Assembly (NCBI RefSeq): GCF_000787775.1
Contig: NZ_BBPM01000038.1
Span: forward strand, 1-64,000
DNA length: 64,000 nt
From: Streptacidiphilus carbonis
GTDB lineage: Bacteria > Actinomycetota > Actinomycetes > Streptomycetales > Streptomycetaceae
Reading direction: 5' to 3'
The notes below the pieces were generated by a model that searched no databases, was not told the DNA's origin, and saw only the letters and a list, made by a program, of their open reading frames with translations. Position numbers and translations under genes: made by a program. The first letter of the stretch is position 1. Every line of letters begins with the position of its first letter. Below, one piece after another: positions 1-64,000 of the stretch.

Positions 1-81
1 ACGGGCGTTGTCCCGTCCCGATGCCTTGGTGCTCGCATCGGGGGCCCGGCCCACTGGCCGATCACTCTGTGCTGCCGTCAC
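1..81 (-). CDS. N-terminus of an unidentified protein, cut by window start
   Basis: A GTG at 81 (minus strand) is preceded by an AAAGGAGC ribosome binding site. It opens 27 codons without a stop to the window edge, beginning MTAAQSDRPVGRAPD. The stretch is polar and low-complexity, like the disordered head of many actinobacterial proteins. No family can be assigned from so little. The 82-212 gap would hold its promoter and the end of the convergent-side gene at 213. The start call rests on the Shine-Dalgarno match and the open frame only. Confidence 0.45.
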   Translation of the reverse strand, partial: MTAAQSDRPVGRAPDASTKASGRDNAR

Positions 82-212
82 GTCCCGCTCCTTTCGTCCT
101 CGTCGTCGAGGACTATGAAGTTAGGACGGCGCGCAGATGACATCTATGTTTCGTGTCTAAGTCGCCATTACGCTCATAACCTGCAGTTCTGTTCATTCTG
201 CTCAGGGCTGTG

Positions 213-1691
213 TCAGGCCGGCAGATAGAGGGTCAGCGCCCGCCCGGCCTTGTCGAGGAGGACGCTCTCTCCGGCGGGCACGATCTCGCCGTCCCTGGAC
301 TGGTGCTCGGTGCGGTGCAGGCCGTCGATCCGCAGCCGGTGGACGGCCGAGGCCTGGTAGACCCGGGAGCGGGCCAGGGTGCCGGTGAGGAAGGCGGCGA
401 CCAGGCGGGTGCGGGCGTAGGGGTGGCTGCCGTCGACCGAGCGGACGTCCAGCAGGCCGTCGTCGAGACTGCGTCGGTAGGCGGGGGCGAAGCCCGGCGG
501 GTCGTAGCGCCCGTTGCCGACGAACAGCAGCCACAGCGACCGGCGGTCGCCGTCGACGACGGCCTCGGTGGGGCGGCCCTCGGCCAGGACCCGCAGCAGC
601 CCCACCGCGAGGGCGGGCCACTTGCCGATCCGGCGCTCCAGGGATCTGCGGGCCGCCACCAGTTCGGGGTAGACGCCGACGCTGAAGGTGTTGAGGAAGT
701 ATCCGGGTCCGGCCCCCGCCCCTGCCGGCCGGTCGGCGACCCGGCCCAGGTCGACGGATCCGCCGTGTCCGGCCTCAACTGCCGCCGCGGTGTGCTGCGG
801 GGAGAGGATGCCCAGGTCGGCGGCGAAGTGGTTGAGCGTGCCACCCGGGAACACGGCCAGCGGCAGCCGGTGCTCCAGCGCTATGGGCGCGGCCGCGTTG
901 ACGCTGCCGTCGCCGCCGAGGACGCCCAGCGCTCCGCCCTGCCGGGCGGCCTCGTCGGCGGCGCGGACCAGCAGCGCGGTCAGGTCCTGGTCCGGCCCGC
1001 AGACACGGACCTGGGCCTGGGGCAGGGCCTCGCGCAGCAGGGCCAGGGCCTGACCCGCGGTGCCGGAGGACTGGTTGGCCACCACGACCAGCCCGGCGCC
1101 GCCGGGCAGGGCGGGTAAGCGCACGCGCGGGGGCGAGGCCTTGGCCGCGTCGCCCGCCCGCAGCGGCCACCAGCGCAGGGTGGCCAGGGCCATGCCGGTG
1201 CCCAGCGCGACGCCGGCGAGTACGTCGCCCGGGTAGTGCGCGCCGGTGTAGACGCGGGAGGACGCGACGCCGGCGGCCAGCGGGACGGCGACCACCCCCA
1301 GCCAGGGCGACTCCAGGGTGACGGCGGTGGCGAACGCGGCGGCGGAGGCCGAGTGGCCGGACGGGAACGAGGTGGTGATCGGCGCCCGCAGCAGCCGCCG
1401 GGCCAGCGGGACCACGTCGGTCAGCGGGCGGCTGCGGCCGGAGACCTGCTTGGCGAAGACATTGGCCGCGGTCGAGGCCAGGGCGAGCGAACCGACGCCG
1501 CGCAGCGCCGCCCGCCGCGCGGCGCGGTTGCGCGACAGGCCCAGTCCGGCGGCCGCCGCCATCCAGAGCGCGCCGTGGTCGGCGGCGCGCCCCAGGCGCG
1601 GGAGCACCGGGTGCGCTCCGCGCAGCCGGGCCGAGGCGACCCGGTCGAAGAGGCGGGCGTCGAGCTTTTGGAGGTCATGGAGTCGTCCCAT
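213..1691 (-). CDS. PAP2 phosphatase fused to diacylglycerol kinase-like domain
   Basis: A two-domain protein of 492 residues. The N-terminal half is a PAP2/vanadium-peroxidase-type acid phosphatase, with the three family motifs KQVSGRSRP, PSGH and SRVYTGAHYPGD. The C-terminal half matches the diacylglycerol/sphingosine kinase catalytic fold, with a GGDGSVN nucleotide loop and a PGGTLNHFA motif. In actinobacteria this fusion is a recurrent architecture thought to act on membrane or isoprenoid lipid phosphates; the exact substrate is unknown. I chose ATG 1691, giving MGRLHDLQKL, because the upstream reading frame is Arg/Gly-rich and not family-like. It diverges from the DUF1206 gene at 1847. 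Confidence 0.85.
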   Translation of the reverse strand: MGRLHDLQKLDARLFDRVASARLRGAHPVLPRLGRAADHGALWMAAAAGLGLSRNRAARRAALRGVGSLALASTAANVFAKQVSGRSRPLTDVVPLARRLLRAPITTSFPSGHSASAAAFATAVTLESPWLGVVAVPLAAGVASSRVYTGAHYPGDVLAGVALGTGMALATLRWWPLRAGDAAKASPPRVRLPALPGGAGLVVVANQSSGTAGQALALLREALPQAQVRVCGPDQDLTALLVRAADEAARQGGALGVLGGDGSVNAAAPIALEHRLPLAVFPGGTLNHFAADLGILSPQHTAAAVEAGHGGSVDLGRVADRPAGAGAGPGYFLNTFSVGVYPELVAARRSLERRIGKWPALAVGLLRVLAEGRPTEAVVDGDRRSLWLLFVGNGRYDPPGFAPAYRRSLDDGLLDVRSVDGSHPYARTRLVAAFLTGTLARSRVYQASAVHRLRIDGLHRTEHQSRDGEIVPAGESVLLDKAGRALTLYLPA

Positions 1692-1846
1692 GCCGTTGCG
1701 GCTACCCCGACAGACCCCGTGCACGCGGTACGGGGCTGCGGGGCACGGCCCGTCCCCGTGCCGGTCCCGCGGGCTTGTGCCGTCGCCGCCGGGGCAGGCG
1801 AAGGACAGGGAAGCGCACCCGCGCATCCCCCTACCGGGAGGGACGT

Positions 1847-2689
1847 ATGACGTCGTCTCAGGTGCATCGGAGAGCCGGCTCGGGCGGACGGCGCCGTCTG
1901 CTGTCCGGGCCGCGGGAACGTGCGGGGCTGCGGGGTGCGGGGCGGGCCGGATTCGTCGCCCGCGGCATCGTCTATGTGCTGGTGGGAGCGCTGGCGATCC
2001 GGATCGCCTTCGGCGGCCGGGGCGGGCAGGCGGACCGCCAGGGCGCGCTGCACGAGGTCGCCTCCCAGCCCTTCGGGGCGCAGATGCTGTGGATCCTGGT
2101 GGTGGGATTCGGCTGCATGGCGCTGTGGCGGGCGTCGCTGGCGGTGCTGGGCGAGGCGGGGAACACGAAGCCCGGGAAGCGGCTGCTCAACGCGGCGCGC
2201 GCGGCGTTCTACGCCTCGGTCTGCTGGGGCACGGCCGCGTTCGCCGCCGGCTCGGGCAGCGGGTCCGGCAGCGACACCCAGTCGCAGGACTGGACCGCCC
2301 ACGCACTGAAGCTGCCCGCCGGCCGGTTCCTGGTCGGAGTCGTCGGGGTCGCCATGATCGCTGTCGGCGTGGGCGTCACGGTCCGGGCCCTGCGGAGGCA
2401 CTTCCTGACCAAGCTCGACACCGCCCGGATGAGCAGGCGCACCCGCGACGCGGTCACCGCCCTGGGGCTGGCCGGCGGCACCGCGCGCGGTGCCGTCCTC
2501 GCCGCTGCCGGGGTGTTCGTCCTGGTCGCCGCCGCAACCTTCGACCCGCACCGGGCCAAGGGCCTGGACGCCACCCTGCGCAGCTTCGCCCAGACCCCGG
2601 CCGGACCCTGGCTTCTGGTCCTGGTCGCGCTCGGGGTGATCCTGTTCGGCGGCTTCTCCTTCGCCTCCGCCCGCTGGCGCAAGCTGTGA
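1847..2689 (+). CDS. DUF1206 membrane protein
   Basis: A 280-residue integral membrane protein with about six hydrophobic segments arranged as three similar pairs, each beginning with a GxxArGxVyvlvG-like motif (for example near residues 30-50 and again near 190-210). This repeat is typical of the DUF1206 family of actinobacteria, whose function is unknown. The start at ATG 1847 follows GGGAGG at ideal spacing. It lies divergently beside the PAP2/lipid kinase fusion, with about 155 bases between starts, so a shared promoter region is likely. A membrane or stress role is inference only. Confidence 0.8.
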   Translation: MTSSQVHRRAGSGGRRRLLSGPRERAGLRGAGRAGFVARGIVYVLVGALAIRIAFGGRGGQADRQGALHEVASQPFGAQMLWILVVGFGCMALWRASLAVLGEAGNTKPGKRLLNAARAAFYASVCWGTAAFAAGSGSGSGSDTQSQDWTAHALKLPAGRFLVGVVGVAMIAVGVGVTVRALRRHFLTKLDTARMSRRTRDAVTALGLAGGTARGAVLAAAGVFVLVAAATFDPHRAKGLDATLRSFAQTPAGPWLLVLVALGVILFGGFSFASARWRKL

Positions 2690-2717
2690 CGCAGCCGGGG
2701 GCGGACCGGGGCCAGGG

Positions 2718-3137
2718 TCAGGCCCTCGTTCGGACGCCGAGATCGGCGAGCAGTTCGCGGACCCTGTGGTCGATCTCGTCGCGGATCGGGCGGACGGCGG
2801 CGACGCCCTGTCCGGCCGGATCGTCCAGCGTCCAGTCCAGGTAGCGCTTGCCGGGGAAGACCGGGCAGGCGTCGCCGCAGCCCATGGAGACCACCACGTC
2901 CGAGCTCCGCACGGTCTCGGTGGTCAGCACCTTGGGGGTCTCGGCGGAGATGTCGATGCCCACCTCGCGCATCGCCTCGACCACGGCGGGGTTCACCGCG
3001 TCGGCGGGCGTGGAGCCCGCCGAGCGGACCTGGACGCGGTCCCCGGCGAGGTGGGTGAGGAATGCGGCGGCCATCTGGGACCGTCCGGCGTTGTGGACGC
3101 AGACGAACAGCACGGACGGTGCGGAGGGAGTGCTCAC
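2718..3137 (-). CDS. arsC: Arsenate reductase, low-molecular-weight phosphatase fold
   Basis: A cytoplasmic reductase of 139 residues that converts arsenate to arsenite. The phosphatase loop CX5R is at Cys13-Arg19 (FVCVHNAGRSQ). A resolving cysteine pair follows in MGCGDACPVFPG, as in the thioredoxin-coupled (pI258-type) class. The DWTLDDPAG segment carries the general-acid Asp. It is the last gene of the arsR-aquaglyceroporin-arsC unit, starting 55 bases after the channel gene. The GTG start has an AGGAG about ten bases upstream. Since the arsenite product leaves passively, the adjacent channel is its probable exit. Confidence 0.9.
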   Translation of the reverse strand: MSTPSAPSVLFVCVHNAGRSQMAAAFLTHLAGDRVQVRSAGSTPADAVNPAVVEAMREVGIDISAETPKVLTTETVRSSDVVVSMGCGDACPVFPGKRYLDWTLDDPAGQGVAAVRPIRDEIDHRVRELLADLGVRTRA

Positions 3138-3192
3138 GGCGGGGTTTCTCCTGGACGAGGGACGCTGGACGGGGACGGGAGGGCGCTGTCGC

Positions 3193-3939
3193 TCAGCGGC
3201 CGGAGGCGGTCAGGTGGCGCTCGCCTTGTGGGGCCGGGACGTCCGCATCGGCGGGGGCCGGACGGCCGAAGCAGACCGCGAGCAGCAGCACGCCGATTGC
3301 GGCACCGGCGAGTTGGGCCCCGATGAAGGGCAGCACCGAGCCGGGGGCGATGCCCGCGAAGGTGTCGGTGAAGGTGCGGCCGATCGTGACGGCGGGGTTG
3401 GCGAAGCTGGTGGAGGAGGTGAACCAGTAGGCCGCGCCGATGTAGCAGGCGACCGCGACCGGGGCGAGGCGCGTACGGTCGATCCGCGCCAGGCCGAAGA
3501 CCAGCAGCACCAGGCCGGCGGTGGCCACGACCTCGCCCAGCCACAGGTGCGGGTCGGCGCGGTCGTGGGTCGAGAAGCGTACGAGCGGCTCGGCGAACAT
3601 CGCGTCCGCGAGCACGGCGCCGCCGATCGCTCCGGCGACCTGGGCGGCCGTGTAGGCGGCGGCCTCGCGGAGGCTGGGGCCTCCGGCGCCGCGCCGGCCG
3701 GTCCACCAGGCGGCGAGGGTGACGGCGGGATTGAAGTGGGCGCCGGACACCGGACCGAGCAGGGCGATGAGCACGCCCAGACCGAACACCGTGGCCAGCG
3801 AGTTGGCCAGCAGTTGCACGCCGACGTCCTGGGAGAGCTTTGCGGCCTGGACGCCGGAGCCGACCACGACGGTCACGAGTGCCGCGGTGCCCATCAGTTC
3901 GACCGCTGCCCGGCGCGCGAGCGGAGCGGGGGCGCTCAC
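3193..3939 (-). CDS. Aquaglyceroporin-type MIP channel in ars operon
   Basis: A membrane channel of 248 residues with six transmembrane helices. It has both half-helix NPA boxes, in HFNPAVT (residues 69-74) and SFANPAVT (179-185). MIP channels conduct water, glycerol or undissociated arsenite. Placement between arsR and arsC, with no ArsB or Acr3 pump visible, supports an arsenite exit path like AqpS of Sinorhizobium meliloti (inference from context). Its GTG overlaps the arsR stop by four bases (GTGA), so it is translationally coupled. The C-terminal tail (residues 225-248) is hydrophilic. Confidence 0.88.
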   Translation of the reverse strand: MSAPAPLARRAAVELMGTAALVTVVVGSGVQAAKLSQDVGVQLLANSLATVFGLGVLIALLGPVSGAHFNPAVTLAAWWTGRRGAGGPSLREAAAYTAAQVAGAIGGAVLADAMFAEPLVRFSTHDRADPHLWLGEVVATAGLVLLVFGLARIDRTRLAPVAVACYIGAAYWFTSSTSFANPAVTIGRTFTDTFAGIAPGSVLPFIGAQLAGAAIGVLLLAVCFGRPAPADADVPAPQGERHLTASGR

Positions 3940-4328
3940 TCGGAGCCGCCGGCCGCCGCCGGCTCCGCGGCGTCGGGGGTCCGGAGCAGGGAGGACAGCT
4001 TGGCCAGTGCCGTGGGCAGCACCCAGTAGTAGACCCAGGTCCCGCGCCGCTCGGACCCGACCAGGCCGGTGTCCCGCAGCACCTTCAGATGGTGGGAGAT
4101 GGTCGGCTGGGACACGTCGAAGGGGCCGGTCAGGTCGCAGACGCAGGCCTCGCCGCCTTCGTGCGAGGCGATCAGCGACAGCAGTCGCAGCCGGACCGGG
4201 TCAGCCAGGGCCTTGAACATGCGGGCCAGTTCGGCGGCGGCGTCCTCGCCCAGCGGTTCGCGGACCATCGGCGAGCAGCACAGTGCCGGGTCGTCCTGCC
4301 CGAGCACCGCCAGTTCCAGATTCGACAT
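3936..4328 (-). CDS. arsR: ArsR-family metalloid-responsive repressor
   Basis: A winged-helix repressor of 130 residues. The recognition region is DVSQPTISHHLKVLRDTGLV (residues 71-90), followed by a wing ERRGTWVYY. Arsenite sensing is suggested by Cys62 and Cys64 in EACVCDLTG, the usual ArsR metal-binding spot, and an additional CC pair lies at 17-18. It leads the aquaglyceroporin-arsC operon and faces arsI. Two copies of a 30-base palindromic element lie in the divergent promoter, so it probably controls both directions, including itself. Confidence 0.9.
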   Translation of the reverse strand: MSNLELAVLGQDDPALCCSPMVREPLGEDAAAELARMFKALADPVRLRLLSLIASHEGGEACVCDLTGPFDVSQPTISHHLKVLRDTGLVGSERRGTWVYYWVLPTALAKLSSLLRTPDAAEPAAAGGSE

Positions 4329-4329
4329 A

Positions 4330-4397
4330 CGTCTATGTTGACATCCATCGATTCAGAGAGCAACCATGTCTGTATCGACGAACGTCGATACAGACAT
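4330..4397. promoter_or_regulatory. Divergent arsR/arsI promoter with two ArsR operators
   Basis: Site 1 (4366-4397) is a perfect inverted repeat with 14-base arms ATGTCTGTATCGAC and GTCGATACAGACAT around GAAC. Site 2 (4330-4359) lines up with bases 4367-4396 of site 1 at about 20 of 30 positions, including TCGAT and CAGA, and abuts the arsR start codon. Site 1 sits 18 bases upstream of the arsI ATG, where binding would block arsI. The arrangement suggests one repressor with a strong and a weak site (inference). Confidence 0.75.
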
Positions 4398-4415
4398 CCG
4401 GATCGGGGAGACACC

Positions 4416-4886
4416 ATGTCCCGTGTTCAGCTCGCCCTGCGCGTCGCCGACCTCGAAGGCTCGGTCGCGTTCTACTCGAGGCTCTTCGGCGCCGAGCCGG
4501 CCAAGCGCCGTCCTGGCTACGCCAACTTCGCCATCGCCGAGCCCCCGCTCAAGCTGGTCCTGATCGAGGGCCCCGCGGGGGAGGACACCCGGCTGGACCA
4601 CCTCGGCGTCGAGGTCGCCGGCACCGACGACGTCACCGCTGCCGCCACCCGCCTCCAGGACGCGGGGCTGGCCACCTTCGAGGAGAACGACACCTCCTGC
4701 TGCTACGCCCTCCAGGACAAGGTCTGGGTGACCGGCCCCGGCAGGGAGCCCTGGGAGGTCTACACCGTCAAGGCCGACGCCGACCGGCTCGGCAGGTCCG
4801 CTGCCCCGGGAGGCGACGCGTGCTGCGCCGCCCCGGCCGCCGCCGGCGAATCCGCGGCGCCGGTCGGCTGCGCCTGCGGCGGCTGA
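4416..4886 (+). CDS. arsI: ArsI/CadI-type VOC dioxygenase, probable C-As lyase
   Basis: A glyoxalase/VOC-fold enzyme of 156 residues. ArsI proteins are Fe(II) dioxygenases that cleave the carbon-arsenic bond of trivalent organoarsenicals such as methylarsenite. Expected features are visible: a metal triad Gln5, His62 and Glu114, and the vicinal pair Cys95-Cys96 in NDTSCCYA that binds the arsenical. The tail is cysteine-rich (CC at 136-137, GCACGG end). The ATG at 4416 follows GGGGAG. It is divergent from arsR. CadI-type cadmium-inducible annotation is the alternative name for the same family. Confidence 0.87.
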   Translation: MSRVQLALRVADLEGSVAFYSRLFGAEPAKRRPGYANFAIAEPPLKLVLIEGPAGEDTRLDHLGVEVAGTDDVTAAATRLQDAGLATFEENDTSCCYALQDKVWVTGPGREPWEVYTVKADADRLGRSAAPGGDACCAAPAAAGESAAPVGCACGG

Positions 4887-5009
4887 CAGCCCCCTGGGCT
4901 GCCACGGCCCGGTCCGACGCCGTTTCGCCGTCCTGCTCCGCTATCGTGCAGCGACATCGGGACGCGTGGCCGGAGGGAGGCGCACGGGCGGCTCTCGGGG
5001 GAGTGAGTG

Positions 5010-6293
5010 ATGAGCGGGTCGGCGGCCGCTGCGGACGACGGGGAGCTGGAGCGGCACCTGGGGGTGTCCGACGCCGTGGTGATCGGCCTGGGTTCGATGA
5101 TCGGCGCGGGGATCTTCGCGGCGCTGGGTCCGGCTGCCCGGGCGGCAGGGTCCGGGCTGCTGCTCGGCCTGGGGCTGGCGGCGGTGGTGGCGTACTGCAA
5201 TGCGACGTCCTCGGCCCGGCTGGCCGCCCGCTATCCGCAGTCCGGAGGGACGTACGTCTACGGCCGTGAGCGCCTCGGTGACTTCTGGGGCTACCTGGCC
5301 GGGTGGGGATTCGTGGTCGGCAAGACCGCCTCGTGCGCGGCGATGGCGCTGACCGTCGGCTCCTACGTGTGGCCCGCGCAGGCGCACGCGGTGGCGGTCG
5401 CGGCGGTGGTGGCGCTGACCGCGGTGAACCACGCGGGCGTACAGAAGGCGGCCTGGCTGACCCGCGCGATCGTCGCCGTGGTCCTGGTGGCGCTCGCCGC
5501 GGTGGTCGTCGCCTGCCTCAGCTCCTCCGCGTCGGACGCCGCGCACCTCGACCCGGGCGCGGACGCCACCTTCGGCGGCGTACTGCAGGCCGCCGGGCTG
5601 CTGTTCTTCGCGTTCGCCGGATACGCCCGCATCGCCACCCTCGGGGAGGAGGTCCGCGACCCCGAGCGCACCATCCCGCGTGCCATCCCCCTCGCCCTGG
5701 GCATCACACTGGTGGTCTACGCGGCCGTCGCCGTCGCTGCCCTGTCGGTGCTGGGTGCGGGCGGTCTGGGCCGTGCGGCGGCGCCGCTGGCCGATGCGGT
5801 GCGGACGGCGGGGGCGCCGGGGCTGGTCCCCGTGGTGCGGGCCGGTGCGGCGGTCGCGGCGCTGGGCTCACTGCTCGCGCTGATCCTGGGCGTCTCGCGC
5901 ACCACCCTGGCCATGGCCCGGGACCGGCACCTGCCCCACGTCCTGGCCGCCGTCCACCCGCGCCTGGGTGTCCCGCACCGCGCCGAGACCGCGGTCGGAG
6001 CGGTCGTCGCCGTGCTGGCCGCCACGGCGGACGTACGGGGCGCGATCGGCTTCTCCTCCTTCGGCGTGCTGGCCTACTACGCGGTCGCCAACGCCTCCGC
6101 ATGGACCCTGACCGCCGAGGAGGGCCGTCCGGCCCGGATCGTGCCCGTCCTGGGCATGGCCGGCTGTGTGGTCCTGGCCTTCGCGCTGCCGTCGGCCTCC
6201 GTCCTGTGGGGCGCCGCGGTGATCGTGCTCGGCGCCGCCGGGTACGGGCTGCGCGCCGCGCTGAGCCGCGCCCAGCGTTCGCACGACCGGTGA
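5010..6293 (+). CDS. APC-family amino acid permease
   Basis: A polytopic membrane transporter of about 427 residues with some 11-12 hydrophobic helices. The helix-1 unwound motif GLGSMIGAGIFA is characteristic of amino acid-polyamine-organocation permeases. A conserved FFAFAGYARIATLGEEVRDP segment marks helix 6 and the following loop. The GTG at 5007 and ATG at 5010 are both possible; ATG gives better spacing from GGGGGAG. It has no obvious operon partner. Substrate is probably an amino acid (family knowledge), but nothing in the sequence specifies which. Confidence 0.85.
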   Translation: MSGSAAAADDGELERHLGVSDAVVIGLGSMIGAGIFAALGPAARAAGSGLLLGLGLAAVVAYCNATSSARLAARYPQSGGTYVYGRERLGDFWGYLAGWGFVVGKTASCAAMALTVGSYVWPAQAHAVAVAAVVALTAVNHAGVQKAAWLTRAIVAVVLVALAAVVVACLSSSASDAAHLDPGADATFGGVLQAAGLLFFAFAGYARIATLGEEVRDPERTIPRAIPLALGITLVVYAAVAVAALSVLGAGGLGRAAAPLADAVRTAGAPGLVPVVRAGAAVAALGSLLALILGVSRTTLAMARDRHLPHVLAAVHPRLGVPHRAETAVGAVVAVLAATADVRGAIGFSSFGVLAYYAVANASAWTLTAEEGRPARIVPVLGMAGCVVLAFALPSASVLWGAAVIVLGAAGYGLRAALSRAQRSHDR

Positions 6294-6439
6294 CGCCGGC
6301 GCGCTCGTCCCGGCGACCGGGGCCGGCCGGCCCGAACCCGCGGCCGCCGGACCCTTTGCCGGAGGGCCGGAGCGAGTGACAGTTGAGGCAGAGGACTCGC
6401 GGGTTGTGCCCTCCCTGCCGATGAGGGGTTGACGTCACG

Positions 6440-7348
6440 ATGAGTGCCACACGTTCCAGGTTCCGGCCCGACCGGCAGTTGACGGTACGGATGCTGGTGA
6501 CCTTGTTCCTGCTCGGGCTGCTGTACGTCGCGTTCATGGCGGCGCTGGTGGTGCTGCTCAAGTCCTGGATCCTGGTGGTGGTGGTCGCCGCCGGGCTGCT
6601 GGCCGCCCAGTACTGGTACTCCGACCGCATCGCCCTGTTCGCGATGCGCGCACACGAGGTGGACGCGGCCGAACAGCCGCATCTGCACGGCGCGGTGGAC
6701 CGGCTGTGCGCCATGGCGGACATGCCCAGGCCGCGGCTGGCCGTGTCGCAGTCGGACATGCCCAATGCGTTCGCCACCGGTCGCAGCCCCGACCACGCCG
6801 TGCTGTGCGTGACCACCGGCCTGCTGCGGCGGCTGGAGCCGGACGAACTGGAAGGCGTGCTGGCGCACGAGCTCTCCCACATCGCCCATCGCGACGTCGC
6901 CGTCATCACCATCGCCTCGTTCCTGGGGGTGCTCGCGGGGCTGATGGTCCGCTTCACGGTCTACTCCCAGATCTTCCGCGGCCGGCGCGACCAGAACACC
7001 GCGGCGCTGCTGGCGGCGATCATGACCGTGTCGGTAGCCGTGTACACGATCAGCTTCCTGCTGATCCGCGCGCTGTCCCGGTACCGCGAGCTGGCCGCGG
7101 ACCACGCCGCGGCGGTACTGACCGCCCGCCCCTCCGCGCTGGCCTCGGCCCTGACCAAGGTCAGCGGGGACATCGCCCGGATCCCCACCCGCGACCTGCG
7201 CACGGCACAGTCCTTCAACGCCTTCTTCTTCGCGCCGGCAACGGGCAAGGGCGCGAGCGTCTTCAACCTGTTCTCCACCCATCCGTCCCTGGATCGCCGG
7301 CTGGCGGAACTCGCCAAGCTCACCGCACGGCTGGGCGAGGGGGCGTGA
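6440..7348 (+). CDS. htpX: M48 (HtpX-like) membrane metalloprotease
   Basis: A membrane-bound zinc metalloprotease of 302 residues. Two N-terminal transmembrane helices (about 17-57) precede the catalytic HELSH motif (143-147). A further membrane hairpin follows (about 155-200), then the third zinc ligand in YRELAADHAA. The C-terminal THPSLDRRLAEL is family-typical. HtpX proteases degrade misfolded membrane proteins, often under stress. The 146 bases upstream (6294-6439) contain no gene and presumably the promoter. It reads as a single-gene unit, convergent with the AI-2E family gene. Confidence 0.88.
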   Translation: MSATRSRFRPDRQLTVRMLVTLFLLGLLYVAFMAALVVLLKSWILVVVVAAGLLAAQYWYSDRIALFAMRAHEVDAAEQPHLHGAVDRLCAMADMPRPRLAVSQSDMPNAFATGRSPDHAVLCVTTGLLRRLEPDELEGVLAHELSHIAHRDVAVITIASFLGVLAGLMVRFTVYSQIFRGRRDQNTAALLAAIMTVSVAVYTISFLLIRALSRYRELAADHAAAVLTARPSALASALTKVSGDIARIPTRDLRTAQSFNAFFFAPATGKGASVFNLFSTHPSLDRRLAELAKLTARLGEGA

Positions 7349-7405
7349 GACCCGCTCCGCGACCGGTGCTCGCGCTCCCGGCGGTTCGCCGCCCGGCTGC
7401 GCGGG

Positions 7406-8611
7406 TCATCGGTCGGCGGGGGGGTCTCCCGGGGGCGGCAGCCGTAGTTCACGGACGATGGACCAGGCGACCGAGACGGCCGGGACGGCGACGACCGCGC
7501 CGGTGATCCCGGCCAGGGTGCCCCCGGCGAGAACGGACACGGCCACCACGACGGGGTGCAGCCGTACTGCCCAGCTCATCACCAGGGGGTGCAGGACGTG
7601 GCCTTCGATCTGGCCGATGACCACGATCAGGACCAGGACGATCACCGCGGTCACCGGGCCGCGGGTGGCCAGGGCCACCGCCGCGGCGATGGCCATCGCG
7701 ACCGGTGAGCCGACCAGGGGGACGAAGGTGGCGAAGAACTCCAGCAGGGTCAGCGGCACGGCGAGCGGGACGCGAAGTGCGAACAGCGCGATGCCGACCA
7801 TCACGGCGTTGCTGCCGGCCACGATGACGATCCCTCGGGTGTAGCCGGCGAAGGTGTCCCAGGCCGCCTTCCCGGCGCGTTCCAGGCGCGCCCGGGACGC
7901 CTGCGGCGCCTGCTCCGTGGCCCAGTGCCACATGCGGTCCCCCGAGTGGATGAAGAAGACCGAGCAGAACAGGGCCAGGGCCGCCCCGGTGACCACCTCC
8001 ACCACCCGCCCGGCGCCGCTGACGGCGGTGCTGACCACGGTGGAGCGGTGGGCGGACAGGTAGGAGCCGATGGACTTCTGCAGATGCGAGAGAGTGCCCG
8101 AGCCGAGTCGGAACGGGGGGCGCTCCAGCCAGTGCTCCACGCGGGACGCGCCGCTGCTCAGCTGCTGCCCGAGCGCCGGCGCCTGGATCGCCACCACCTC
8201 GCCGACCAGTGACAGCAGGCCCGCCGTCAGCACCAGCGCGCACAGCAGGACGATCAGCACGGCCAGTCGCCGGGGGACCGTGCGGGCCAAGCGGTCCGCC
8301 GCCGGCCGCAGGACGGAGGTCACCACCAGGGCCATGAACACGGCGGCGGCGATCAGTTGGAGGCGGCTGACGAGCGTGAAGGCCGCATAGGCGGCGGCCG
8401 CGAGAACCAGCAGCCGCCAGGCGTAGGCGGCTGACGACCAGAGCAGCGGGTGGACCGCGGAGGGCCTGGGCCCGCGTTCCCGGCGGGCCTGGTCGGGCAG
8501 GGTCCTGACGCGTACGGCGGCGGCACGCAGGGCCGTGCGTGTGCTCCCGGCCCGGGTCCGGTGGCGCTTCGGACGGGCCGCATGGTCGTCCGGGCCGCCC
8601 CCGCCGTCCAC
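7406..8611 (-). CDS. AI-2E family (PerM-type) transporter
   Basis: A polytopic membrane protein of about 401 residues. A basic N-terminal region is followed by paired helices, a soluble region (about 165-220) and a C-terminal membrane half. The C-terminal half contains the family signature segments VPLVGSPVAMAIAA, GQIEGHVLHPLVMS and GGTLAGITGAVVAVP. Family members are proposed exporters or permeases; the original autoinducer-2 name should not be read as function. I start at GTG 8611, which follows GAAAGGAAG, rather than the in-frame ATG at 8704 whose added 31 residues are Arg/Gly-rich. Confidence 0.83.
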   Translation of the reverse strand: MDGGGGPDDHAARPKRHRTRAGSTRTALRAAAVRVRTLPDQARRERGPRPSAVHPLLWSSAAYAWRLLVLAAAAYAAFTLVSRLQLIAAAVFMALVVTSVLRPAADRLARTVPRRLAVLIVLLCALVLTAGLLSLVGEVVAIQAPALGQQLSSGASRVEHWLERPPFRLGSGTLSHLQKSIGSYLSAHRSTVVSTAVSGAGRVVEVVTGAALALFCSVFFIHSGDRMWHWATEQAPQASRARLERAGKAAWDTFAGYTRGIVIVAGSNAVMVGIALFALRVPLAVPLTLLEFFATFVPLVGSPVAMAIAAAVALATRGPVTAVIVLVLIVVIGQIEGHVLHPLVMSWAVRLHPVVVAVSVLAGGTLAGITGAVVAVPAVSVAWSIVRELRLPPPGDPPADR

Positions 8612-8865
8612 GAGACTTCCTTTCTCCCCGGGTGCCCAGCGGCGCGACGAGCGGGGCGTGCAGGGCAGGCCTCCAGGACTCGTCCGACCTCGCGCCTCAC
8701 GCATCCGTCCCCCGGGCGGGCGCGGGCAAAACTCGTCCGTTCAGGGGAACGCCCGCGCCGCCCGGAGCGCGCGGGGGCGATTTCGCTCGACCGCGAATGA
8801 CGCACGCCACTTGCGGACAGCCGTTCGGTATCGCTTTGATGCTTCGTGCCAGGAAGGTGGGCGGT

Positions 8866-10116
8866 ATGGGATTCCTCGACGACGACGTACCCGAAGCGGA
8901 TCCGTCCGGTGAACTGCTGGCGCAGCGGTACCAGCTCGGGGAGGAACTGGGGCGCGGGGGCTCGGGGAGGGTCCTGCTGGCCGTCGACCAGCGGCTCCGG
9001 CGTCCGGTCGCGGTGAAGCTCTTCCGGTTCGGCGGCGATGCCGACACGGCCCGCCGCTTCGTCGGTGAGGCACGGATGCTGGCCAGGCTCAGGCATCCCG
9101 GGCTGGTCGAGGTCTATGACTGCGGCCAGGGCCCGTCGGGGCCGTTCCTGGTGCTCGAACTGTTACCGGGGACGAGTCTGAAGGCCCTGCTGGCCCGCGC
9201 CCCGCTGCCGATGGCAGAGGCGGTGCGGGTCACCGCGCAGCTGGCGGAGACCCTGGCGTACCTCCACGGTCTCGGAGTGGTGCACCGCGACATCAAGCCG
9301 TCCAATGTCCTGCTGGACCGTCAGGGGCGGCCCCGGCTGGTCGATTTCGGCCTGGCGAGAGCGCTGGACGAGGCGGGTGCCACGTCCAGCGGGACGGTGG
9401 TGGGCACCGCCGCCTACCTGGCCCCCGAACAGATCCACGGCCGTGGTGAGATCGGCCGCCCGGCCGACGTCTACGCCCTCGGCCTGCTGCTCCTGGAGGC
9501 GATCACGGGCAGGCGTGCCTTCCCCGGCACGCCCGTCGAGTCCGCCCTCGCCCGGCTGAGGCGTCCCCCGGTCCTTCCCGCCGGACTGCCGCGCCCGCTG
9601 CGGGCGGTGCTGAAGCGGATGACCGCGAGTGACCAGTCGCTGCGTCCTCGCGCGGACGAGGTGGCCCGACTGCTGTCCGCTCTCGGGGCCTTGCCGGCCG
9701 AGGGTCCCACGCCGGCCACGGGGCGCACGGGGCGCATCGGGCGCCGCCGGGTGGCGGCCTGGTCCGCCGCCGCGGCGACGGCTCTGGCCGCCGGGGCCGT
9801 GCTGGCCGCGGTCGCGTCCGGCCCGTACCGGGACCCGCTGTCCGGTCGGCCCGAGGCGGCCGCCACCGACCCGTCCACCGCGCCGCCGGCCTCGCTGGCA
9901 GGACCACCGGGTCCCCGCACGGGTGCGCGCCCGGGCACGACGACCGGCACGGCGGCGCCGGCCACGACCGTTCCGGCCGGGGTCGCCGGGCCGGGGTCCG
10001 CGTGGTCCGGGGCGACCGCCGGGCCTCCCGGGGTCGTGGTGCTCACGCCGGGGCAGGCGAGGAACGCCAAGTCGCACGGACACGGGCACGGGCAGGGGAA
10101 GAAGTCGGACGGCTGA
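8866..10116 (+). CDS. Transmembrane Ser/Thr protein kinase without PASTA repeats
   Basis: A eukaryotic-type kinase of 416 residues. The kinase domain (about 20-275) has the glycine loop GRGGSG, Lys51 in VAVKLF, catalytic HRDIKPSN (140-147), DFG (160-162) and an APE motif (LAPEQ). A single transmembrane helix (about 297-318) follows, then a roughly 95-residue Pro/Thr/Gly-rich tail predicted outside the cell that lacks PASTA sensor repeats. AGGAAGG lies nine bases before ATG 8866. The tail ends in a His/Gly/Lys-rich stretch. No substrate or partner gene is adjacent. Confidence 0.87.
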   Translation: MGFLDDDVPEADPSGELLAQRYQLGEELGRGGSGRVLLAVDQRLRRPVAVKLFRFGGDADTARRFVGEARMLARLRHPGLVEVYDCGQGPSGPFLVLELLPGTSLKALLARAPLPMAEAVRVTAQLAETLAYLHGLGVVHRDIKPSNVLLDRQGRPRLVDFGLARALDEAGATSSGTVVGTAAYLAPEQIHGRGEIGRPADVYALGLLLLEAITGRRAFPGTPVESALARLRRPPVLPAGLPRPLRAVLKRMTASDQSLRPRADEVARLLSALGALPAEGPTPATGRTGRIGRRRVAAWSAAAATALAAGAVLAAVASGPYRDPLSGRPEAAATDPSTAPPASLAGPPGPRTGARPGTTTGTAAPATTVPAGVAGPGSAWSGATAGPPGVVVLTPGQARNAKSHGHGHGQGKKSDG

Positions 10117-10140
10117 CGCACCTGCCGCGCAGCGCGGCGT

Positions 10141-11952
10141 TCAGCGGCCGGCGGGGTCGTCCCCGGGCTGGGGCACCGTCAGCAGGTGGGCGCTCTCCAG
10201 CAGCAGGGCGTGGACGAAAGCCTGGGGGAGGTTGCCGCGCAGCTGGCGCTGGGCGATGTCGTACTCCTCGGCGAACAGCCCCGGGGTGCCGCAGGCGGCC
10301 CGATTGCGTTCGAACATGCGCACGGCCTCGACGTGTCGGCCCTGCTGGTGCAGGGCCAGGCAGGTGGTGAAGCCGCACAGCAGGAACGCGCCCTCGGCCT
10401 CGGCCAGTGGGCGCTCGTCCTGGCGGAAGCGGTAGACGTAGCCGTCCTGCTCCAGCTCGTCGAGCACCGCCGCCAGGGTGGCGCGGGTGCGCGGATCGCC
10501 AGCGGGGAGGGCGCCCCGAAGGGCCGGGATCAGCAGTGCGGCGTCGACGCGCTCGTCGTCCGGGGAGCGCTGCCATCGCCCGGTGGGGTGCTGGCAGGTC
10601 GCGGAGACGTCGGCCAGGATCCGGTCGGCCAGCGCGCTCCACTGCGCGCTCCGCGCCCCGGGGGCGTACGGCGCCATCGCGCGCAGGCCCGCCACGCAGC
10701 TCAGCCGGGAGTGGGTCCAGCGCTGGTCGTCCAACTCCCAGATCCCGGCGTCCGGATCGTCGCCCCGCTCGGCGATCACCGCGACGGCGGCTTCGGCGGC
10801 GCGCCAGTGGTCCGTGTCCAGGCGGTCGTGGTCCGCGGCGGCGGCGAACAGGGTCAGTGCCTCGCCCAGCGCGTCGAGTTGGAACTGGCTGCTGACCTGG
10901 TTGCCGACCTTGCCGGCCCCGCCCGGGTAGCCGGTGAGCTTCAGGCTGCGCTCCTTGGGGATCGGTCCGCCGCCGACGGTGTAGGCGGGCCTGAGGTCGG
11001 GGCCGTCGGCCAGGATGCGGTCGCTGACGAAGCCCACCGCCTCGTCCAGCAGCGGGTGCGGGCCCGCCACGGCGACCGCTCGGCCCGCGTAGCACTGGTC
11101 GCGGATCCAGGCGTAGCGGTAGTCGTAGTTGCGCCCCTCCTCGGCCCGCTCGGGCAGGCTCGTGGTGGCTCCGGCCACCATGCCGCCCTTGCCGCTGGTC
11201 AGGCCGCGCAGGACGGTGTAGGCGTGCCGTGCGTCGCGGTCGGCCATCGTGGAGTGGAAGGCGGGAACGGCCCGCGCCCAGGCCTCGGCGGTCTGCGACC
11301 AGAGCCGTCCGGCGTCGGGCGGGGCCGAGCTCAATGCCCGTTCGGAGACCTCCAGCACGAGGTCGCGGTGCCCGCCCGCCGGGACCACGAGCTCCGCCTG
11401 CAGTCCGCCGTCGGAGCGGTGTTCGGCCTCCGGCAGCCCGGTCAGGCGGATGTGCAGCGGCCCGCAGCGCGCCGTCCAGGCCGTGTCCGAACGGCGCAGG
11501 TCGCGCAGCCCGTACCGGCCGAAGCCGGCTCTGGGGTCGAGCACGACGCGCACCCGGGTCCGGCCGTCCACGGCCATGACCCGGCGCAGCACCCGGGCCG
11601 ATCCGATCTGCGCCGGGTGCGCCAGCGCGTCGCGGCACTCCACCACCTGTCGGGTGGTCACCCAGCGGCTGCGCCAGATCAGCGACCCCTCCTCGTAGGA
11701 GCCGCCCCACACGAACGGCTCGTCGACCGGGGTGACGGCGAAGACGCCGCTGCCGCCGATCAACGTGGAGAAGACCGCCTCGGAGTGCCAGCGCGGCGCG
11801 CACATCCAGGCGATGTCTCCCCGAGGCCCCACCAGGGCCCCGCGCTCCCCGTCGGCCAGCAGCGCGTACTCCCGCAGCACGTGCAGCGGGAACTGCCGGA
11901 CGTCGGCCGACGCCTCACGGGCCTTCATGGCGCCGCTGACCGGGTCAGGCAC
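10141..11952 (-). CDS. GH15 glucoamylase/trehalase-like protein
   Basis: A cytoplasmic-looking protein of 603 residues with no signal peptide. The architecture is an N-terminal trehalase-associated beta-sandwich (about 20-230) followed by a GH15 (alpha/alpha)6 barrel. Visible motifs include EEGRNYDYRYAWIRDQC, typical of the GH15 active site, and GLFAEEYD near the C-terminus, containing the second catalytic Glu. Relatives hydrolyse trehalose or alpha-glucans. Start GTG 11952 overlaps the stop of the upstream DUF2231 gene by eight bases; ATG 11928 is an alternative. The two genes probably form one transcript. Confidence 0.82.
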   Translation of the reverse strand: MPDPVSGAMKAREASADVRQFPLHVLREYALLADGERGALVGPRGDIAWMCAPRWHSEAVFSTLIGGSGVFAVTPVDEPFVWGGSYEEGSLIWRSRWVTTRQVVECRDALAHPAQIGSARVLRRVMAVDGRTRVRVVLDPRAGFGRYGLRDLRRSDTAWTARCGPLHIRLTGLPEAEHRSDGGLQAELVVPAGGHRDLVLEVSERALSSAPPDAGRLWSQTAEAWARAVPAFHSTMADRDARHAYTVLRGLTSGKGGMVAGATTSLPERAEEGRNYDYRYAWIRDQCYAGRAVAVAGPHPLLDEAVGFVSDRILADGPDLRPAYTVGGGPIPKERSLKLTGYPGGAGKVGNQVSSQFQLDALGEALTLFAAAADHDRLDTDHWRAAEAAVAVIAERGDDPDAGIWELDDQRWTHSRLSCVAGLRAMAPYAPGARSAQWSALADRILADVSATCQHPTGRWQRSPDDERVDAALLIPALRGALPAGDPRTRATLAAVLDELEQDGYVYRFRQDERPLAEAEGAFLLCGFTTCLALHQQGRHVEAVRMFERNRAACGTPGLFAEEYDIAQRQLRGNLPQAFVHALLLESAHLLTVPQPGDDPAGR

Positions 11953-12580
11953 CGGTCGGCGGACGGGCCGTCACCGGGCCGCGGACGACCCGGGTCTCGA
12001 AGTCCGGCCCAGTCCCGTCCCCGGCGCTGCCGACCGCCGTGGCCTGCCGGTAGGCCACGTGACCGCCGAGCACGCCGCCGGCGCTGACGACGGTCAGCCC
12101 GGCGAAGCCCAGGACCTTGCCCCGGACCTGGTGGCCGCGCAGGCGTGCCGCCAGGGAGGCGGCGTAGAGGGCCGCTCCGGTGACGTTGGCGGCCGCGTGC
12201 ACCACCCCGACCCGGAGCTGACGTTCGTCCTGCTCGGACCAGTCCACCCAACCGGCCAGGGCGGCCGGCGGCACCCCGGCCAGGCCCGCCGCGATCAGCA
12301 CCGCGGCGCCCCGCCGCTGACCGGGCAGCAGGTCCAGCACCGCCGCGCTGGCCCAGGCCCCGACCGGCAGCTGTACCAGCGCCGGATGCAGCGGATGCCC
12401 CAGCCAGGTGCCACGGAGCACATCGCGCGAGCCGCCCAGCGGCAGGCCGCGCACCACCCGCTGCAGCGGTGCCACCAGCGTGTCCAGCGCGCGCAGCTCC
12501 TCGACCCGGTCCAGCGCCTCGCGGACCGGGGCCCGCCCGGCGGGAGGGACGATCGTCAGCCGTGTGAGTTTCATAGGCAT
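11945..12580 (-). CDS. DUF2231 membrane protein
   Basis: A protein of 211 residues with four hydrophobic segments in the DUF2231 pattern. The segment GHPLHPALVQLPVGAW (residues 61-76) is the family hallmark, and conserved histidines recur near residue 128 and at GGHVAY. In other actinobacteria this domain is often joined to a Rieske [2Fe-2S] domain; here the Rieske part is absent. It leads a two-gene unit with the GH15 gene. Function is unknown, and a redox or haem-linked membrane role is only a family-based suggestion. ATG 12574 is an alternative start. Confidence 0.78.
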   Translation of the reverse strand: MPMKLTRLTIVPPAGRAPVREALDRVEELRALDTLVAPLQRVVRGLPLGGSRDVLRGTWLGHPLHPALVQLPVGAWASAAVLDLLPGQRRGAAVLIAAGLAGVPPAALAGWVDWSEQDERQLRVGVVHAAANVTGAALYAASLAARLRGHQVRGKVLGFAGLTVVSAGGVLGGHVAYRQATAVGSAGDGTGPDFETRVVRGPVTARPPTGA

Positions 12581-12669
12581 CGCCTATCCGCTGGAAGACG
12601 GGACAAACCGGGCCGGACCGGACTCGTCCTGGCGATGCTGTCCGCCCGGGCCCGTGGCGGACCGCGTGA

Positions 12670-13737
12670 TCAGGACACCTCCTCCGGGATCGGCTGCGCC
12701 GTGCGCCGGCGCTCGGTGCTGACGACGACGCCGACCCCGGCGACCACGATCGCGCCGCCGAGGGCGATCGGCCAACTCACCGGCTCCGCGAGGATCAGCC
12801 AGCCCAGGGCGACGGCGACCACCGGGTTGACGTACGCATAGGTGGAGACCAGTGACAGCGGTGCGTTCTGCAGCAGCCAGGCGTAGGCGGTGAAGGCGAC
12901 GATCGAGCCGAAGACCACCAGGTACGACAGCGCCAGCCAGGAGCTGGTGCTGATCGAGGCGAGGTGCACCCGGTGCTGCTCGCCCCGGCCGAGCCCGATC
13001 AGCAGGTCCCCGACGCCGCCCGCGAGCATCTCGTAGGCGCTCGCGACGAACGGGTTCACCGGCATCGGCAGCCGTGAGGACGCGAAGGAGCCGGTGGACC
13101 AGAGGAGCGAGGCGGCGATCACGGCGAGCACCCCGCTGAGCTTCATGCTGCCCGCGATCCCGGGGACGGTCAGCACGACCAGGCCGGCGAAGCCCAGCAG
13201 CACCCCGACGACGGTGGCGCCGCGCGGCCGGTCGCCGAAGACCGCGCGGAGCACGACCACCCACAGCGGCACGGCGGCGACCAGCAGCGCGGCCAGTCCG
13301 GACGGGATCACCGTCTCGGCCAGGACGACCAGTCCGTTGCCGCCGACCAGGAGCAGCAGCCCGACCAGGACGACCGACGCCAGCTGCCGCCGGGTGACCC
13401 TCAGCGCGGAGGGCCCGGAACGTCCGGTGTGCCCGGCGCGCCCGGGGATCCGGGTGCGGCCGGAGCGCATGGACCGCCAGCCGATCACCCCGGCGAGCAG
13501 CAGGCCTGCGGCGAGGAAGCGGACGGCGGCCGACAGGAACGGCGGCATGGTCCGGTCGGCGATGCGGATGGCCAGATAGGTGGATCCCCAGACGACGTAC
13601 ACCAGGCCGAGGGCCGACCAGGCCATCCCGCCGAGCCGTCCGGCGTGCTCCCGGGCGCCGCGGAGGTCGGCGCTGAGCGGCGCAGGGGAGTCCGGGGCGC
13701 CGACACCTGGGGAGGGGCGTGCAGGGAGCCCCGACAT
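12670..13737 (-). CDS. EamA/DMT-family exporter
   Basis: A drug/metabolite transporter of 355 residues with ten predicted transmembrane helices in two EamA repeats. The first repeat begins VYVVWGSTYLAIRIA and the second near LWSTGSFASSRL, and each has the usual Pro/Gly-rich helix ends. The loop between helices 2 and 3 is basic and longer than usual (about residues 85-115). Start ATG 13737 follows AAGGAG at good spacing. DMT members export amino acids, nucleotides or drugs; substrate cannot be told. It appears monocistronic. Confidence 0.83.
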   Translation of the reverse strand: MSGLPARPSPGVGAPDSPAPLSADLRGAREHAGRLGGMAWSALGLVYVVWGSTYLAIRIADRTMPPFLSAAVRFLAAGLLLAGVIGWRSMRSGRTRIPGRAGHTGRSGPSALRVTRRQLASVVLVGLLLLVGGNGLVVLAETVIPSGLAALLVAAVPLWVVVLRAVFGDRPRGATVVGVLLGFAGLVVLTVPGIAGSMKLSGVLAVIAASLLWSTGSFASSRLPMPVNPFVASAYEMLAGGVGDLLIGLGRGEQHRVHLASISTSSWLALSYLVVFGSIVAFTAYAWLLQNAPLSLVSTYAYVNPVVAVALGWLILAEPVSWPIALGGAIVVAGVGVVVSTERRRTAQPIPEEVS

Positions 13738-13877
13738 CAATGTCTCCTTGTTTTGCTGCTGTACGTCACAGGGAGAAGCCAACCGCACCCCGCCGGCCGG
13801 GCGCCAGCAGAATTTCGGACCCGGTGGTGGGGCCCGTCGGCTCAGCGGTCGAGGCAGTTCGCCTCACACGATTCGCC

Positions 13878-14237
13878 TCACACGATCGGACCGCGCCCGG
13901 TGCCGTCGCCGACCGCGGCGAGGCCGGTGTGCTCACGCAGGACGCGTTCGACCGCGTCGGGGTCGTCGGGCGTGATGAACGGTCGGACGAACCGTCCGAG
14001 GTCGAGGACGATCGCGGTGTGCTTCCCCGGTCGGTGGGGATCCAGGTTCGCCCAGTAGCGGGGGTTGGCGGTGCCCCAGATGCGCCCACGTCCGGTCAGG
14101 GCGCCGGTCCGCACGCGCTGGATCGAGCGGATCTCGGGGTAGCGGACGGTCTTCGTACCCCAGGGGAAGTAGTAGCCGCGGATTCGCAGGACGTCGGGGG
14201 TGCACTCGATCCAGCGGTCCCGATAGCTGCTGTTCAC
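13878..14237 (-). CDS. Small PH-like domain protein
   Basis: A soluble protein of 119 residues. The pattern of beta strands (IECTPDVLRIRGYYFPWGTKTVRY followed by a helix near the C-terminus) resembles the bacterial PH-like domain proteins common in actinobacteria. The start GTG 14237 is preceded by AGGAGG. There is no catalytic motif. The C-terminal helix includes DDPDAVERVLREHTG. Function is unknown. It follows the large FAD/Fe-S oxidoreductase gene by 85 bases in the same direction and could be co-transcribed with it. Confidence 0.65.
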   Translation of the reverse strand: MNSSYRDRWIECTPDVLRIRGYYFPWGTKTVRYPEIRSIQRVRTGALTGRGRIWGTANPRYWANLDPHRPGKHTAIVLDLGRFVRPFITPDDPDAVERVLREHTGLAAVGDGTGRGPIV

Positions 14238-14322
14238 GCCCTGACCTCCTCCGGTGACGCTTCTGACGGTGACTCGACGGTCGGCTGCGCCCGCCGCCCC
14301 GGAGCGCCGCCCGCCGCGCCGT

Positions 14323-17300
14323 TCACCGCCGCAGCCGGCGCACGAGAGTGTAGGCGGCCGCTGCCGCCCCCGCGGTGGACACGGCGGCGGCGCCGGTGAG
14401 CAGGCGGGCCGCCTGCGGTGACGGAGCCGTCGGACGGGACACGGCCTTCTCCGGGTGGTCGGCCGGCGCGGGGCCGTCGAGGGCGAGGGCCAGCGCTTCG
14501 GCGAGGTGGAGTGCGCTGCGGCCGGTGCCGCCCTGTTCGATCTGGGTGCGGCAGCTGAAGCCGTCGGCCAGCACCAGCGCGTCCGGGGCGGTCCCCCGGA
14601 CCGCGGGCAGCACGCCCAGCTCGCCGATCTGCATCGACAACTCGTGGTGTCCCGCCTCGAAGCCGAAGTTCCCGGCCAGTCCGCAGCAGCCCTCGTCCAG
14701 CACGTCCGCGTCGACGCCGGCCCGGCGCAGCAACTCGCGGTCGGCGTCGAACTTGGTCACGGCGTGCTGGTGGCAGTGGGTCTGGACGGTGGCGGCCCGG
14801 GTGAGCACCGGCGGCCGCCAGTCCTCGGGCGCCCGCTGGAGCAGCAGTTCCGCGAAGGTGAGGAACTGCCCGGCGAGCCGTTTGACGTCCTCGTCGTCCG
14901 GCATCAGTTCGGGCGCGTCGGCGCGGAAGACCGCGGTGCAGGACGGTTCCAGTCCGACCACGGGCGTCCCGGCCTCGGTCCAGGGGCGCAGTACCTGCAC
15001 GGTGCGGCGCAACACCCGTTCGGCCATTCCCAGTTGACCGGTGGAGATCCAGGTCAGTCCGCAGCAGACGGCTTCGGCGGGCACTGCCACGTGGAAACCC
15101 GCGTCCTCCAGCACCCGCACCGCGGAGCGGGCGACGGAGGGGTGGAAGTAGGTACTGAAGGTGTCCGGCCACAGCACCACCGCACGCGGGTCGCCCGGCT
15201 CCGGCTCCGGGGTGCCGCGGGCGCGCCACCACTGGACGAAGGACTCCTCGGCGAACAGCGGCGCCTCGCGCTCGACGGCCACCCCGGCCAGCCGTTTGCC
15301 CGCCGCGGAGATCCCGGGCGCCCGCAGTACGGCGTTGACCAGCCCCGGGGCGACGCGGGACGCGCGCGCCCACAGCGGCAGCCAGCCCAGCGCGTAGTGC
15401 GCCGCCGGGCGGATCCGGCCCTGGTAGTGGTGCGAGAGGAACTCCGCCTTGTAGGTGGCCATGTCGACGCCGGTGGGGCAGTCGGACTTGCAGCCCTTGC
15501 AGGCCAGGCACAGGTCCAGGGCGTCGCGGACCGCCTCGGAGCGCCAGCCGTCGGTGATCGGGGAGTCGGGGTGCCCGCCGATCATCTCGAAGAGCAGCCG
15601 GGCGCGGCCGCGGGTGGAGTGCTCCTCCTCGCCGGTGGCCCGGTAGGACGGGCACATCACGCCGCCTTCGTGGCCGCGGCAGTTGCCGATGCCCACGCAG
15701 CGCAGCACGGCCTGGTTGAAGGAGTGGTCGTCGTGGGGGTAGCTGAAGCGGGCGTCGCCGTCGTCCCGGGGGCGCCAGTGCGGGCCGAGGCGCAACTGCC
15801 CGTCCACCGGGTTCGGCGCGACGATCTTGCCGGGGTTCATCCGGTTCCCGGGGTCGAACAGCGCCTTCAACTCGCCGAACGCGCCCACCAGGCGGTCGCC
15901 GAACATCCTGGCCAGCAGCTCGCCGCGGGCCTGCCCGTCACCGTGCTCACCGGACAGCGAGCCGCCGTAGGAGGCGACGAGGTCGGCCGCGCGTTCGACG
16001 AAGGCCCGGAACGCGGCGACGCCGTCCGCGGTACGCAGCTCGAAGGGGATGCGGGTGTGCACGCAGCCCTGGCCGAAGTGGCCGTAGAGCGTCGGATGGT
16101 CGTAGTCGAACTCGGCGAACAGCCGTTTGAGGTCCCGCAGGTAGTCCCCGAGGCGCTCCGGCGGGACCGCCGAGTCCTCCCAGCCCTCCCAGGTCTCCCG
16201 GCCGTCCGGAGGCCTGGCGGTCACACCGAGCCCGGCCTCGCGGGCCTTGAGCATCCGCTGCTCGCGCTCGGGGTCGTCGGAGAACGCGACGCCGGGGTCG
16301 TCCTCGGCGCGCCCCAGGCCGGCCAGCAGTTCGTGGGCCTGCCGGTCGACGTCCTGCTGGCTGTCGCCTGCGAACTGGACGAACAGCCAGCTGCCGCCCT
16401 CGGGGAAGGACTCCAGCGACTCGGTGTGGGTGTGCTCCTCGCGCATCAGCTGGACCATGCGGTCGTCGAGGGCTTCGAGCTGGCTGGGCCGGCAGTGCTT
16501 CAGGACCTCGGGGACGTCGTCCGCCGCGGCGGCGATGTCCGGGTAGCCGAGGACCAGGATGGCCTGGGCGGGCGGCACCGGCACCAGGTCAAGTTCCGCG
16601 TGCAGGAAGGTGACCAGGGTGCTCTCGCTGCCGACGAGCGCGCGGGCCACGTTGAAGCCGTTCTCCGGCAGCAGCGAGTCCAGGTTGTAGCCGGACACGC
16701 GGCGCGGGATCTTCGGGAAGCCCTGGCGGATGTCGGCCAGGTAGTGGTCGGCCAGCGCCCGCATGCCCTGGTAGAGCTCGGCGCGGCGGCCTCCTTCCTT
16801 GGCGATGGCCTGGTACTCCTCGGGCGGTGTCGGGCCGACCCAGCAGCGGAGGCCGTCGTAGCCGAGGACCTCCAGCCGGCGCACGTTGTCCACGGTCTTG
16901 CCGTACGCCTGGGCGGAGGCGCCGCAGGAGTTGTTGCCGATCATCCCGCCGAGCGTGCAGTGGCTGTGCGTGGCCGGCTTGGGTCCGAACATCAGCCGGT
17001 GCGGCGCCAACTGCCGGTTCAGCTCGTCCAGCACGATGCCGGGCTCGACCACGCAGGTGCGGGCCTCGGGATCGACCTCGAGCAGCCTGTCGCAGTGCTT
17101 GGTCCAGTCGATGACCACCGCGGTGTTGGTGCACTGCCCGCCCAGGCTGGTGCCGCCCCCGCGGGAGAGCACCGGGGCACCGAACCGGGCGCAGACCGCC
17201 ACCGCGGCGGCCCCGGCGTCGACCGACTCCGGGACGACCACCGCGATCGGGACCTGCCGGTAGTTCGAGCCGTCCGTGGCGTAGGCGCCCCGGCTCCCGG

Positions 17301-17430
17301 GGTCGAAACGCACCTCGCCGTCGACCTCCGCGCGCAGCGCCTGCTCCAGTCCTGCGACGTCCAGTCCTGCGACGTCCACCGGCCCCGCCGGGTCGGCCGC
17401 ACCGGGCTGGGATCCGGGTGTCCTGGTCAT
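14323..17430 (-). CDS. FAD-linked oxidase / [4Fe-4S] oxidoreductase, D-lactate or glycolate DH type
   Basis: A fusion of 1035 residues that joins the GlcD-like and GlcF-like halves of 2-hydroxyacid dehydrogenases. An FAD-binding PCMH domain (about 55-230; RGGGTSLGGQC) and an FAD-oxidase C-terminal domain (about 285-555; SLSGEHGDGQARG) come first. An Fe-S region follows, with CVGIGNC and CLACKGCKSDCP clusters. Two CCG-type cysteine domains (AVCCGL and DEGCCGLAG) complete the redox part, and there is a C-terminal hydrophobic helix. It probably oxidises D-lactate, glycolate or 2-hydroxyglutarate into the respiratory chain (family knowledge). A 15-base tandem duplication encodes DVAGL twice near residue 20. 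Confidence 0.88.
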   Translation of the reverse strand: MTRTPGSQPGAADPAGPVDVAGLDVAGLEQALRAEVDGEVRFDPGSRGAYATDGSNYRQVPIAVVVPESVDAGAAAVAVCARFGAPVLSRGGGTSLGGQCTNTAVVIDWTKHCDRLLEVDPEARTCVVEPGIVLDELNRQLAPHRLMFGPKPATHSHCTLGGMIGNNSCGASAQAYGKTVDNVRRLEVLGYDGLRCWVGPTPPEEYQAIAKEGGRRAELYQGMRALADHYLADIRQGFPKIPRRVSGYNLDSLLPENGFNVARALVGSESTLVTFLHAELDLVPVPPAQAILVLGYPDIAAAADDVPEVLKHCRPSQLEALDDRMVQLMREEHTHTESLESFPEGGSWLFVQFAGDSQQDVDRQAHELLAGLGRAEDDPGVAFSDDPEREQRMLKAREAGLGVTARPPDGRETWEGWEDSAVPPERLGDYLRDLKRLFAEFDYDHPTLYGHFGQGCVHTRIPFELRTADGVAAFRAFVERAADLVASYGGSLSGEHGDGQARGELLARMFGDRLVGAFGELKALFDPGNRMNPGKIVAPNPVDGQLRLGPHWRPRDDGDARFSYPHDDHSFNQAVLRCVGIGNCRGHEGGVMCPSYRATGEEEHSTRGRARLLFEMIGGHPDSPITDGWRSEAVRDALDLCLACKGCKSDCPTGVDMATYKAEFLSHHYQGRIRPAAHYALGWLPLWARASRVAPGLVNAVLRAPGISAAGKRLAGVAVEREAPLFAEESFVQWWRARGTPEPEPGDPRAVVLWPDTFSTYFHPSVARSAVRVLEDAGFHVAVPAEAVCCGLTWISTGQLGMAERVLRRTVQVLRPWTEAGTPVVGLEPSCTAVFRADAPELMPDDEDVKRLAGQFLTFAELLLQRAPEDWRPPVLTRAATVQTHCHQHAVTKFDADRELLRRAGVDADVLDEGCCGLAGNFGFEAGHHELSMQIGELGVLPAVRGTAPDALVLADGFSCRTQIEQGGTGRSALHLAEALALALDGPAPADHPEKAVSRPTAPSPQAARLLTGAAAVSTAGAAAAAYTLVRRLRR

Positions 17431-17508
17431 ACGCGCCCCTTCCTCGGCTCACTGGATGCAGGACGCCTGCCCGCCGCAGCGGCTCCCATGCCAGGTCCGG
17501 GGCCTCGT

Positions 17509-17542
17509 CTGCCGCCCGGCCCCATCGAGGGCCGGGCGGCAG
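17509..17542 (-). terminator. Strong hairpin after esterase gene
   Basis: A perfect 14-base inverted repeat (CTGCCGCCCGGCCC / GGGCCGGGCGGCAG) with a six-base CATCGA loop lies nine bases beyond the esterase stop codon. Actinomycete terminators often lack a U-tract, as here. Confidence 0.7.
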
Positions 17543-17550
17543 GCGGGCGG

Positions 17551-18519
17551 CTACGCGGTGGCGAATGCGCGGCGGAGGACGGTGACGGCCTGGGTGATGG
17601 CGGCTTCGGCGGCGTGGGTGCCGCGCAGGGCGTTGAGCATGACGAAGTCGTGGATGATGCCCTGGTAGCGGGTGGAGGTGACGGGGACGCCGGCGGCGCG
17701 GAGCTTGTTGGCGTAGGCCTCGCCCTCGTCGCGCAGGACGTCCGCCTCGCCGGTGATGACCAGGGCCGGAGGCAGGCCGGTGAGCTGCTCGGTGGTGGCG
17801 CGCAGCGGGCTGGCGGTGATCTCGGCCCGCTGGTCGGGGTCGGTGGTGTACTGGTCCCAGAACCACTGCATGGCGTCCCGGCGCAGGAAGTAGCCCTCCG
17901 CGAACTGGTGGTAGGAGCCGGTGTCGAAGGCGGCGTCGGTGACGGGGTAGAACATCACCTGCTGGACCAGGGGCACGTCGCCGCGCTGCTTGGCCATGAG
18001 GGTCAGGGCGGCGGTCATGTTGCCGCCGACGCTGTCGCCGGCCACGGCGATGCGGGTGTCGTCCAGGCCCTTGGCGGCGCCCTCGCGGACGATCCACTGG
18101 GCGACGGCGTAGTTCTGTTCGATGGCGACGGGGTAGCGGGCCTCGGGGGAGAGGTCGTACTCGGGGAACACCACGGCGGCCCCGGCGCCCACCGCCAGCT
18201 CCCGCACCAGGCGGTCATGGGTGTGCGCGTTGCCGAAGACCCAGCCGGCGCCGTGGATGTAGACGATCACGGGGAGGGTGCCGGTGGCGCCGGCCGGCTT
18301 GACGATCCGGGCGCGGACCGAGCCGGTCGGGCCGCCGGCGACAGTGACCCACTCCTCGTCGACCCGGGGCTCGGCGATGTCGCCGGACTGGACCTCGTCG
18401 ACGGCCTTGCGGCCCTCTGCCGGTCCGAGGTCGAACAGGTAGGGCGGGTTGGCGGTGGCCCGGGCGAACTCGGCGGCGGCCTGCTCCAGCACCGGGGCGG
18501 TCGGCGTGTAGTCGGACAT
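17551..18519 (-). CDS. Alpha/beta hydrolase fold-3 esterase (HSL family)
   Basis: An esterase of 322 residues without signal peptide. Oxyanion motif HGAGW (residues 89-93) is a variant of HGGGW. The nucleophile Ser163 lies in GDSVGG, an acidic residue in GEADVLRDEG, and the catalytic His in GIIHDF. This is the hormone-sensitive-lipase class acting on short acyl esters. ATG 18519 follows AAGGAGTCCCCCC. It diverges from an OhrR-type regulator across a 30-base palindrome, so it is probably the regulated target. The usual OhrR partner, the peroxidase Ohr, is not here. Confidence 0.87.
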   Translation of the reverse strand: MSDYTPTAPVLEQAAAEFARATANPPYLFDLGPAEGRKAVDEVQSGDIAEPRVDEEWVTVAGGPTGSVRARIVKPAGATGTLPVIVYIHGAGWVFGNAHTHDRLVRELAVGAGAAVVFPEYDLSPEARYPVAIEQNYAVAQWIVREGAAKGLDDTRIAVAGDSVGGNMTAALTLMAKQRGDVPLVQQVMFYPVTDAAFDTGSYHQFAEGYFLRRDAMQWFWDQYTTDPDQRAEITASPLRATTEQLTGLPPALVITGEADVLRDEGEAYANKLRAAGVPVTSTRYQGIIHDFVMLNALRGTHAAEAAITQAVTVLRRAFATA

Positions 18520-18578
18520 GGGGGGACTCCTTGCCTCTGACACTGTGCGGGCAGGCTGCCCGCGGCAGAAGACTATGG

Positions 18579-18608
18579 CACGATTACATTGCTCGCAAGG
18601 TAATCGTG
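18579..18608. promoter_or_regulatory. Palindromic operator between esterase and OhrR-type gene
   Basis: The arms CACGATTACATTGC and GCAAGGTAATCGTG are complementary at 13 of 14 positions around a TC centre. The site lies between the divergent starts (18519 and 18685) and is the probable binding site of the MarR/OhrR protein, controlling both genes. The TTAC/GTAA core with near-symmetry is like known OhrR boxes (inference). Confidence 0.72.
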
Positions 18609-18684
18609 GGCGTTGAGCTTTCGCCATAGGAAGATTAGACTGGACGGCCAGGACCACGCGCTCGACACGAGGGGGCGACAGGGC

Positions 18685-19146
18685 ATGGGCAGTACCGGGA
18701 CCGCCGACGGGCAGGGCTTCTCCCTGCTGCTGGACGACCAGTTGTGCTTCGCGCTGTACGCGGCCTCCCGTGCGGTGACCAACCGCTACCGGCCCCTGCT
18801 CGAAGCCCTCGGCCTGACCTACCCGCAGTACCTGGTGCTGCTGGTGCTGTGGGAGCACGGCACCGTCCCGATCAAGGACATCGGCGGCGCGCTGCAACTC
18901 GACTACGGCACCCTGACGCCACTGATCAAGCGCCTGGAGACGGCCGGCCTGGTCCGCCGCGAGCGCCGCCCCGAGGACGAGCGCACGGTCCTGGTCACCC
19001 TCACCGAGCAGGGCCGCGACCTGCGCGAGCGGGCCCGGTCGGTCCCGGGCGACATCGGCGACGCGATGGGCCTGACGACGTCCCAGTTCGACCAGGCACG
19101 CCAACTCCTGCGACTGCTGACGGCCAACGTCACCGCCTCCGACTAG
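18685..19146 (+). CDS. MarR-family regulator, OhrR type
   Basis: A winged-helix regulator of 153 residues. The N-terminal LCFALYAASRA segment with Cys21 is the hallmark of one-cysteine OhrR organic-hydroperoxide sensors. The helix-turn-helix covers about PIKDIGGALQLDYGTLTPLIKRLE, and the wing RRERRPEDERTVLVTLTEQG is conserved. I start at ATG 18685 rather than the upstream in-frame ATG 18613, which would overlap the operator region. It is predicted to repress itself and the divergent esterase until oxidised. A palindromic hairpin follows the gene. Confidence 0.85.
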   Translation: MGSTGTADGQGFSLLLDDQLCFALYAASRAVTNRYRPLLEALGLTYPQYLVLLVLWEHGTVPIKDIGGALQLDYGTLTPLIKRLETAGLVRRERRPEDERTVLVTLTEQGRDLRERARSVPGDIGDAMGLTTSQFDQARQLLRLLTANVTASD

Positions 19147-19162
19147 GGCCGGGACCGCCGCG

Positions 19163-19180
19163 GCGGGCCGCGCGGCCCGC
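19163..19180 (+). terminator. GC palindrome after the OhrR-type gene
   Basis: An 18-base perfect palindrome (GCGGGCCGCGCGGCCCGC) lies 16 bases after the stop codon and can fold as a hairpin. It could equally be cruciform DNA; no U-tract follows. Confidence 0.45.
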
Positions 19181-19212
19181 GGGGGGCTGCCGGGAGGTTC
19201 TACTGTTCGCCT

Positions 19213-21120
19213 ATGAGCATGGAGACCACAGCCTGGATGCAGCTGCACAGCGTCATGAACGCGCAGCGCGAGAGCCGCCCGTTCGCCCGCGCGACGCTGC
19301 GCCGCATCGGCGCCTTCGCGCGCCCGCACCGCCGCCGTATCGTTCAGTTCGTGCTGCTCAGCGTGGCGGGTGCGCTGCTCGCGGTGGCCACGCCGGTGCT
19401 CGCGGGGCGTGTGGTGGACGCCATCGTGTCCGGGAAGGACTCGGGCACCGTGGTGCGGCTGGCGCTGCTGATCGCGCTCATCGCCCTCGGCGAGGCCGCT
19501 CTCGGCATGCTGAACCGCTGGCTGTCCGCGACCCTCGGCGAAGGACTGATCCTCGATCTGCGGACCGCGGTCTTCGACCATGTCCAGCGGATGCCCGTCG
19601 CGTTCTTCACCCGCACCCGCACCGGCGCGCTCGTCAGCCGCCTCAACAACGATGTGATCGGCGCGCAGCGGGCGTTCAGCAACACGCTCTCCGGGGTGGT
19701 GGGCAACCTGGTGACGCTGCTGCTGACGCTCGCGGTCATGCTCACGCTGTCCTGGCAGATCACGCTGCTCGCGCTGGTCCTGCTGCCGCTGTTCGTCATC
19801 CCGGCCCGCCGCACCGGCACCCGGATGGCCGGACTCCAGCGCGAGGCCGCGAACCTCAACGCCGCGATGGGCACCCGGATGACCGAGCGCTTCTCCGCAC
19901 CCGGGGCGACCCTTGTGAAGCTGTTCGGGCGGCCCGACGACGAGTCGGTCGAGTTCGCGGCGCGGGCGCGCCGGGTGCGCGACATCGGCGTCCGGACGGC
20001 CATGGCCCAGTCGGCGTTCATCACCGCGCTCACCCTGGTCTCGGCGCTCGCGCTGGCCCTGGTCTACGGCCTCGGCGGCTGGTTCGCGCTGCACGGCAGC
20101 CTGCAAGCCGGCGCCGTCGTCTCGCTGGCCCTGCTGCTGACCCGGCTGTACGCGCCGCTGACCTCGCTCGCCGGTGCCCGTGTGGACGTCATGAGCGCCC
20201 TGGTCTCCTTCGAGCGGGTCTTCGAAGTCCTCGATCTGGAGCCGCTGATCGCGGAGAAGCCGGACGCCCGGCAGGTCCCCGGCGGGCCCCTGTCGGTGGA
20301 GTTCGAGAACGTCCGCTTCGGCTACCCGTCCGCTGAGAAGGTCTCCCTCGCCTCCCTCGAAGAGGTCGCGACGCTCGACACCCGCGGCGGCGCGGAAGTC
20401 CTGCACGGGATCTCCTTCCGCGCCGAACCGGGCCAGACCATCGCCCTCGTCGGCTCGTCCGGGGCGGGCAAGTCGACCATCGCCCAGCTGCTGCCGCGGC
20501 TGTACGACACCGACGAGGGCACGGTCCGGATCGGCGGCCTCGACGTGCGCGACGCGACGCACGCGTCGCTGACCGGGGCGCTCGGCATGGTCACCCAGGA
20601 CGGGCACCTCTTCCACGACTCGGTCCGCGCCAATCTGCTGCTGGCGCGGCCCGGGGCCACCGAGGACGAGCTGTGGGACGTGCTGGGACGGGCCAGGCTC
20701 GAAGACCTGGTGCGCTCGCTGCCGGACGGGCTGGACACCGTGGTGGGTGAGCGCGGCTACCGGCTCTCCGGCGGCGAGCGCCAGCGGATGACCATCGCCC
20801 GGCTCCTCCTGGCCGGCCAGCGCGTGGTCATCCTCGACGAGGCCACCGCCCATCTGGACAGCACCTCCGAGGCCGCGGTCCAGGAAGCCCTCGCGGAGGC
20901 ACTGGAGGGCCGCACCGCCGTGATCATCGCCCACCGGCTCTCCACCATCCACGCCGCCGACCAGATCCTCGTCGTCGAGGACGGGCACATCGTGGAACGC
21001 GGCACCCACGACGAACTGCTCGCCGAAGCCGGGCGCTACGCCGAGCTCTACCGCACCCAGTTCAGCAGGCCGGGCCACCCGGCGACCCGGAACGCCGAGG
21101 GCGCCGAGGCGGTGGCCTAG
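19213..21120 (+). CDS. ABC exporter, fused permease-ATPase
   Basis: A half-transporter of 635 residues. Six transmembrane helices occupy about 45-330. The ATPase domain (about 355-610) has Walker A GSSGAGKST, signature LSGGERQRM, Walker B VVILDEAT and the switch His in IIAHRLST. Type I exporters of this MsbA/multidrug class work as dimers and expel lipids, drugs or peptides. There is no partner half-transporter next door, so a homodimer is likely. A run between residues 375 and 400 (SAEKVSLASLEEVATLDTRG) is an extra insertion before the Walker A, as in many Streptomyces members. Confidence 0.87.
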   Translation: MSMETTAWMQLHSVMNAQRESRPFARATLRRIGAFARPHRRRIVQFVLLSVAGALLAVATPVLAGRVVDAIVSGKDSGTVVRLALLIALIALGEAALGMLNRWLSATLGEGLILDLRTAVFDHVQRMPVAFFTRTRTGALVSRLNNDVIGAQRAFSNTLSGVVGNLVTLLLTLAVMLTLSWQITLLALVLLPLFVIPARRTGTRMAGLQREAANLNAAMGTRMTERFSAPGATLVKLFGRPDDESVEFAARARRVRDIGVRTAMAQSAFITALTLVSALALALVYGLGGWFALHGSLQAGAVVSLALLLTRLYAPLTSLAGARVDVMSALVSFERVFEVLDLEPLIAEKPDARQVPGGPLSVEFENVRFGYPSAEKVSLASLEEVATLDTRGGAEVLHGISFRAEPGQTIALVGSSGAGKSTIAQLLPRLYDTDEGTVRIGGLDVRDATHASLTGALGMVTQDGHLFHDSVRANLLLARPGATEDELWDVLGRARLEDLVRSLPDGLDTVVGERGYRLSGGERQRMTIARLLLAGQRVVILDEATAHLDSTSEAAVQEALAEALEGRTAVIIAHRLSTIHAADQILVVEDGHIVERGTHDELLAEAGRYAELYRTQFSRPGHPATRNAEGAEAVA

Positions 21121-21252
21121 GCGCCCGACCGGCTCCGCAGCGGCAGTCCGTCGGATTCCGGACGAAACAGGGGTAAGGCCTCCAGTCGGGGTAGGCGAAG
21201 CGCGCCGACGAACACAAGTCACCGCATACCGACTCAGGAAGCGAGGTCTGCC

Positions 21253-21544
21253 ATGAGTGGACTGGGTGAGTACGCGCAGAAGGGCGGAGCAGTACGCCAA
21301 GGACAACCCGGACAAGGTCGACCAGGGCGTGGAAGGCGGCGAGAAGTTCGCGGAGGAGCACACCGGCCACCGCTACGACCAGCAGATCGGCGAAGGCGGC
21401 GGAGCGGCGGAGCGCCTCCTGGGCGCCGATCCGCAGAGCGGCCGGCAGGCCGGTGCGGAGGGCCCGCAGCCCGACGGCGGCCAGCGCCAGGAGCAGGTCC
21501 AGGAGGACGCCGAGAACGACGACCAGGAGGCCAACCACTCGTAG
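21253..21544 (+). pseudogene. Antitoxin-like small protein with single-base frameshift
   Basis: From ATG 21253 (after GAGG) the frame reads MSGLGEYAQK, then derails. If one G is removed from the GGG at 21282-21284, it continues as AEQYAKDNPDKVDQGVEGG to the stop at 21544, giving a hydrophilic 96-residue protein. The segment DNPDKVDQGVEGGEKFAEEHTGHRYDQQI is typical of the small Rv0909/MT0933-like antitoxin family of actinobacteria. No toxin gene is adjacent. Translation from GTG 21257 or 21266 would yield the in-frame body with a different head, so the gene may still be expressed. A sequencing error in the G run is the simplest alternative. Confidence 0.6.
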
Positions 21545-21723
21545 GGCCCGTCTGGAGTCAGTGGCCGCGCCCGACCGGCCCGACCGCTGACGCGTCGTCA
21601 CGTCGGGGCCACGTCGGGCCAACCGGGCCGTTCGGAGCCGCGGGCCCGGCGTGTCCCGGCGTCTCGTCGATGCGCCGTGTGACCATCGCACTGCTCTCTG
21701 TCACCAATCGGAGGTTTGTGCGA

Positions 21724-22425
21724 ATGTTTGATCTTCAACCGCAGTGCCGCCCCGCGGCGCGGCCGTCCCGTGCGGGCCTGCTGGCGCGTGGCACCGTCGT
21801 GGCGGCCCTGGCGCTGTCGCTGACCGCTCTCGGGGGAGGCGTGCAGCCCAGTTTCGCCGCCCAGACCCGTGACGCGGCGCCGCCCGTGAGTGCGCAGCGA
21901 TTCCACGACCAGATGCGTGAGCTGTGGGACGACCACATCACCTACACCCGCCTCTCGATCGTCAGCTTCGCCGGGAATCTGCCCGACCTGCAGCCGACCG
22001 AGGCCCGCCTGCTGCGCAACCAGACGGACCTGGGCGACGCGTTCAAGCCCTTCTTCGGGAACCAGGCCGGGGAGCACCTCACCGCCCTGCTGCGGGTGCA
22101 CATCCTCACCGCTGTGGACATCCTGGTCGCCGCCAAGGCCGGCGACACCGCCAAGCTCACCGCGGCCGAGAAGGCGTGGTACGCCAACGCCGACCAGATC
22201 GCCGACTTCCTGCACGGCCTCAACCCGGGCCAGTGGTCCGACGCGGACCTGCGCGCCATGATGAAGCGCCACCTGGACCTCACCCTCAAGGAGGCCGTCG
22301 ACCGCCTCCACGGTCACTACGCACAGGACATCGCCGACTTCGACGCGATCCACCGCCAGATCCTCGGCATGGCCGACATGCTCTCCGACGGCATCATCGA
22401 CGCGTTCCCCGACCGGTTCTGCTGA
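21724..22425 (+). CDS. Secreted all-helical protein of unknown function
   Basis: A protein of 233 residues with a Sec signal peptide (basic PAARPSRAG, hydrophobic core, cleavage near FAAQ). The mature part is predicted to be mostly helical and contains regularly placed histidines in HDQMRELWDDHITYTR, GEHLTALLRVH, MKRHLDL and HGHYAQD. Such spacing could bind metal, as in hemerythrin or ferritin-like bundles, but this is inference. Homologues are common in actinobacteria and are sometimes labelled glycosyltransferase without support. GGAGG sits nine bases before ATG 21724; GTG 21718 is an alternative. Confidence 0.75.
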   Translation: MFDLQPQCRPAARPSRAGLLARGTVVAALALSLTALGGGVQPSFAAQTRDAAPPVSAQRFHDQMRELWDDHITYTRLSIVSFAGNLPDLQPTEARLLRNQTDLGDAFKPFFGNQAGEHLTALLRVHILTAVDILVAAKAGDTAKLTAAEKAWYANADQIADFLHGLNPGQWSDADLRAMMKRHLDLTLKEAVDRLHGHYAQDIADFDAIHRQILGMADMLSDGIIDAFPDRFC

Positions 22426-22568
22426 ACGGAACACCTGCAACCCGCCGGGGTCACCGCACGCCGCTGACCCGGGACCCCGGCACGGCGGCGCGGCACCGGT
22501 CAGCGGCCTGCATCCGCGGGTAGAAGGCACAAGGGGGTCGGTGACGAGCGCGGCAAGGAGGCGCGAAC

Positions 22569-23186
22569 ATGGCTGAGGACCTGACGGACCGGCTGCTTGA
22601 CCTGCACGGCCGGACCTTCGCGGAGGAGGCCGGCATCGTTCTGCGGGACCAGCCCTCGCCGCTCTACCGGCTGCTGGTGCTCTCCCTGCTGAGTGCGACC
22701 CGGATCTCGGCCGGCATCGCCGTCGCCGCGGCCCGGGAGCTGTCGCACGACGGTCTGCGGACCGTGAGGGCGATGGCCGACGCCCCGTGGCAGCGGGTCG
22801 TCGACGCACTGGGCCGGGCCCACTACAAGCGCTACGACGAGAGCACCGCCACCGCTCTGGGCGACGGAGCACGGCAGCTGCTGGATCGCTGGCACGGCGA
22901 CCTGCGCAAGCTGCGGGAGGAAGCCGACGGCGATGTGGACCGGATCCGGTCCCTGCTCCAGGAGCATCCGCGGATCGGACCCGTCGGAGCGGACATCTTC
23001 TGCCGCGAGGCCCAGACCGTCTGGCCCGAGCTGCGACCGTACGCCGACGGGGCCGCGCTGGAGCAGGCGGCCGCTCTGGGGCTGCCGCACACGGCCGCGG
23101 GTCTGGCCCGCCGCACGGAGTCCCCGGACCTCGCACGACTGACCGCCGCCCTGGTGCGCGTGCGTCTGAACGGCGGAACGCTGTAG
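22569..23186 (+). CDS. HhH endonuclease III-like protein
   Basis: A soluble helical protein of 205 residues. The region QEHPRIGPVGADIFCREAQ (about 131-150) matches the helix-hairpin-helix of base-excision glycosylases, and the N-terminal PSPLYRLLVLSLLSATRIS resembles the endonuclease III start. The [4Fe-4S] cysteines of classical Nth are absent, and the usual Lys in the hairpin is not obvious. This makes catalytic activity uncertain; it may be a degenerate or specialised member. The ATG at 22569 follows AAGGAGG. It stands 90 bases before the alcohol dehydrogenase gene. Confidence 0.72.
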   Translation: MAEDLTDRLLDLHGRTFAEEAGIVLRDQPSPLYRLLVLSLLSATRISAGIAVAAARELSHDGLRTVRAMADAPWQRVVDALGRAHYKRYDESTATALGDGARQLLDRWHGDLRKLREEADGDVDRIRSLLQEHPRIGPVGADIFCREAQTVWPELRPYADGAALEQAAALGLPHTAAGLARRTESPDLARLTAALVRVRLNGGTL

Positions 23187-23275
23187 GAGGAGGGCCGCCC
23201 GGGACCGGAGTTCCGCTGTCGCTCGTCCCCGGCGGGCCCGACCGGTGCGGCGACCGCTGACGGAGGAGGCAGACG

Positions 23276-24310
23276 ATGGACATCGGCCGGAGGACCGCCC
23301 TGGAGACGTCGGCGTGGGCGGTCGGCACGCCGGGTCCGATCGGGTCGGCCCCGCTGCGGCGGATCCGCCGCGAGATCCCCGAACCGGGGCCGCAGGACCT
23401 GCTGGTGCAGGTGTCGGTCTGCGGGGTGTGCCGAACGGATCTGCACCTCGCCGAAGGCGATCTGCCCCCCAGGGCGCCGCAGCGGGTACCGGGGCACGAG
23501 GTGGTCGGCCGGGTGCTGGCGGCGGGCTCCTCGGTGCGCGGGTTCGCGATCGGGGACCGGGTCGGCGCGGCCTGGCTGGCGTGCACCTGCGGCACCTGCC
23601 GGTACTGCCGTGCGGACCGGGAGAACCTGTGCCCGGACTCGCGCTACCTGGGCTGGGACCTGGACGGCGGCTACGCCGGTCATCTGCTGGTGGACGCCCG
23701 CTACGCCTATCCGCTGCCCGGGGACCGGCCGGACGAGGAGGCCGCGCCGCTGCTGTGCGCCGGGATCATCGGCTACCGGGCCCTGCAGCGCGCGGAGCTG
23801 CCGCAGGGCGGTCGGCTGGGGGTCTACGGGTTCGGCGCCTCGGCCCACCTGACCGCGCAGCTGGCGCTGGCCCGGGGGGCCACCGTGCACGTGCTGACCC
23901 GCTCGGCCGAGGCCCAGCGGCTGGCCCTCGACCTGGGCGCTGTCTCGGCCGGTCCCGCCGACGCCGCCCCGCCGGAACCGCTGGACGCGGCGATCCTGTT
24001 CGCGCCGGTGGGAGACCTGGTGCCGGTGGCGCTGGCAGCCCTGGACCGCGGTGGGACGCTGGCGGTGGCCGGGATCCACCTCAGCGACATCCCGGCGCTG
24101 GACTACGACCGCGAGCTGTTCCAGGAGCGGACCCTGCGCAGCGTGACCGCCAACACCCGGGCGGACGGCCGCGACTACCTCGCCGAGGTGGCCGGGCTGC
24201 CGCTCCGGGTGCAGGTGAACCGCTACCCCATGGACCGGGCCGACCAGGCGCTGGCCGATCTGGCCGCGGACCGGGTCACCGGGGTGGCGGTCCTGACGAT
24301 CGGTCAGTGA
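23276..24310 (+). CDS. Zinc-dependent alcohol dehydrogenase
   Basis: A medium-chain dehydrogenase of 344 residues. Catalytic zinc ligands appear in CGVCRTD and GHEVVG. The four structural-zinc cysteines are in [17 protein letters not shown]. The coenzyme-binding fold contains [11 protein letters not shown] instead of the common GxGGLG. It belongs to the AdhA-like class that oxidises primary or aromatic alcohols with NAD(P). GGAGG lies before ATG 23276. A short imperfect hairpin around 24412-24438 between it and the sigma factor gene may end its transcript. Confidence 0.87.
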
Positions 24311-24527
24311 CGCCTGCGGCCCTCCGGCTCAGCCCGACGGACGGTGCCCGCGGCGAGCTGCCGGCCGAGGGCGGCGAGGTGAACGGTGCCGTGCGGCTCG
24401 GGGACGCCCCTGACTTCCCCCTGATTCCCCGTCAGGAGCAACCGGTCGAAGCCCGCGGTGCCGGAGGTGTCCGGCGGGTTCCGCGGCTTGATGAACCGAT
24501 GGCCGGTGCGCGGCAATAGAGGGAGTG

Positions 24528-25112
24528 ATGGACGACGACGAGCTGATCGCCCGCCTGGCCGGCGGCGACGAGAGTGCGCTCCGCGAGCTGTTCGGACGGC
24601 ATGCGCCGTGGATCGCGGTGCGGCTGCGCGCGGCGCTGCCGGCCCAGGATGTCGAGGACGTGCTGCAGGAGACGTTCCTGGCGGTTTGGCGCAGTGCGGG
24701 GGGCTACCGCCCGCAGGGATCGGCGGGTGGCTGGCTGTGGGTGATAGCCCGCCGGCAGGCCGCCGGGTGGCTGCGCCGTCACGGTCAGGACGCCCGACCG
24801 GTCGACACCGGCGTTCTGGACGACGCCGCCTTCGACGACGCTCTGGTCTCGGCGGGACGGGCGGCCGCGCGGGACCCGGTGGAGGCCGTGATGGCGCGGA
24901 GCGATCTGGCCGCCGCGCTGGCGGTGCTCGGTCCGGAGGGCAGCACCGAGCGCGAGGTCTGGCGGCTGCTGTATGTGGAGGATCAGCCGGTCGCGCAGGT
25001 GGCGCAGGTGATGGGAGTGCCCCAGGGCACGGTCAAGAGCCGGGCGCACCGGGTGCGGCGGTTGATGCGGACGGCGCTGGTGGGGCGGGCGGCGCAGGAG
25101 GAGGGGCTGTGA
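24528..25112 (+). CDS. ECF sigma factor
   Basis: An RNA polymerase sigma factor of about 194 residues. Region 2 covers residues 8-75, including VEDVLQETFLAVWRSAGGYRP and GWLWVIARRQAAGWLRR. Region 4 ends in VAQVMGVPQGTVKSRAHRVRRLM. It heads a five-gene overlapping operon with ABC transporter components and two or three membrane proteins. No zinc-binding anti-sigma domain is visible; the next membrane protein may take that role. Start ATG 24528 is preferred over GTG 24525 for Shine-Dalgarno spacing. Its stop overlaps the next ATG by one base. Confidence 0.88.
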   Translation: MDDDELIARLAGGDESALRELFGRHAPWIAVRLRAALPAQDVEDVLQETFLAVWRSAGGYRPQGSAGGWLWVIARRQAAGWLRRHGQDARPVDTGVLDDAAFDDALVSAGRAAARDPVEAVMARSDLAAALAVLGPEGSTEREVWRLLYVEDQPVAQVAQVMGVPQGTVKSRAHRVRRLMRTALVGRAAQEEGL

Positions 25113-25873
25113 TGCGGACGCCGCGAGACGCGGACGGGCCGGACCCGACGGGTGCGGGCCCGGCGGGAGCGGACCTGGACGGTGTCGACCTGGACCGGGT
25201 GTGGCTGGGGGTCGCCACCGAGGTGTGGCGGCGCGAGCCCGGACCCGTCGAGCGCCTGGGCTCCCGGTTGCTGCGCTCGCCGGGGCTGGCCCGGGCGCTG
25301 TTCACCACGCCGTCGCTGTTGCTGCCCTGGCTGCTGGCCACGGTCGTGGTGCTGCTCGCCGGAGTCGTGGCCACCGCCGGAACCGGCCAGCCGGTGGTGG
25401 CACTGGCCGCCCCCGGGTTGGCCGGAGCAGCGGTCGCCTACTCCTACGGGCCCGGACTCGATCCGGCCTGGGAGCTGTCACGCTCCATGGCGGTCAGCGA
25501 CCGTATGGTGCTGCTGGCCCGGGTCCTCGCGGTGTTCGCGGTCAACGCGCTGCTGGCTCTGACCGCTTCGGCGGTGTCGCCCACCGCGGCGGGCATCGCC
25601 TTCGGCTGGCTGGTGCCGATGGCCGCCGTCTCGGCGCTGGCCCTGGCCGTGGCCACGGTCGCCGAGTCGGCCAACACCGGGGTGGGTGCGGCGTTGGCCG
25701 CCTGGACCATCGCGGTGGTCACCGGCCAGTCCGCCACCGGCCGGCCGGCCGCCGCCGTCACCGGCTCCGGCCTGGTGCTGCCCTATCTGGCGGTCGTCGC
25801 CTGCTGCCTCGCCGTCGTACTGCACAGCACCAGCACCACCAGGACCACCAGGACCATGAAGGGGAACCAGTGA
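25112..25873 (+). CDS. Membrane protein coupled to ECF sigma factor
   Basis: A protein of 253 residues: a polar N-terminus with a DLDRVWLGVATEVWRREPGPVERLGSRLLRS segment, then six hydrophobic helices. No HxxxCxxC anti-sigma zinc motif is present. Position directly after the sigma gene (TGATG overlap) and a cytosolic head followed by membrane helices are compatible with an anti-sigma or with a transporter subunit; I cannot decide. The last 20 residues are Thr/Arg-rich. It overlaps the ABC ATPase start by four bases (GTGA). Confidence 0.75.
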   Translation: MRTPRDADGPDPTGAGPAGADLDGVDLDRVWLGVATEVWRREPGPVERLGSRLLRSPGLARALFTTPSLLLPWLLATVVVLLAGVVATAGTGQPVVALAAPGLAGAAVAYSYGPGLDPAWELSRSMAVSDRMVLLARVLAVFAVNALLALTASAVSPTAAGIAFGWLVPMAAVSALALAVATVAESANTGVGAALAAWTIAVVTGQSATGRPAAAVTGSGLVLPYLAVVACCLAVVLHSTSTTRTTRTMKGNQ

Positions 25874-26613
25874 ACATCGAGACCATCGAACTGACCAGGC
25901 GGTTCGGCCGCACCCGGGCGGTGGACGGCGTGGACCTGAGCACCGGCCCCGGCGTGTTCGGCCTGCTCGGTCCCAACGGCGCGGGCAAGACCTCGCTGCT
26001 GCGGATGCTGGCCACGGTCATCCCGCCGAGCTCCGGCACCATGCTGCTGCTGGACCGCGACCCGTCCGGGCACGCACCGCGCCGGGAGATCCGGCGCAGG
26101 CTCGGCTATCTGCCGCAGAACCTGGGCTACTACCCGGGATTCACCGTGGTGGAGTTCGTCGAGTACTTCGCGCTGCTCCGGGAGATGCCGCCGGGACGGG
26201 TGCCCGGGGCTGTGGCCGCCGCTGTCGAGCGGGTCGGCCTGGGCGACAAGGCCAAGGCGAAGCTGCGCACCCTGTCCGGGGGGATGCTGCGCCGGGCCGG
26301 AATCGCCCAGGCGATCGTCAACGAGCCGGAACTGCTGCTCTTCGACGAGCCCACAGCCGGGCTCGATCCCGAGCAGCGGGTCGAGTTCCGCTCCCTGATC
26401 CGGGAGTTGGGGCAGCGCGCCACCGTCGTGGTCAGCACCCACCTGGTCGAGGACGTCGGCGCCGCCTGCTCGCAGGTCGCGCTGATGCACCAGGGCCGGA
26501 TCGCCTTCCAGGGCACTCCCGACGAGCTGACCGCCCGGGGGGTCGGCCACGGGGTCGGCGACGCCCCGCTGGAGCGCGGCTACAGCGCGATCCTCGCGGA
26601 GGCGCGGGCATGA
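25870..26613 (+). CDS. ABC transporter ATP-binding protein
   Basis: An ATPase of 247 residues with Walker A GPNGAGKTS, Q-loop LGYLPQNLGYYPGF, signature LSGGMLRRAG, Walker B LLLFDEPTAGLDPEQR and switch His in VVSTHLVEDV. It is of the CcmA/NatA class that powers export or membrane-protein systems. The start is GTG 25870 within the stop of the preceding gene; a longer in-frame extension upstream is an artefact inside that gene. It pairs with the membrane protein that begins four bases before its stop. Confidence 0.9.
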   Translation: MNIETIELTRRFGRTRAVDGVDLSTGPGVFGLLGPNGAGKTSLLRMLATVIPPSSGTMLLLDRDPSGHAPRREIRRRLGYLPQNLGYYPGFTVVEFVEYFALLREMPPGRVPGAVAAAVERVGLGDKAKAKLRTLSGGMLRRAGIAQAIVNEPELLLFDEPTAGLDPEQRVEFRSLIRELGQRATVVVSTHLVEDVGAACSQVALMHQGRIAFQGTPDELTARGVGHGVGDAPLERGYSAILAEARA

Positions 26614-28172
26614 GCGCCGTCACACTGCCGGCGCGCAGCGCCGAGGGGCCGCGCGGCCCGAGGATTCCGACCGTGCTCAGACTGTCCGCGGGTCGGCTGC
26701 TGCGGCTGGAGCTGCGCCGCAGCACGATGATGTGGATGGTGCCGCTGGCCCTGCTGGCGTTCTGGCTCGACACCTACCGCAGCAGCATGGCCCTCCCGGC
26801 GCTGTGGGGCTCACGGACCCTGATCCTGCGTCAGGGCATGGCCGTGGACGACTTCGCCCCCTTCGTGGTGGGCGCGGCCGCCTGGATCGGCGGCCGCGAC
26901 CGTCGGCGCGGCATCGGGGAGCAGGTGGACAGCACGCCGCTGCCGCGCTGGGCGGGCCGGACGGCCGCCTGGGCCGCGTCCACCGGCTGGGCCGTGGGGA
27001 CCTATCTGGCCTGCGTGGGCTTCTTGTACGCGGTGATCGCCTGGCAGGGGGCCGCGGGCAGTCCGCCGTGGTGGCCGCTGCCCGTGGGGGCGATGGCGCT
27101 GGCGGCGTGCAGCGCCGTGGGCTTCGCCATCGGGGTGCTGGTCCCCAGCCGGTTCACCGCACCGCTGGCCGCGATCGTGACCGCCCTGGTGCTGCGCCAG
27201 ACGCTGCGCAGCGGCGGCCGGTACGTGCTGCTCTCGCCGATGGTCTCGCCCGCCTACTCACTGTCCCCGCCCAGGGCCGACGCCGGGGTCTTCTACCCCT
27301 ACCTGCCCGACCTGTCCATCACCCAACTGCTGTTCCTCGGCGGCCTCACCGTTGCCGCGGTCGGGATGCTCGGGGTGCAGGCGGTGTGCGGCGGACGCGG
27401 TCTGCGGCGGCTGGCCGCATCCGTCGTCGCCGTCGGGCTCGCCCTGTCGGGGACCGGCGTCGCGCTGATCGGCACCGCCAGGGTGGAGGCCAAGGGCGTG
27501 GTCGTGCCGGCCCTGCACGACGCGGCCGACGACCGGCCCGTCGCCTACACACCGGTGTGCGGCGGCGCCGGTGTCCAGGTCTGCCTCAATCCGGTCTACC
27601 GGGCCTATCTGCCCACCGTGACCGCCGCACTGGCCCCGCTGCTGCGCGAGGTGGCCGGGCTGCCCGGCGCACCGGTGCGCGTCGACCAGGTCGACCTGTC
27701 CGAGCAGCACGCGGTGCTCGCCGGAGCCGTCGTCGCCGGTGATCCGCCGGTGGCGCGGTTGGCCCTCAACATCGGCTACGACGGCGCGATGTGGATCGGG
27801 CCCGGTGCGCCGGGGAGCGCGCGGGCGTCCTGCTGCACCTCGCAACAGCTGTGGTCCAGCGTCCCGCGGGTGACCGAGCAGGTGCTGCCGCCGGTAGCCG
27901 CGGCCGTCGTCGACCATCTGGTCGGCCACGCGGACCAGGCACAGCAGGCGGTCTCGGCGGGACTGCTGACGGCAAGCGGCGTGCCGCTGGACAGCCTGGC
28001 GGTCTTCGCCCAGCTCGACGGAGTCACGTCGACCACACCGCAGCCCGGCAGTCCGGCGTACCTCGCCGGAGCCCGCTTCGCCGCACTGCCCGCAGCGGCA
28101 CGGCACGCCTGGCTGACCGCGCATTTCGCCGAACTGCGGGCCGGTGCGCTGACATTGGAGCAGCTGCCGTGA
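26610..28172 (+). CDS. ABC permease-like membrane protein with large extracellular domain
   Basis: A protein of 520 residues. Seven or so hydrophobic helices lie in residues about 40-290, followed by a C-terminal soluble part (about 295-520) predicted outside, with CCTS (residues 410-413) and additional cysteines in PVCGGAGVQVC. It overlaps the ATPase gene by four bases and is its probable permease. The membrane half resembles ABC-2-like permeases; the soluble part I do not recognise. The whole operon may sense and export or process an envelope compound (inference). Confidence 0.75.
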   Translation: MSAVTLPARSAEGPRGPRIPTVLRLSAGRLLRLELRRSTMMWMVPLALLAFWLDTYRSSMALPALWGSRTLILRQGMAVDDFAPFVVGAAAWIGGRDRRRGIGEQVDSTPLPRWAGRTAAWAASTGWAVGTYLACVGFLYAVIAWQGAAGSPPWWPLPVGAMALAACSAVGFAIGVLVPSRFTAPLAAIVTALVLRQTLRSGGRYVLLSPMVSPAYSLSPPRADAGVFYPYLPDLSITQLLFLGGLTVAAVGMLGVQAVCGGRGLRRLAASVVAVGLALSGTGVALIGTARVEAKGVVVPALHDAADDRPVAYTPVCGGAGVQVCLNPVYRAYLPTVTAALAPLLREVAGLPGAPVRVDQVDLSEQHAVLAGAVVAGDPPVARLALNIGYDGAMWIGPGAPGSARASCCTSQQLWSSVPRVTEQVLPPVAAAVVDHLVGHADQAQQAVSAGLLTASGVPLDSLAVFAQLDGVTSTTPQPGSPAYLAGARFAALPAAARHAWLTAHFAELRAGALTLEQLP

Positions 28173-28831
28173 CCGGGGCGATGCCCCGGGTGGACCTGGG
28201 GCCGGACGCCGTCCGGGACATGGGCCCCTTCCGACCGGGGCCGACCGGGCCACGGCTGTTCCGGCTGCACCTGATCAGCCGCCAGGCCCCGGGCGCGCTG
28301 GCGGCGCTGGTCGGCTGCGCGGTCCTGCTGCGAGTCGCGCTGCACCTGCGCTGGATCCAGGGCGGCGGGGCCTCCGCGCAGCAGCTGCTGCTGCTGATCG
28401 AGTGCGGGGCCGCTGCGGCGGTCGCCGTAGCGACGCGGAACCCGTTCGGCGAGAGCGAGCGGTCCACCGGCTTCCGGCTGCCGCTGCTGCGCCTCGGCGC
28501 CGCACTGCTGCTCACCGGTGCCGCGGTGGGCGCCCTGGTGCTGGGCGCCGTGGGAGCCCGGCTGCCGGGTGGTGCGCCGCAGGTGCTGCGGGACGTGCCC
28601 GGCCTGACCGCGGTGGGCCTGCTGACGGCGGCGGCGCTGGGCGGCGCGCTCGCCTGGGTCGGCCCGCTGACCTACACCGTGGTGGCCGAGTTCGCGCTGC
28701 TGGAGGACTGGCACACGCCGTGGATGTGGCCGGCCCGGCCGCCGCACGACCTGGGTGCGTGGGTGTGCGCCGGCCTGGCCTTCGCCGCCGCAACGGCGGT
28801 CGCCTCGGTCCGCGGCGATCGAGCGGCGTGA
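28169..28831 (+). CDS. Small polytopic membrane protein, last gene of sigma/ABC operon
   Basis: A protein of 220 residues with five to six hydrophobic helices (about 40-60, 70-90, 105-125, 140-165 and 190-215) and a polar proline-rich head. I do not recognise a family. The GTG start overlaps the stop of the permease-like gene by four bases; ATG 28181 is another possible start. It is probably a second permease or accessory subunit of the ABC system. It ends only five bases before the convergent glyoxalase-fold gene. Confidence 0.7.
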   Translation: MTGAMPRVDLGPDAVRDMGPFRPGPTGPRLFRLHLISRQAPGALAALVGCAVLLRVALHLRWIQGGGASAQQLLLLIECGAAAAVAVATRNPFGESERSTGFRLPLLRLGAALLLTGAAVGALVLGAVGARLPGGAPQVLRDVPGLTAVGLLTAAALGGALAWVGPLTYTVVAEFALLEDWHTPWMWPARPPHDLGAWVCAGLAFAAATAVASVRGDRAA

Positions 28832-28836
28832 GCCGG

Positions 28837-29220
28837 TCATCCCTCGTCGAAGCACAGGCAGAAGGGGTGTCCGGCGGGGTCGAACAGCACCCGGACGCTC
28901 TTCTGCGGCTGGAACTCCGCCACGGTCGCGCCCAGGGCGACGGCCTCCGCGACCGCCGACTCCAGATCGCCGACCTGGAAGTCGAAGTGCATCATCGGGC
29001 GCTGTTCCCCGTCGACCGGAGGCCACACCGGAGCCCGGTAGCCGTCCGCCTGCTGGAACACGAAGAACGGCCCCTGGGGGGAGGCGGCGAGGACGGCCGT
29101 TCCCGGCTCCTCGTGGCCGATGTGCCAGCCGAGGAGTTCGGCGTAGAACCGCGCCAGGGCGCCGGGGTCGGGCGCCTCGATCGTCGTCCCCCACCACATG
29201 CCGCCGGTCCGAGATCTCAT
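28837..29220 (-). CDS. VOC/glyoxalase-fold protein
   Basis: A protein of 126 residues made of two beta-alpha-beta-beta-beta units. The first begins WWGTTIEAPDPGALARFYAELLGW and the second MMHFDFQVGDLESAVAEAVALGATV, ending FDPAGHPFCLCF. This is the glyoxalase/bleomycin-resistance/dioxygenase superfamily; the substrate is unknown. Possible metal ligands are His84 and residues at the end of the second half. I start at ATG 29220, which has AGGCAGG upstream; ATG 29238 is six codons earlier. It appears as a single gene. Confidence 0.82.
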   Translation of the reverse strand: MRSRTGGMWWGTTIEAPDPGALARFYAELLGWHIGHEEPGTAVLAASPQGPFFVFQQADGYRAPVWPPVDGEQRPMMHFDFQVGDLESAVAEAVALGATVAEFQPQKSVRVLFDPAGHPFCLCFDEG

Positions 29221-29289
29221 TCCAGCAGCCTGCCTCATGATCGCGTATTTGTCGCGGGCTCGATCCTGCGGTCCGATCCGGCGGTCGGC

Positions 29290-30489
29290 TCAGCGGACGC
29301 CGATCATCCCGAAGCGGTCGGGGAGCCGGTGCACCTCGCCGGCGACCGGGGCCGGGTCGTCGGTCGGGTCGGTCGCCGGCCCCGGGAGCGCGTCCTGTGC
29401 GCACCACCGTTGCGGCAGGAGAAGGGCGCCGGCGGAGAGCAGCAGCACGGTCCACAGCCGCAGGTCCCCGAGCAGTGCCGCGTCACCGACGACCGCCGGG
29501 GCCAGGTGCAGCGATGCGAAGGCGGTCAGTGACCACAGGGGGACCGGGCGTCGCAGGCCGAGCAGCTCCCAGCACAGTGCGCCGAGGAGCAGCCCGGCGG
29601 TGTAGTAGTCGTAGACGCCGGGGTCCAGCACGATCCGTGCACCGACCCCGAGCAGCAGCACGGCCTGCCAGCGGTGTCGCAGCACCGCCAGCAGACCCAG
29701 GCCGCAGCCCAGGACGAGCTGGGCGGTCCGGTCCCAGGAGGGCGTCCCGGCCGTGGTGACGCCGAGCGCGCGCAGGGCGGAGGAGGGCTCGTTGACGATG
29801 GCGTACTGCGTGGCGGTGAGCGTGCCGGGGTCGGCGAGCACGAAGGGCAGCCAGGCGAGCAGGACGGTTACGGCGGCGTAGGCGGCGACATGCCGGCGCC
29901 GGATCCGGGGCGCGGCCAGGGCCAGCGGAAGGAAGGCCAGCGCCCAGGGCTTGGAGTCGACGGCCAGTCCCAGGCACAGCCCCGCCAGCGCCGGGGCGTC
30001 CGCGAGCAGCGCCCGGACCGCGAGCACGGCGAAGAGCAGCGCCAGCACGTCGTCGAGGTGGCCGTAGTGCACCGACAACGACTCCCAGACGACCAGGAAC
30101 ACTCCTCCGCCCAGGAGCATCGTCCGCTGCAGCGCGGCCGGCCGCCGCAGCAGCTCCGGGCGCGCGAGCGTCACGCACCGCTCCAGGGTGTGCAGCACCA
30201 GCAGGCCGACGGCCGTCATCGCCAGCTGGCCCGCGACCATGCCGTTGTCCGGCCCGACCGAGCGCAGCACCTGGGCGGCCACGAAGGCGACCGGGCCTAT
30301 CTGCAGGCTCGGATAGTTGGCGTAGAGGTGCAGGCCGCCGGCCGGGGTCGCGCCGGAACCGCCGAACAGCAGCGCGCTGCCGTGGGAGAAGTAGTGCCAC
30401 GAGTAGCCGCCGCCCGGCATGTCCGCGAGCAGCCACACCAGTGCCCACAGCCCGAGCGCCCACCGATGCCAGGTGCCCTGCAGCGACAC
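29290..30489 (-). CDS. GT87-like polyprenol-dependent membrane glycosyltransferase
   Basis: A polytopic membrane protein of about 399 residues with ten or more hydrophobic helices. An early extracytoplasmic loop containing GLHLYANYPSLQIGPVAF and later SVHYGHLDDVLALLFAVLAV are typical of GT-C (GT87/DUF2029-like) mannosyltransferases that use polyprenyl-phosphate sugars. The Asp-rich HLDD fits such a role. A GTG at 30489 follows GAGGAGGAGG; ATG 30540 is the longer alternative. Substrate is unknown. It diverges from another GT-C-like gene at 30835. Confidence 0.72.
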   Translation of the reverse strand: MSLQGTWHRWALGLWALVWLLADMPGGGYSWHYFSHGSALLFGGSGATPAGGLHLYANYPSLQIGPVAFVAAQVLRSVGPDNGMVAGQLAMTAVGLLVLHTLERCVTLARPELLRRPAALQRTMLLGGGVFLVVWESLSVHYGHLDDVLALLFAVLAVRALLADAPALAGLCLGLAVDSKPWALAFLPLALAAPRIRRRHVAAYAAVTVLLAWLPFVLADPGTLTATQYAIVNEPSSALRALGVTTAGTPSWDRTAQLVLGCGLGLLAVLRHRWQAVLLLGVGARIVLDPGVYDYYTAGLLLGALCWELLGLRRPVPLWSLTAFASLHLAPAVVGDAALLGDLRLWTVLLLSAGALLLPQRWCAQDALPGPATDPTDDPAPVAGEVHRLPDRFGMIGVR

Positions 30490-30834
30490 GTCCACCACCT
30501 CCTCCTCGGACTGATCACCTCTGGAGGAAGGACGCCGCATCCACCGCGGCGGGTTCCAACCGACGTTCGTTCCTGGTCGCGGTGGTCGTCGATCCGCAGG
30601 ACCCTGCGTCTACACCGATGTAGACATTGTGCGATGATGACTGCCACCCCTCAACGGGGACGGCGGTCCAGGGGGGCGTAGCCTGCGATCCGTGGCTTGG
30701 ACACGGCATCTCGCACTGCCCTCTGGAGAGCACCCGCTGGTGACGCTCTGGTGGCCGACGATCTGTAGGAGCATCCGGATTTCGATGGTGGTACATCTCG
30801 TCGGTCAAACTCCTGCCGCAACCGGCGTCCGCCG
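30490..30834. other. Intergenic region between two divergent membrane glycosyltransferase genes
   Basis: There is no credible gene here. A palindrome GTCTACA-CCGA-TGTAGAC lies at 30608-30625 and could be an operator for a dimeric regulator. Otherwise I see only AT-poor sequence that must hold the two divergent promoters. Confidence 0.5.
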
Positions 30835-32682
30835 TTGAGGATCCGTACGTCACGCCCCCGCCGGTCCGTGCCCGTGGCATCGGGTTCGGGCCGCAGGAGG
30901 CCGGAGATCAGTGGGCCGGAGATGCGCAGGCCGGAGATACGCAGACCGGAGTCCGGCAGGCCGGGGCCCGGGGCGAGGGGAACCGCCGTCGTCCTCGACC
31001 GGGTCGTCGTGGCCGCCCCCTCGGGCTCGGCGCGTTCGGGCGCGGGGCTCTCCGAGCCGCCGCGGCGTTCTGCCCTGCTTCGTCACCCAGTAGTAGCGGC
31101 AGCGCTGTTGGCCCTGCTCCTGCAGGTGGCGTGGTCGGTCTTCCTGGCCACCAACGGCGGCGACATGGCCGCTCAGTACGCGTGGACGCAGTTCGCCGCC
31201 GTCCATCCGGGATCGGCGTACGACCTGTCCTGGTACGGCGGGATGCACCCCGTCTCCTACAGCGTGATCGCGTCCTATCTCATGGCCTGGGCCGGAATGC
31301 GCACCACGGCCGTGCTTGCCGGAACGCTCTCCGCCGCGCTGCTCGCACGGCTACTGGTTCGCGCAGGGCTCCGACGCCCCCTGCTGCCCGCTCTCTGCGG
31401 CGCGGCGGCACTGGCCGGCAACACCATGTCCGGGCGGGCGACGTTCGGCATCGGACTGTGTTTCGGTCTCGCTGCGGTCCTTGCCGCCTACGAGTCACGC
31501 GGGTCGCTGCTGCTCCGGGCCGCGGGCGCAGGCCTGCTCGGGGTGCTGGCCACGCTGGCCAGCCCGGTCGCGGGGCTGTTCCTGCTGGTCGCGGCTCCCG
31601 CTCTGTTCCTGACCGGCCGGCGCCGGCTCGCATGCGCCCTGGCAGCAGGGCCCCCGCTGGTCGTGGCGACCACGACACTGCTGTTCCCGTTCTACGGTGT
31701 GCAGCCCTACCCCTGGCTCCAGGTGTCGCTGGTGGCAGGCACCGCGCTGCCCATCGCCCTGCTCGCGCCCCGGGCCTGGCGGGCGGTCCGCATCGGGGCG
31801 TGGACCTACTCGCTGGGCAACGTGCTCACCCTGGCGATCCCTTCGCCCATCGGCAGCAACGTCGAGCGGCTGTCGCTGATGTTCGCCGCGACGGTCCTGC
31901 TGGCCGCGGCCTTGAACCGGCGTGGACGCGGCTCCCGCCTGCTGTGGCTCGCCTTCGCACTGGCGCTGGGCTGGCAGTGCGTCCAACCCCTGCTGGACCT
32001 GGCCGTCACGGTACCGGCGGCGGGATGGACGCAGTACGCCGAGCCCCTGGAGGGCGAACTGCTGCGCCTCGGTGCGGACCAAGGCCGGGTGGAGGTGGTC
32101 GGCACGGGTTCGCACGTCGAAGCGTCCAGCCTGGCCCCGACCGTGGAACTGGCCCGGGGATGGAACCGCCAGGTCGACGTCGCCCGCAACCCGCTGTTCT
32201 ACGACGGGACCCTGACTCCCGCGTCCTACCGGGCCTGGCTGGACACCTGGGCGGTCGGCTTCGTGGTCCTGCCCGACACCGGGCTGGACTACAGCTCCGA
32301 AGCCGAGGGCAGGATCGTCGAGGGGGGCCAGCCCTGGCTGACGCCCGTCTGGCACGATGCCCACTGGCAGGTCTTCCGGGTCTCCGACGCGGTCCCCCTG
32401 GTACCCGCTCCGGCGCGGGTGGTGCATGCCGGTGAGGCAGAACTCACCCTTCGCACCACCGCCGCCGGCAGCATGACCGTCCGGCTCATCTGGTCACCGT
32501 GGCTCGCGCTGCTCGACGGGGGGCGCGGATGCCTGTCCCAGGACGGCCTGTGGACCAGACTGACCGTCGCCTCCGCGGGCACCTTCCATATCGGATCGAG
32601 CTATGCCAGGGCAGGCGAGGCGCCCTGCACGGTGGCCCCGGCGCTTGCCGCCCGCGCACCACAGCACGGTGGCCTTCGCTAG
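30835..32682 (+). CDS. GT-C-like polytopic membrane protein
   Basis: A protein of up to 615 residues. About 11 hydrophobic helices (about 85-385) are followed by a C-terminal extracytoplasmic region (about 400-615) containing GTGSHVEASSLAPTVELARGWNRQVDVARNPLFYDG, common in actinobacterial GT-C-like membrane proteins of unknown substrate. The start is doubtful: TTG 30835 is the first option, GTG 30868 and ATG 30922 are others. The N-terminal part is coded by degenerate 16-base repeats (about 30898-30965), giving EMRRPEIRRPESGRPGP. It may glycosylate cell-envelope components. Confidence 0.68.
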   Translation: MRIRTSRPRRSVPVASGSGRRRPEISGPEMRRPEIRRPESGRPGPGARGTAVVLDRVVVAAPSGSARSGAGLSEPPRRSALLRHPVVAAALLALLLQVAWSVFLATNGGDMAAQYAWTQFAAVHPGSAYDLSWYGGMHPVSYSVIASYLMAWAGMRTTAVLAGTLSAALLARLLVRAGLRRPLLPALCGAAALAGNTMSGRATFGIGLCFGLAAVLAAYESRGSLLLRAAGAGLLGVLATLASPVAGLFLLVAAPALFLTGRRRLACALAAGPPLVVATTTLLFPFYGVQPYPWLQVSLVAGTALPIALLAPRAWRAVRIGAWTYSLGNVLTLAIPSPIGSNVERLSLMFAATVLLAAALNRRGRGSRLLWLAFALALGWQCVQPLLDLAVTVPAAGWTQYAEPLEGELLRLGADQGRVEVVGTGSHVEASSLAPTVELARGWNRQVDVARNPLFYDGTLTPASYRAWLDTWAVGFVVLPDTGLDYSSEAEGRIVEGGQPWLTPVWHDAHWQVFRVSDAVPLVPAPARVVHAGEAELTLRTTAAGSMTVRLIWSPWLALLDGGRGCLSQDGLWTRLTVASAGTFHIGSSYARAGEAPCTVAPALAARAPQHGGLR

Positions 32683-32949
32683 GGCGCGGTGTGTTCAGAG
32701 TCTGGTGTGCTCGTCAGCCGTGATCGGCCGTCCCAGGAAACGCCTGCACGGGGTGCGGTCCCGCTGCTAGGGTCCGTCACATGATCACTGGGACGGCTTC
32801 GGGCCACGCACGGATCGGCGACCCGGTGGGGGGCTGACGGCGCAGCGGGCGCGGCGATCGCGCCCACCGCATTCGATACGAGGACCCCCGACGGACAAGC
32901 GCGTACTCATCCGTCCGTTTCCTGTATCGAGCGATTGCGAGACCTCCGC

Positions 32950-33354
32950 ATGCCGGCCACGTTCAACCACACCATCATCGCGTCCAAGGACCGCGCCGAG
33001 TCGGCCCGGTTCTTCCGTGAGCTGCTGGAGCTTCCCGAGGCGCCCTCATGGGGCCCGTTCACCAATGTCCAGTTGGAGGACGGCGTGCTGCTGCAGTTCG
33101 CCGAGCCGCCGGTGGAGATCCAGATGCAGCACTATGCATTCCTGCTCGACGACGCGCTGTTCGAGCGGGCCTACCAGCGGCTCCAGGCGGCAGGCATCGA
33201 GCACTGGGCCGATCCGCAGATGCGCCGCGCCGGTGAGACCAACACCGAGCACGGCGGCCGCGGCGTGTACTTCAAGGACCCCGCCGGGCACGCGATCGAG
33301 CTGATCACCCGCCCCTACCTCCAGGCGGGGACGGTCCAGCCGGCCGGGTCGTAG
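32950..33354 (+). CDS. VOC family protein
   Basis: A glyoxalase-fold protein of 134 residues. The first half begins FNHTIIASKDRAESARFFRELLEL and the second MQHYAFLLDDALFERAYQRL; it closes with GRGVYFKDPAGHAIELITRPY, the superfamily end motif in which the Glu can be a metal ligand. His7, His60 and Glu122 form a plausible metal triad. The ATG at 32950 is preferred over a TTG at 32935. The substrate is unknown. A near-perfect hairpin (33392-33428) follows as terminator. Confidence 0.83.
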   Translation: MPATFNHTIIASKDRAESARFFRELLELPEAPSWGPFTNVQLEDGVLLQFAEPPVEIQMQHYAFLLDDALFERAYQRLQAAGIEHWADPQMRRAGETNTEHGGRGVYFKDPAGHAIELITRPYLQAGTVQPAGS

Positions 33355-33391
33355 CGGCAGCCCAGCGGGTGGTCAACTGGGCGACCAGGAA

Positions 33392-33428
33392 CAGGCCACC
33401 AACGTCCCGTTCGGACGGTGGTGGCCTG
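33392..33428 (+). terminator. Hairpin after VOC gene
   Basis: The 16-base arms CAGGCCACCAACGTCC and GGACGGTGGTGGCCTG match at 15 of 16 positions, with a five-base loop. It lies 37 bases downstream of the VOC stop codon. Confidence 0.65.
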
Positions 33429-33475
33429 TACCCGCAGCTCGGCGTCGAACACGACCGGGCACCGACCCGGCAGGC

Positions 33476-33511
33476 AGGTCCACCGGCGCCCCCCGCCGCG
33501 CCGGTGGACCT
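33476..33511 (-). terminator. Hairpin after HAD phosphatase gene
   Basis: Perfect 14-base arms AGGTCCACCGGCGC and GCGCCGGTGGACCT enclose an eight-base C-rich loop. It lies three bases beyond the stop codon of the HAD phosphatase gene on the minus strand, closing the MFS-HAD transcript. Confidence 0.75.
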
Positions 33512-33514
33512 CGT

Positions 33515-34156
33515 TCAGTTTGTACGGAGGATGATGTCCTTCAATTCCATCAGGGATGCGATCCGATGGCTGGCCCGTGAGAAGTCATGCGTTTTGGTGA
33601 AGTCGTTGTGGACAACGGCGCAGTCGATACCGGCTGCCAGGGCCGAGTTCAGCCCCCTGGACGAATCCTCCACGACCAGCGTCTCCTCCCTGGTGGCTCC
33701 GAGGCGCTTCAAGCCGGTCAGGTACGGTTCCGGGTGCGGTTTGGCGAGCCGGTAGTCCTCGCGGGCGAGGACGAAATCCATGAATCGTATGACCTGTCGC
33801 TTCTCGTGGATGATGTCAAAATCCGCCCGTTTCGCAGTCGTCACGACGGCCATGCGGACGTATTTCGACAGTTCGGCCAGGGCTTCGACGACGCCTTCGA
33901 TCTCAATGTCTTCTGTTCTCAGGTACTCCTGGTAGTAGCCGTTGCGAATCTCGCGCTGCCTGCTGATCGTCCGCTCGTCGATTCCCGCCGCCCTGGCCTG
34001 GTCCCAGGTTCCCAATCCCTTGGCCATGTCCCGGAGATATCGATCCTTGTCCAGGGTCAGACCGACCTCCGCCAGGGCGCGTTCTCCGGCTCTGTAGTAC
34101 CAGAATTCGGTATCCACCAGAACGCCGTCGTGATCGAAGAGTATGTACTTCTTCAC
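33515..34156 (-). CDS. HAD-superfamily phosphatase
   Basis: A cytoplasmic hydrolase of 213 residues. Motif I FDHDGVLVDTE holds nucleophile Asp8 and Asp10. A helical cap follows (about 20-85). Motif II is in AVVTTAKR, motif III Lys in RLAKPHPEPYL, and motif IV in VVEDSSRG. This is the beta-phosphoglucomutase/phosphatase subclass; the substrate is unknown, possibly a sugar phosphate. The GTG start overlaps the MFS stop by four bases. Base composition is clearly less GC-rich than neighbours, with A- and T-ending codons (such as aaatcc, gatatc), suggesting acquisition from elsewhere. Confidence 0.85.
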   Translation of the reverse strand: MKKYILFDHDGVLVDTEFWYYRAGERALAEVGLTLDKDRYLRDMAKGLGTWDQARAAGIDERTISRQREIRNGYYQEYLRTEDIEIEGVVEALAELSKYVRMAVVTTAKRADFDIIHEKRQVIRFMDFVLAREDYRLAKPHPEPYLTGLKRLGATREETLVVEDSSRGLNSALAAGIDCAVVHNDFTKTHDFSRASHRIASLMELKDIILRTN

Positions 34157-35775
34157 TGACCTGACCCTTTCCCGTAGCCGTGGCGATCACTCAAGGACGA
34201 ACTCCGCGACGAACCCTGCCATGCGGAGTCCGGCTCCGGTACCGGAACCGGCACTGGAGCCTTCTTCTTTCCGACAGCGGGCAAGGTGGCCAGGAGCACA
34301 ACTGCTCCGAGGAGTGCGACGGCCGCGATCCAGCCCGCGCCCACGTGCATGGCATGGATGAACGCATGGTCGGCAGCCCGGGCAAGAGCGGGCCGGTGGA
34401 CAGCGGTGGCGACGTGGCGGGCCTGTTCGGCGGAGACTCGCGCCTGGTCCTGCACCGGACCCGGCGCACCCTTCAGCGAAGGTTCGATCGCACGCCGGTA
34501 CATGATCGACATGATCGTGCCGCCTACCGCGATTCCGATCACACTGCCGGTCTGTCGCACGGTGTTGGTGACGGCCGATCCCGCACCGGCCCGCTCCAAC
34601 GGCAGGTTGCTGATCAATGCGGCCGTGACGGGGCCGATCACCATGCCGATCGAGAGACCCTGTACCAACAACAGGATCTCGATCCGGACGAGCGGAGTCT
34701 GCAGTCCGAGGAACCCGTACCCGCCCATCGTCAGTGCAGCCACGGTCAGCGCCGGCACGGCGACGGGGCGGAGCGACAGGCGGCGCACCAGGTGTGACCC
34801 GAGGGGCGCGCCCACGAGCGCGCCGAACGCGGTCGGGATATTGGCCAGACCCGCCTTCATCGGTGAAAACCCGAGCGCGCCCTGCAGATAGAACGCGTTG
34901 TAGAAGGTGATGGCGGCCACCGCGAAGAGCAGCAGTCCGAGAGCCAGATTGCCGCCACCGAACGTGCGTTGCGCGAGCAGCCGCGGATCGAAGCCGGGCG
35001 CCTTGACACGCAGTTCGGCGAGTACGAAAACGGCCAGCAGGACCAGGCCGGCCACGATCGGCGCCCAGACATCGGTACGACTCCACTCGGCCGCCTGCCC
35101 CGCCCGGATCAGTCCGTAGGCCAACGCCACGAGCCCGGCGATGGACAGCAGCATTCCAGCGGGGTCCAGTGGCCGCGGGGTGGGGCTGCGGAAGTTCGGA
35201 ACCAGCACGGCGAGCCCGACCAGCGCCGCTGCCGCGACCGGGACGTTGATCAGAAAGACCGAGCCCCACCAGAAATGATCGAGCAGGAACCCCGCCAGCA
35301 CCGGTCCTGCAGCCATTCCGACACCGGCCGACGTCGAGAAGATGCCGATCGCGGCAGCCCGTGCCGGGCCGGTGAAGGTCCACATGAGGATGGCCAGGTT
35401 GGCGGGGGTGATCAGCGCACTGCCCACCCCCATCGCGGCCCGAGCTGCAATCAACTGGCCCGCGTCGCCGGCGTAGGCCGCCCACAGCGAGGAGGCGGCG
35501 AAGACCACCAATCCGATGGAAAACACAGTCCGGTGACCGAAGCGATCGCCCAGTGCGCCTGCGGTGAACATCAATGTGGCGAAGGCCAGAGTGTACGAAC
35601 CTGTCGCCCATTGCAGCTGACCTGGATCGGCCCCGAGTCCACGGACCGGGTCGGCAAGGGTCTCCAGCGTGGTGCTCAGGACGGTATTGTCCAGCCAGAT
35701 CAGCAGCGAGCACAGCATGAGAACGGAGAGAATCAACTGCTGCCTGGATTTCGGCAACGGCGGAGGCGCTGTCAT
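34153..35775 (-). CDS. MFS exporter, DHA2 (EmrB/QacA) family
   Basis: A proton-driven drug exporter of 540 residues with about 14 transmembrane helices. Motif A-like GALGDRFGHRTVF and motif C GVGMAAGPVLAGFLLDHFWWG are clear. The C-terminal tail is rich in Lys/Pro/Ser. The start ATG 35775 is preceded by GAAGGTG, whereas the longer frame to 35835 begins in the promoter region. It is co-transcribed with the HAD phosphatase gene. The operon may protect against a toxic compound or export a natural product. Upstream (35776-35950) is unusually AT-rich for this genome. Confidence 0.85.
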   Translation of the reverse strand: MTAPPPLPKSRQQLILSVLMLCSLLIWLDNTVLSTTLETLADPVRGLGADPGQLQWATGSYTLAFATLMFTAGALGDRFGHRTVFSIGLVVFAASSLWAAYAGDAGQLIAARAAMGVGSALITPANLAILMWTFTGPARAAAIGIFSTSAGVGMAAGPVLAGFLLDHFWWGSVFLINVPVAAAALVGLAVLVPNFRSPTPRPLDPAGMLLSIAGLVALAYGLIRAGQAAEWSRTDVWAPIVAGLVLLAVFVLAELRVKAPGFDPRLLAQRTFGGGNLALGLLLFAVAAITFYNAFYLQGALGFSPMKAGLANIPTAFGALVGAPLGSHLVRRLSLRPVAVPALTVAALTMGGYGFLGLQTPLVRIEILLLVQGLSIGMVIGPVTAALISNLPLERAGAGSAVTNTVRQTGSVIGIAVGGTIMSIMYRRAIEPSLKGAPGPVQDQARVSAEQARHVATAVHRPALARAADHAFIHAMHVGAGWIAAVALLGAVVLLATLPAVGKKKAPVPVPVPEPDSAWQGSSRSSSLSDRHGYGKGSGQ

Positions 35776-36494
35776 GGAACACCTTCGGATATCGATCGGC
35801 GAGACCTGGACGACTGGACCATAAGCAGACTCCACGGCGCTGTCAAGATATGTTTTTTCTCGTCAGGAGTGTTGCAGTCGAACGGACTTCATGCCCTCTC
35901 TCGGATTTGCGGAATAAATAATTCTGTGCCCTCCGATGGATTTGCCAATTGACGGATTTCATGGCTTCCGGAGTCGGCAGCCGTCCCAGGCGGGATCCGG
36001 GCGGCTACGTCGATCACGGTAGGCGGCACTGCGCGGTATCCGGATTCGCGTGGCGAAGCGGCCCGCGGGCGCGCGATGACCGCGCCGATCCGAACAGGCT
36101 GGAGGTGTTGTCCCAGGCGCGTGTGGGTGGCGGTGCCCGGCGGTGTGGTCACCGTCGGGCGGGCACACGCGGGCCCGGCCGAACCCCACGACGTGGCCCG
36201 GCCCGCCCGCTACCAGCAAGGCTTGTCGTCGGTTCCACTGCCGACGCGACCGCAGTGCCGACTCACCCGCCGCGTGGACGTGGCGGCGGAGAGGACGATT
36301 GCTCAGCCCTGGTGGCAGCGCCGTTCGCGCGCCAAACCGCGGTCCACGGACGTCATCCTCACGCGGGCCCGGCTTCCTGATCACGGGCGTCGCCTGCGCC
36401 GCCTTGTTCTGGGTCGGGAAGCACCCCCGGCGCCGTCGCCGTGGCCTCATGGACGTCGCACCCGACCAGGCCCGCACCATGGCCGGGGACCTCT
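35776..36494. other. Gene-poor stretch upstream of MFS operon
   Basis: About 720 bases without an intact gene. The first 170 bases are AT-rich and include the MFS promoter. The rest is GC-rich but broken in every frame. A hydrophobic FLITGVACAALFWVG segment near 36375-36420 on the plus strand looks like a leftover membrane helix. It may be part of the decayed locus that follows. Confidence 0.5.
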
Positions 36495-36760
36495 AGGACC
36501 GCGGAACCACCGTCGGCCTGCCGCGACGGGCCGGCGGCCCGGACTCGCCGCTGGAACCGGCCCCCGGACCGGCGCGGCTGTCCGGGTTGGCGGCCTGCTT
36601 CGGCCCGGTCGGGCTCGACGTCGCCCTCAGCACCGGCGGCGAGGTCACCGACGCCGGTCGGACACCGGCGGTCCCGGCCGGGACCGGGTCGGCGACCGAC
36701 TCCGGCTACGGGACCGCGCCCAACTCGTGGTCATCGCCTACCGCACCGGCATGTGCAGTC
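36495..36760 (+). pseudogene. Remnants of a two-component system (sensor kinase and LuxR-type regulator)
   Basis: In one frame, SPLEPAPGPARLSGLAACFGPVGLDVALSTGGE (about 36548-36650) resembles the linker before the ATPase domain of NarL-type sensor kinases. In another frame, LRLRDRAQLVVIAYRTGM (36700-36753) is the usual C-terminal end of a LuxR-type response regulator. The intervening kinase and receiver domains are missing, so a deletion probably fused them and frameshifts followed. No start or stop structure remains. The reading is by eye; short matches could mislead. Confidence 0.4.
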
Positions 36761-36803
36761 ACGGCCGTGCGGCGGGGGAACGGGGGAGCCCCCGGTTTCC
36801 TCG

Positions 36804-38357
36804 TCAGCTCCAGGGGGCGGCGGCGAGCCAGGTGGTGTCCTGGGCCCACAGCGACGCGGAGTCCCAGGCGTTGCTGCCGCCGTTGCTGGCGATGTAGCCG
36901 GTGAAGTCGTAATGGCGGATGTACTTGGTCGGATAGTTGAAGGACTGGAGGGAGTAGCCCGTGCCGCTGTTGCCCGGCTGCGGGCAGAACGTGGCGTCGG
37001 CGGCGAACTGGCTGGTGCCGTTGTTGGGCTGGAGGTGGAGCTGGAACGCGTAGTGCCTGAGATAGCTGCCGGAGGTGTCGGCCGACTCGAAGGAGACGCA
37101 GTTGCTGTCGGCCAGGCCGGGCCTGACGATCCAGGTGGCGTCTGCCTTGGCGGCGGCCGTACTGCCGGAGGTCACCGGCGCGACCACGACCTTGTCGTCG
37201 CTGCTGTCGTGCTGCAGGTAGTCGTTGGTGCAGCAGGAGGTGGTGGCCCGGAGCGAGAGCTTCGCGCCGGGCGTGAAGGCGGTGCTGGGGGCGCCGGCGG
37301 TGTAGCCGGCTGCGGCGATGTTGGCCTGGACCGCGGCGTCGGTGGCGTCGGAGGGGTAGCCCTTGACCATGGCGCCCTCGTAGAAGGTGCCCGCACTGGC
37401 GTTGTGGTTGGTCTGGCAGCAGTCGCCGCCGCTGCCGAGGATGATGGCGCCCTGCTTGTGCATCGGGTCGTATCCGCTGGGCAGTGCGCCGTCGTAGAGC
37501 TTGGTCAGGCTTCCGGACTGGGCGTTGGCGCCCCGCAGTGCCAGCTGGGTGGTGCCGTTGTTCTTCAGCATCGCGGTGACGAAGTGGCCGGTCTCGGAGA
37601 CCTGGCCGGGGTTCCACGCCGAACTGCCGCCTGCGAACAGGCCGTTCTCCAGGTCCGCCTGCACCCAGGGTCCGGTTCCGCTGCAGCCGCCGAACCAGCA
37701 TTCCGTGCTGAAGTTGATCGCGTCCATGGCGCCGTTGCCGTCGGCCTTGTGGTCGGTCTCGGTGTTGCCGTAGTCGAAGCAGCAGCCCTTGTTGACATGG
37801 GTGCCGCTGGTGACCATGTACTCGCCCTCGGGCGAGCTGCCGGTCGGCACACCCGAGCCGTTGGCCCAGTAGCTGTTGCCGGGGTTGATGTACAGCGCGT
37901 AGGCCTTCTGGCCGCCCACGGTCAGCGCTTCGGTGGTGGCGGTGGCCGCCGTGTCGGCGCCGCCGGTCCCGCCCGGCCCCTGGTAGACCAGGGTGTTGCC
38001 GCCGCCGCTCTGGTCGTAGAGGCGGGTGATGGTGCAGGTGGTGCCCGCGCAGAACGCGTCCTGCGCCGCGGCGTCGGCCACGCCTCCGGCGGACAGCACC
38101 CCGATGTTCTGCAGCGCGCTGTCCGACGCCCGCTGCACCTGGTAGAGCGGGCCGTTGTAGGAGGCGAACAGCGCGCGGGTGGTGCTGTGGGCCGCGACGC
38201 ACGGCGTGCCTCCCGCCGCGTAGATGTCGCAGGGTGCTTGTGCGGCTGCGTGCGAGATGCCACCGAATGCGACAAGACCGGTGAAGGCGAGCAGCACCGC
38301 GGCCAGGGAGACGACCAGCCCTCGGCGCATTCGGTGGTACAGGTGCAGGGCGGGCAT
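36804..38357 (-). CDS. GH54 alpha-L-arabinofuranosidase with CBM42
   Basis: A secreted enzyme of 517 residues that removes alpha-L-arabinofuranosyl side chains from arabinan, arabinoxylan or arabinogalactan. A signal peptide (about 1-40) leads the GH54 domain (about 41-350), beginning CDIYAAGGTPCVAAHSTTRALF. Catalytic motifs are ADLENGLFAG (Glu237, nucleophile) and LGSGGDCC (Asp312). A CBM42 arabinose-binding trefoil occupies about 355-517. It is AkAbfB-like in order. AAGGGAG precedes ATG 38357, and a perfect LacI-type operator lies 58 bases upstream. It differs from the second GH54 by having CBM42 rather than ricin-type modules. Confidence 0.93.
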   Translation of the reverse strand: MPALHLYHRMRRGLVVSLAAVLLAFTGLVAFGGISHAAAQAPCDIYAAGGTPCVAAHSTTRALFASYNGPLYQVQRASDSALQNIGVLSAGGVADAAAQDAFCAGTTCTITRLYDQSGGGNTLVYQGPGGTGGADTAATATTEALTVGGQKAYALYINPGNSYWANGSGVPTGSSPEGEYMVTSGTHVNKGCCFDYGNTETDHKADGNGAMDAINFSTECWFGGCSGTGPWVQADLENGLFAGGSSAWNPGQVSETGHFVTAMLKNNGTTQLALRGANAQSGSLTKLYDGALPSGYDPMHKQGAIILGSGGDCCQTNHNASAGTFYEGAMVKGYPSDATDAAVQANIAAAGYTAGAPSTAFTPGAKLSLRATTSCCTNDYLQHDSSDDKVVVAPVTSGSTAAAKADATWIVRPGLADSNCVSFESADTSGSYLRHYAFQLHLQPNNGTSQFAADATFCPQPGNSGTGYSLQSFNYPTKYIRHYDFTGYIASNGGSNAWDSASLWAQDTTWLAAAPWS

Positions 38358-38414
38358 GGTGAACTCCCTTGTTCATCGGTACGGACAGCTGACCGGTCCC
38401 GCCCGGGGCGCGAA

Positions 38415-38428
38415 TGTTAGCGCTAACA
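38415..38428. promoter_or_regulatory. LacI-family operator upstream of GH54/CBM42 gene
   Basis: TGTTAGCGCTAACA is a perfect 14-base palindrome with the central CG step typical of LacI-family regulators of sugar use in actinomycetes. It lies 58 bases upstream of the GH54 start. A related site is at 48212-48227. Confidence 0.75.
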
Positions 38429-38507
38429 ATTTCGAGGACGGCCGACTGCTGTGCGGGCGCTCGGATTGAGGCATCACTATCCACCCATCCCGGACAGGGC
38501 GTCAAGA

Positions 38508-38550
38508 AGCAGGTGCCGAGGCCGGGGACGTCCCGGCCACAGCACCTGCT
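38508..38550 (-). terminator. Long stem-loop after beta-helix gene
   Basis: Outer arms AGCAGGTGC / GCACCTGCT and inner arms GGCCGGG / CCCGGCC are separated by short internal bulges. It lies six bases after the stop of the beta-helix gene, a strong minus-strand terminator. Confidence 0.75.
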
Positions 38551-38555
38551 GTCAC

Positions 38556-41000
38556 TCAGCGTGCGGTGAAGTCCTGGTTGCTGCCGGGGGCGTTCTTGCA
38601 CGGCCACTGGTCGAGTTGCTGGCCGGTGTTGGCGCCGGCGCCGTAGACGTCGAGGCACAGGCCGCTGTTCTGGTTCTTGAACTGCCAGGAGCCGTCGGAC
38701 TGCTGTTGCGGCAGCCAGAGGCCGGCTGCGCTGCCGCTGACGGGTTGTTGGACGATGTCCGGGGTGCCCTGGGTGGTCGAGGAGCCGGCCACGGCGACGT
38801 CCTGGCCGGAGTTCTGGGCCTGCAGCTCGCCGTAGCCGCCGGAGAGCGGGACGAACTGGAACTGCTGGTTGGCCTGCCCGTTGCAGGTCCACTGGTCGAT
38901 CGCCGCACCGGAGTTGCCGGAGTTGCCGTACACGTCCAGGCACAGCGCGTCGCTGGCTACCACCAGCTGGTGGTAGCCCCCGGGGAAGCCACCGCCGGTG
39001 GTGGGTTCCGGTCCGGCCTGAGCGATGACCTGCTGGGCGCCTGACGGCCAGTTGGTGCCGGAGACCTGGACGTTCCCGGTCAAGGTGTTGTTGTGCGGGG
39101 CTCCGGTGGCGACGTTGGTGGCGCCGCCGTTGTACCAGTTGTCGGTGAAGGCGTTGTCATCGGTGTTGTTGTTGGCGTTGGCGTTGGTGAACGCCCACAC
39201 ACCGGTGTCCTGGACCACGTTGTCGGCCAGGGTGACGTAGCGGGAGCCTTCGTCGAGGTACAGGCCCACGGTGAACTGGTTGTCGTAGATGTAGTTGTGG
39301 TCGATCGAGGCGCCCGGGTTGGCCGAGAGGTTGTAGATGCTGCCGCCGTCGTGGAAGATCCTCTTGGTGCCGTGCACCTTGTTGTAGGACACCACGGTGT
39401 TCTTCAAGGTGGTGGGCGTGCTGTACACGGGCTGGTAGTTGTAGAGGCCGCGGTTCACGTAGTCCTGGCTGCCGCCCTGGTCGTTGGCCCCCCAGCCCCA
39501 ACCGACGTCGATGCCGTCGTAGCCGAGGTCGGAGACCTCGTTGTGCGTGATCACGGCGTGGGTGACGTATGTGGACAGGATGCCGGCCATGTCCTTGTAG
39601 TCCTCGGCGACGCCCGTGATCAGGTCGTCCTGGACGGTGATGTTCTGGTCGGTCATCGCCGGATCGGTCGGGTGGTGGGCGTTGGGCTGCACGCCGCCGA
39701 CGACGATGCCGCTGCCGGAGTCGTCGCTGAAGGTGCTGCGGGTGACGCTGATCCCCGAGGCGCCCAGGCCGGTGCCGGAGGCGGTGGCGTCGTTGTCGTT
39801 GCCGATGCCGAGACCGACCTGCCCGAGATGGGTGAACGTGTCGCCGGTGAAGGCGACGTTCGAGGCGGCGGAGACCTGGACGGCGGCGGGTACCTGGTTC
39901 CAGGTGTTGCGGGTGGCCTCGAACTGCTGGCAGCCGGACTGGCAGGAGGTCAGGAAGTTCGAGGGTTGCTGGTAGGTCTGGGCCAGGAAGGTGCCGGACT
40001 GCTGGTCCGCGTAGCCGATGTTCGTGCTCGGGCCCAGCCAGGTGGTGTGCTCGAAGGCGACCCCCTGGAAGGCGATGTCGTGCGCGGGGGCGCTGTAGCC
40101 GCCGGAGATCTGCACCAGGGAGGTCAGGCGCGGCAGTTCGACGTCGTGGGCGGTGGGGTTCCAGCCGGAGGGCGCCTTGTAGTACAGCTGCCCGGCCTGG
40201 GGGTCGAGGTACCACTGCCCGGTGTTCTTCAGGAACGAGTAGGAGTTCTCCAGTTGCAGGCCGCCGCCGGCGAAGGGGCTGGCGAGGGTGTCGTAACCCC
40301 AGTTGTTGTTGTTCCACGCGGGCTGCTGCATGGAGACGTTGGTTCCGGAGATGGACTGGACCGGAGCGTAGCGGTCGGTGAAGGAGTTCTGGCTCTCCAG
40401 TTCGATCCGGTTCTGCTCCGGCAGTGAGGCGAGGTAGTTCAGCGCGGAGTTCTTGATGGTCAAGCCGGTGGCGGTGACCGCCACATCACTCCGGTTGATG
40501 CCGATCGCGGCCCTGGGGGCCAGCGCCCCGTCGACGTACAGCTGCCGCGAGTCGGCCCCGGTCGGCACGGGGGCGGCGTAGATGTTGTTGGCCGCGTCGT
40601 GCAGGCTCCAGCCGGTGATCTGCTGCCCGCCGGAGAGCACAGGAGTCTGGCCGGGGGCCGCCTGCCAGATGACACTGTGTCCGTTGCTGCCCGAGTCGGT
40701 CGTCCCGAGGGTCAGCGGTGCCGAGAGCCGGTAGGTGCCGCCGGCCAGCTGAACGACGATGTCGCCGCTCATGTTTTTGTCGACGGCCTCGACCGAGGCC
40801 TTGGCCTGCGTCAGCGAGCAGGGAGCAGAGGAGCTGCACGCGGTGCCGGAGCCGGTGGGGGAGGCGTAGAGGGTGGTCGCCGTCGCGGCCTGGGAGACCG
40901 TGATCGGGGCCGCCGCGAGGGCCCCGAGGGTGACTGCCGTGACGAGGGCTGCCCTCGTCGATCGGCGGCGGCCGATGGTCGCGGGTGTTCGGGACATCAT
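38556..41000 (-). CDS. Secreted parallel beta-helix protein with ricin-type modules
   Basis: A protein of 814 residues. A signal peptide (about 1-38) precedes a right-handed parallel beta-helix (about 45-640). The start TLYASPTGSGTACSSSAPCSLTQA and repeating short strands (ITVQDDLITG, HAVITHNEVSDLGYDGIDVG, IDHNYIYDNQFTVGLYLDEG) mark the fold shared by pectin lyases and several GH families. Two ricin-like CxDVYG motifs lie in the C-terminal part (about 660-814). The exact family is not decidable by eye; a glycosidase or lyase acting on plant wall side chains is likely. The neighbouring arabinofuranosidases, fucosidase and terminator spacing imply a separate but co-regulated unit. Its start is ATG 41000 or 40997. 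Confidence 0.8.
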   Translation of the reverse strand: MMSRTPATIGRRRSTRAALVTAVTLGALAAAPITVSQAATATTLYASPTGSGTACSSSAPCSLTQAKASVEAVDKNMSGDIVVQLAGGTYRLSAPLTLGTTDSGSNGHSVIWQAAPGQTPVLSGGQQITGWSLHDAANNIYAAPVPTGADSRQLYVDGALAPRAAIGINRSDVAVTATGLTIKNSALNYLASLPEQNRIELESQNSFTDRYAPVQSISGTNVSMQQPAWNNNNWGYDTLASPFAGGGLQLENSYSFLKNTGQWYLDPQAGQLYYKAPSGWNPTAHDVELPRLTSLVQISGGYSAPAHDIAFQGVAFEHTTWLGPSTNIGYADQQSGTFLAQTYQQPSNFLTSCQSGCQQFEATRNTWNQVPAAVQVSAASNVAFTGDTFTHLGQVGLGIGNDNDATASGTGLGASGISVTRSTFSDDSGSGIVVGGVQPNAHHPTDPAMTDQNITVQDDLITGVAEDYKDMAGILSTYVTHAVITHNEVSDLGYDGIDVGWGWGANDQGGSQDYVNRGLYNYQPVYSTPTTLKNTVVSYNKVHGTKRIFHDGGSIYNLSANPGASIDHNYIYDNQFTVGLYLDEGSRYVTLADNVVQDTGVWAFTNANANNNTDDNAFTDNWYNGGATNVATGAPHNNTLTGNVQVSGTNWPSGAQQVIAQAGPEPTTGGGFPGGYHQLVVASDALCLDVYGNSGNSGAAIDQWTCNGQANQQFQFVPLSGGYGELQAQNSGQDVAVAGSSTTQGTPDIVQQPVSGSAAGLWLPQQQSDGSWQFKNQNSGLCLDVYGAGANTGQQLDQWPCKNAPGSNQDFTAR

Positions 41001-41088
41001 TGTCTGCCTTCTTCGCTGGGCTGGCCTGGACGACTGCGCGGCGAGGTCCGGCACCGCCTGTTCGGCTGGGCGCGCCGTGCCTCGCGGG

Positions 41089-41124
41089 TGCCGGAGCGGC
41101 ATCGTGGACGATGCCGCTCCGGCA
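41089..41124 (-). terminator. Perfect hairpin after GH54-ricin gene
   Basis: The 16-base arms TGCCGGAGCGGCATCG and CGATGCCGCTCCGGCA are perfect around a four-base loop TGGA, 22 bases beyond the stop of the GH54-ricin gene. It also insulates the beta-helix gene promoter. Confidence 0.8.
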
Positions 41125-41146
41125 GGTGACTGGGTCCGGCGCTCGG

Positions 41147-42745
41147 TTATCCGAGGGTCCATTGCTGGTTGCTGCCGCCGTTGCAGGTCCACAGCTCGGC
41201 CAGGGCGCCGTTGGCGGTGGAGGCTCCGGTGACGTCCAGGCACAGGCCGGACTGGGCTCCGGTGACGGTGCCGTTGGCGTTGAGGTTCCACTGCTGGTTG
41301 CTCTGGCCGTTGCAGGACCAGATCTGCACCTTGGTGCCGGGGCTGGTGCCCTGGCCGCTGGCGTCCAGGCACAGGCCGCCGCCGCCCGTACCGAGGGTCA
41401 GCTGACCGGAGGAGGTGTGCGTCCAGGCCTGGTTCGCCTGGCCGTTGCAGTCCCAGATCTGCTGCTGCGTACCCTGCACCGTGGTCGAGTTCGGGTCGTC
41501 CAGGCACTTGCCCGCACCCACCGCGTGCAACGCACCCGCGCCGCCGCCGGTGCCGCCGCTGAACGAGTAGCCGGCCGCCGTGAGGTTGGCCTGCACAGCG
41601 TTCTCGGTGGCGTCGGAGGGATAGCCGGCGGTGACGGCGCCCTCGAAGAAGTAGCCGACGCCGCTGCCGCTGTTGTCGCCGCCGGTGCCCAGCAGGATCG
41701 AGGAGTCCGTACGCATGGGGGAGTACCCGTTGGGAAGTGGGCCGGACCAGGTGGTGGTCAGCCCGCCGCTGGTGCCGTTGCCGTACTTGAGGGTGAAGTT
41801 GGTGGTGCCGTTGTTCTTCTCCCACGCGGAGACGAACGGGAAGTGCACGCCCGGGTTGTTCGCGGTGTTCGGCCCCGTGTTGGAGCTGTACATGCCGTTC
41901 TCTAGGTCGGCCTCCACCCACGGGCCCGAGCCGCTGCAGCCGCCGAACCAGCACGCCGTGCCCCACTCGATCGCGTTCATGGTGGCGTTGCCGGTATCGG
42001 TGTGGGAGTTCTCGCCGCTGCCGTAGTCGAAGCAGCACCACTGGTCCACGTCGTTCGACGACGTGATCATGTAGACGCCTTCGGGCGCGGCACCGGTGGG
42101 CACGTTCTTCGCGTTGTCGACGCGGTAGCCCACTCCCTGGGTGACCTTGACCCCGTAAGCCGCATGTCCGCCGACCGTCAGCGGCAGCGCCATCGCGTCG
42201 GCGCCCAGGTCCGAGCCGTTGGGCCCCGGACCCTTCCAGTAGCCGCCCCAGGAGATCGGCATGTCATTGTGGTTCGAGGTCTGATCGTAGATCTTGGTGA
42301 TGGTGCACGAGGTGCCCGCGCAGAAGGACACCTGCGGCGCGGCGTTGACGTCGCCGCCGGCCGAGAGCAGCCCGATGTCCAGGTAGCCGTGGTCCGATGC
42401 GCGCTGGATCTGGTACAGCGGCCCGTTGTAGGACGCGAAGAGCGCCCGGGTGGTGCTGTGCGCGGTGACGCAGGGCGTGCCACCCGAGGCATAGATGTCG
42501 CAGGGCCCGGAGGCGGCGGCCTGCGCCGTCCCAGTCACGCCCATCGCGCCGGCCAACGTGCTGAGCACGATCGCGAAGGCGACCGCCAAGCGGGCGAGCA
42601 CCCCGCCGCGGCGCGGAGGGGCCGACGGTGCGAAGGGCCGCTTCCCCCGTCCGCGCCGGCTGGTTCGGCCGAGCCGCGTCCGCGGCGGCCGGTCCACCGT
42701 CCCGGGCCGGTCGGACCGGCCCCGGACGTAGAAGTTGTCGTCCAT
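41147..42745 (-). CDS. GH54 alpha-L-arabinofuranosidase with C-terminal ricin-type CBM13
   Basis: A second GH54 enzyme, 532 residues. The N-terminus is unusual: about 48 polar, Arg-rich residues precede the hydrophobic core (VLARLAVAFAIVLSTLAGAMGV), so the export signal is long. The catalytic domain (about 78-398) shows ADLENGMYS (Glu282) and LGTGGDNS (Asp357). Instead of CBM42, a three-repeat ricin-like lectin (residues 404-532) is attached. That module is roughly four-fifths identical to the one in the esterase at 48249. It follows the fucosidase gene by 30 bases, so the two are probably an operon. ATG has GAGGAACAGGA upstream. Confidence 0.92.
   Translation of the reverse strand: MDDNFYVRGRSDRPGTVDRPPRTRLGRTSRRGRGKRPFAPSAPPRRGGVLARLAVAFAIVLSTLAGAMGVTGTAQAAASGPCDIYASGGTPCVTAHSTTRALFASYNGPLYQIQRASDHGYLDIGLLSAGGDVNAAPQVSFCAGTSCTITKIYDQTSNHNDMPISWGGYWKGPGPNGSDLGADAMALPLTVGGHAAYGVKVTQGVGYRVDNAKNVPTGAAPEGVYMITSSNDVDQWCCFDYGSGENSHTDTGNATMNAIEWGTACWFGGCSGSGPWVEADLENGMYSSNTGPNTANNPGVHFPFVSAWEKNNGTTNFTLKYGNGTSGGLTTTWSGPLPNGYSPMRTDSSILLGTGGDNSGSGVGYFFEGAVTAGYPSDATENAVQANLTAAGYSFSGGTGGGAGALHAVGAGKCLDDPNSTTVQGTQQQIWDCNGQANQAWTHTSSGQLTLGTGGGGLCLDASGQGTSPGTKVQIWSCNGQSNQQWNLNANGTVTGAQSGLCLDVTGASTANGALAELWTCNGGSNQQWTLG
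41150..41536 (-). repeat. Ricin-type CBM13 module copy A (GH54)
   Basis: This codes for the 129-residue lectin module of the second GH54. It aligns without gaps to the esterase module at 49221-49607, with about 102 of 129 residues identical by hand count, and shares long DNA stretches with the GH59 module. Confidence 0.7.
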
Positions 42746-42775
42746 TCCTGTTCCTCGCTCTCCGTCGGACGGCGA

Positions 42776-44764
42776 TCAGATGCCGGTGATCGTGTACTCG
42801 TTGTTGGTGCTGCCGTTCTCCGACCACATGACCGTGGGGGAGCCGGCGGCGGTGCTGCCGGAGCCGTCCAGGGCGGTGCCGGTGCCGCGGTTGACGATGT
42901 GGTGGCGACCGCTCCCGGCGTCGTCGAGGCGCCACTGCTGGTTGTTGCCGCCGTTCCACGGAGCCTGCAGGCAGGTCGCGCCGTTGGCGGTGTTGCCCCA
43001 GCTGTCGGCGACCATGCCGTTGGTGTTGTTGACGATCCGGTACCACCCCCCGCCGAGCGGAACGAACTGCCACTGCAGGTTGGTACTGCCGTTGTAGTTC
43101 CACTGCTTGAGCCCGGATCCGGACGCGACGCTGCCGCCGCTGTCGAGCACCAGGCCGGTGGTGACGTTGGTGACCTTCGCCCAGCCGGTCGGAACCGGGG
43201 GTGCTCCCGGGGTCGGGATCTGCCCCTTGAAGGTCAGCTTGAACACGTATGCCAGGGCGCTGAACGGCGGGTTGGACGAGGGCATCGTGATGTGCAGCCC
43301 GCCGCCGTCCTGGGAGTAGTCGGTCAGGGCGGTGTACACGCCCGCGGCGTTGTCGACCAGCTGGATCGACGCCAGACCGCTGAGGCTGATCTGGTTGGAG
43401 CCCAGGGTGGTGATGGTCGTGGTGCCGCCCTGCCAGCCGAGAGTGGTGGCGTAGAGCACGGTGTTGTCCTGGCTGCGGGTGAACCGCACGTCCTGCGGCG
43501 TGCCGGCTTTCGGACCGCTGAAGGATCCACCGCCCATGGCCGTCGGCCCCTCGCCGTAGGAGGCCCACGAGCGGGTGGCGTACACGGCCTCACCGAAACG
43601 TCCCAGCCAGTCGCCCATTCCCAGCAGCACGCTCTGCTGCTGGCTCGGGATCGTGCCGTCCGCCATCGGGGAGACGTTCAGGATCATCGTGCCGCCCTTG
43701 GCGGTCCGGTCGATCAGCGAGTGCAGGATGGCCTGGAGCGAGTAGTAGGTGATGCCGTTGGTGTAGCACCAGCTGGTCGCGGAGATCGCGTCGTCGGTCT
43801 CCCAGTACGGGGTCAGCAGCCCGCCGGGGCCGCCGCGCTCGTAGTCGAAGACCTCGCCCTTGTTGTCGAGGCCGTCCTTGAAGGTGGCCACCACGTCCTT
43901 GTTCCAGGACACGGCCTTGTTGTAGTAGTACGCCAGGAACTGCAGCCGGTAGCTCTCCTCCACCAGGTTCAGGTCGAAGTCCTGGTAGATCAGGTCGGGC
44001 TGGTAGCCGTCGATGACCTCGGCCAGCTTGTTGTACCAGAGCAGGTTCTCGGCGGCGGTGCCCTGCTGCGCGTAGAGGAGGCGCAGCTTGGGGTCCGACT
44101 GGGCCGGCACGTGGTCGTAGTAGCCGTTGAAGTGGTAGGCGTGGTGCAGCGAGCACATGAACTTGAGCCCCTGCCCGCGGATCGCCTGGGCGTGCTGGGC
44201 CACCAGGTCCAGCTTCGGGCCTGTCTGGACGGCGTTCCACGGGTTCGAGGCGCTGTTCCACATCGAGTACCCGTCGTGGTGTTCGGCCACCGGTCCGGCG
44301 AACTTCGCCCCGGCGTTCCTGAACAGCGTCGCCCAGGCGTTCGGATCCCAGTTGCCGCCCTGGGAGGCCAGCTTCGGCGCGAACTGCACGAAGTGGCCCG
44401 ACTTGTCGTTGGCGCCGAGGATGAAGTTGTGGAACGGCCAGACGGACGGGTCGCCGTAGGTGGCGATGTGGTGCTGGTTCTCGGCGGAGCCGCTGATGTA
44501 CATGTTGCGCGGGTACCACTCGTTGCCGAACGCCGGGACGCTGTAGACGCCCCAGTGGTAGTAGATGCCGAACTTGGCATCCTGGAACCAGGTCGGGGCC
44601 GGCGGGTGCTGGTCCACCGAGGACCAGCTCGCGCTGTAGCTCTGCGGGCCGGTGGTGGCGCCGGCTTCGGGCGCGAAGCGCAGCACGCTCAACGCGCCGG
44701 TGGCCGCGGCTGTGGCCAGCAGCCGCCGACGGGTGATCTGGAACGGGGACTCGGACGGCGACAT
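42776..44764 (-). CDS. GH29 alpha-L-fucosidase with ricin-like domain, Tat-exported
   Basis: An exported enzyme of 662 residues that releases alpha-L-fucose. The twin-arginine signal TRRRLLATAAATGALS (residues 11-26) contrasts with the Sec signals of neighbours. GH29 features are WFQDAKFGIYYHWGVYSVPAFGNEWY, EHHDGYSMW (161-169) and the nucleophile region DLIYQDFD, with Asp262 aligned to the family nucleophile. The general acid is not clear by eye. The C-terminal region (about 530-662) is a ricin-like lectin with QxW-type motifs (LQWQFVPL, NNQQWRLDD). It leads an operon with the second GH54, 30 bases apart. Confidence 0.9.
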   Translation of the reverse strand: MSPSESPFQITRRRLLATAAATGALSVLRFAPEAGATTGPQSYSASWSSVDQHPPAPTWFQDAKFGIYYHWGVYSVPAFGNEWYPRNMYISGSAENQHHIATYGDPSVWPFHNFILGANDKSGHFVQFAPKLASQGGNWDPNAWATLFRNAGAKFAGPVAEHHDGYSMWNSASNPWNAVQTGPKLDLVAQHAQAIRGQGLKFMCSLHHAYHFNGYYDHVPAQSDPKLRLLYAQQGTAAENLLWYNKLAEVIDGYQPDLIYQDFDLNLVEESYRLQFLAYYYNKAVSWNKDVVATFKDGLDNKGEVFDYERGGPGGLLTPYWETDDAISATSWCYTNGITYYSLQAILHSLIDRTAKGGTMILNVSPMADGTIPSQQQSVLLGMGDWLGRFGEAVYATRSWASYGEGPTAMGGGSFSGPKAGTPQDVRFTRSQDNTVLYATTLGWQGGTTTITTLGSNQISLSGLASIQLVDNAAGVYTALTDYSQDGGGLHITMPSSNPPFSALAYVFKLTFKGQIPTPGAPPVPTGWAKVTNVTTGLVLDSGGSVASGSGLKQWNYNGSTNLQWQFVPLGGGWYRIVNNTNGMVADSWGNTANGATCLQAPWNGGNNQQWRLDDAGSGRHHIVNRGTGTALDGSGSTAAGSPTVMWSENGSTNNEYTITGI

Positions 44765-44819
44765 GACGGGGGCCTCTCGGGTCGACGACGTGGGGATGGC
44801 TGGGGGAGTGCCGGGGGTG

Positions 44820-44861
44820 CCGGCCGGCGGGGCCGGCAGTGCTGCCTGCTCCGCCGGCCGG
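44820..44861 (-). terminator. Hairpin after GH59-like gene
   Basis: Arms CCGGCCGGCGG and CCGCCGGCCGG are complementary over 11 bases with a 20-base loop that itself contains a GCAG/CTGC pairing. It lies eight bases after the GH59-like stop on the minus strand. Confidence 0.65.
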
Positions 44862-44869
44862 TCAGCGGA

Positions 44870-51492
<6,623 letters not shown>

Positions 51493-51539
51493 CCGACCCG
51501 GCCGCGCCCGGGATCCACATCCCGCCTCAACCCCGTAGG

Positions 51540-51581
51540 CTGACGCCTCGGCGGTGGCCCCCACCACCGCCGAGGCGTCAG
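51540..51581. terminator. Bidirectional terminator between GH30 and ABC permease genes
   Basis: Perfect 18-base arms CTGACGCCTCGGCGGTGG and CCACCGCCGAGGCGTCAG enclose a six-base loop. It lies between convergent genes, and its right arm overlaps the permease stop codon by four bases. Confidence 0.82.
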
Positions 51582-52618
51582 TCCTGGACCTTGCCGCCGG
51601 TGATGCGGGAGATGACCAGGGCGACCAGGATGATCGCGCCGTTGAGCGCGCCGATCCACTGCGCGGGCACGCCGCCCAGGGTGAGCACGTTCTGGATGAG
51701 GAACAGCAGCAGGATGCCGGTGAAGGCGCCGAACATGCTGCCCTTGCCGCCGTTGAGGCTGATGCCGCCGATGACGGCGGCGGCGAAGACGGTGAAGATG
51801 TCACCGTTGCCCTGGGCGGAGGCCACCGAGGCGAGGCGGCCGGAGAGCATGAGACCGCTGAGCGCGGCCAGCAGGCCGGCGGTGACCATCACCGTCCACA
51901 GCACCCGGTCGGTGCGGATGCCGGCTGCCTTCGCAGCGTCGATGTTGCCGCCGATCGCGTACAGGGAGCGGCCGAAGCTGGTCGCGCCCAGGACGACGAT
52001 GCCGGCGGCGAAGAGGATCAGGCAGACCCACACGGACGCGGGGACGCCCAGCCACTGCGCGGTGCCCAGGTAGAGCATCGAGCCGGGCAGGTTGAAGAAC
52101 GTCTGGCCGCCGGAGACGCCGGTGAGCAGACCGCGCAGCACGATCAGCATGCCCAGGGTGACGATGAATCCGTTCAGGCCGAAGCGGATGATGAACAGCG
52201 CGTTGACGGCACCGACGACCAGACCGACCGCGAGGGCCACGGGGACGGCCCAGGCTCCGGGAAGCAGGCCGAGCCCGTGTCCGGCGCCGGCCGGAACCGT
52301 GAGCCAGGCGGCTATTCCCGGGGCGAGGCCCACCGTGGACTCCTGCGAGAGGTCCATCTTCTTGACGATCAGCACCAGGGTCTCGGCCAGGACCAGGACA
52401 GCCATCTCGGACATCGTCTGCAGCACGTTGACGAGGTTGTCCGTCTGCAGGAACACCGGGTTGACGAGCTGTCCGACGATCGCGATCACGATGATCGCCG
52501 GGATCAGGGCGAGGTCGCGGAGCCGGGCGAAGGCGATGCGCCGCACCGGGCCGGCGCCCGCCACGCCGCGCCGGACCCGCTGCGCGGTCGTGGGGTCGGG
52601 CGTCGTTGTCTCAGACAT
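51578..52618 (-). CDS. Sugar ABC transporter permease (RbsC-like)
   Basis: An integral membrane permease of 346 residues with eight to ten helices. The conserved RbsC-type segments GLNGFIVTLGMLIVLRGL, GRSLYAIGGNIDAAKAAGI and AAAVIGGISLNGGKGSMFGAF (EAA-like coupling region) are present. It forms the channel for the double ATPase and the lipoprotein encoded just upstream; its start overlaps the ATPase stop by eight bases. With L-fuconate dehydratase first in the same run, the cargo is probably L-fucose or a related monosaccharide (inference). Last gene of the operon. Confidence 0.9.
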   Translation of the reverse strand: MSETTTPDPTTAQRVRRGVAGAGPVRRIAFARLRDLALIPAIIVIAIVGQLVNPVFLQTDNLVNVLQTMSEMAVLVLAETLVLIVKKMDLSQESTVGLAPGIAAWLTVPAGAGHGLGLLPGAWAVPVALAVGLVVGAVNALFIIRFGLNGFIVTLGMLIVLRGLLTGVSGGQTFFNLPGSMLYLGTAQWLGVPASVWVCLILFAAGIVVLGATSFGRSLYAIGGNIDAAKAAGIRTDRVLWTVMVTAGLLAALSGLMLSGRLASVASAQGNGDIFTVFAAAVIGGISLNGGKGSMFGAFTGILLLFLIQNVLTLGGVPAQWIGALNGAIILVALVISRITGGKVQD

Positions 52619-54119
52619 GGAGGTCCATTCCTTCCATTGCGGCCACCAGGTCGTGGTCGTGCCAGCCGCTGCGCTTCTCGGCGACGATCCGGCCCTGGAA
52701 CATCACCAGGACCCGGTCGCACAGGCGCAGGTCGTCCAACTCGTCGGACGCGATGACGACGGCCGTGCCGGCGGCGGCGGTCTCCTCGACCTTGCCGAGC
52801 AGGAACTCCTTGGAGCGCACGTCCACGCCGGCGGTGGGGTTGATCAGCACCAGCAGTCCCGGATCGTTGGCCAGGGCCCGTGCCATCACGACCTTCTGCT
52901 GGTTGCCGCCGGAGAGCCCGGAGACGTGCTGCCCGGGGCCGGGGGCCTTGATGGCCAGATGATCGATCATCTCCCGGGCCAGGGCGTCCCGGCGGCGGCC
53001 GTTGATCAGTCCTTGCGGGCCCAGCCGTTCCGGGACGGTGAGGGTCCCGTTGTCCGCGATGGACATCTCCGGTACGTAGCCCTGGTGGTGGCGGTCCTGC
53101 GGCACGAAGCCGACCCCGGCCGCCAGGGCGGCGGGCACGCTGCCGGGGCGGAGCCGCCGGCCGGCGACGCGTACCTCGCCCGCCACGGCTGTGTGCAGCC
53201 CGGCCACGGTCTCGGCCAGTTCGGTGCGGCCGCTGCTCGCGGCCCCGGCCAGGCCCACGATCTCGCCGCTGCGGACGGAGAAGGCCACGTCGTGGTAGGC
53301 GTCCGAACCCAGACCGGTCACCGACAGGAGTTCCGCCGCGTCGGCGGCGACGTCCGGTCGGCGGGGCAGGCCGCTCCTGGTCCGTGCTGCCTCGCCGGTC
53401 ATCGCGGCCACCAGATCGGCCCGCGGCAGGTCCTGGACCGGAGCGGTCACGATGTGCCGCGCGTCCCGGAAGACCGTCACCGTGTCGCAGATCTGGTAGA
53501 CCTCCTCCAGGTGGTGGCTGATGAAGAGGAAGGTGACGCCCTGCCGCTGCAGCTCCTGGATCCGGGCGAAGAGCCGCTCGATCGCCGCGCCGTCGAGTTG
53601 CGCGGTTGGCTCGTCCAGGACGATGAACCGGGCGCCGAACGACAGAGCCCGCGCGATCTCCACGAACTGCCGCTGCTCGACCGACAGTTCGTCGGCCGGG
53701 GCGCCCGCGTCCACCGCCACCGACCAGGTGTCCAGCAGTTCGCGGGCCTGTCGGCGCACGGTCTGCCAGCTGATCAGGCCGCTGCGGGTGCGGGCGTGCC
53801 GGTTGAGGAAGAGGTTCTCCGCGACGGTGAGCTGGGGGATGATGGTGGACTTCTGGTAGACGCAGGCCACCCGGTGCCGCCAGGCGTCCCGGTCGGTCAT
53901 CCGCGGGGCCCGCTCCCCACCGAAGAGGACCGTTCCCTCGTCGGGCGCCTGAAGCCCGGTCAGGATGGAGACCAGAGTGGACTTGCCTGCGCCGTTCCGG
54001 CCGACCAGGGCATGGGTCTCGCCCTGCTGGACGGTGATGTGCGCGTCGCGCAGTGCCACGGTCGAGCCGAAGCGCTTGGTGATGCCCGCCGCTTCCACGA
54101 CGGGTGGGGCCGTGTCCAT
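52611..54119 (-). CDS. Sugar ABC transporter ATPase, two-domain (RbsA/MglA-like)
   Basis: A protein of 502 residues with two ATPase domains. The first has Walker A GRNGAGKST, signature LSVEQRQ and Walker B FIVLDEPTAQL. The second has a degenerate Walker A GAASSGRTE and signature LSGGNQQK, as is normal for monosaccharide importers of the CUT2 group. I start at ATG 54119, which follows GGAAGGCGG; a longer open frame to 54326 runs into the lipoprotein gene. It lies 17 bases after the binding-protein gene and overlaps the permease. Confidence 0.92.
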   Translation of the reverse strand: MDTAPPVVEAAGITKRFGSTVALRDAHITVQQGETHALVGRNGAGKSTLVSILTGLQAPDEGTVLFGGERAPRMTDRDAWRHRVACVYQKSTIIPQLTVAENLFLNRHARTRSGLISWQTVRRQARELLDTWSVAVDAGAPADELSVEQRQFVEIARALSFGARFIVLDEPTAQLDGAAIERLFARIQELQRQGVTFLFISHHLEEVYQICDTVTVFRDARHIVTAPVQDLPRADLVAAMTGEAARTRSGLPRRPDVAADAAELLSVTGLGSDAYHDVAFSVRSGEIVGLAGAASSGRTELAETVAGLHTAVAGEVRVAGRRLRPGSVPAALAAGVGFVPQDRHHQGYVPEMSIADNGTLTVPERLGPQGLINGRRRDALAREMIDHLAIKAPGPGQHVSGLSGGNQQKVVMARALANDPGLLVLINPTAGVDVRSKEFLLGKVEETAAAGTAVVIASDELDDLRLCDRVLVMFQGRIVAEKRSGWHDHDLVAAMEGMDLHV

Positions 54120-54136
54120 GGGAGTGCCGCCTTCCG

Positions 54137-55195
54137 TCAGCCGAGGTGGTTGCCCCACAGGGACGAGTCGGTGCTCTTCAGGCTGGAGATGCCCCCGTAG
54201 CCGCCGCCGTCGGCGGTGACCAGCGGCGCGGAGAGCTGGTCCTCCAGCAGTCCCGGGCGGACCTGGACGATGGTGCTGCCGTGGTCGGTCGGCCCGGGCT
54301 TGAAGACCTTGCCCTGGATCGCGCACTTCAGGTAGTAGAGCGCGTACTTGGCGTAGAGGTCGGCGGGCTGGGAGACGGTGGCGTCGATCTTCCCGGCTGC
54401 GATGTCCTTGAGCTCCTCCGGGATGCCGTCGTTGGAGACGACGAAGACGTGCCGGGGGTCGCTCGGTCCGACCAGCAGGCCCTTCTGCTGCAGGACCTGG
54501 AGGGTGCCGGAGAGGGCGAAGCTGGACTGCATGTAGACGCCCTTGACGCCCGGGTGCGCGGTGAGGTCGGTCTGCAGCTTCTGCGCGGCGGTGGCGGCGT
54601 CCCAGTTGGTGGCCTCGCCGTAGACGGTGATGCCGGGGAAGCTCTGCTTCATGCAGGAGTTGAACGCGTCGGTGCGGTCGCGGCCGTTGATCGAGGCGAG
54701 GTCGCCCTCCAGCATGACCACCGAGCCCTTCCCCTTCAGTTTGGTGCCGAGGAATTCACAGGCCTTCTGTCCGTAGGCGCGGTTGTCGGCGCGCACCACC
54801 ATGTAGACGTTGCCGGTGTCGGGCCGGGTGTCCACGGTGACGACCGGGATCTTCCGGGCGGCGAGCTGGGCCAGGGTGGGGGCGATCGCCGCGGTGTCCT
54901 GCGGCGCCATGGCCACGCCCTTGACGCCCTGGGCCATGAAGGTCTGCACGTTCGCCGCGAGCTTCGCGACGTCGTTCTGCGAGTTGGTCGTCTTGAGGGT
55001 GAGGCCCTGCTCCTTGCCGTACTGCGGGGTGTACTGGATGTAGGAGTTCCAGAAGTCGGTGTCGGAGCGCGGGTAGTCCACGCCCACGACCGGAGAGCTG
55101 CCGGCGGTCGCGGTCGACGAGCTGCTGGAGCAGGCGGCGAGTGGGCTGATGCAGAGGAGGGCGGTGGCGGTTGCGGCGACGGATCTGAGTCTCAT
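54137..55195 (-). CDS. Sugar-binding lipoprotein of CUT2 ABC importer
   Basis: A periplasmic-binding-type protein of 352 residues anchored as a lipoprotein. The signal ends in lipobox LAAC with Cys22. The mature part (about 40-340) has the two-lobe pattern of ribose/galactose-binding proteins (VVGVDYPRSDTDFW, GVKGVAMAPQDTAAI, VVVSNDGIPEELKDIAAG). A GAGG precedes ATG 55195; GTG 55210 is a second choice. It is the receptor of the importer whose ATPase and permease follow. The gap of 148 bases from fucD could hold a weak promoter. Confidence 0.9.
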   Translation of the reverse strand: MRLRSVAATATALLCISPLAACSSSSSTATAGSSPVVGVDYPRSDTDFWNSYIQYTPQYGKEQGLTLKTTNSQNDVAKLAANVQTFMAQGVKGVAMAPQDTAAIAPTLAQLAARKIPVVTVDTRPDTGNVYMVVRADNRAYGQKACEFLGTKLKGKGSVVMLEGDLASINGRDRTDAFNSCMKQSFPGITVYGEATNWDAATAAQKLQTDLTAHPGVKGVYMQSSFALSGTLQVLQQKGLLVGPSDPRHVFVVSNDGIPEELKDIAAGKIDATVSQPADLYAKYALYYLKCAIQGKVFKPGPTDHGSTIVQVRPGLLEDQLSAPLVTADGGGYGGISSLKSTDSSLWGNHLG

Positions 55196-55343
55196 GGCGG
55201 TCTGCCTCACAGGGAGCGGTGTGGGTGGTGGTCAGGGGCCGGTCGGAAGGGGACGCAGGCGCAGACCGCTCGTGCCGCCGTCCACGGGCGGCCGATCGGC
55301 CGGCGGGCGTTGAGAGCGGACAGCCCGGCGGACTCCCCGGCGC

Positions 55344-56687
55344 TCATGCCGGCACCTCCGCGCTGTCGGCAGCCGACGCTGCCGGGCCGCTCCATACCGG
55401 CCCCTCCGGGTAGGCATGGTCGGCGAGGGAGCGCGGGTGCATCTCCGCGCTGATGCCGGGTGCGGTGGGCGCCAGGTAGTGACCGCCCTCGACCCGAGCC
55501 GGGTCGGTGAAGTGCTCGTGCAGGTGGTCGACGTACTCGATGACGCGGTCGGTCGTGCTGCCGCTGACGGCCACGTAGTCGAACATCGCCAGGTGCTGCA
55601 CCATCTCGCACAGCCCCACGCCCCCGGCGTGCGGGCACACCGGGACGCCGAACTTGGCTGCCAGCAGCAGGATCGCGACGTTCTCGGTGACCCCGGCGGT
55701 GCGGCTGGCGTCCAGTTGCACGATGTCCAGCGCCCCGGCCTGGAGCAGCTGCTTGAACATCACCTGGTTGTGCACGTGTTCGCCGGTGGCGACCCGGATC
55801 GGCGCGACGGCGCGGTGAATGGCGGCGAGGCCGAGGATGTCGTCCGGTGAGGTGGGCTCCTCGATCCAGTACGGGTCGTAGGGCGCGAGCTCGCGTATCC
55901 AGTCGACGGCCTGCTGGATGCCCCAGGCCTGGTTGGCGTCGACCGCGATGCGAATGTCAGGACCGACGGCCTCCCGGGCCAGCCGCAGCCGGCGCACGTC
56001 GTCCGCGAGGTCGGCGCCGACCTTCAGCTTGATCTGGGTGAAACCGTCCGCGACCGCTTCTTTCGCGAGCCGTACCAGCTTCTCGTCCGAGTAGCCGAGC
56101 CAGCCGGGCGTAGTGGTGTAGGCCGGGTATCCGCGGTCCAGCAGGTGCCCGGTGCGTTCGGCGCGGCCGGGTTCGGCACGGCGCAGGATCTCCAGGGCCT
56201 CCTGCCGGGTCAGCGCGTCCTCCAGGTAGCGGAAGTCGACCAGGTCCACCAGCCGCTCGGGGGAGAGGCTCGCGAGCAGCTGCCACACCGGCTTGCCCTC
56301 ACGGCGCCCGTACAGGTCCCAGACCGCGTTGACGACGGCGGCGGCGGCCATGTGGATGGCGCCCTTCTCCGGGCCGAGCCAGCGCAGTTGGCTGTCGCCG
56401 GTCAGCCGGCGGGAGAAGCCGCCCAGGTCGGTGAGGACGTCCGCCACCGGCAGACCCACCACCAGCGGGGCGAGCGCCCGCACGGCGGCGACCTCCACGT
56501 CGTTGCCGCGGCCGACCGTGAAGGCCAGCCCGTGGCCGGTCTGGCCGGCGCTGGTACGCACTGTCACATAGGCGGCGGAGTAGTCGGGTTCGGGATTCAT
56601 CGCGTCGGAGCCGTCGAGATGGAGGGAGGTGGGGAAGCGCACATCGACCGCCTCGACCGCAGCGACGACTTCCGGGCTGGGAGACAT
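55344..56687 (-). CDS. fucD: L-fuconate dehydratase (enolase superfamily)
   Basis: An enzyme of 447 residues that dehydrates L-fuconate to 2-keto-3-deoxy-L-fuconate in the non-phosphorylative L-fucose pathway. FucD/ENOSF1-like segments are clear: [35 protein letters not shown] and [17 protein letters not shown] in equivalent form. Active-site candidates are Lys220 and Lys222 (IKLKVG), metal ligands Asp250 (DANQ), Glu276 ([10 protein letters not shown]) and Glu303 (TGEH), and His353. There is no Shine-Dalgarno before ATG 56687, but a promoter-like -10 lies ten bases upstream, so the message is probably leaderless. It heads the importer operon and faces a GntR gene. Confidence 0.9.
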
Positions 56688-56694
56688 GGGATGG

Positions 56695-56724
56695 ATTTAA
56701 GGGCGGTGAGCGGTCTGATGTCCA
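56695..56724 (-). promoter_or_regulatory. Predicted fucD promoter
   Basis: On the minus strand, TGGACA (56724-56719) and TTAAAT (56700-56695) are separated by 18 bases, with the fucD ATG eight bases after the -10. This fits leaderless transcription. The -35 lies in an ATGGACAT motif shared with the palindrome at 56821-56835, so the GntR protein may bind there. Confidence 0.5.
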
Positions 56725-56820
56725 TAGGTCGGGCAGAGGAAGGCAAAATCGGTCCTATTTCCTATCATTTCTGATGGTTCATCTGAACGGCTTGCCGAGG
56801 GAGGAGTCCCATCACTTCAT

Positions 56821-56835
56821 GGACATGGGATGTCC
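56821..56835. promoter_or_regulatory. Probable GntR operator
   Basis: GGACAT-GGG-ATGTCC is a perfect inverted repeat with six-base arms, 44 bases upstream of the GntR gene. FadR-group regulators often bind short palindromes of this kind. It probably controls the GntR gene and possibly fucD. Confidence 0.55.
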
Positions 56836-56879
56836 TGTTACGCTGTCGAGTCACGGTGCAACTGAGCGAGAGTTGAGCG

Positions 56880-57608
56880 ATGTCACTGACCGACAAGGCC
56901 ATCAGCCGGATCCGGGAGCTCATCCAGTCGGGTGAGCTGCCCCCGGGGGCGAAACTTCCACCGGAGCAGCAGCTCGCGGCCGAACTGGGCCTCTCCCGGA
57001 ACCTGATGCGCGAGGCGGTCAAGGCCCTGGTCGTGGCCCGGGTCCTGGAGATCCGCCGGGGGGACGGCACCTATGTGACGAGCCTGGAACCCGGGCTGCT
57101 CCTGGAGGGTCTCGGCGCCGCGGTCGAACTGCTGCAGGGCGACACGCTGCTGGAGCTCACCGAGGTCCGCAAGCTGTTCGAACCGGTCGCCACCGGCCTC
57201 GCCGCGACGCGCATCAGCGGGGAGCAACTCGCCGAGGTGGAACGCCACCTGACGGCGATGCGGGCGGCGAGGGACGACGTGGAACAGCTCAACCAGCACG
57301 ACGCGGCCTTCCACCGCGCCGTGATCGCCGCTACCGGCAACCAGACCTTGATCACCCTGCTGGAGGGCATCGGCAGCCGCACCGTGCGCGCCCGGGTCTG
57401 GCGGGGCCTGGTCGACGGGGACGCAGCGGCCCGGACGCTCGCCGAACACGAGGCGATCCACCAGGCGCTGGCCGCCGGCGACGCCGTACTCGCCCAGGCC
57501 GCCGCGTACGTGCACGTCAGCACCACCGACAGATGGCTCCGGGAGCACTACGCCCAGGCCACCGACTCCTTCACCGATCCGTCACCCGCCTCCGGGGAGC
57601 CGGAGTGA
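56880..57608 (+). CDS. GntR-family regulator, FadR/FCD subgroup
   Basis: A regulator of 242 residues. The winged helix (about 1-70) reads LPPGAKLPPEQQLAAELGLSRNLMREAVKAL and ends RGDGTYVTS. The FCD effector domain follows (about 95-225) with the usual metal-linked histidines near HDAAFHRAVI and EHEAIHQAL. Such proteins sense sugar acids or related carboxylates. Its divergence from fucD suggests L-fuconate or a derivative as signal (inference). GAGAG precedes ATG 56880. Confidence 0.88.
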   Translation: MSLTDKAISRIRELIQSGELPPGAKLPPEQQLAAELGLSRNLMREAVKALVVARVLEIRRGDGTYVTSLEPGLLLEGLGAAVELLQGDTLLELTEVRKLFEPVATGLAATRISGEQLAEVERHLTAMRAARDDVEQLNQHDAAFHRAVIAATGNQTLITLLEGIGSRTVRARVWRGLVDGDAAARTLAEHEAIHQALAAGDAVLAQAAAYVHVSTTDRWLREHYAQATDSFTDPSPASGEPE

Positions 57609-57709
57609 GACTTATCCGCATCGACCCGGTGGGCGCCGAGCGCTTCGGCGGCACTGCCTCCCGCGCCTACCCGGTGGGCCGGACGGCGGAGGGAAACCGC
57701 GTCGGCGGA

Positions 57710-58513
57710 TCACCCGAAGACTCGGCGCTGGATCTCGCGCCGGTAGTCCTCAAGGGTGTTGTCCAGGTGGACGGCTGTGGCTCGGGCGGCCGCTTCGGGG
57801 TCGCCGTCCCGGATCGCCTGATAGATGGCCGTGTGTTCGTCGACCGCCTCTGCGACGTGGCCGCCGAGGGTTCCGTGCAGTCCGATGGTGCTGGACTGGC
57901 GCTGCAGGCGGCGGGCCTCGCGCACCGAGGCGAGGAGGAAGACATTGTGCGAGGCGATGGCGATACCGGTGTGGAACTCGTCGTCGCCCCGGTTGAATTC
58001 GGCGGCCTCGCCGGTCAGGAAGCCGTGTCTGCAGGTCTCCGTGGCGGCTTCGATCGCACGCAGCTCCGCCGGCGTCGCGTGCGTGGCGGCCAGCCGACTC
58101 GCGGCGGTCTCCTGGACCCGGCGGAACTCGAAGAGCATGTAGACGTGGTCGAGGTCGGTGGGCAGGAAGATCCCGCCCAGGCGGGCCGAGGTGAGCATGC
58201 CTTCGTCCTCGGCGACGTAGAGGCCGCGGCCCTTCTGTGCCTTGACCAGGCCGAGCGCTGAGAGGATCTTGACGGCCTCGCGTACGACCGTGCGGCTGGT
58301 GCCGAACCGTGCGGCGAAGTCGTTCTCCGTGGGCATCCTGTCGCCCGGCCGCAGGCCGAGTTCGGCGATCAGTTGCAGGATCTGTTCGGCGATGAGCTCG
58401 TATCCGGGCCGGTACTTGCCCGGTTTCGGTTCGTCGGCGCGGGCGGCGGCTGGGGCTTGGACCGTGGGCGGTTCGGACTGCGTGCTCCCAGTCGGCACGG
58501 ATGGACCGTCCAC
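57710..58513 (-). CDS. Second GntR-family regulator, FCD subgroup
   Basis: A regulator of about 267 residues, convergent with the first GntR gene. The N-terminal 30 or so residues are polar; the winged helix covers LGLRPGDRMPTENDFAARFGTSRTVVREAVKIL, and the FCD domain (about 110-255) has histidines near DDEFHTGIAIASHN and DEHTAIYQAIRDGD. Start GTG 58513 follows GGAGG; the longer frame to 58606 is not supported. It probably controls a different sugar-acid pathway, possibly the GH-A glycosidase at 58743 or genes outside the window. Confidence 0.86.
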   Translation of the reverse strand: MDGPSVPTGSTQSEPPTVQAPAAARADEPKPGKYRPGYELIAEQILQLIAELGLRPGDRMPTENDFAARFGTSRTVVREAVKILSALGLVKAQKGRGLYVAEDEGMLTSARLGGIFLPTDLDHVYMLFEFRRVQETAASRLAATHATPAELRAIEAATETCRHGFLTGEAAEFNRGDDEFHTGIAIASHNVFLLASVREARRLQRQSSTIGLHGTLGGHVAEAVDEHTAIYQAIRDGDPEAAARATAVHLDNTLEDYRREIQRRVFG

Positions 58514-58576
58514 CGGCCACCTCCATCGTCGCGGGCGACGGTTCAGCGCATGACTGACCCCTGATGACGTCGAGAG

Positions 58577-58616
58577 CCTACATGCCGGGATATAGGTCCG
58601 ACACATGCCGTGTCGG
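58577..58616. promoter_or_regulatory. Two palindromes upstream of second GntR gene
   Basis: An imperfect 20-base palindrome (58577-58596; CCTACATGCCGGGATATAGG, 16 of 20 symmetric) is followed by CCGACAC-ATGCC-GTGTCGG (58598-58616), with seven-base perfect arms. Either could be the autoregulatory site of the GntR protein starting at 58513; the second may be a terminator instead. Confidence 0.5.
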
Positions 58617-58742
58617 TGGACGAAGCCGGGCCGTCCCCGTCCCGTCCCCGTTCTCGTCGCCGCAGTCGGCTCCGGAGCGCCGGGTTCGGGCCACGTGCCT
58701 CCGCACGGGCCCGAACCGCCGTGACTGCGTTGCTGTCCGCTT

Positions 58743-61700
58743 TCAGCTCTTGCCGGTCAGCCGCCAGATCTGGTTCCTCTTGGTGGTCAGGGCGCTTGCC
58801 GCATCGCATGTCCACTGGTGGACGAGGGCGCCGGGTGCGGTGGATACGGTGCTGACGTCGACGCACTTGCCGCTGTGCGCGGCGACGAGCTGGTAGTCGT
58901 GGCTGTTGCCGAGCGCGGTCACCGGCGCCAGCCTGAACCGCTGGTTGGTACCGCCGGTGCAGGTCCACTGCTGGACCGCGGCTCCGTCGGCCGTGGAGAA
59001 GGTGGAGACGTCAAGGCACTTGCCGCTGGAGTGGTTGACGACGGTGTAGGTGTCGGTCGCGCCGCTGACCGGGTGGAAGTCGAAGACCTGTTCCTGCCCG
59101 CTGTCACAGGTGTTCTGCTGGTACTGGGTACCGTCGGCGGTGGACTTGGAGGGGTCTTCGAGGCAGAGCGAGCTGTGCTGGGCGACGGCGGTGGAGGAGA
59201 ATCCGGTCGAGTCGCCGATGTGCAGACTCGCGGGCGCGAAGGAGACCTGGTCGAGGTGGGGAGCGGAGCTGGAGCGCATGGGCTGCCCGATGTCGCTGCC
59301 GCCACCGGAGTAGACCTTGCCGATGGTGGTGCCGTCCCAGTTGAACAGCTGTGAGGCGGTGAACCTGACGGTGTTCGAGCCCTTGGCGAGGGTGACGGGG
59401 ACGGTGTAGTTCTCGAACTGGTTCCAGTGCAGGGTGCTGGCGAAGTTGACGCGGGTTGAGGCGCCGCCGTTGACGCTGACATCGGCGTGCTCGGCGTACA
59501 GGTCCGGGTTGTAGTGGTTGGAGGGCAGTTCCTCGGCGTTGGCGTAGCGCATGGTCATGGCGTAGGTGCCGGCCGACGGGGCGTTGACGTTGAGGGTGAG
59601 GGAGTTGGCGGGTCCGTTGCCGATGCCGGTGACGACGCCGCCGTTGGCCTGGTTGTAGGAGTTGTCGACGGCCGCGGTGCCGGTGAGGGTGCCGTCCTCG
59701 GCCTGGTACGTGACGACGTTGTCGGTGCTGACGGCGGAGGTGGCGCTGATCGGGGTGACGGCCAGGTCGTCCAGGGCGAGGGTGCCGCCGGCACCGGTCA
59801 CCTCGACCTTGTTGATGCCGCCGTCGAGGTGGACCTGGTCGGTGGAGGTGGACCAGGTGCCGGTCGTCGCGCCGGAGAGGGTCTGGTCGTCGGCAGTACG
59901 GCCGTTGACGGTGAGGGCGGCCTGGCCGGTGCTGCGGAAGCGGGCCGTCAGATCCGCGTAACCGTCCCGCGCCGAGTAGACCCAGAAGGTCGCGGACTTG
60001 CCGGAGGTGAGGTTCACCGCACCCGCGCCGGACTGGCCCTGGGCGGTGTAGGCGGCGGTGCCGCTGTCGGAGAGGTCGGCCTGCTCGGCCTCGTAGAGCG
60101 TGGTGCCCTGGACGGCGGGGTCCTGGTACTGCAGGTCGATCTTGTCGATGAGGGCGTCGCCGACGGTGGCCGCGCCGTTGTCGCCGGTGGTGGCCAGGCT
60201 GATGGTGTGGCTGCCCGCGGTGAGGTGCACGGTGGTGTCGCTGTGTCCCCACACCACCCACTGGAAGCCCACCGGTATGTCGATCCTGGTCGATGCGCCG
60301 CCGTCGACCCGCATGTACACGTTCGTCGGACCCTTGACGTCGACGTCCTTGGCGTAGGTGTTGCCGAACACCGAGAGGTTGTAGTCACCGTCGGCGGGCA
60401 CGGAGACCGGGAAGGAGATCACCGTGGTCGAGCCGGTGCGCAGGCCTCCGACGTCCTTGGTGCCGGAGGTGGCGAAGTTGCTGATCCGGCTCTCGCTGTT
60501 GATGTTGTAGCCGCTACCGCTGAGCGTGGCGTTCTCGGCCTCGTACGTACCCGTCCACGTGCTGTCCGAGGGGGTCGGGCTACCGGTGCCGCCCGGGGAG
60601 ACGACCACCTCGTACGCGGACATCGCGTCGAGGGTGATGGGCACGGTGATCGAACCGTCGGAGCCCACCGGGACGTCCGCGTCGGAGAGCCGGGACGGTG
60701 TCGCCGCCGCGCCGATATAACCGCTGTAGCGGTCCTGGAACACGCTCACGTGCACGGTTCTGCCGAAGACCGCGGGGTCGATGTTCTTGATCACCGTGTC
60801 GGAGGAACCGCTGGTGCCGCCGCCGGCGAGGATGACGCGCGCCTGCTTCTTGGCCGTGTCCAGAGTCGCCAGGCCCTGGAGGGTGTACGCGGCGTCGTTC
60901 GCGGCACCGGTGACCTTGACGGTGTTGCCGCCGCGCATGGAGCTGTACCAGTTGTACAGCCACCACTGGGCGTTGGGGGTGTTCTGGGCCGCGGCGGAGT
61001 CGCCGAGGGTTCCGTTGATGTTCCAGTACGGCAGATTGCCGTCGACCTTCTCGTCCTCGATGCCCGCGATCCACTGGACCATCTCGCCGGGGTCGGTCAG
61101 GTGGAAGCGGTGGGCGTACTCGTTGAGGTTGACGGGGATCGGGGAGGTGATCCCCGCGGCCGCCTCGGCCGCCCGGAAGGTGTCGACGGTGCTGCGCACA
61201 TCTGCCGGGCTGCCCAGGGTGTGCCAGGTCATGACGTCGGGCAGGCAGTTGTTGGCCTTGCAGTAGCTGAGGAAGCTGTTGACTTCGAAGGGGTTGTAGC
61301 CGGCGAAGTTGCCCCCGGCCAGCCGTGCCGCGGGCCAGATGCCCTTGATGAAGTCGTAGGTCTGGCGCCACTCGGAGTTGAAGGCGGCCATCGTCGTCGA
61401 GTCGGTGCGCATGCCGCTGAACCAGTTCAGTTCGGGCTCGTTGTAGGGGACGAAGACGATGTGGCTCGCGTAGGGGCTGGCCATCGCCTGCTCGACCTGA
61501 GTCCTCATGGCCGCCTGGTAGGCCGCGTAGCTCGTACGCTCGTAGCCGGCGCGGTACACGTCGGTCATGTAGATGAACTCGTCCCCGCCACCGCTGTCGA
61601 CGAAGGGCTTGGCGATCTCCAGCGCGTCCGAGCCGGGGTGCTGCTGCCCGTCCTGGTACTTGGTGTTGGTGGTCTTCACCCCCATTCCCTCGATGAGGTT

Positions 61701-61928
61701 GTCGGTCGGGACGTCCTGGCCGTAGATGCCGTACAGCGCCCCGGAGGCGCCGCCGCGGAAGGCTCCGGTGGTGGTACCCAGATCGACGGTGAGGGTGGGG
61801 GTGGCGGCGGTGGCCGGCGTTGCCGTCACGGTGGTGACGCCGACCAGGACGGTCAGCGGGAGGAGCGTCCTGACGGTGCCCTGGAGAAGGCGTCCTGCCG
61901 TCGAGCGCCTCTGTCCGATTGCTGGCAT
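58743..61928 (-). CDS. Large secreted clan GH-A glycosidase with three CBM35/6-like and one ricin-like module
   Basis: A protein of 1061 residues. A signal peptide (about 1-42) precedes a TIM barrel (about 45-370). Acid/base Glu164 is in YNEPELNWF and nucleophile Glu270 in NLNEYAHRF, a GH39/GH-A-like pair. A beta-sandwich closes the catalytic part (about 370-446). Then come three modules starting YEAENATLSG (about 462-602), YEAEQADLSD (about 612-726) and YQAEDGTLTG (about 741-910), which look like CBM35/CBM6, and a ricin-like module (about 915-1061). The GH family cannot be fixed by eye. AAGGGATG precedes ATG 61928. LacI-type sites lie upstream, so it is probably regulated by the LacI gene at 63460. 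Confidence 0.85.
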   Translation of the reverse strand: MPAIGQRRSTAGRLLQGTVRTLLPLTVLVGVTTVTATPATAATPTLTVDLGTTTGAFRGGASGALYGIYGQDVPTDNLIEGMGVKTTNTKYQDGQQHPGSDALEIAKPFVDSGGGDEFIYMTDVYRAGYERTSYAAYQAAMRTQVEQAMASPYASHIVFVPYNEPELNWFSGMRTDSTTMAAFNSEWRQTYDFIKGIWPAARLAGGNFAGYNPFEVNSFLSYCKANNCLPDVMTWHTLGSPADVRSTVDTFRAAEAAAGITSPIPVNLNEYAHRFHLTDPGEMVQWIAGIEDEKVDGNLPYWNINGTLGDSAAAQNTPNAQWWLYNWYSSMRGGNTVKVTGAANDAAYTLQGLATLDTAKKQARVILAGGGTSGSSDTVIKNIDPAVFGRTVHVSVFQDRYSGYIGAAATPSRLSDADVPVGSDGSITVPITLDAMSAYEVVVSPGGTGSPTPSDSTWTGTYEAENATLSGSGYNINSESRISNFATSGTKDVGGLRTGSTTVISFPVSVPADGDYNLSVFGNTYAKDVDVKGPTNVYMRVDGGASTRIDIPVGFQWVVWGHSDTTVHLTAGSHTISLATTGDNGAATVGDALIDKIDLQYQDPAVQGTTLYEAEQADLSDSGTAAYTAQGQSGAGAVNLTSGKSATFWVYSARDGYADLTARFRSTGQAALTVNGRTADDQTLSGATTGTWSTSTDQVHLDGGINKVEVTGAGGTLALDDLAVTPISATSAVSTDNVVTYQAEDGTLTGTAAVDNSYNQANGGVVTGIGNGPANSLTLNVNAPSAGTYAMTMRYANAEELPSNHYNPDLYAEHADVSVNGGASTRVNFASTLHWNQFENYTVPVTLAKGSNTVRFTASQLFNWDGTTIGKVYSGGGSDIGQPMRSSSAPHLDQVSFAPASLHIGDSTGFSSTAVAQHSSLCLEDPSKSTADGTQYQQNTCDSGQEQVFDFHPVSGATDTYTVVNHSSGKCLDVSTFSTADGAAVQQWTCTGGTNQRFRLAPVTALGNSHDYQLVAAHSGKCVDVSTVSTAPGALVHQWTCDAASALTTKRNQIWRLTGKS

Positions 61929-62347
61929 GTACTTACATCCCTTCAGACATACGTTGGTTACTGCTGCGCCGGCCCCGCGCCGGGCGTGCGGGTACGTTGT
62001 CGCCCGCGGTTCAGGCGACCGTTGCGGGGGTGCCGGCGCGTAGTGCCCATGGATGCGTTGGGATAGAGGGTCGAACCGGTTCCGCGAACCGATTCGATGG
62101 AGAACGTAGGGCGACATGAGCACGACGTCAAGGGATCTGGCAGGGCACTTTCCGCATTGCCACTGATCACGGATGTGTCACCGCACTCGATCGGCGATCT
62201 CCCGCAGGACCGTTCGGCGGGGCTGCGTCGAACCGGTTCGCATACCGAAGTGACGTCGATCAGGCCTTCTCGCTCGACACGGCAACCTTTCCGCCGTCTG
62301 CGGCAACTGAGTAGTGGACACCAGCCCGATCTTCCGAACGGACGGAC
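61929..62347. promoter_or_regulatory. Divergent promoter region with repeated CGAACCGNTTCG operators
   Basis: There is no gene in these 419 bases. Palindromic sites of one type recur: GAACCGGTTC (62073-62082), CGAACCGATTCG (62085-62096) and the perfect CGAACCGGTTCG (62229-62240). The first two stand about 145 bases upstream of the GH-A gene, and the third about 108 bases upstream of the expansin-like gene. The reverse complement of the second site is found again before the LacI gene. These are the probable LacI-family operators. Confidence 0.7.
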
Positions 62348-63325
62348 ATGAACGCGATGAAGCAGGCCGCGCGGCACCAAAGGCGCAAGCCCCCGCAGAG
62401 GGCGATCCTCGTTCCCGTGGGGCTGGTCTGCGCCGCGCTGGTGGCCTTCCTGGTCGCAGGTCTTCTGCACTTCGGCCACGGCGGCGGGGCCGACCGCGCC
62501 GTGGTCGTGAACGCCGCCGGCACACAGGCACCCCACACGCCGACGGCGGCGTCCCCGACCGCGGCGGCCGGAGCGGCCAGGGAGTCGGCGCGTCCACCTG
62601 CGGCGCGCACCACGCCGACGGCGACCGCGACCACCACCGCCAAGGCCGAGCCGAAGGCCACGGCGAAGCCCACGACCACCCGGCAGCCGGCGGCTGCCAC
62701 CGGCGCGTCGGCCGGTCGGATCCAGCCCGGCCGTACCTACAGCGGGGTGGCCACCGAGTACGCCGCAGCCGACGGCAACGGCGCATGCCTGTTCGGGCCT
62801 GCCGCCGACATGATGATCGGCGCCATGAACGAAACCGACTACGACACGGCACAGGCATGCGGAGCCTACGTCGTCGTCCACGCGGCGGGCGGAGCCTCCA
62901 TCACGGTGCGGATCACCAACGAGTGCCCGCTGCCGTGCGCGCCGGGTCAGATCGACCTCAGCCAGCAGGCGTTCGCCAAACTCGCCGACCCCTCGCGCGG
63001 CCGGATTCCGATCACCTGGCAGCTGGTCAGTCCCAGCATGTCCAGCACGGTCTCCCTGCGCTACAAGACCGGTTCCAGCCGCTACTGGTGCGCCATCCAG
63101 GTCATCGGACACCGCAATCCGGTCGCTCTGCTGGAGGTCCGCGCCGGCGCCGGCTGGCGCAGGCTGCCGCGTACCTCGTACAACTACTTCTTGTCGGCCG
63201 ACGGCACCGGCTGCGGCGGAACGGTACGCGTCACCGACATCTACGGCCAACAACTGACGGTCCCGGGCATCGCCGTGACCCCGAACGTCGTCCAGCCGAC
63301 CGGCGTGCAGTTCGACCGCCACTGA
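62348..63325 (+). CDS. Expansin-like protein (DPBB plus CBM63-like domain)
   Basis: A protein of 325 residues. An N-terminal transmembrane helix (about 19-40) is followed by a Thr/Ala/Pro-rich linker (about 50-122). A double-psi beta-barrel (about 125-230; TYSGVATEYAAADGNGAC, ITVRITNECPLPCAPGQIDLS) and a second beta domain (about 231-325; SRYWCAIQVIGHRNPVALLEV) follow. This two-domain layout is that of bacterial expansins such as B. subtilis EXLX1, which loosen cell walls without hydrolysis. The catalytic-type Asp is in GQIDLS. It diverges from the GH-A glycosidase gene and shares its operator type. Confidence 0.9.
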   Translation: MNAMKQAARHQRRKPPQRAILVPVGLVCAALVAFLVAGLLHFGHGGGADRAVVVNAAGTQAPHTPTAASPTAAAGAARESARPPAARTTPTATATTTAKAEPKATAKPTTTRQPAAATGASAGRIQPGRTYSGVATEYAAADGNGACLFGPAADMMIGAMNETDYDTAQACGAYVVVHAAGGASITVRITNECPLPCAPGQIDLSQQAFAKLADPSRGRIPITWQLVSPSMSSTVSLRYKTGSSRYWCAIQVIGHRNPVALLEVRAGAGWRRLPRTSYNYFLSADGTGCGGTVRVTDIYGQQLTVPGIAVTPNVVQPTGVQFDRH

Positions 63326-63394
63326 GCAGGCGTCGGGGAGGTCGTGGGTCGGAGGCATGGTTGTTCGGGGACGGGGATGGGCACTAGGGTCGAC

Positions 63395-63406
63395 CGAATC
63401 GGTTCG
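63395..63406. promoter_or_regulatory. LacI-type operator upstream of LacI gene
   Basis: CGAATCGGTTCG is the exact reverse complement of CGAACCGATTCG at 62085-62096, so one protein should recognise both. It is 53 bases upstream of ATG 63460 and close to the alternative start at 63412. Confidence 0.65.
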
Positions 63407-63459
63407 AGGTCATGGTGCGGGGCGAACACGCACCCCAGCCGCTCACCCGTGAGGTCGCG

Positions 63460-64000
63460 ATGAACATCGGGGAGATCGCCAGCCGTGCGGGCGTCTCGCG
63501 CAGCACTGTCTCCTACGCGCTCAGCGGCAAGCGGTCGGTCTCCGCGGCGACGCGCAAGCGCATTCAGGACGTCATCGACGAGCTCGGCTACCGGCCCAAC
63601 GCGGCTGCCCGCGCCCTGAAGGAGGGGCGCACCCGCACCATCGGCCTGGTCATCCCGCCCGCAAGCGCCCACCTGACGCACATGCAACTGGGTTTCGTCG
63701 CCAGCGTCGTCGAAGCGGCTGCTCACGCGGACCTGGACGTCCTGCTCTCACCGTCCGGGGGCGACCACGACCGCTCCTTCGAGCGGCTGCTGTCCGGCGG
63801 CAGGGTGGACGGGGTGATCCTGATGGAGATCCGCCTGGAGGACTCGCGTGTGCGCCGTCTGCAGGACGCCAACGTCCCGTTCGTCGGGATCGGGCACACC
63901 GCCCGCGCCGGGGAGATGTGCTGGATCGACGTCGACTACGCCACCCTGATCAACCAGTGCGTCCATCACCTCGCAGACCTGGGACACACCCGCATCGCGC
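63460..64000 (+). CDS. LacI-family transcriptional regulator, cut by window end
   Basis: The N-terminal 180 residues of a LacI repressor. The DNA-binding head reads IGEIASRAGVSRSTVSYALSGKRSVS, with hinge ELGYRPNAAARALKEG. The effector domain opens with TIGLVIPPASAHLTHMQLGF and continues past 64000. GAGGTC lies six bases before ATG 63460; an in-frame ATG 63412 is possible. The gene and two nearby promoter regions share CGAACCGNTTCG sites, so it probably represses itself, the expansin-like gene and the GH-A gene until a sugar binds. Confidence 0.9.
   Translation, partial: MNIGEIASRAGVSRSTVSYALSGKRSVSAATRKRIQDVIDELGYRPNAAARALKEGRTRTIGLVIPPASAHLTHMQLGFVASVVEAAAHADLDVLLSPSGGDHDRSFERLLSGGRVDGVILMEIRLEDSRVRRLQDANVPFVGIGHTARAGEMCWIDVDYATLINQCVHHLADLGHTRIA

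Follow-up and report, generated by a model that had tools for sequence, protein, structure and literature searches.

Nonphosphorylating oxidation of L-fucose is described for Xanthomonas campestris, which has an enolase-type L-fuconate dehydratase (FucD), and for Herbaspirillum huttiense (route 3); according to excerpts of the sources, the route includes dehydrogenase, mutarotase, lactonase, FucD, SDR and hydrolase steps (PMC11199699, PMC6336799), and D-arabinonate is reportedly accepted by the enolase-type L-fuconate dehydratases from X. campestris and from human (PMC6336799). For uptake, RB-TnSeq is reported to support HSERO_RS05250 of Herbaspirillum seropedicae as an L-fucose ABC transporter which, like the importer considered below, has an RbsA- and MglA-like ATPase near fucose-oxidation genes (excerpts of PMC11378808).

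The locus analysed here lies in a 64,000-nucleotide stretch of DNA from the soil actinobacterium Streptacidiphilus carbonis (the window). The H. seropedicae transporter, which we take to be of the CUT2 type from its likeness to RbsA and MglA, is proteobacterial and the window importer actinobacterial; the two are likened by description, not by sequence. The chemistry of the Xanthomonas and Herbaspirillum route would be expected in the window strain as well; contig C118 of its genome has genes for every one of the steps listed above. Unlike that route, the window keeps the dehydratase alone beside the importer, with SDR, hydrolase and lactonase genes present as apparent remnants. No description of the window unit or of a Streptacidiphilus fucose locus was found among the titles and abstract openings of the best-ranked papers; an acidophilic Streptomyces genome paper (PMC6998099) reportedly mentions a fucosidase.

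Gene content of the window unit

The unit consists of ordinary parts in a reduced arrangement. As originally predicted, fucD and the genes for a lipoprotein, a double ATPase and a permease form one minus-strand unit (51578-56687), and their positions were found again (Table 1). These four genes and the GntR gene are all open and full length. The ATPase reading frame is listed from 54326, the ATG at 54119 being the likelier start; the lipoprotein gene has an alternative ATG at 55195, and the permease and ATPase genes overlap by 8 nt. The original prediction did not include the divergent GntR/FCD gene, nor the traces of lost genes that flank fucD and GntRa.

Table 1. Positions of the features discussed, in window coordinates
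Feature	Position	Strand	Remarks
GH29 alpha-L-fucosidase	42776..44764	-	signal-like N-terminus, ricin-B lectin domain
CUT2 permease	51578..52618	-	BPD_transp_2
CUT2 double ATPase	52611..54119	-	502 aa; two ABC_tran stretches
CUT2 substrate-binding lipoprotein SBP1	54137..55210	-	Peripla_BP_4, lipobox LAAC
Remnant of KDF 4-dehydrogenase (SDR) gene	55211..55343	-	133-bp gap; deletions, frame change
fucD1, predicted L-fuconate dehydratase (enolase superfamily)	55344..56687	-	447 aa; MR_MLE N and C; first gene of unit
Operator-like site TCCATCCCATGTC	56683..56695	-	overlaps fucD start codon
Exact operator-like inverted repeat GACATCCCATGTC	56822..56834	-	GntR-proximal; motif scan
GntRa, GntR/FCD regulator	56880..57608	+	PF00392 + PF07729; divergent from fucD
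FAH-family (2,4-diketo-3-deoxyfuconate hydrolase) start joined to amidohydrolase-2 (AH2, fuconolactonase) end	57606..57712	+	probable fusion remnant
Second GntR/FCD regulator	57710..58606	-	31% identical to GntRa

The earlier call on the dehydratase is a strong one. FucD1 is homologous over its full length to the X. campestris enzyme of known structure (XcFucD, PDB 1YEY; 285/427 identical, 67%, E 1.6e-197), and the K, D, E, E, D and H residues of the KLK, DAN, EEP, GEH, LDA/IDA and PHAGG motifs are identical in the two. These residues are presumably the KxK base, three acidic metal ligands and an Asp-His dyad. FucD1 is a predicted L-fuconate dehydratase.

By Pfam, the importer has the make-up of a CUT2 system, with a Peripla_BP_4 lipoprotein, a fused double ATPase and a BPD_transp_2 permease. 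Its ligand is presumably L-fucose, judging from the locus context; homologous loci with the same importer, a fucosidase and fucose-oxidation genes occur in many actinomycetes. The GH29 gene, the sole PF01120 match in the genome, lies 10.6 kb from the end of fucD, close to the 11 kb first estimated.

Putative gene remnants and the locus on contig C118

No other pathway enzyme is intact in the window, just as had been noted. Measured against a complete nonphosphorylating locus, the window falls short: SDR, FAH and AH2 appear as remnants, and no match to an aldo-keto reductase (AKR) was found at the window locus. Locus L050 (genome G069) holds the full set in the order AH2-AKR-FAH-GntR, then fucD-SDR-SBP-ATPase-permease. 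This locus and L106 (Streptomyces pseudovenezuelae) share the regulator, fucD and importer core and the operator-like sites with the window; both keep SDR, FAH and AKR, with the lactonase present as well in L050, whereas the window unit has lost these.

The gap between fucD and the lipoprotein gene is the remnant of an SDR gene. Its local alignment with the L050 SDR region scores 259, a value reached by none of 500 dinucleotide shuffles (maximum 191), against 174 for the best of 41 other-gene controls; the coding part alone scores 231 (shuffle maximum 200, 0/500 as high). Eight SDR genes were compared, and for six no shuffle in 500 scored as high; the partial L110 SDR gave 135/500 and the L070 SDR 40/500. 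An SDR coding remnant was rejected for L049 and L052, where 146 and 289 of 500 shuffles equalled the coding part alone; both loci share with L050 the stretch after SDR (0/500). Local alignment and shuffles gave no clear support for SDR remnants in L046, L047, L048 and L051.

The stretch after the GntR gene is probably the start of a FAH gene fused to the end of a lactonase gene. The stub matches the L050 FAH at 30/39 nt (score 114, shuffle maximum 82) and the tail matches the L047 AH2 at 55/68 nt (score 163, shuffle maximum 120), with no mononucleotide shuffle in 500 as high for either, the split point having been picked after looking, once the L047 AH2 led the controls (182). Taken as one long stretch, the FAH remnant is not significant against any of eight FAH genes; between 9 and 315 of the 500 shuffles reached its score. 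The stub exceeds all 500 shuffles for four of four FAH genes, for L048 barely (82 against 81), and one of 46 controls, the L106 AKR (95), ties the L106 FAH (95) and exceeds the L048 FAH. The tail is above all shuffles for L047 and L053, with 3/500 as high for L050 and 8/500 for L054, whose score of 101 is under the best of 46 controls (113). On the evidence of these traces, the window unit formerly held more pathway enzymes.

A search beyond the window, proposed with the original prediction, finds the remaining pathway genes on contig C118, in a second, complete fuc locus (L009) with its own fucD and CUT2 importer: permease, ATPase, SBP, FAH, FucD2, SDR, AKR, RhaM-family mutarotase and Amidohydro_2. 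The dehydrogenase and hydrolase steps of the route are assigned to the AKR and FAH families, respectively. The SDR (E≤1e-50) and the lactonase (E≤1e-40) each have a single genome match, on C118; FAH and AKR have further matches on C72, C131 and C139, so that C118 need not be their sole source. FucD1 belongs to the type-1 FucD clade and FucD2, 68% identical to it, to a different clade of the tree, which rules out a recent fucD duplication. All nine genomes with a fucD1-type gene (the strain's own, or one of at least 82% identity) carry another fucD, and each has all four other enzymes somewhere.

Regulator and operator-like sites

A relative of GntRa with at least 60% identity is present in 34 of the 37 type-1 loci, in many of them divergent from fucD. 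The fucD promoter of the window combines this divergent GntR/FCD gene with a conserved operator-like inverted repeat: upstream of the TCCATCCCATGTC site lie a -10-like TTAAAT (56695-56700) and a -35-like TGGACA (56719-56724), and among 16 hand-picked loci that carry a fucD1-type gene, 14 have CATCCCATG[TC] ahead of fucD. GntRa is probably a repressor, and GACATCCCATGTC-like sites, including the one that overlaps the fucD start, are its probable binding targets.

The 8.46 Mb genome has seven such sites with at most one mismatch, including 56822..56834; the open reading frames and gene calls at the other six give no evident fucose link. Within two mismatches, the window holds the two fuc sites and one at 48241 against a chance expectation of 1.59, and three or more turned up in 23 of 100 shuffles; the number of sites alone therefore proves nothing. 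The argument for these putative operators is their conservation across relatives, not the window count. A scan at two mismatches separates the types poorly (31/37 type-1, 18/40 type-2, 27/61 others), and one mismatch does so better (19/37, 3/40 and 7/61).

In the window scan, the GH29 gene lacks the site found before fucD, so proximity is its sole link to the unit here. The C118 locus has none within two mismatches, and two at three mismatches against 4.93 expected. A shared operator tying the unit to either is rejected, and there is no sign of joint control of the three. The route first proposed, from fucosidase release through import to oxidation, is partly supported, by the dehydratase, the CUT2 importer and the homologous loci. 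As first worded it is not supported: the pruned unit does not by itself join release to a pathway, because the FucD product needs an SDR, matched (E≤1e-50) only on C118.

Role of the unit

The unit is probably a reduced type-1 L-fucose oxidation locus, retained as a satellite of the complete C118 locus. Its most likely role is separately controlled fucose uptake and fuconate dehydration feeding the C118 pathway. Gene identities, the second locus, the remnants and the conserved sites are all read from the DNA itself; ligand, enzyme activity, repression and cross-feeding between the loci are inferred. The secreted GH29 enzyme nearby presumably frees some L-fucose, which the window importer would take up; the C118 aldo-keto reductase (as fucose dehydrogenase), mutarotase and amidohydrolase lactonase would convert it to L-fuconate, FucD1 and FucD2 would dehydrate this to KDF, and the C118 SDR and FAH-family hydrolase would yield pyruvate and L-lactate.

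The remnants, which flank both sides, could mean that the unit is being lost altogether, redundant with a complete C118 locus that has its own importer and with its remaining genes serving no selected role. This is unlikely, given that all five genes are intact and that pairwise dN/dS is low (0.07-0.32 over the five genes, 0.20-0.22 for fucD), values that also average over time preceding the gene losses. The FucD1 tip branch (0.15) is the third longest in its 12-row subclade and within the range there (0.028-0.17), and the same five-gene core is present in the related genomes G018 and G066, probably reached separately from the window lineage. Separate lineages with the same losses (SDR, FAH, lactonase) raise the idea, tentative and rather doubtful, that selection and not decay lies behind the reduction to importer, FucD and GntR.

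SBP1 is 60% identical to its C118 paralogue SBP2, and the permeases are 53% identical. One otherwise conserved SBP block differs (SSFAL.GTLQ in SBP1 against QAG.FL.PTL in SBP2), so the ligand may not be the same for both importers. An improbable account has the window importer and FucD1 acting on a stereochemical relative of L-fucose (D-arabinose, L-galactose), with the two loci dividing substrates. This block, the different FucD clades and the D-arabinonate use reported for X. campestris and human dehydratases (PMC6336799) would suit it, but many conserved SBP blocks are common to type-1 and type-2, and GH29 lies near 15 of 36 type-1 loci (window left out) against 1 of 40 type-2 loci, a fucosidase link that is real across the relatives.

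The unit shows a catabolic locus as it stands once some of its genes have gone, its remnants readable and its lost steps present in a second, complete locus. It provides testable names for a poorly described actinobacterial fucose importer and for a candidate regulator of the fuc genes, together with the site of that regulator. It is also a caution against reading the absence of a pathway gene from one locus as proof that the pathway is incomplete. If the reduction was selected, the satellite would provide additional uptake and dehydration, controlled by a second regulator, and the fucD gene may have been retained next to its GntR gene because L-fuconate, the FucD substrate, or KDF, its product, is the inducer.

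The window unit and its dehydratase

The unit consists of the gene for an L-fuconate dehydratase (fucD), followed by those for a CUT2 substrate-binding lipoprotein (SBP), a double ATPase and a permease. The original prediction of these genes as one unit holds: all four are found as described on a single strand, Pfam agrees, and the ATPase and permease genes overlap.

Features of the window unit and its neighbourhood (window coordinates, unless a locus is named)
Feature	Position	Strand	Remark
Permease	51578-52618	-	Pfam-confirmed
Double ATPase	52611-54119 (likely)	-	Pfam-confirmed
Lipoprotein (SBP1)	54137-55210	-	Pfam-confirmed; lipobox LAAC
fucD	55344-56687	-	Pfam-confirmed
GntRa, GntR/FCD regulator	56880-57608	+	divergent from fucD
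Second GntR/FCD regulator	57710-58606		31% identical to GntRa
GH29 enzyme	42776-44764		ricin-B lectin domain
Lectin-enzyme cluster	36804-51492; 58743-62123; L010 946-10629		13 putatively secreted enzymes

The window protein FucD1 (P0001) aligns along almost its full length with 1YEY, the L-fuconate dehydratase of Xanthomonas (660 bits, 285/427 identical), and the catalytic motif residues are retained. After four entries of the Xanthomonas enzyme, the next structures are 4ip4 (564 bits), an enolase-superfamily protein with no function assigned, and human ENOSF1 (4a35, 537 bits), a human L-fuconate dehydratase; the following match scores 137 bits. Fucose chemistry is likely for the unit. When the five core genes are compared pairwise with those of three relatives, dN/dS ranges from 0.07 to 0.32.

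Remnants of lost enzymes

The unit is pruned: relatives with the same core carry more enzymes. In locus L050 (genome G069) the order is amidohydrolase-2 (AH2, the fuconolactonase), aldo-keto reductase as fucose dehydrogenase (AKR), 2,4-diketo-3-deoxyfuconate hydrolase (FAH) and GntR, then fucD, KDF 4-dehydrogenase (SDR), SBP, ATPase and permease. Streptomyces pseudovenezuelae (L106) retains AKR, FAH and SDR, and Streptacidiphilus pinicola (L109) retains SDR and the lactonase.

The 133 bp that separate fucD from the lipoprotein gene score 259 when aligned to the L050 SDR region, a value reached by 0/500 dinucleotide shuffles (maximum 191); the best score among 41 other-gene controls was 174. 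Against eight SDR genes, 0/500 shuffles were as high for six, the exceptions being L110 and L070. Restricting the comparison to SDR coding sequence gives a score of 231 (81/95 nt; 0/500 shuffles, maximum 200), in an alignment that ends at the SDR stop; the stretch 3' of SDR scores at chance level. Translation of the gap gives an internal SDR piece (ALNARRPIGR vs ALNARQPIGR) and, in a different frame, the SDR end VDGGTSGLRLRP. The sequence 3' of the GntRa stop resembles a FAH start (30/39 nt to L050) and continues as a lactonase-gene end (55/68 nt to L047), each with 0/500 shuffles as high. This division is post hoc, made once a one-piece test of the stretch against FAH had failed, and some other comparisons and controls were weaker. 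Both halves retain the expected order and position.

Genomes G018 and G066 (L049, L052) likewise have only GntR and fucD, SBP, ATPase and permease, and in both genomes the gene that lies 3' of the lactonase in L047 and L050 directly follows GntR. Their fucD-SBP gap retains the sequence found 3' of SDR in L050 (0/500 shuffles as high) and shows no SDR coding remnant when the coding part is aligned alone, so SDR was lost there with a breakpoint unlike that of the window. Since L050, with all enzymes, groups with G018 and G066 in the FucD tree (support 99), their enzyme loss was probably independent of the window's. No matches of at least 45% to the other enzymes were found in L113, L115 and L135, or in L046 and L051, which lie near contig ends. 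A conserved gene, presumably LarA-like (start RIRLAYGESGLDIDVDP in L049/L052), lies beside the fuc genes of several type-1 loci (defined below), after GntRa in L049/L052 and after AH2 in L047/L050.

A complete locus on contig C118

The second fucD of the genome (8.46 Mb, 139 contigs) lies on contig C118, with permease, ATPase and SBP on one side of the locus and a FAH-family hydrolase, FucD2, SDR, aldo-keto reductase, RhaM-family mutarotase and amidohydrolase on the other. Aldo-keto reductase and FAH are families to which enzymes of the fucose route are assigned. The remaining pathway genes, which the original prediction proposed to seek beyond the window, are present on C118, and the enzymes match route steps described in PMC11199699 and PMC6336799. 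Window and C118 copies are 68% (FucD), 60% (SBP), 59% (ATPase) and 53% (permease) identical. The nearest paralogue of SBP1 is by far SBP2 of C118, the three other genomic matches (E<=1e-10) being at most 31% identical. For SDR (E<=1e-50) and lactonase (E<=1e-40) the single genome match is on C118; FAH is also matched on C72 and C131, and AKR once more on C139.

FucD was found in 77/150 genomes at 101 places; 62 mapped places and 80 named loci gave 142 mapped loci, 138 of them non-redundant. All nine genomes with a window-type fucD (the genome's own or at least 82% identical) hold another fucD, and all nine have SDR, FAH, AKR and lactonase matches. FucD1 and FucD2 fall into separate clades, and the FucD1 tip branch (0.15) is the third longest of 12 in its subclade (0.028-0.17).

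Control, fucosidase and proposed working

Of 16 hand-picked loci that carry a fucD1-type gene, 14 have the site CATCCCATG[TC] 5' of fucD, in 13 of these 14 just after -35-like and -10-like boxes (by eye). In the window the fucD start codon falls within this operator-like site, and 139 bp upstream there is an exact inverted repeat, GACATCCCATGTC. Sites within one mismatch number seven in the genome, one of them in the window; CATCCCATGTCY occurs four times, twice in the window. Position and conservation suggest that GntRa binds the operator-like sites. The second GntR/FCD regulator lies beside the unit. One relative has a third fucD (L056; G105 contig C119), beside which lie a GntR/FCD gene and a distantly related GH29 (37%); the locus contains four GACATCCCATGTC-like sites (at most two mismatches).

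The window GH29 is the genome's only PF01120 match, and its best solved relatives, 9lxl and 4ni3, are both named alpha-fucosidases. Loci were assigned by author-set thresholds to type 1 (best SBP match SBP1, at least 65%) or type 2 (SBP2, at least 60%). GH29 matches occur in 16/37 type-1, 1/40 type-2 and 7/61 other loci, the 16 including the window, which was searched over 24 kb vs at most 20 kb elsewhere. With the window excluded the type-1 count is 15/36 (Fisher p 2.7e-5 vs type 2, a guide only, the loci being related); 13/15 share at least 54% identity with the catalytic domain of the window GH29, and 2/15 share 31-32%. The predicted link between fucosidase and unit is thus a conserved pattern across type-1 loci, but no operator-like site was found at the window GH29.

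Ricin-B lectin domains are present in 12 of the 13 enzymes of the surrounding cluster: three GH54-type arabinofuranosidases, a beta-helix protein (weak, below cut-off GH141 hint), GH29, a GH59-type enzyme, a PHB-depolymerase-like esterase, GH30, a protein matching GH5/39-named structures with CBM35, GH5, a weak, below cut-off GH39 hint, GH27 and GH10. Such a set of enzymes would fit arabinogalactan or hemicellulose from plants as a substrate. GC content drops from about 0.72-0.75 to 0.67-0.71 from 32000-36000 onward, roughly where the lectin-enzyme region starts, possibly a genomic island boundary.

L-fucose, the predicted ligand, would enter via the CUT2 importer; a proteobacterial system of this kind imports L-fucose according to RB-TnSeq (PMC11378808). 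The sugar would be oxidised and opened by enzymes predicted on C118, FucD1 and FucD2 would carry out the dehydration, and their product may pass between the loci for the SDR and hydrolase of C118 to complete the route. The earlier reading of the unit as a link from fucose release to import and oxidation is partly supported: its chemistry is likely, but the unit is likely a reduced satellite of the complete C118 locus.
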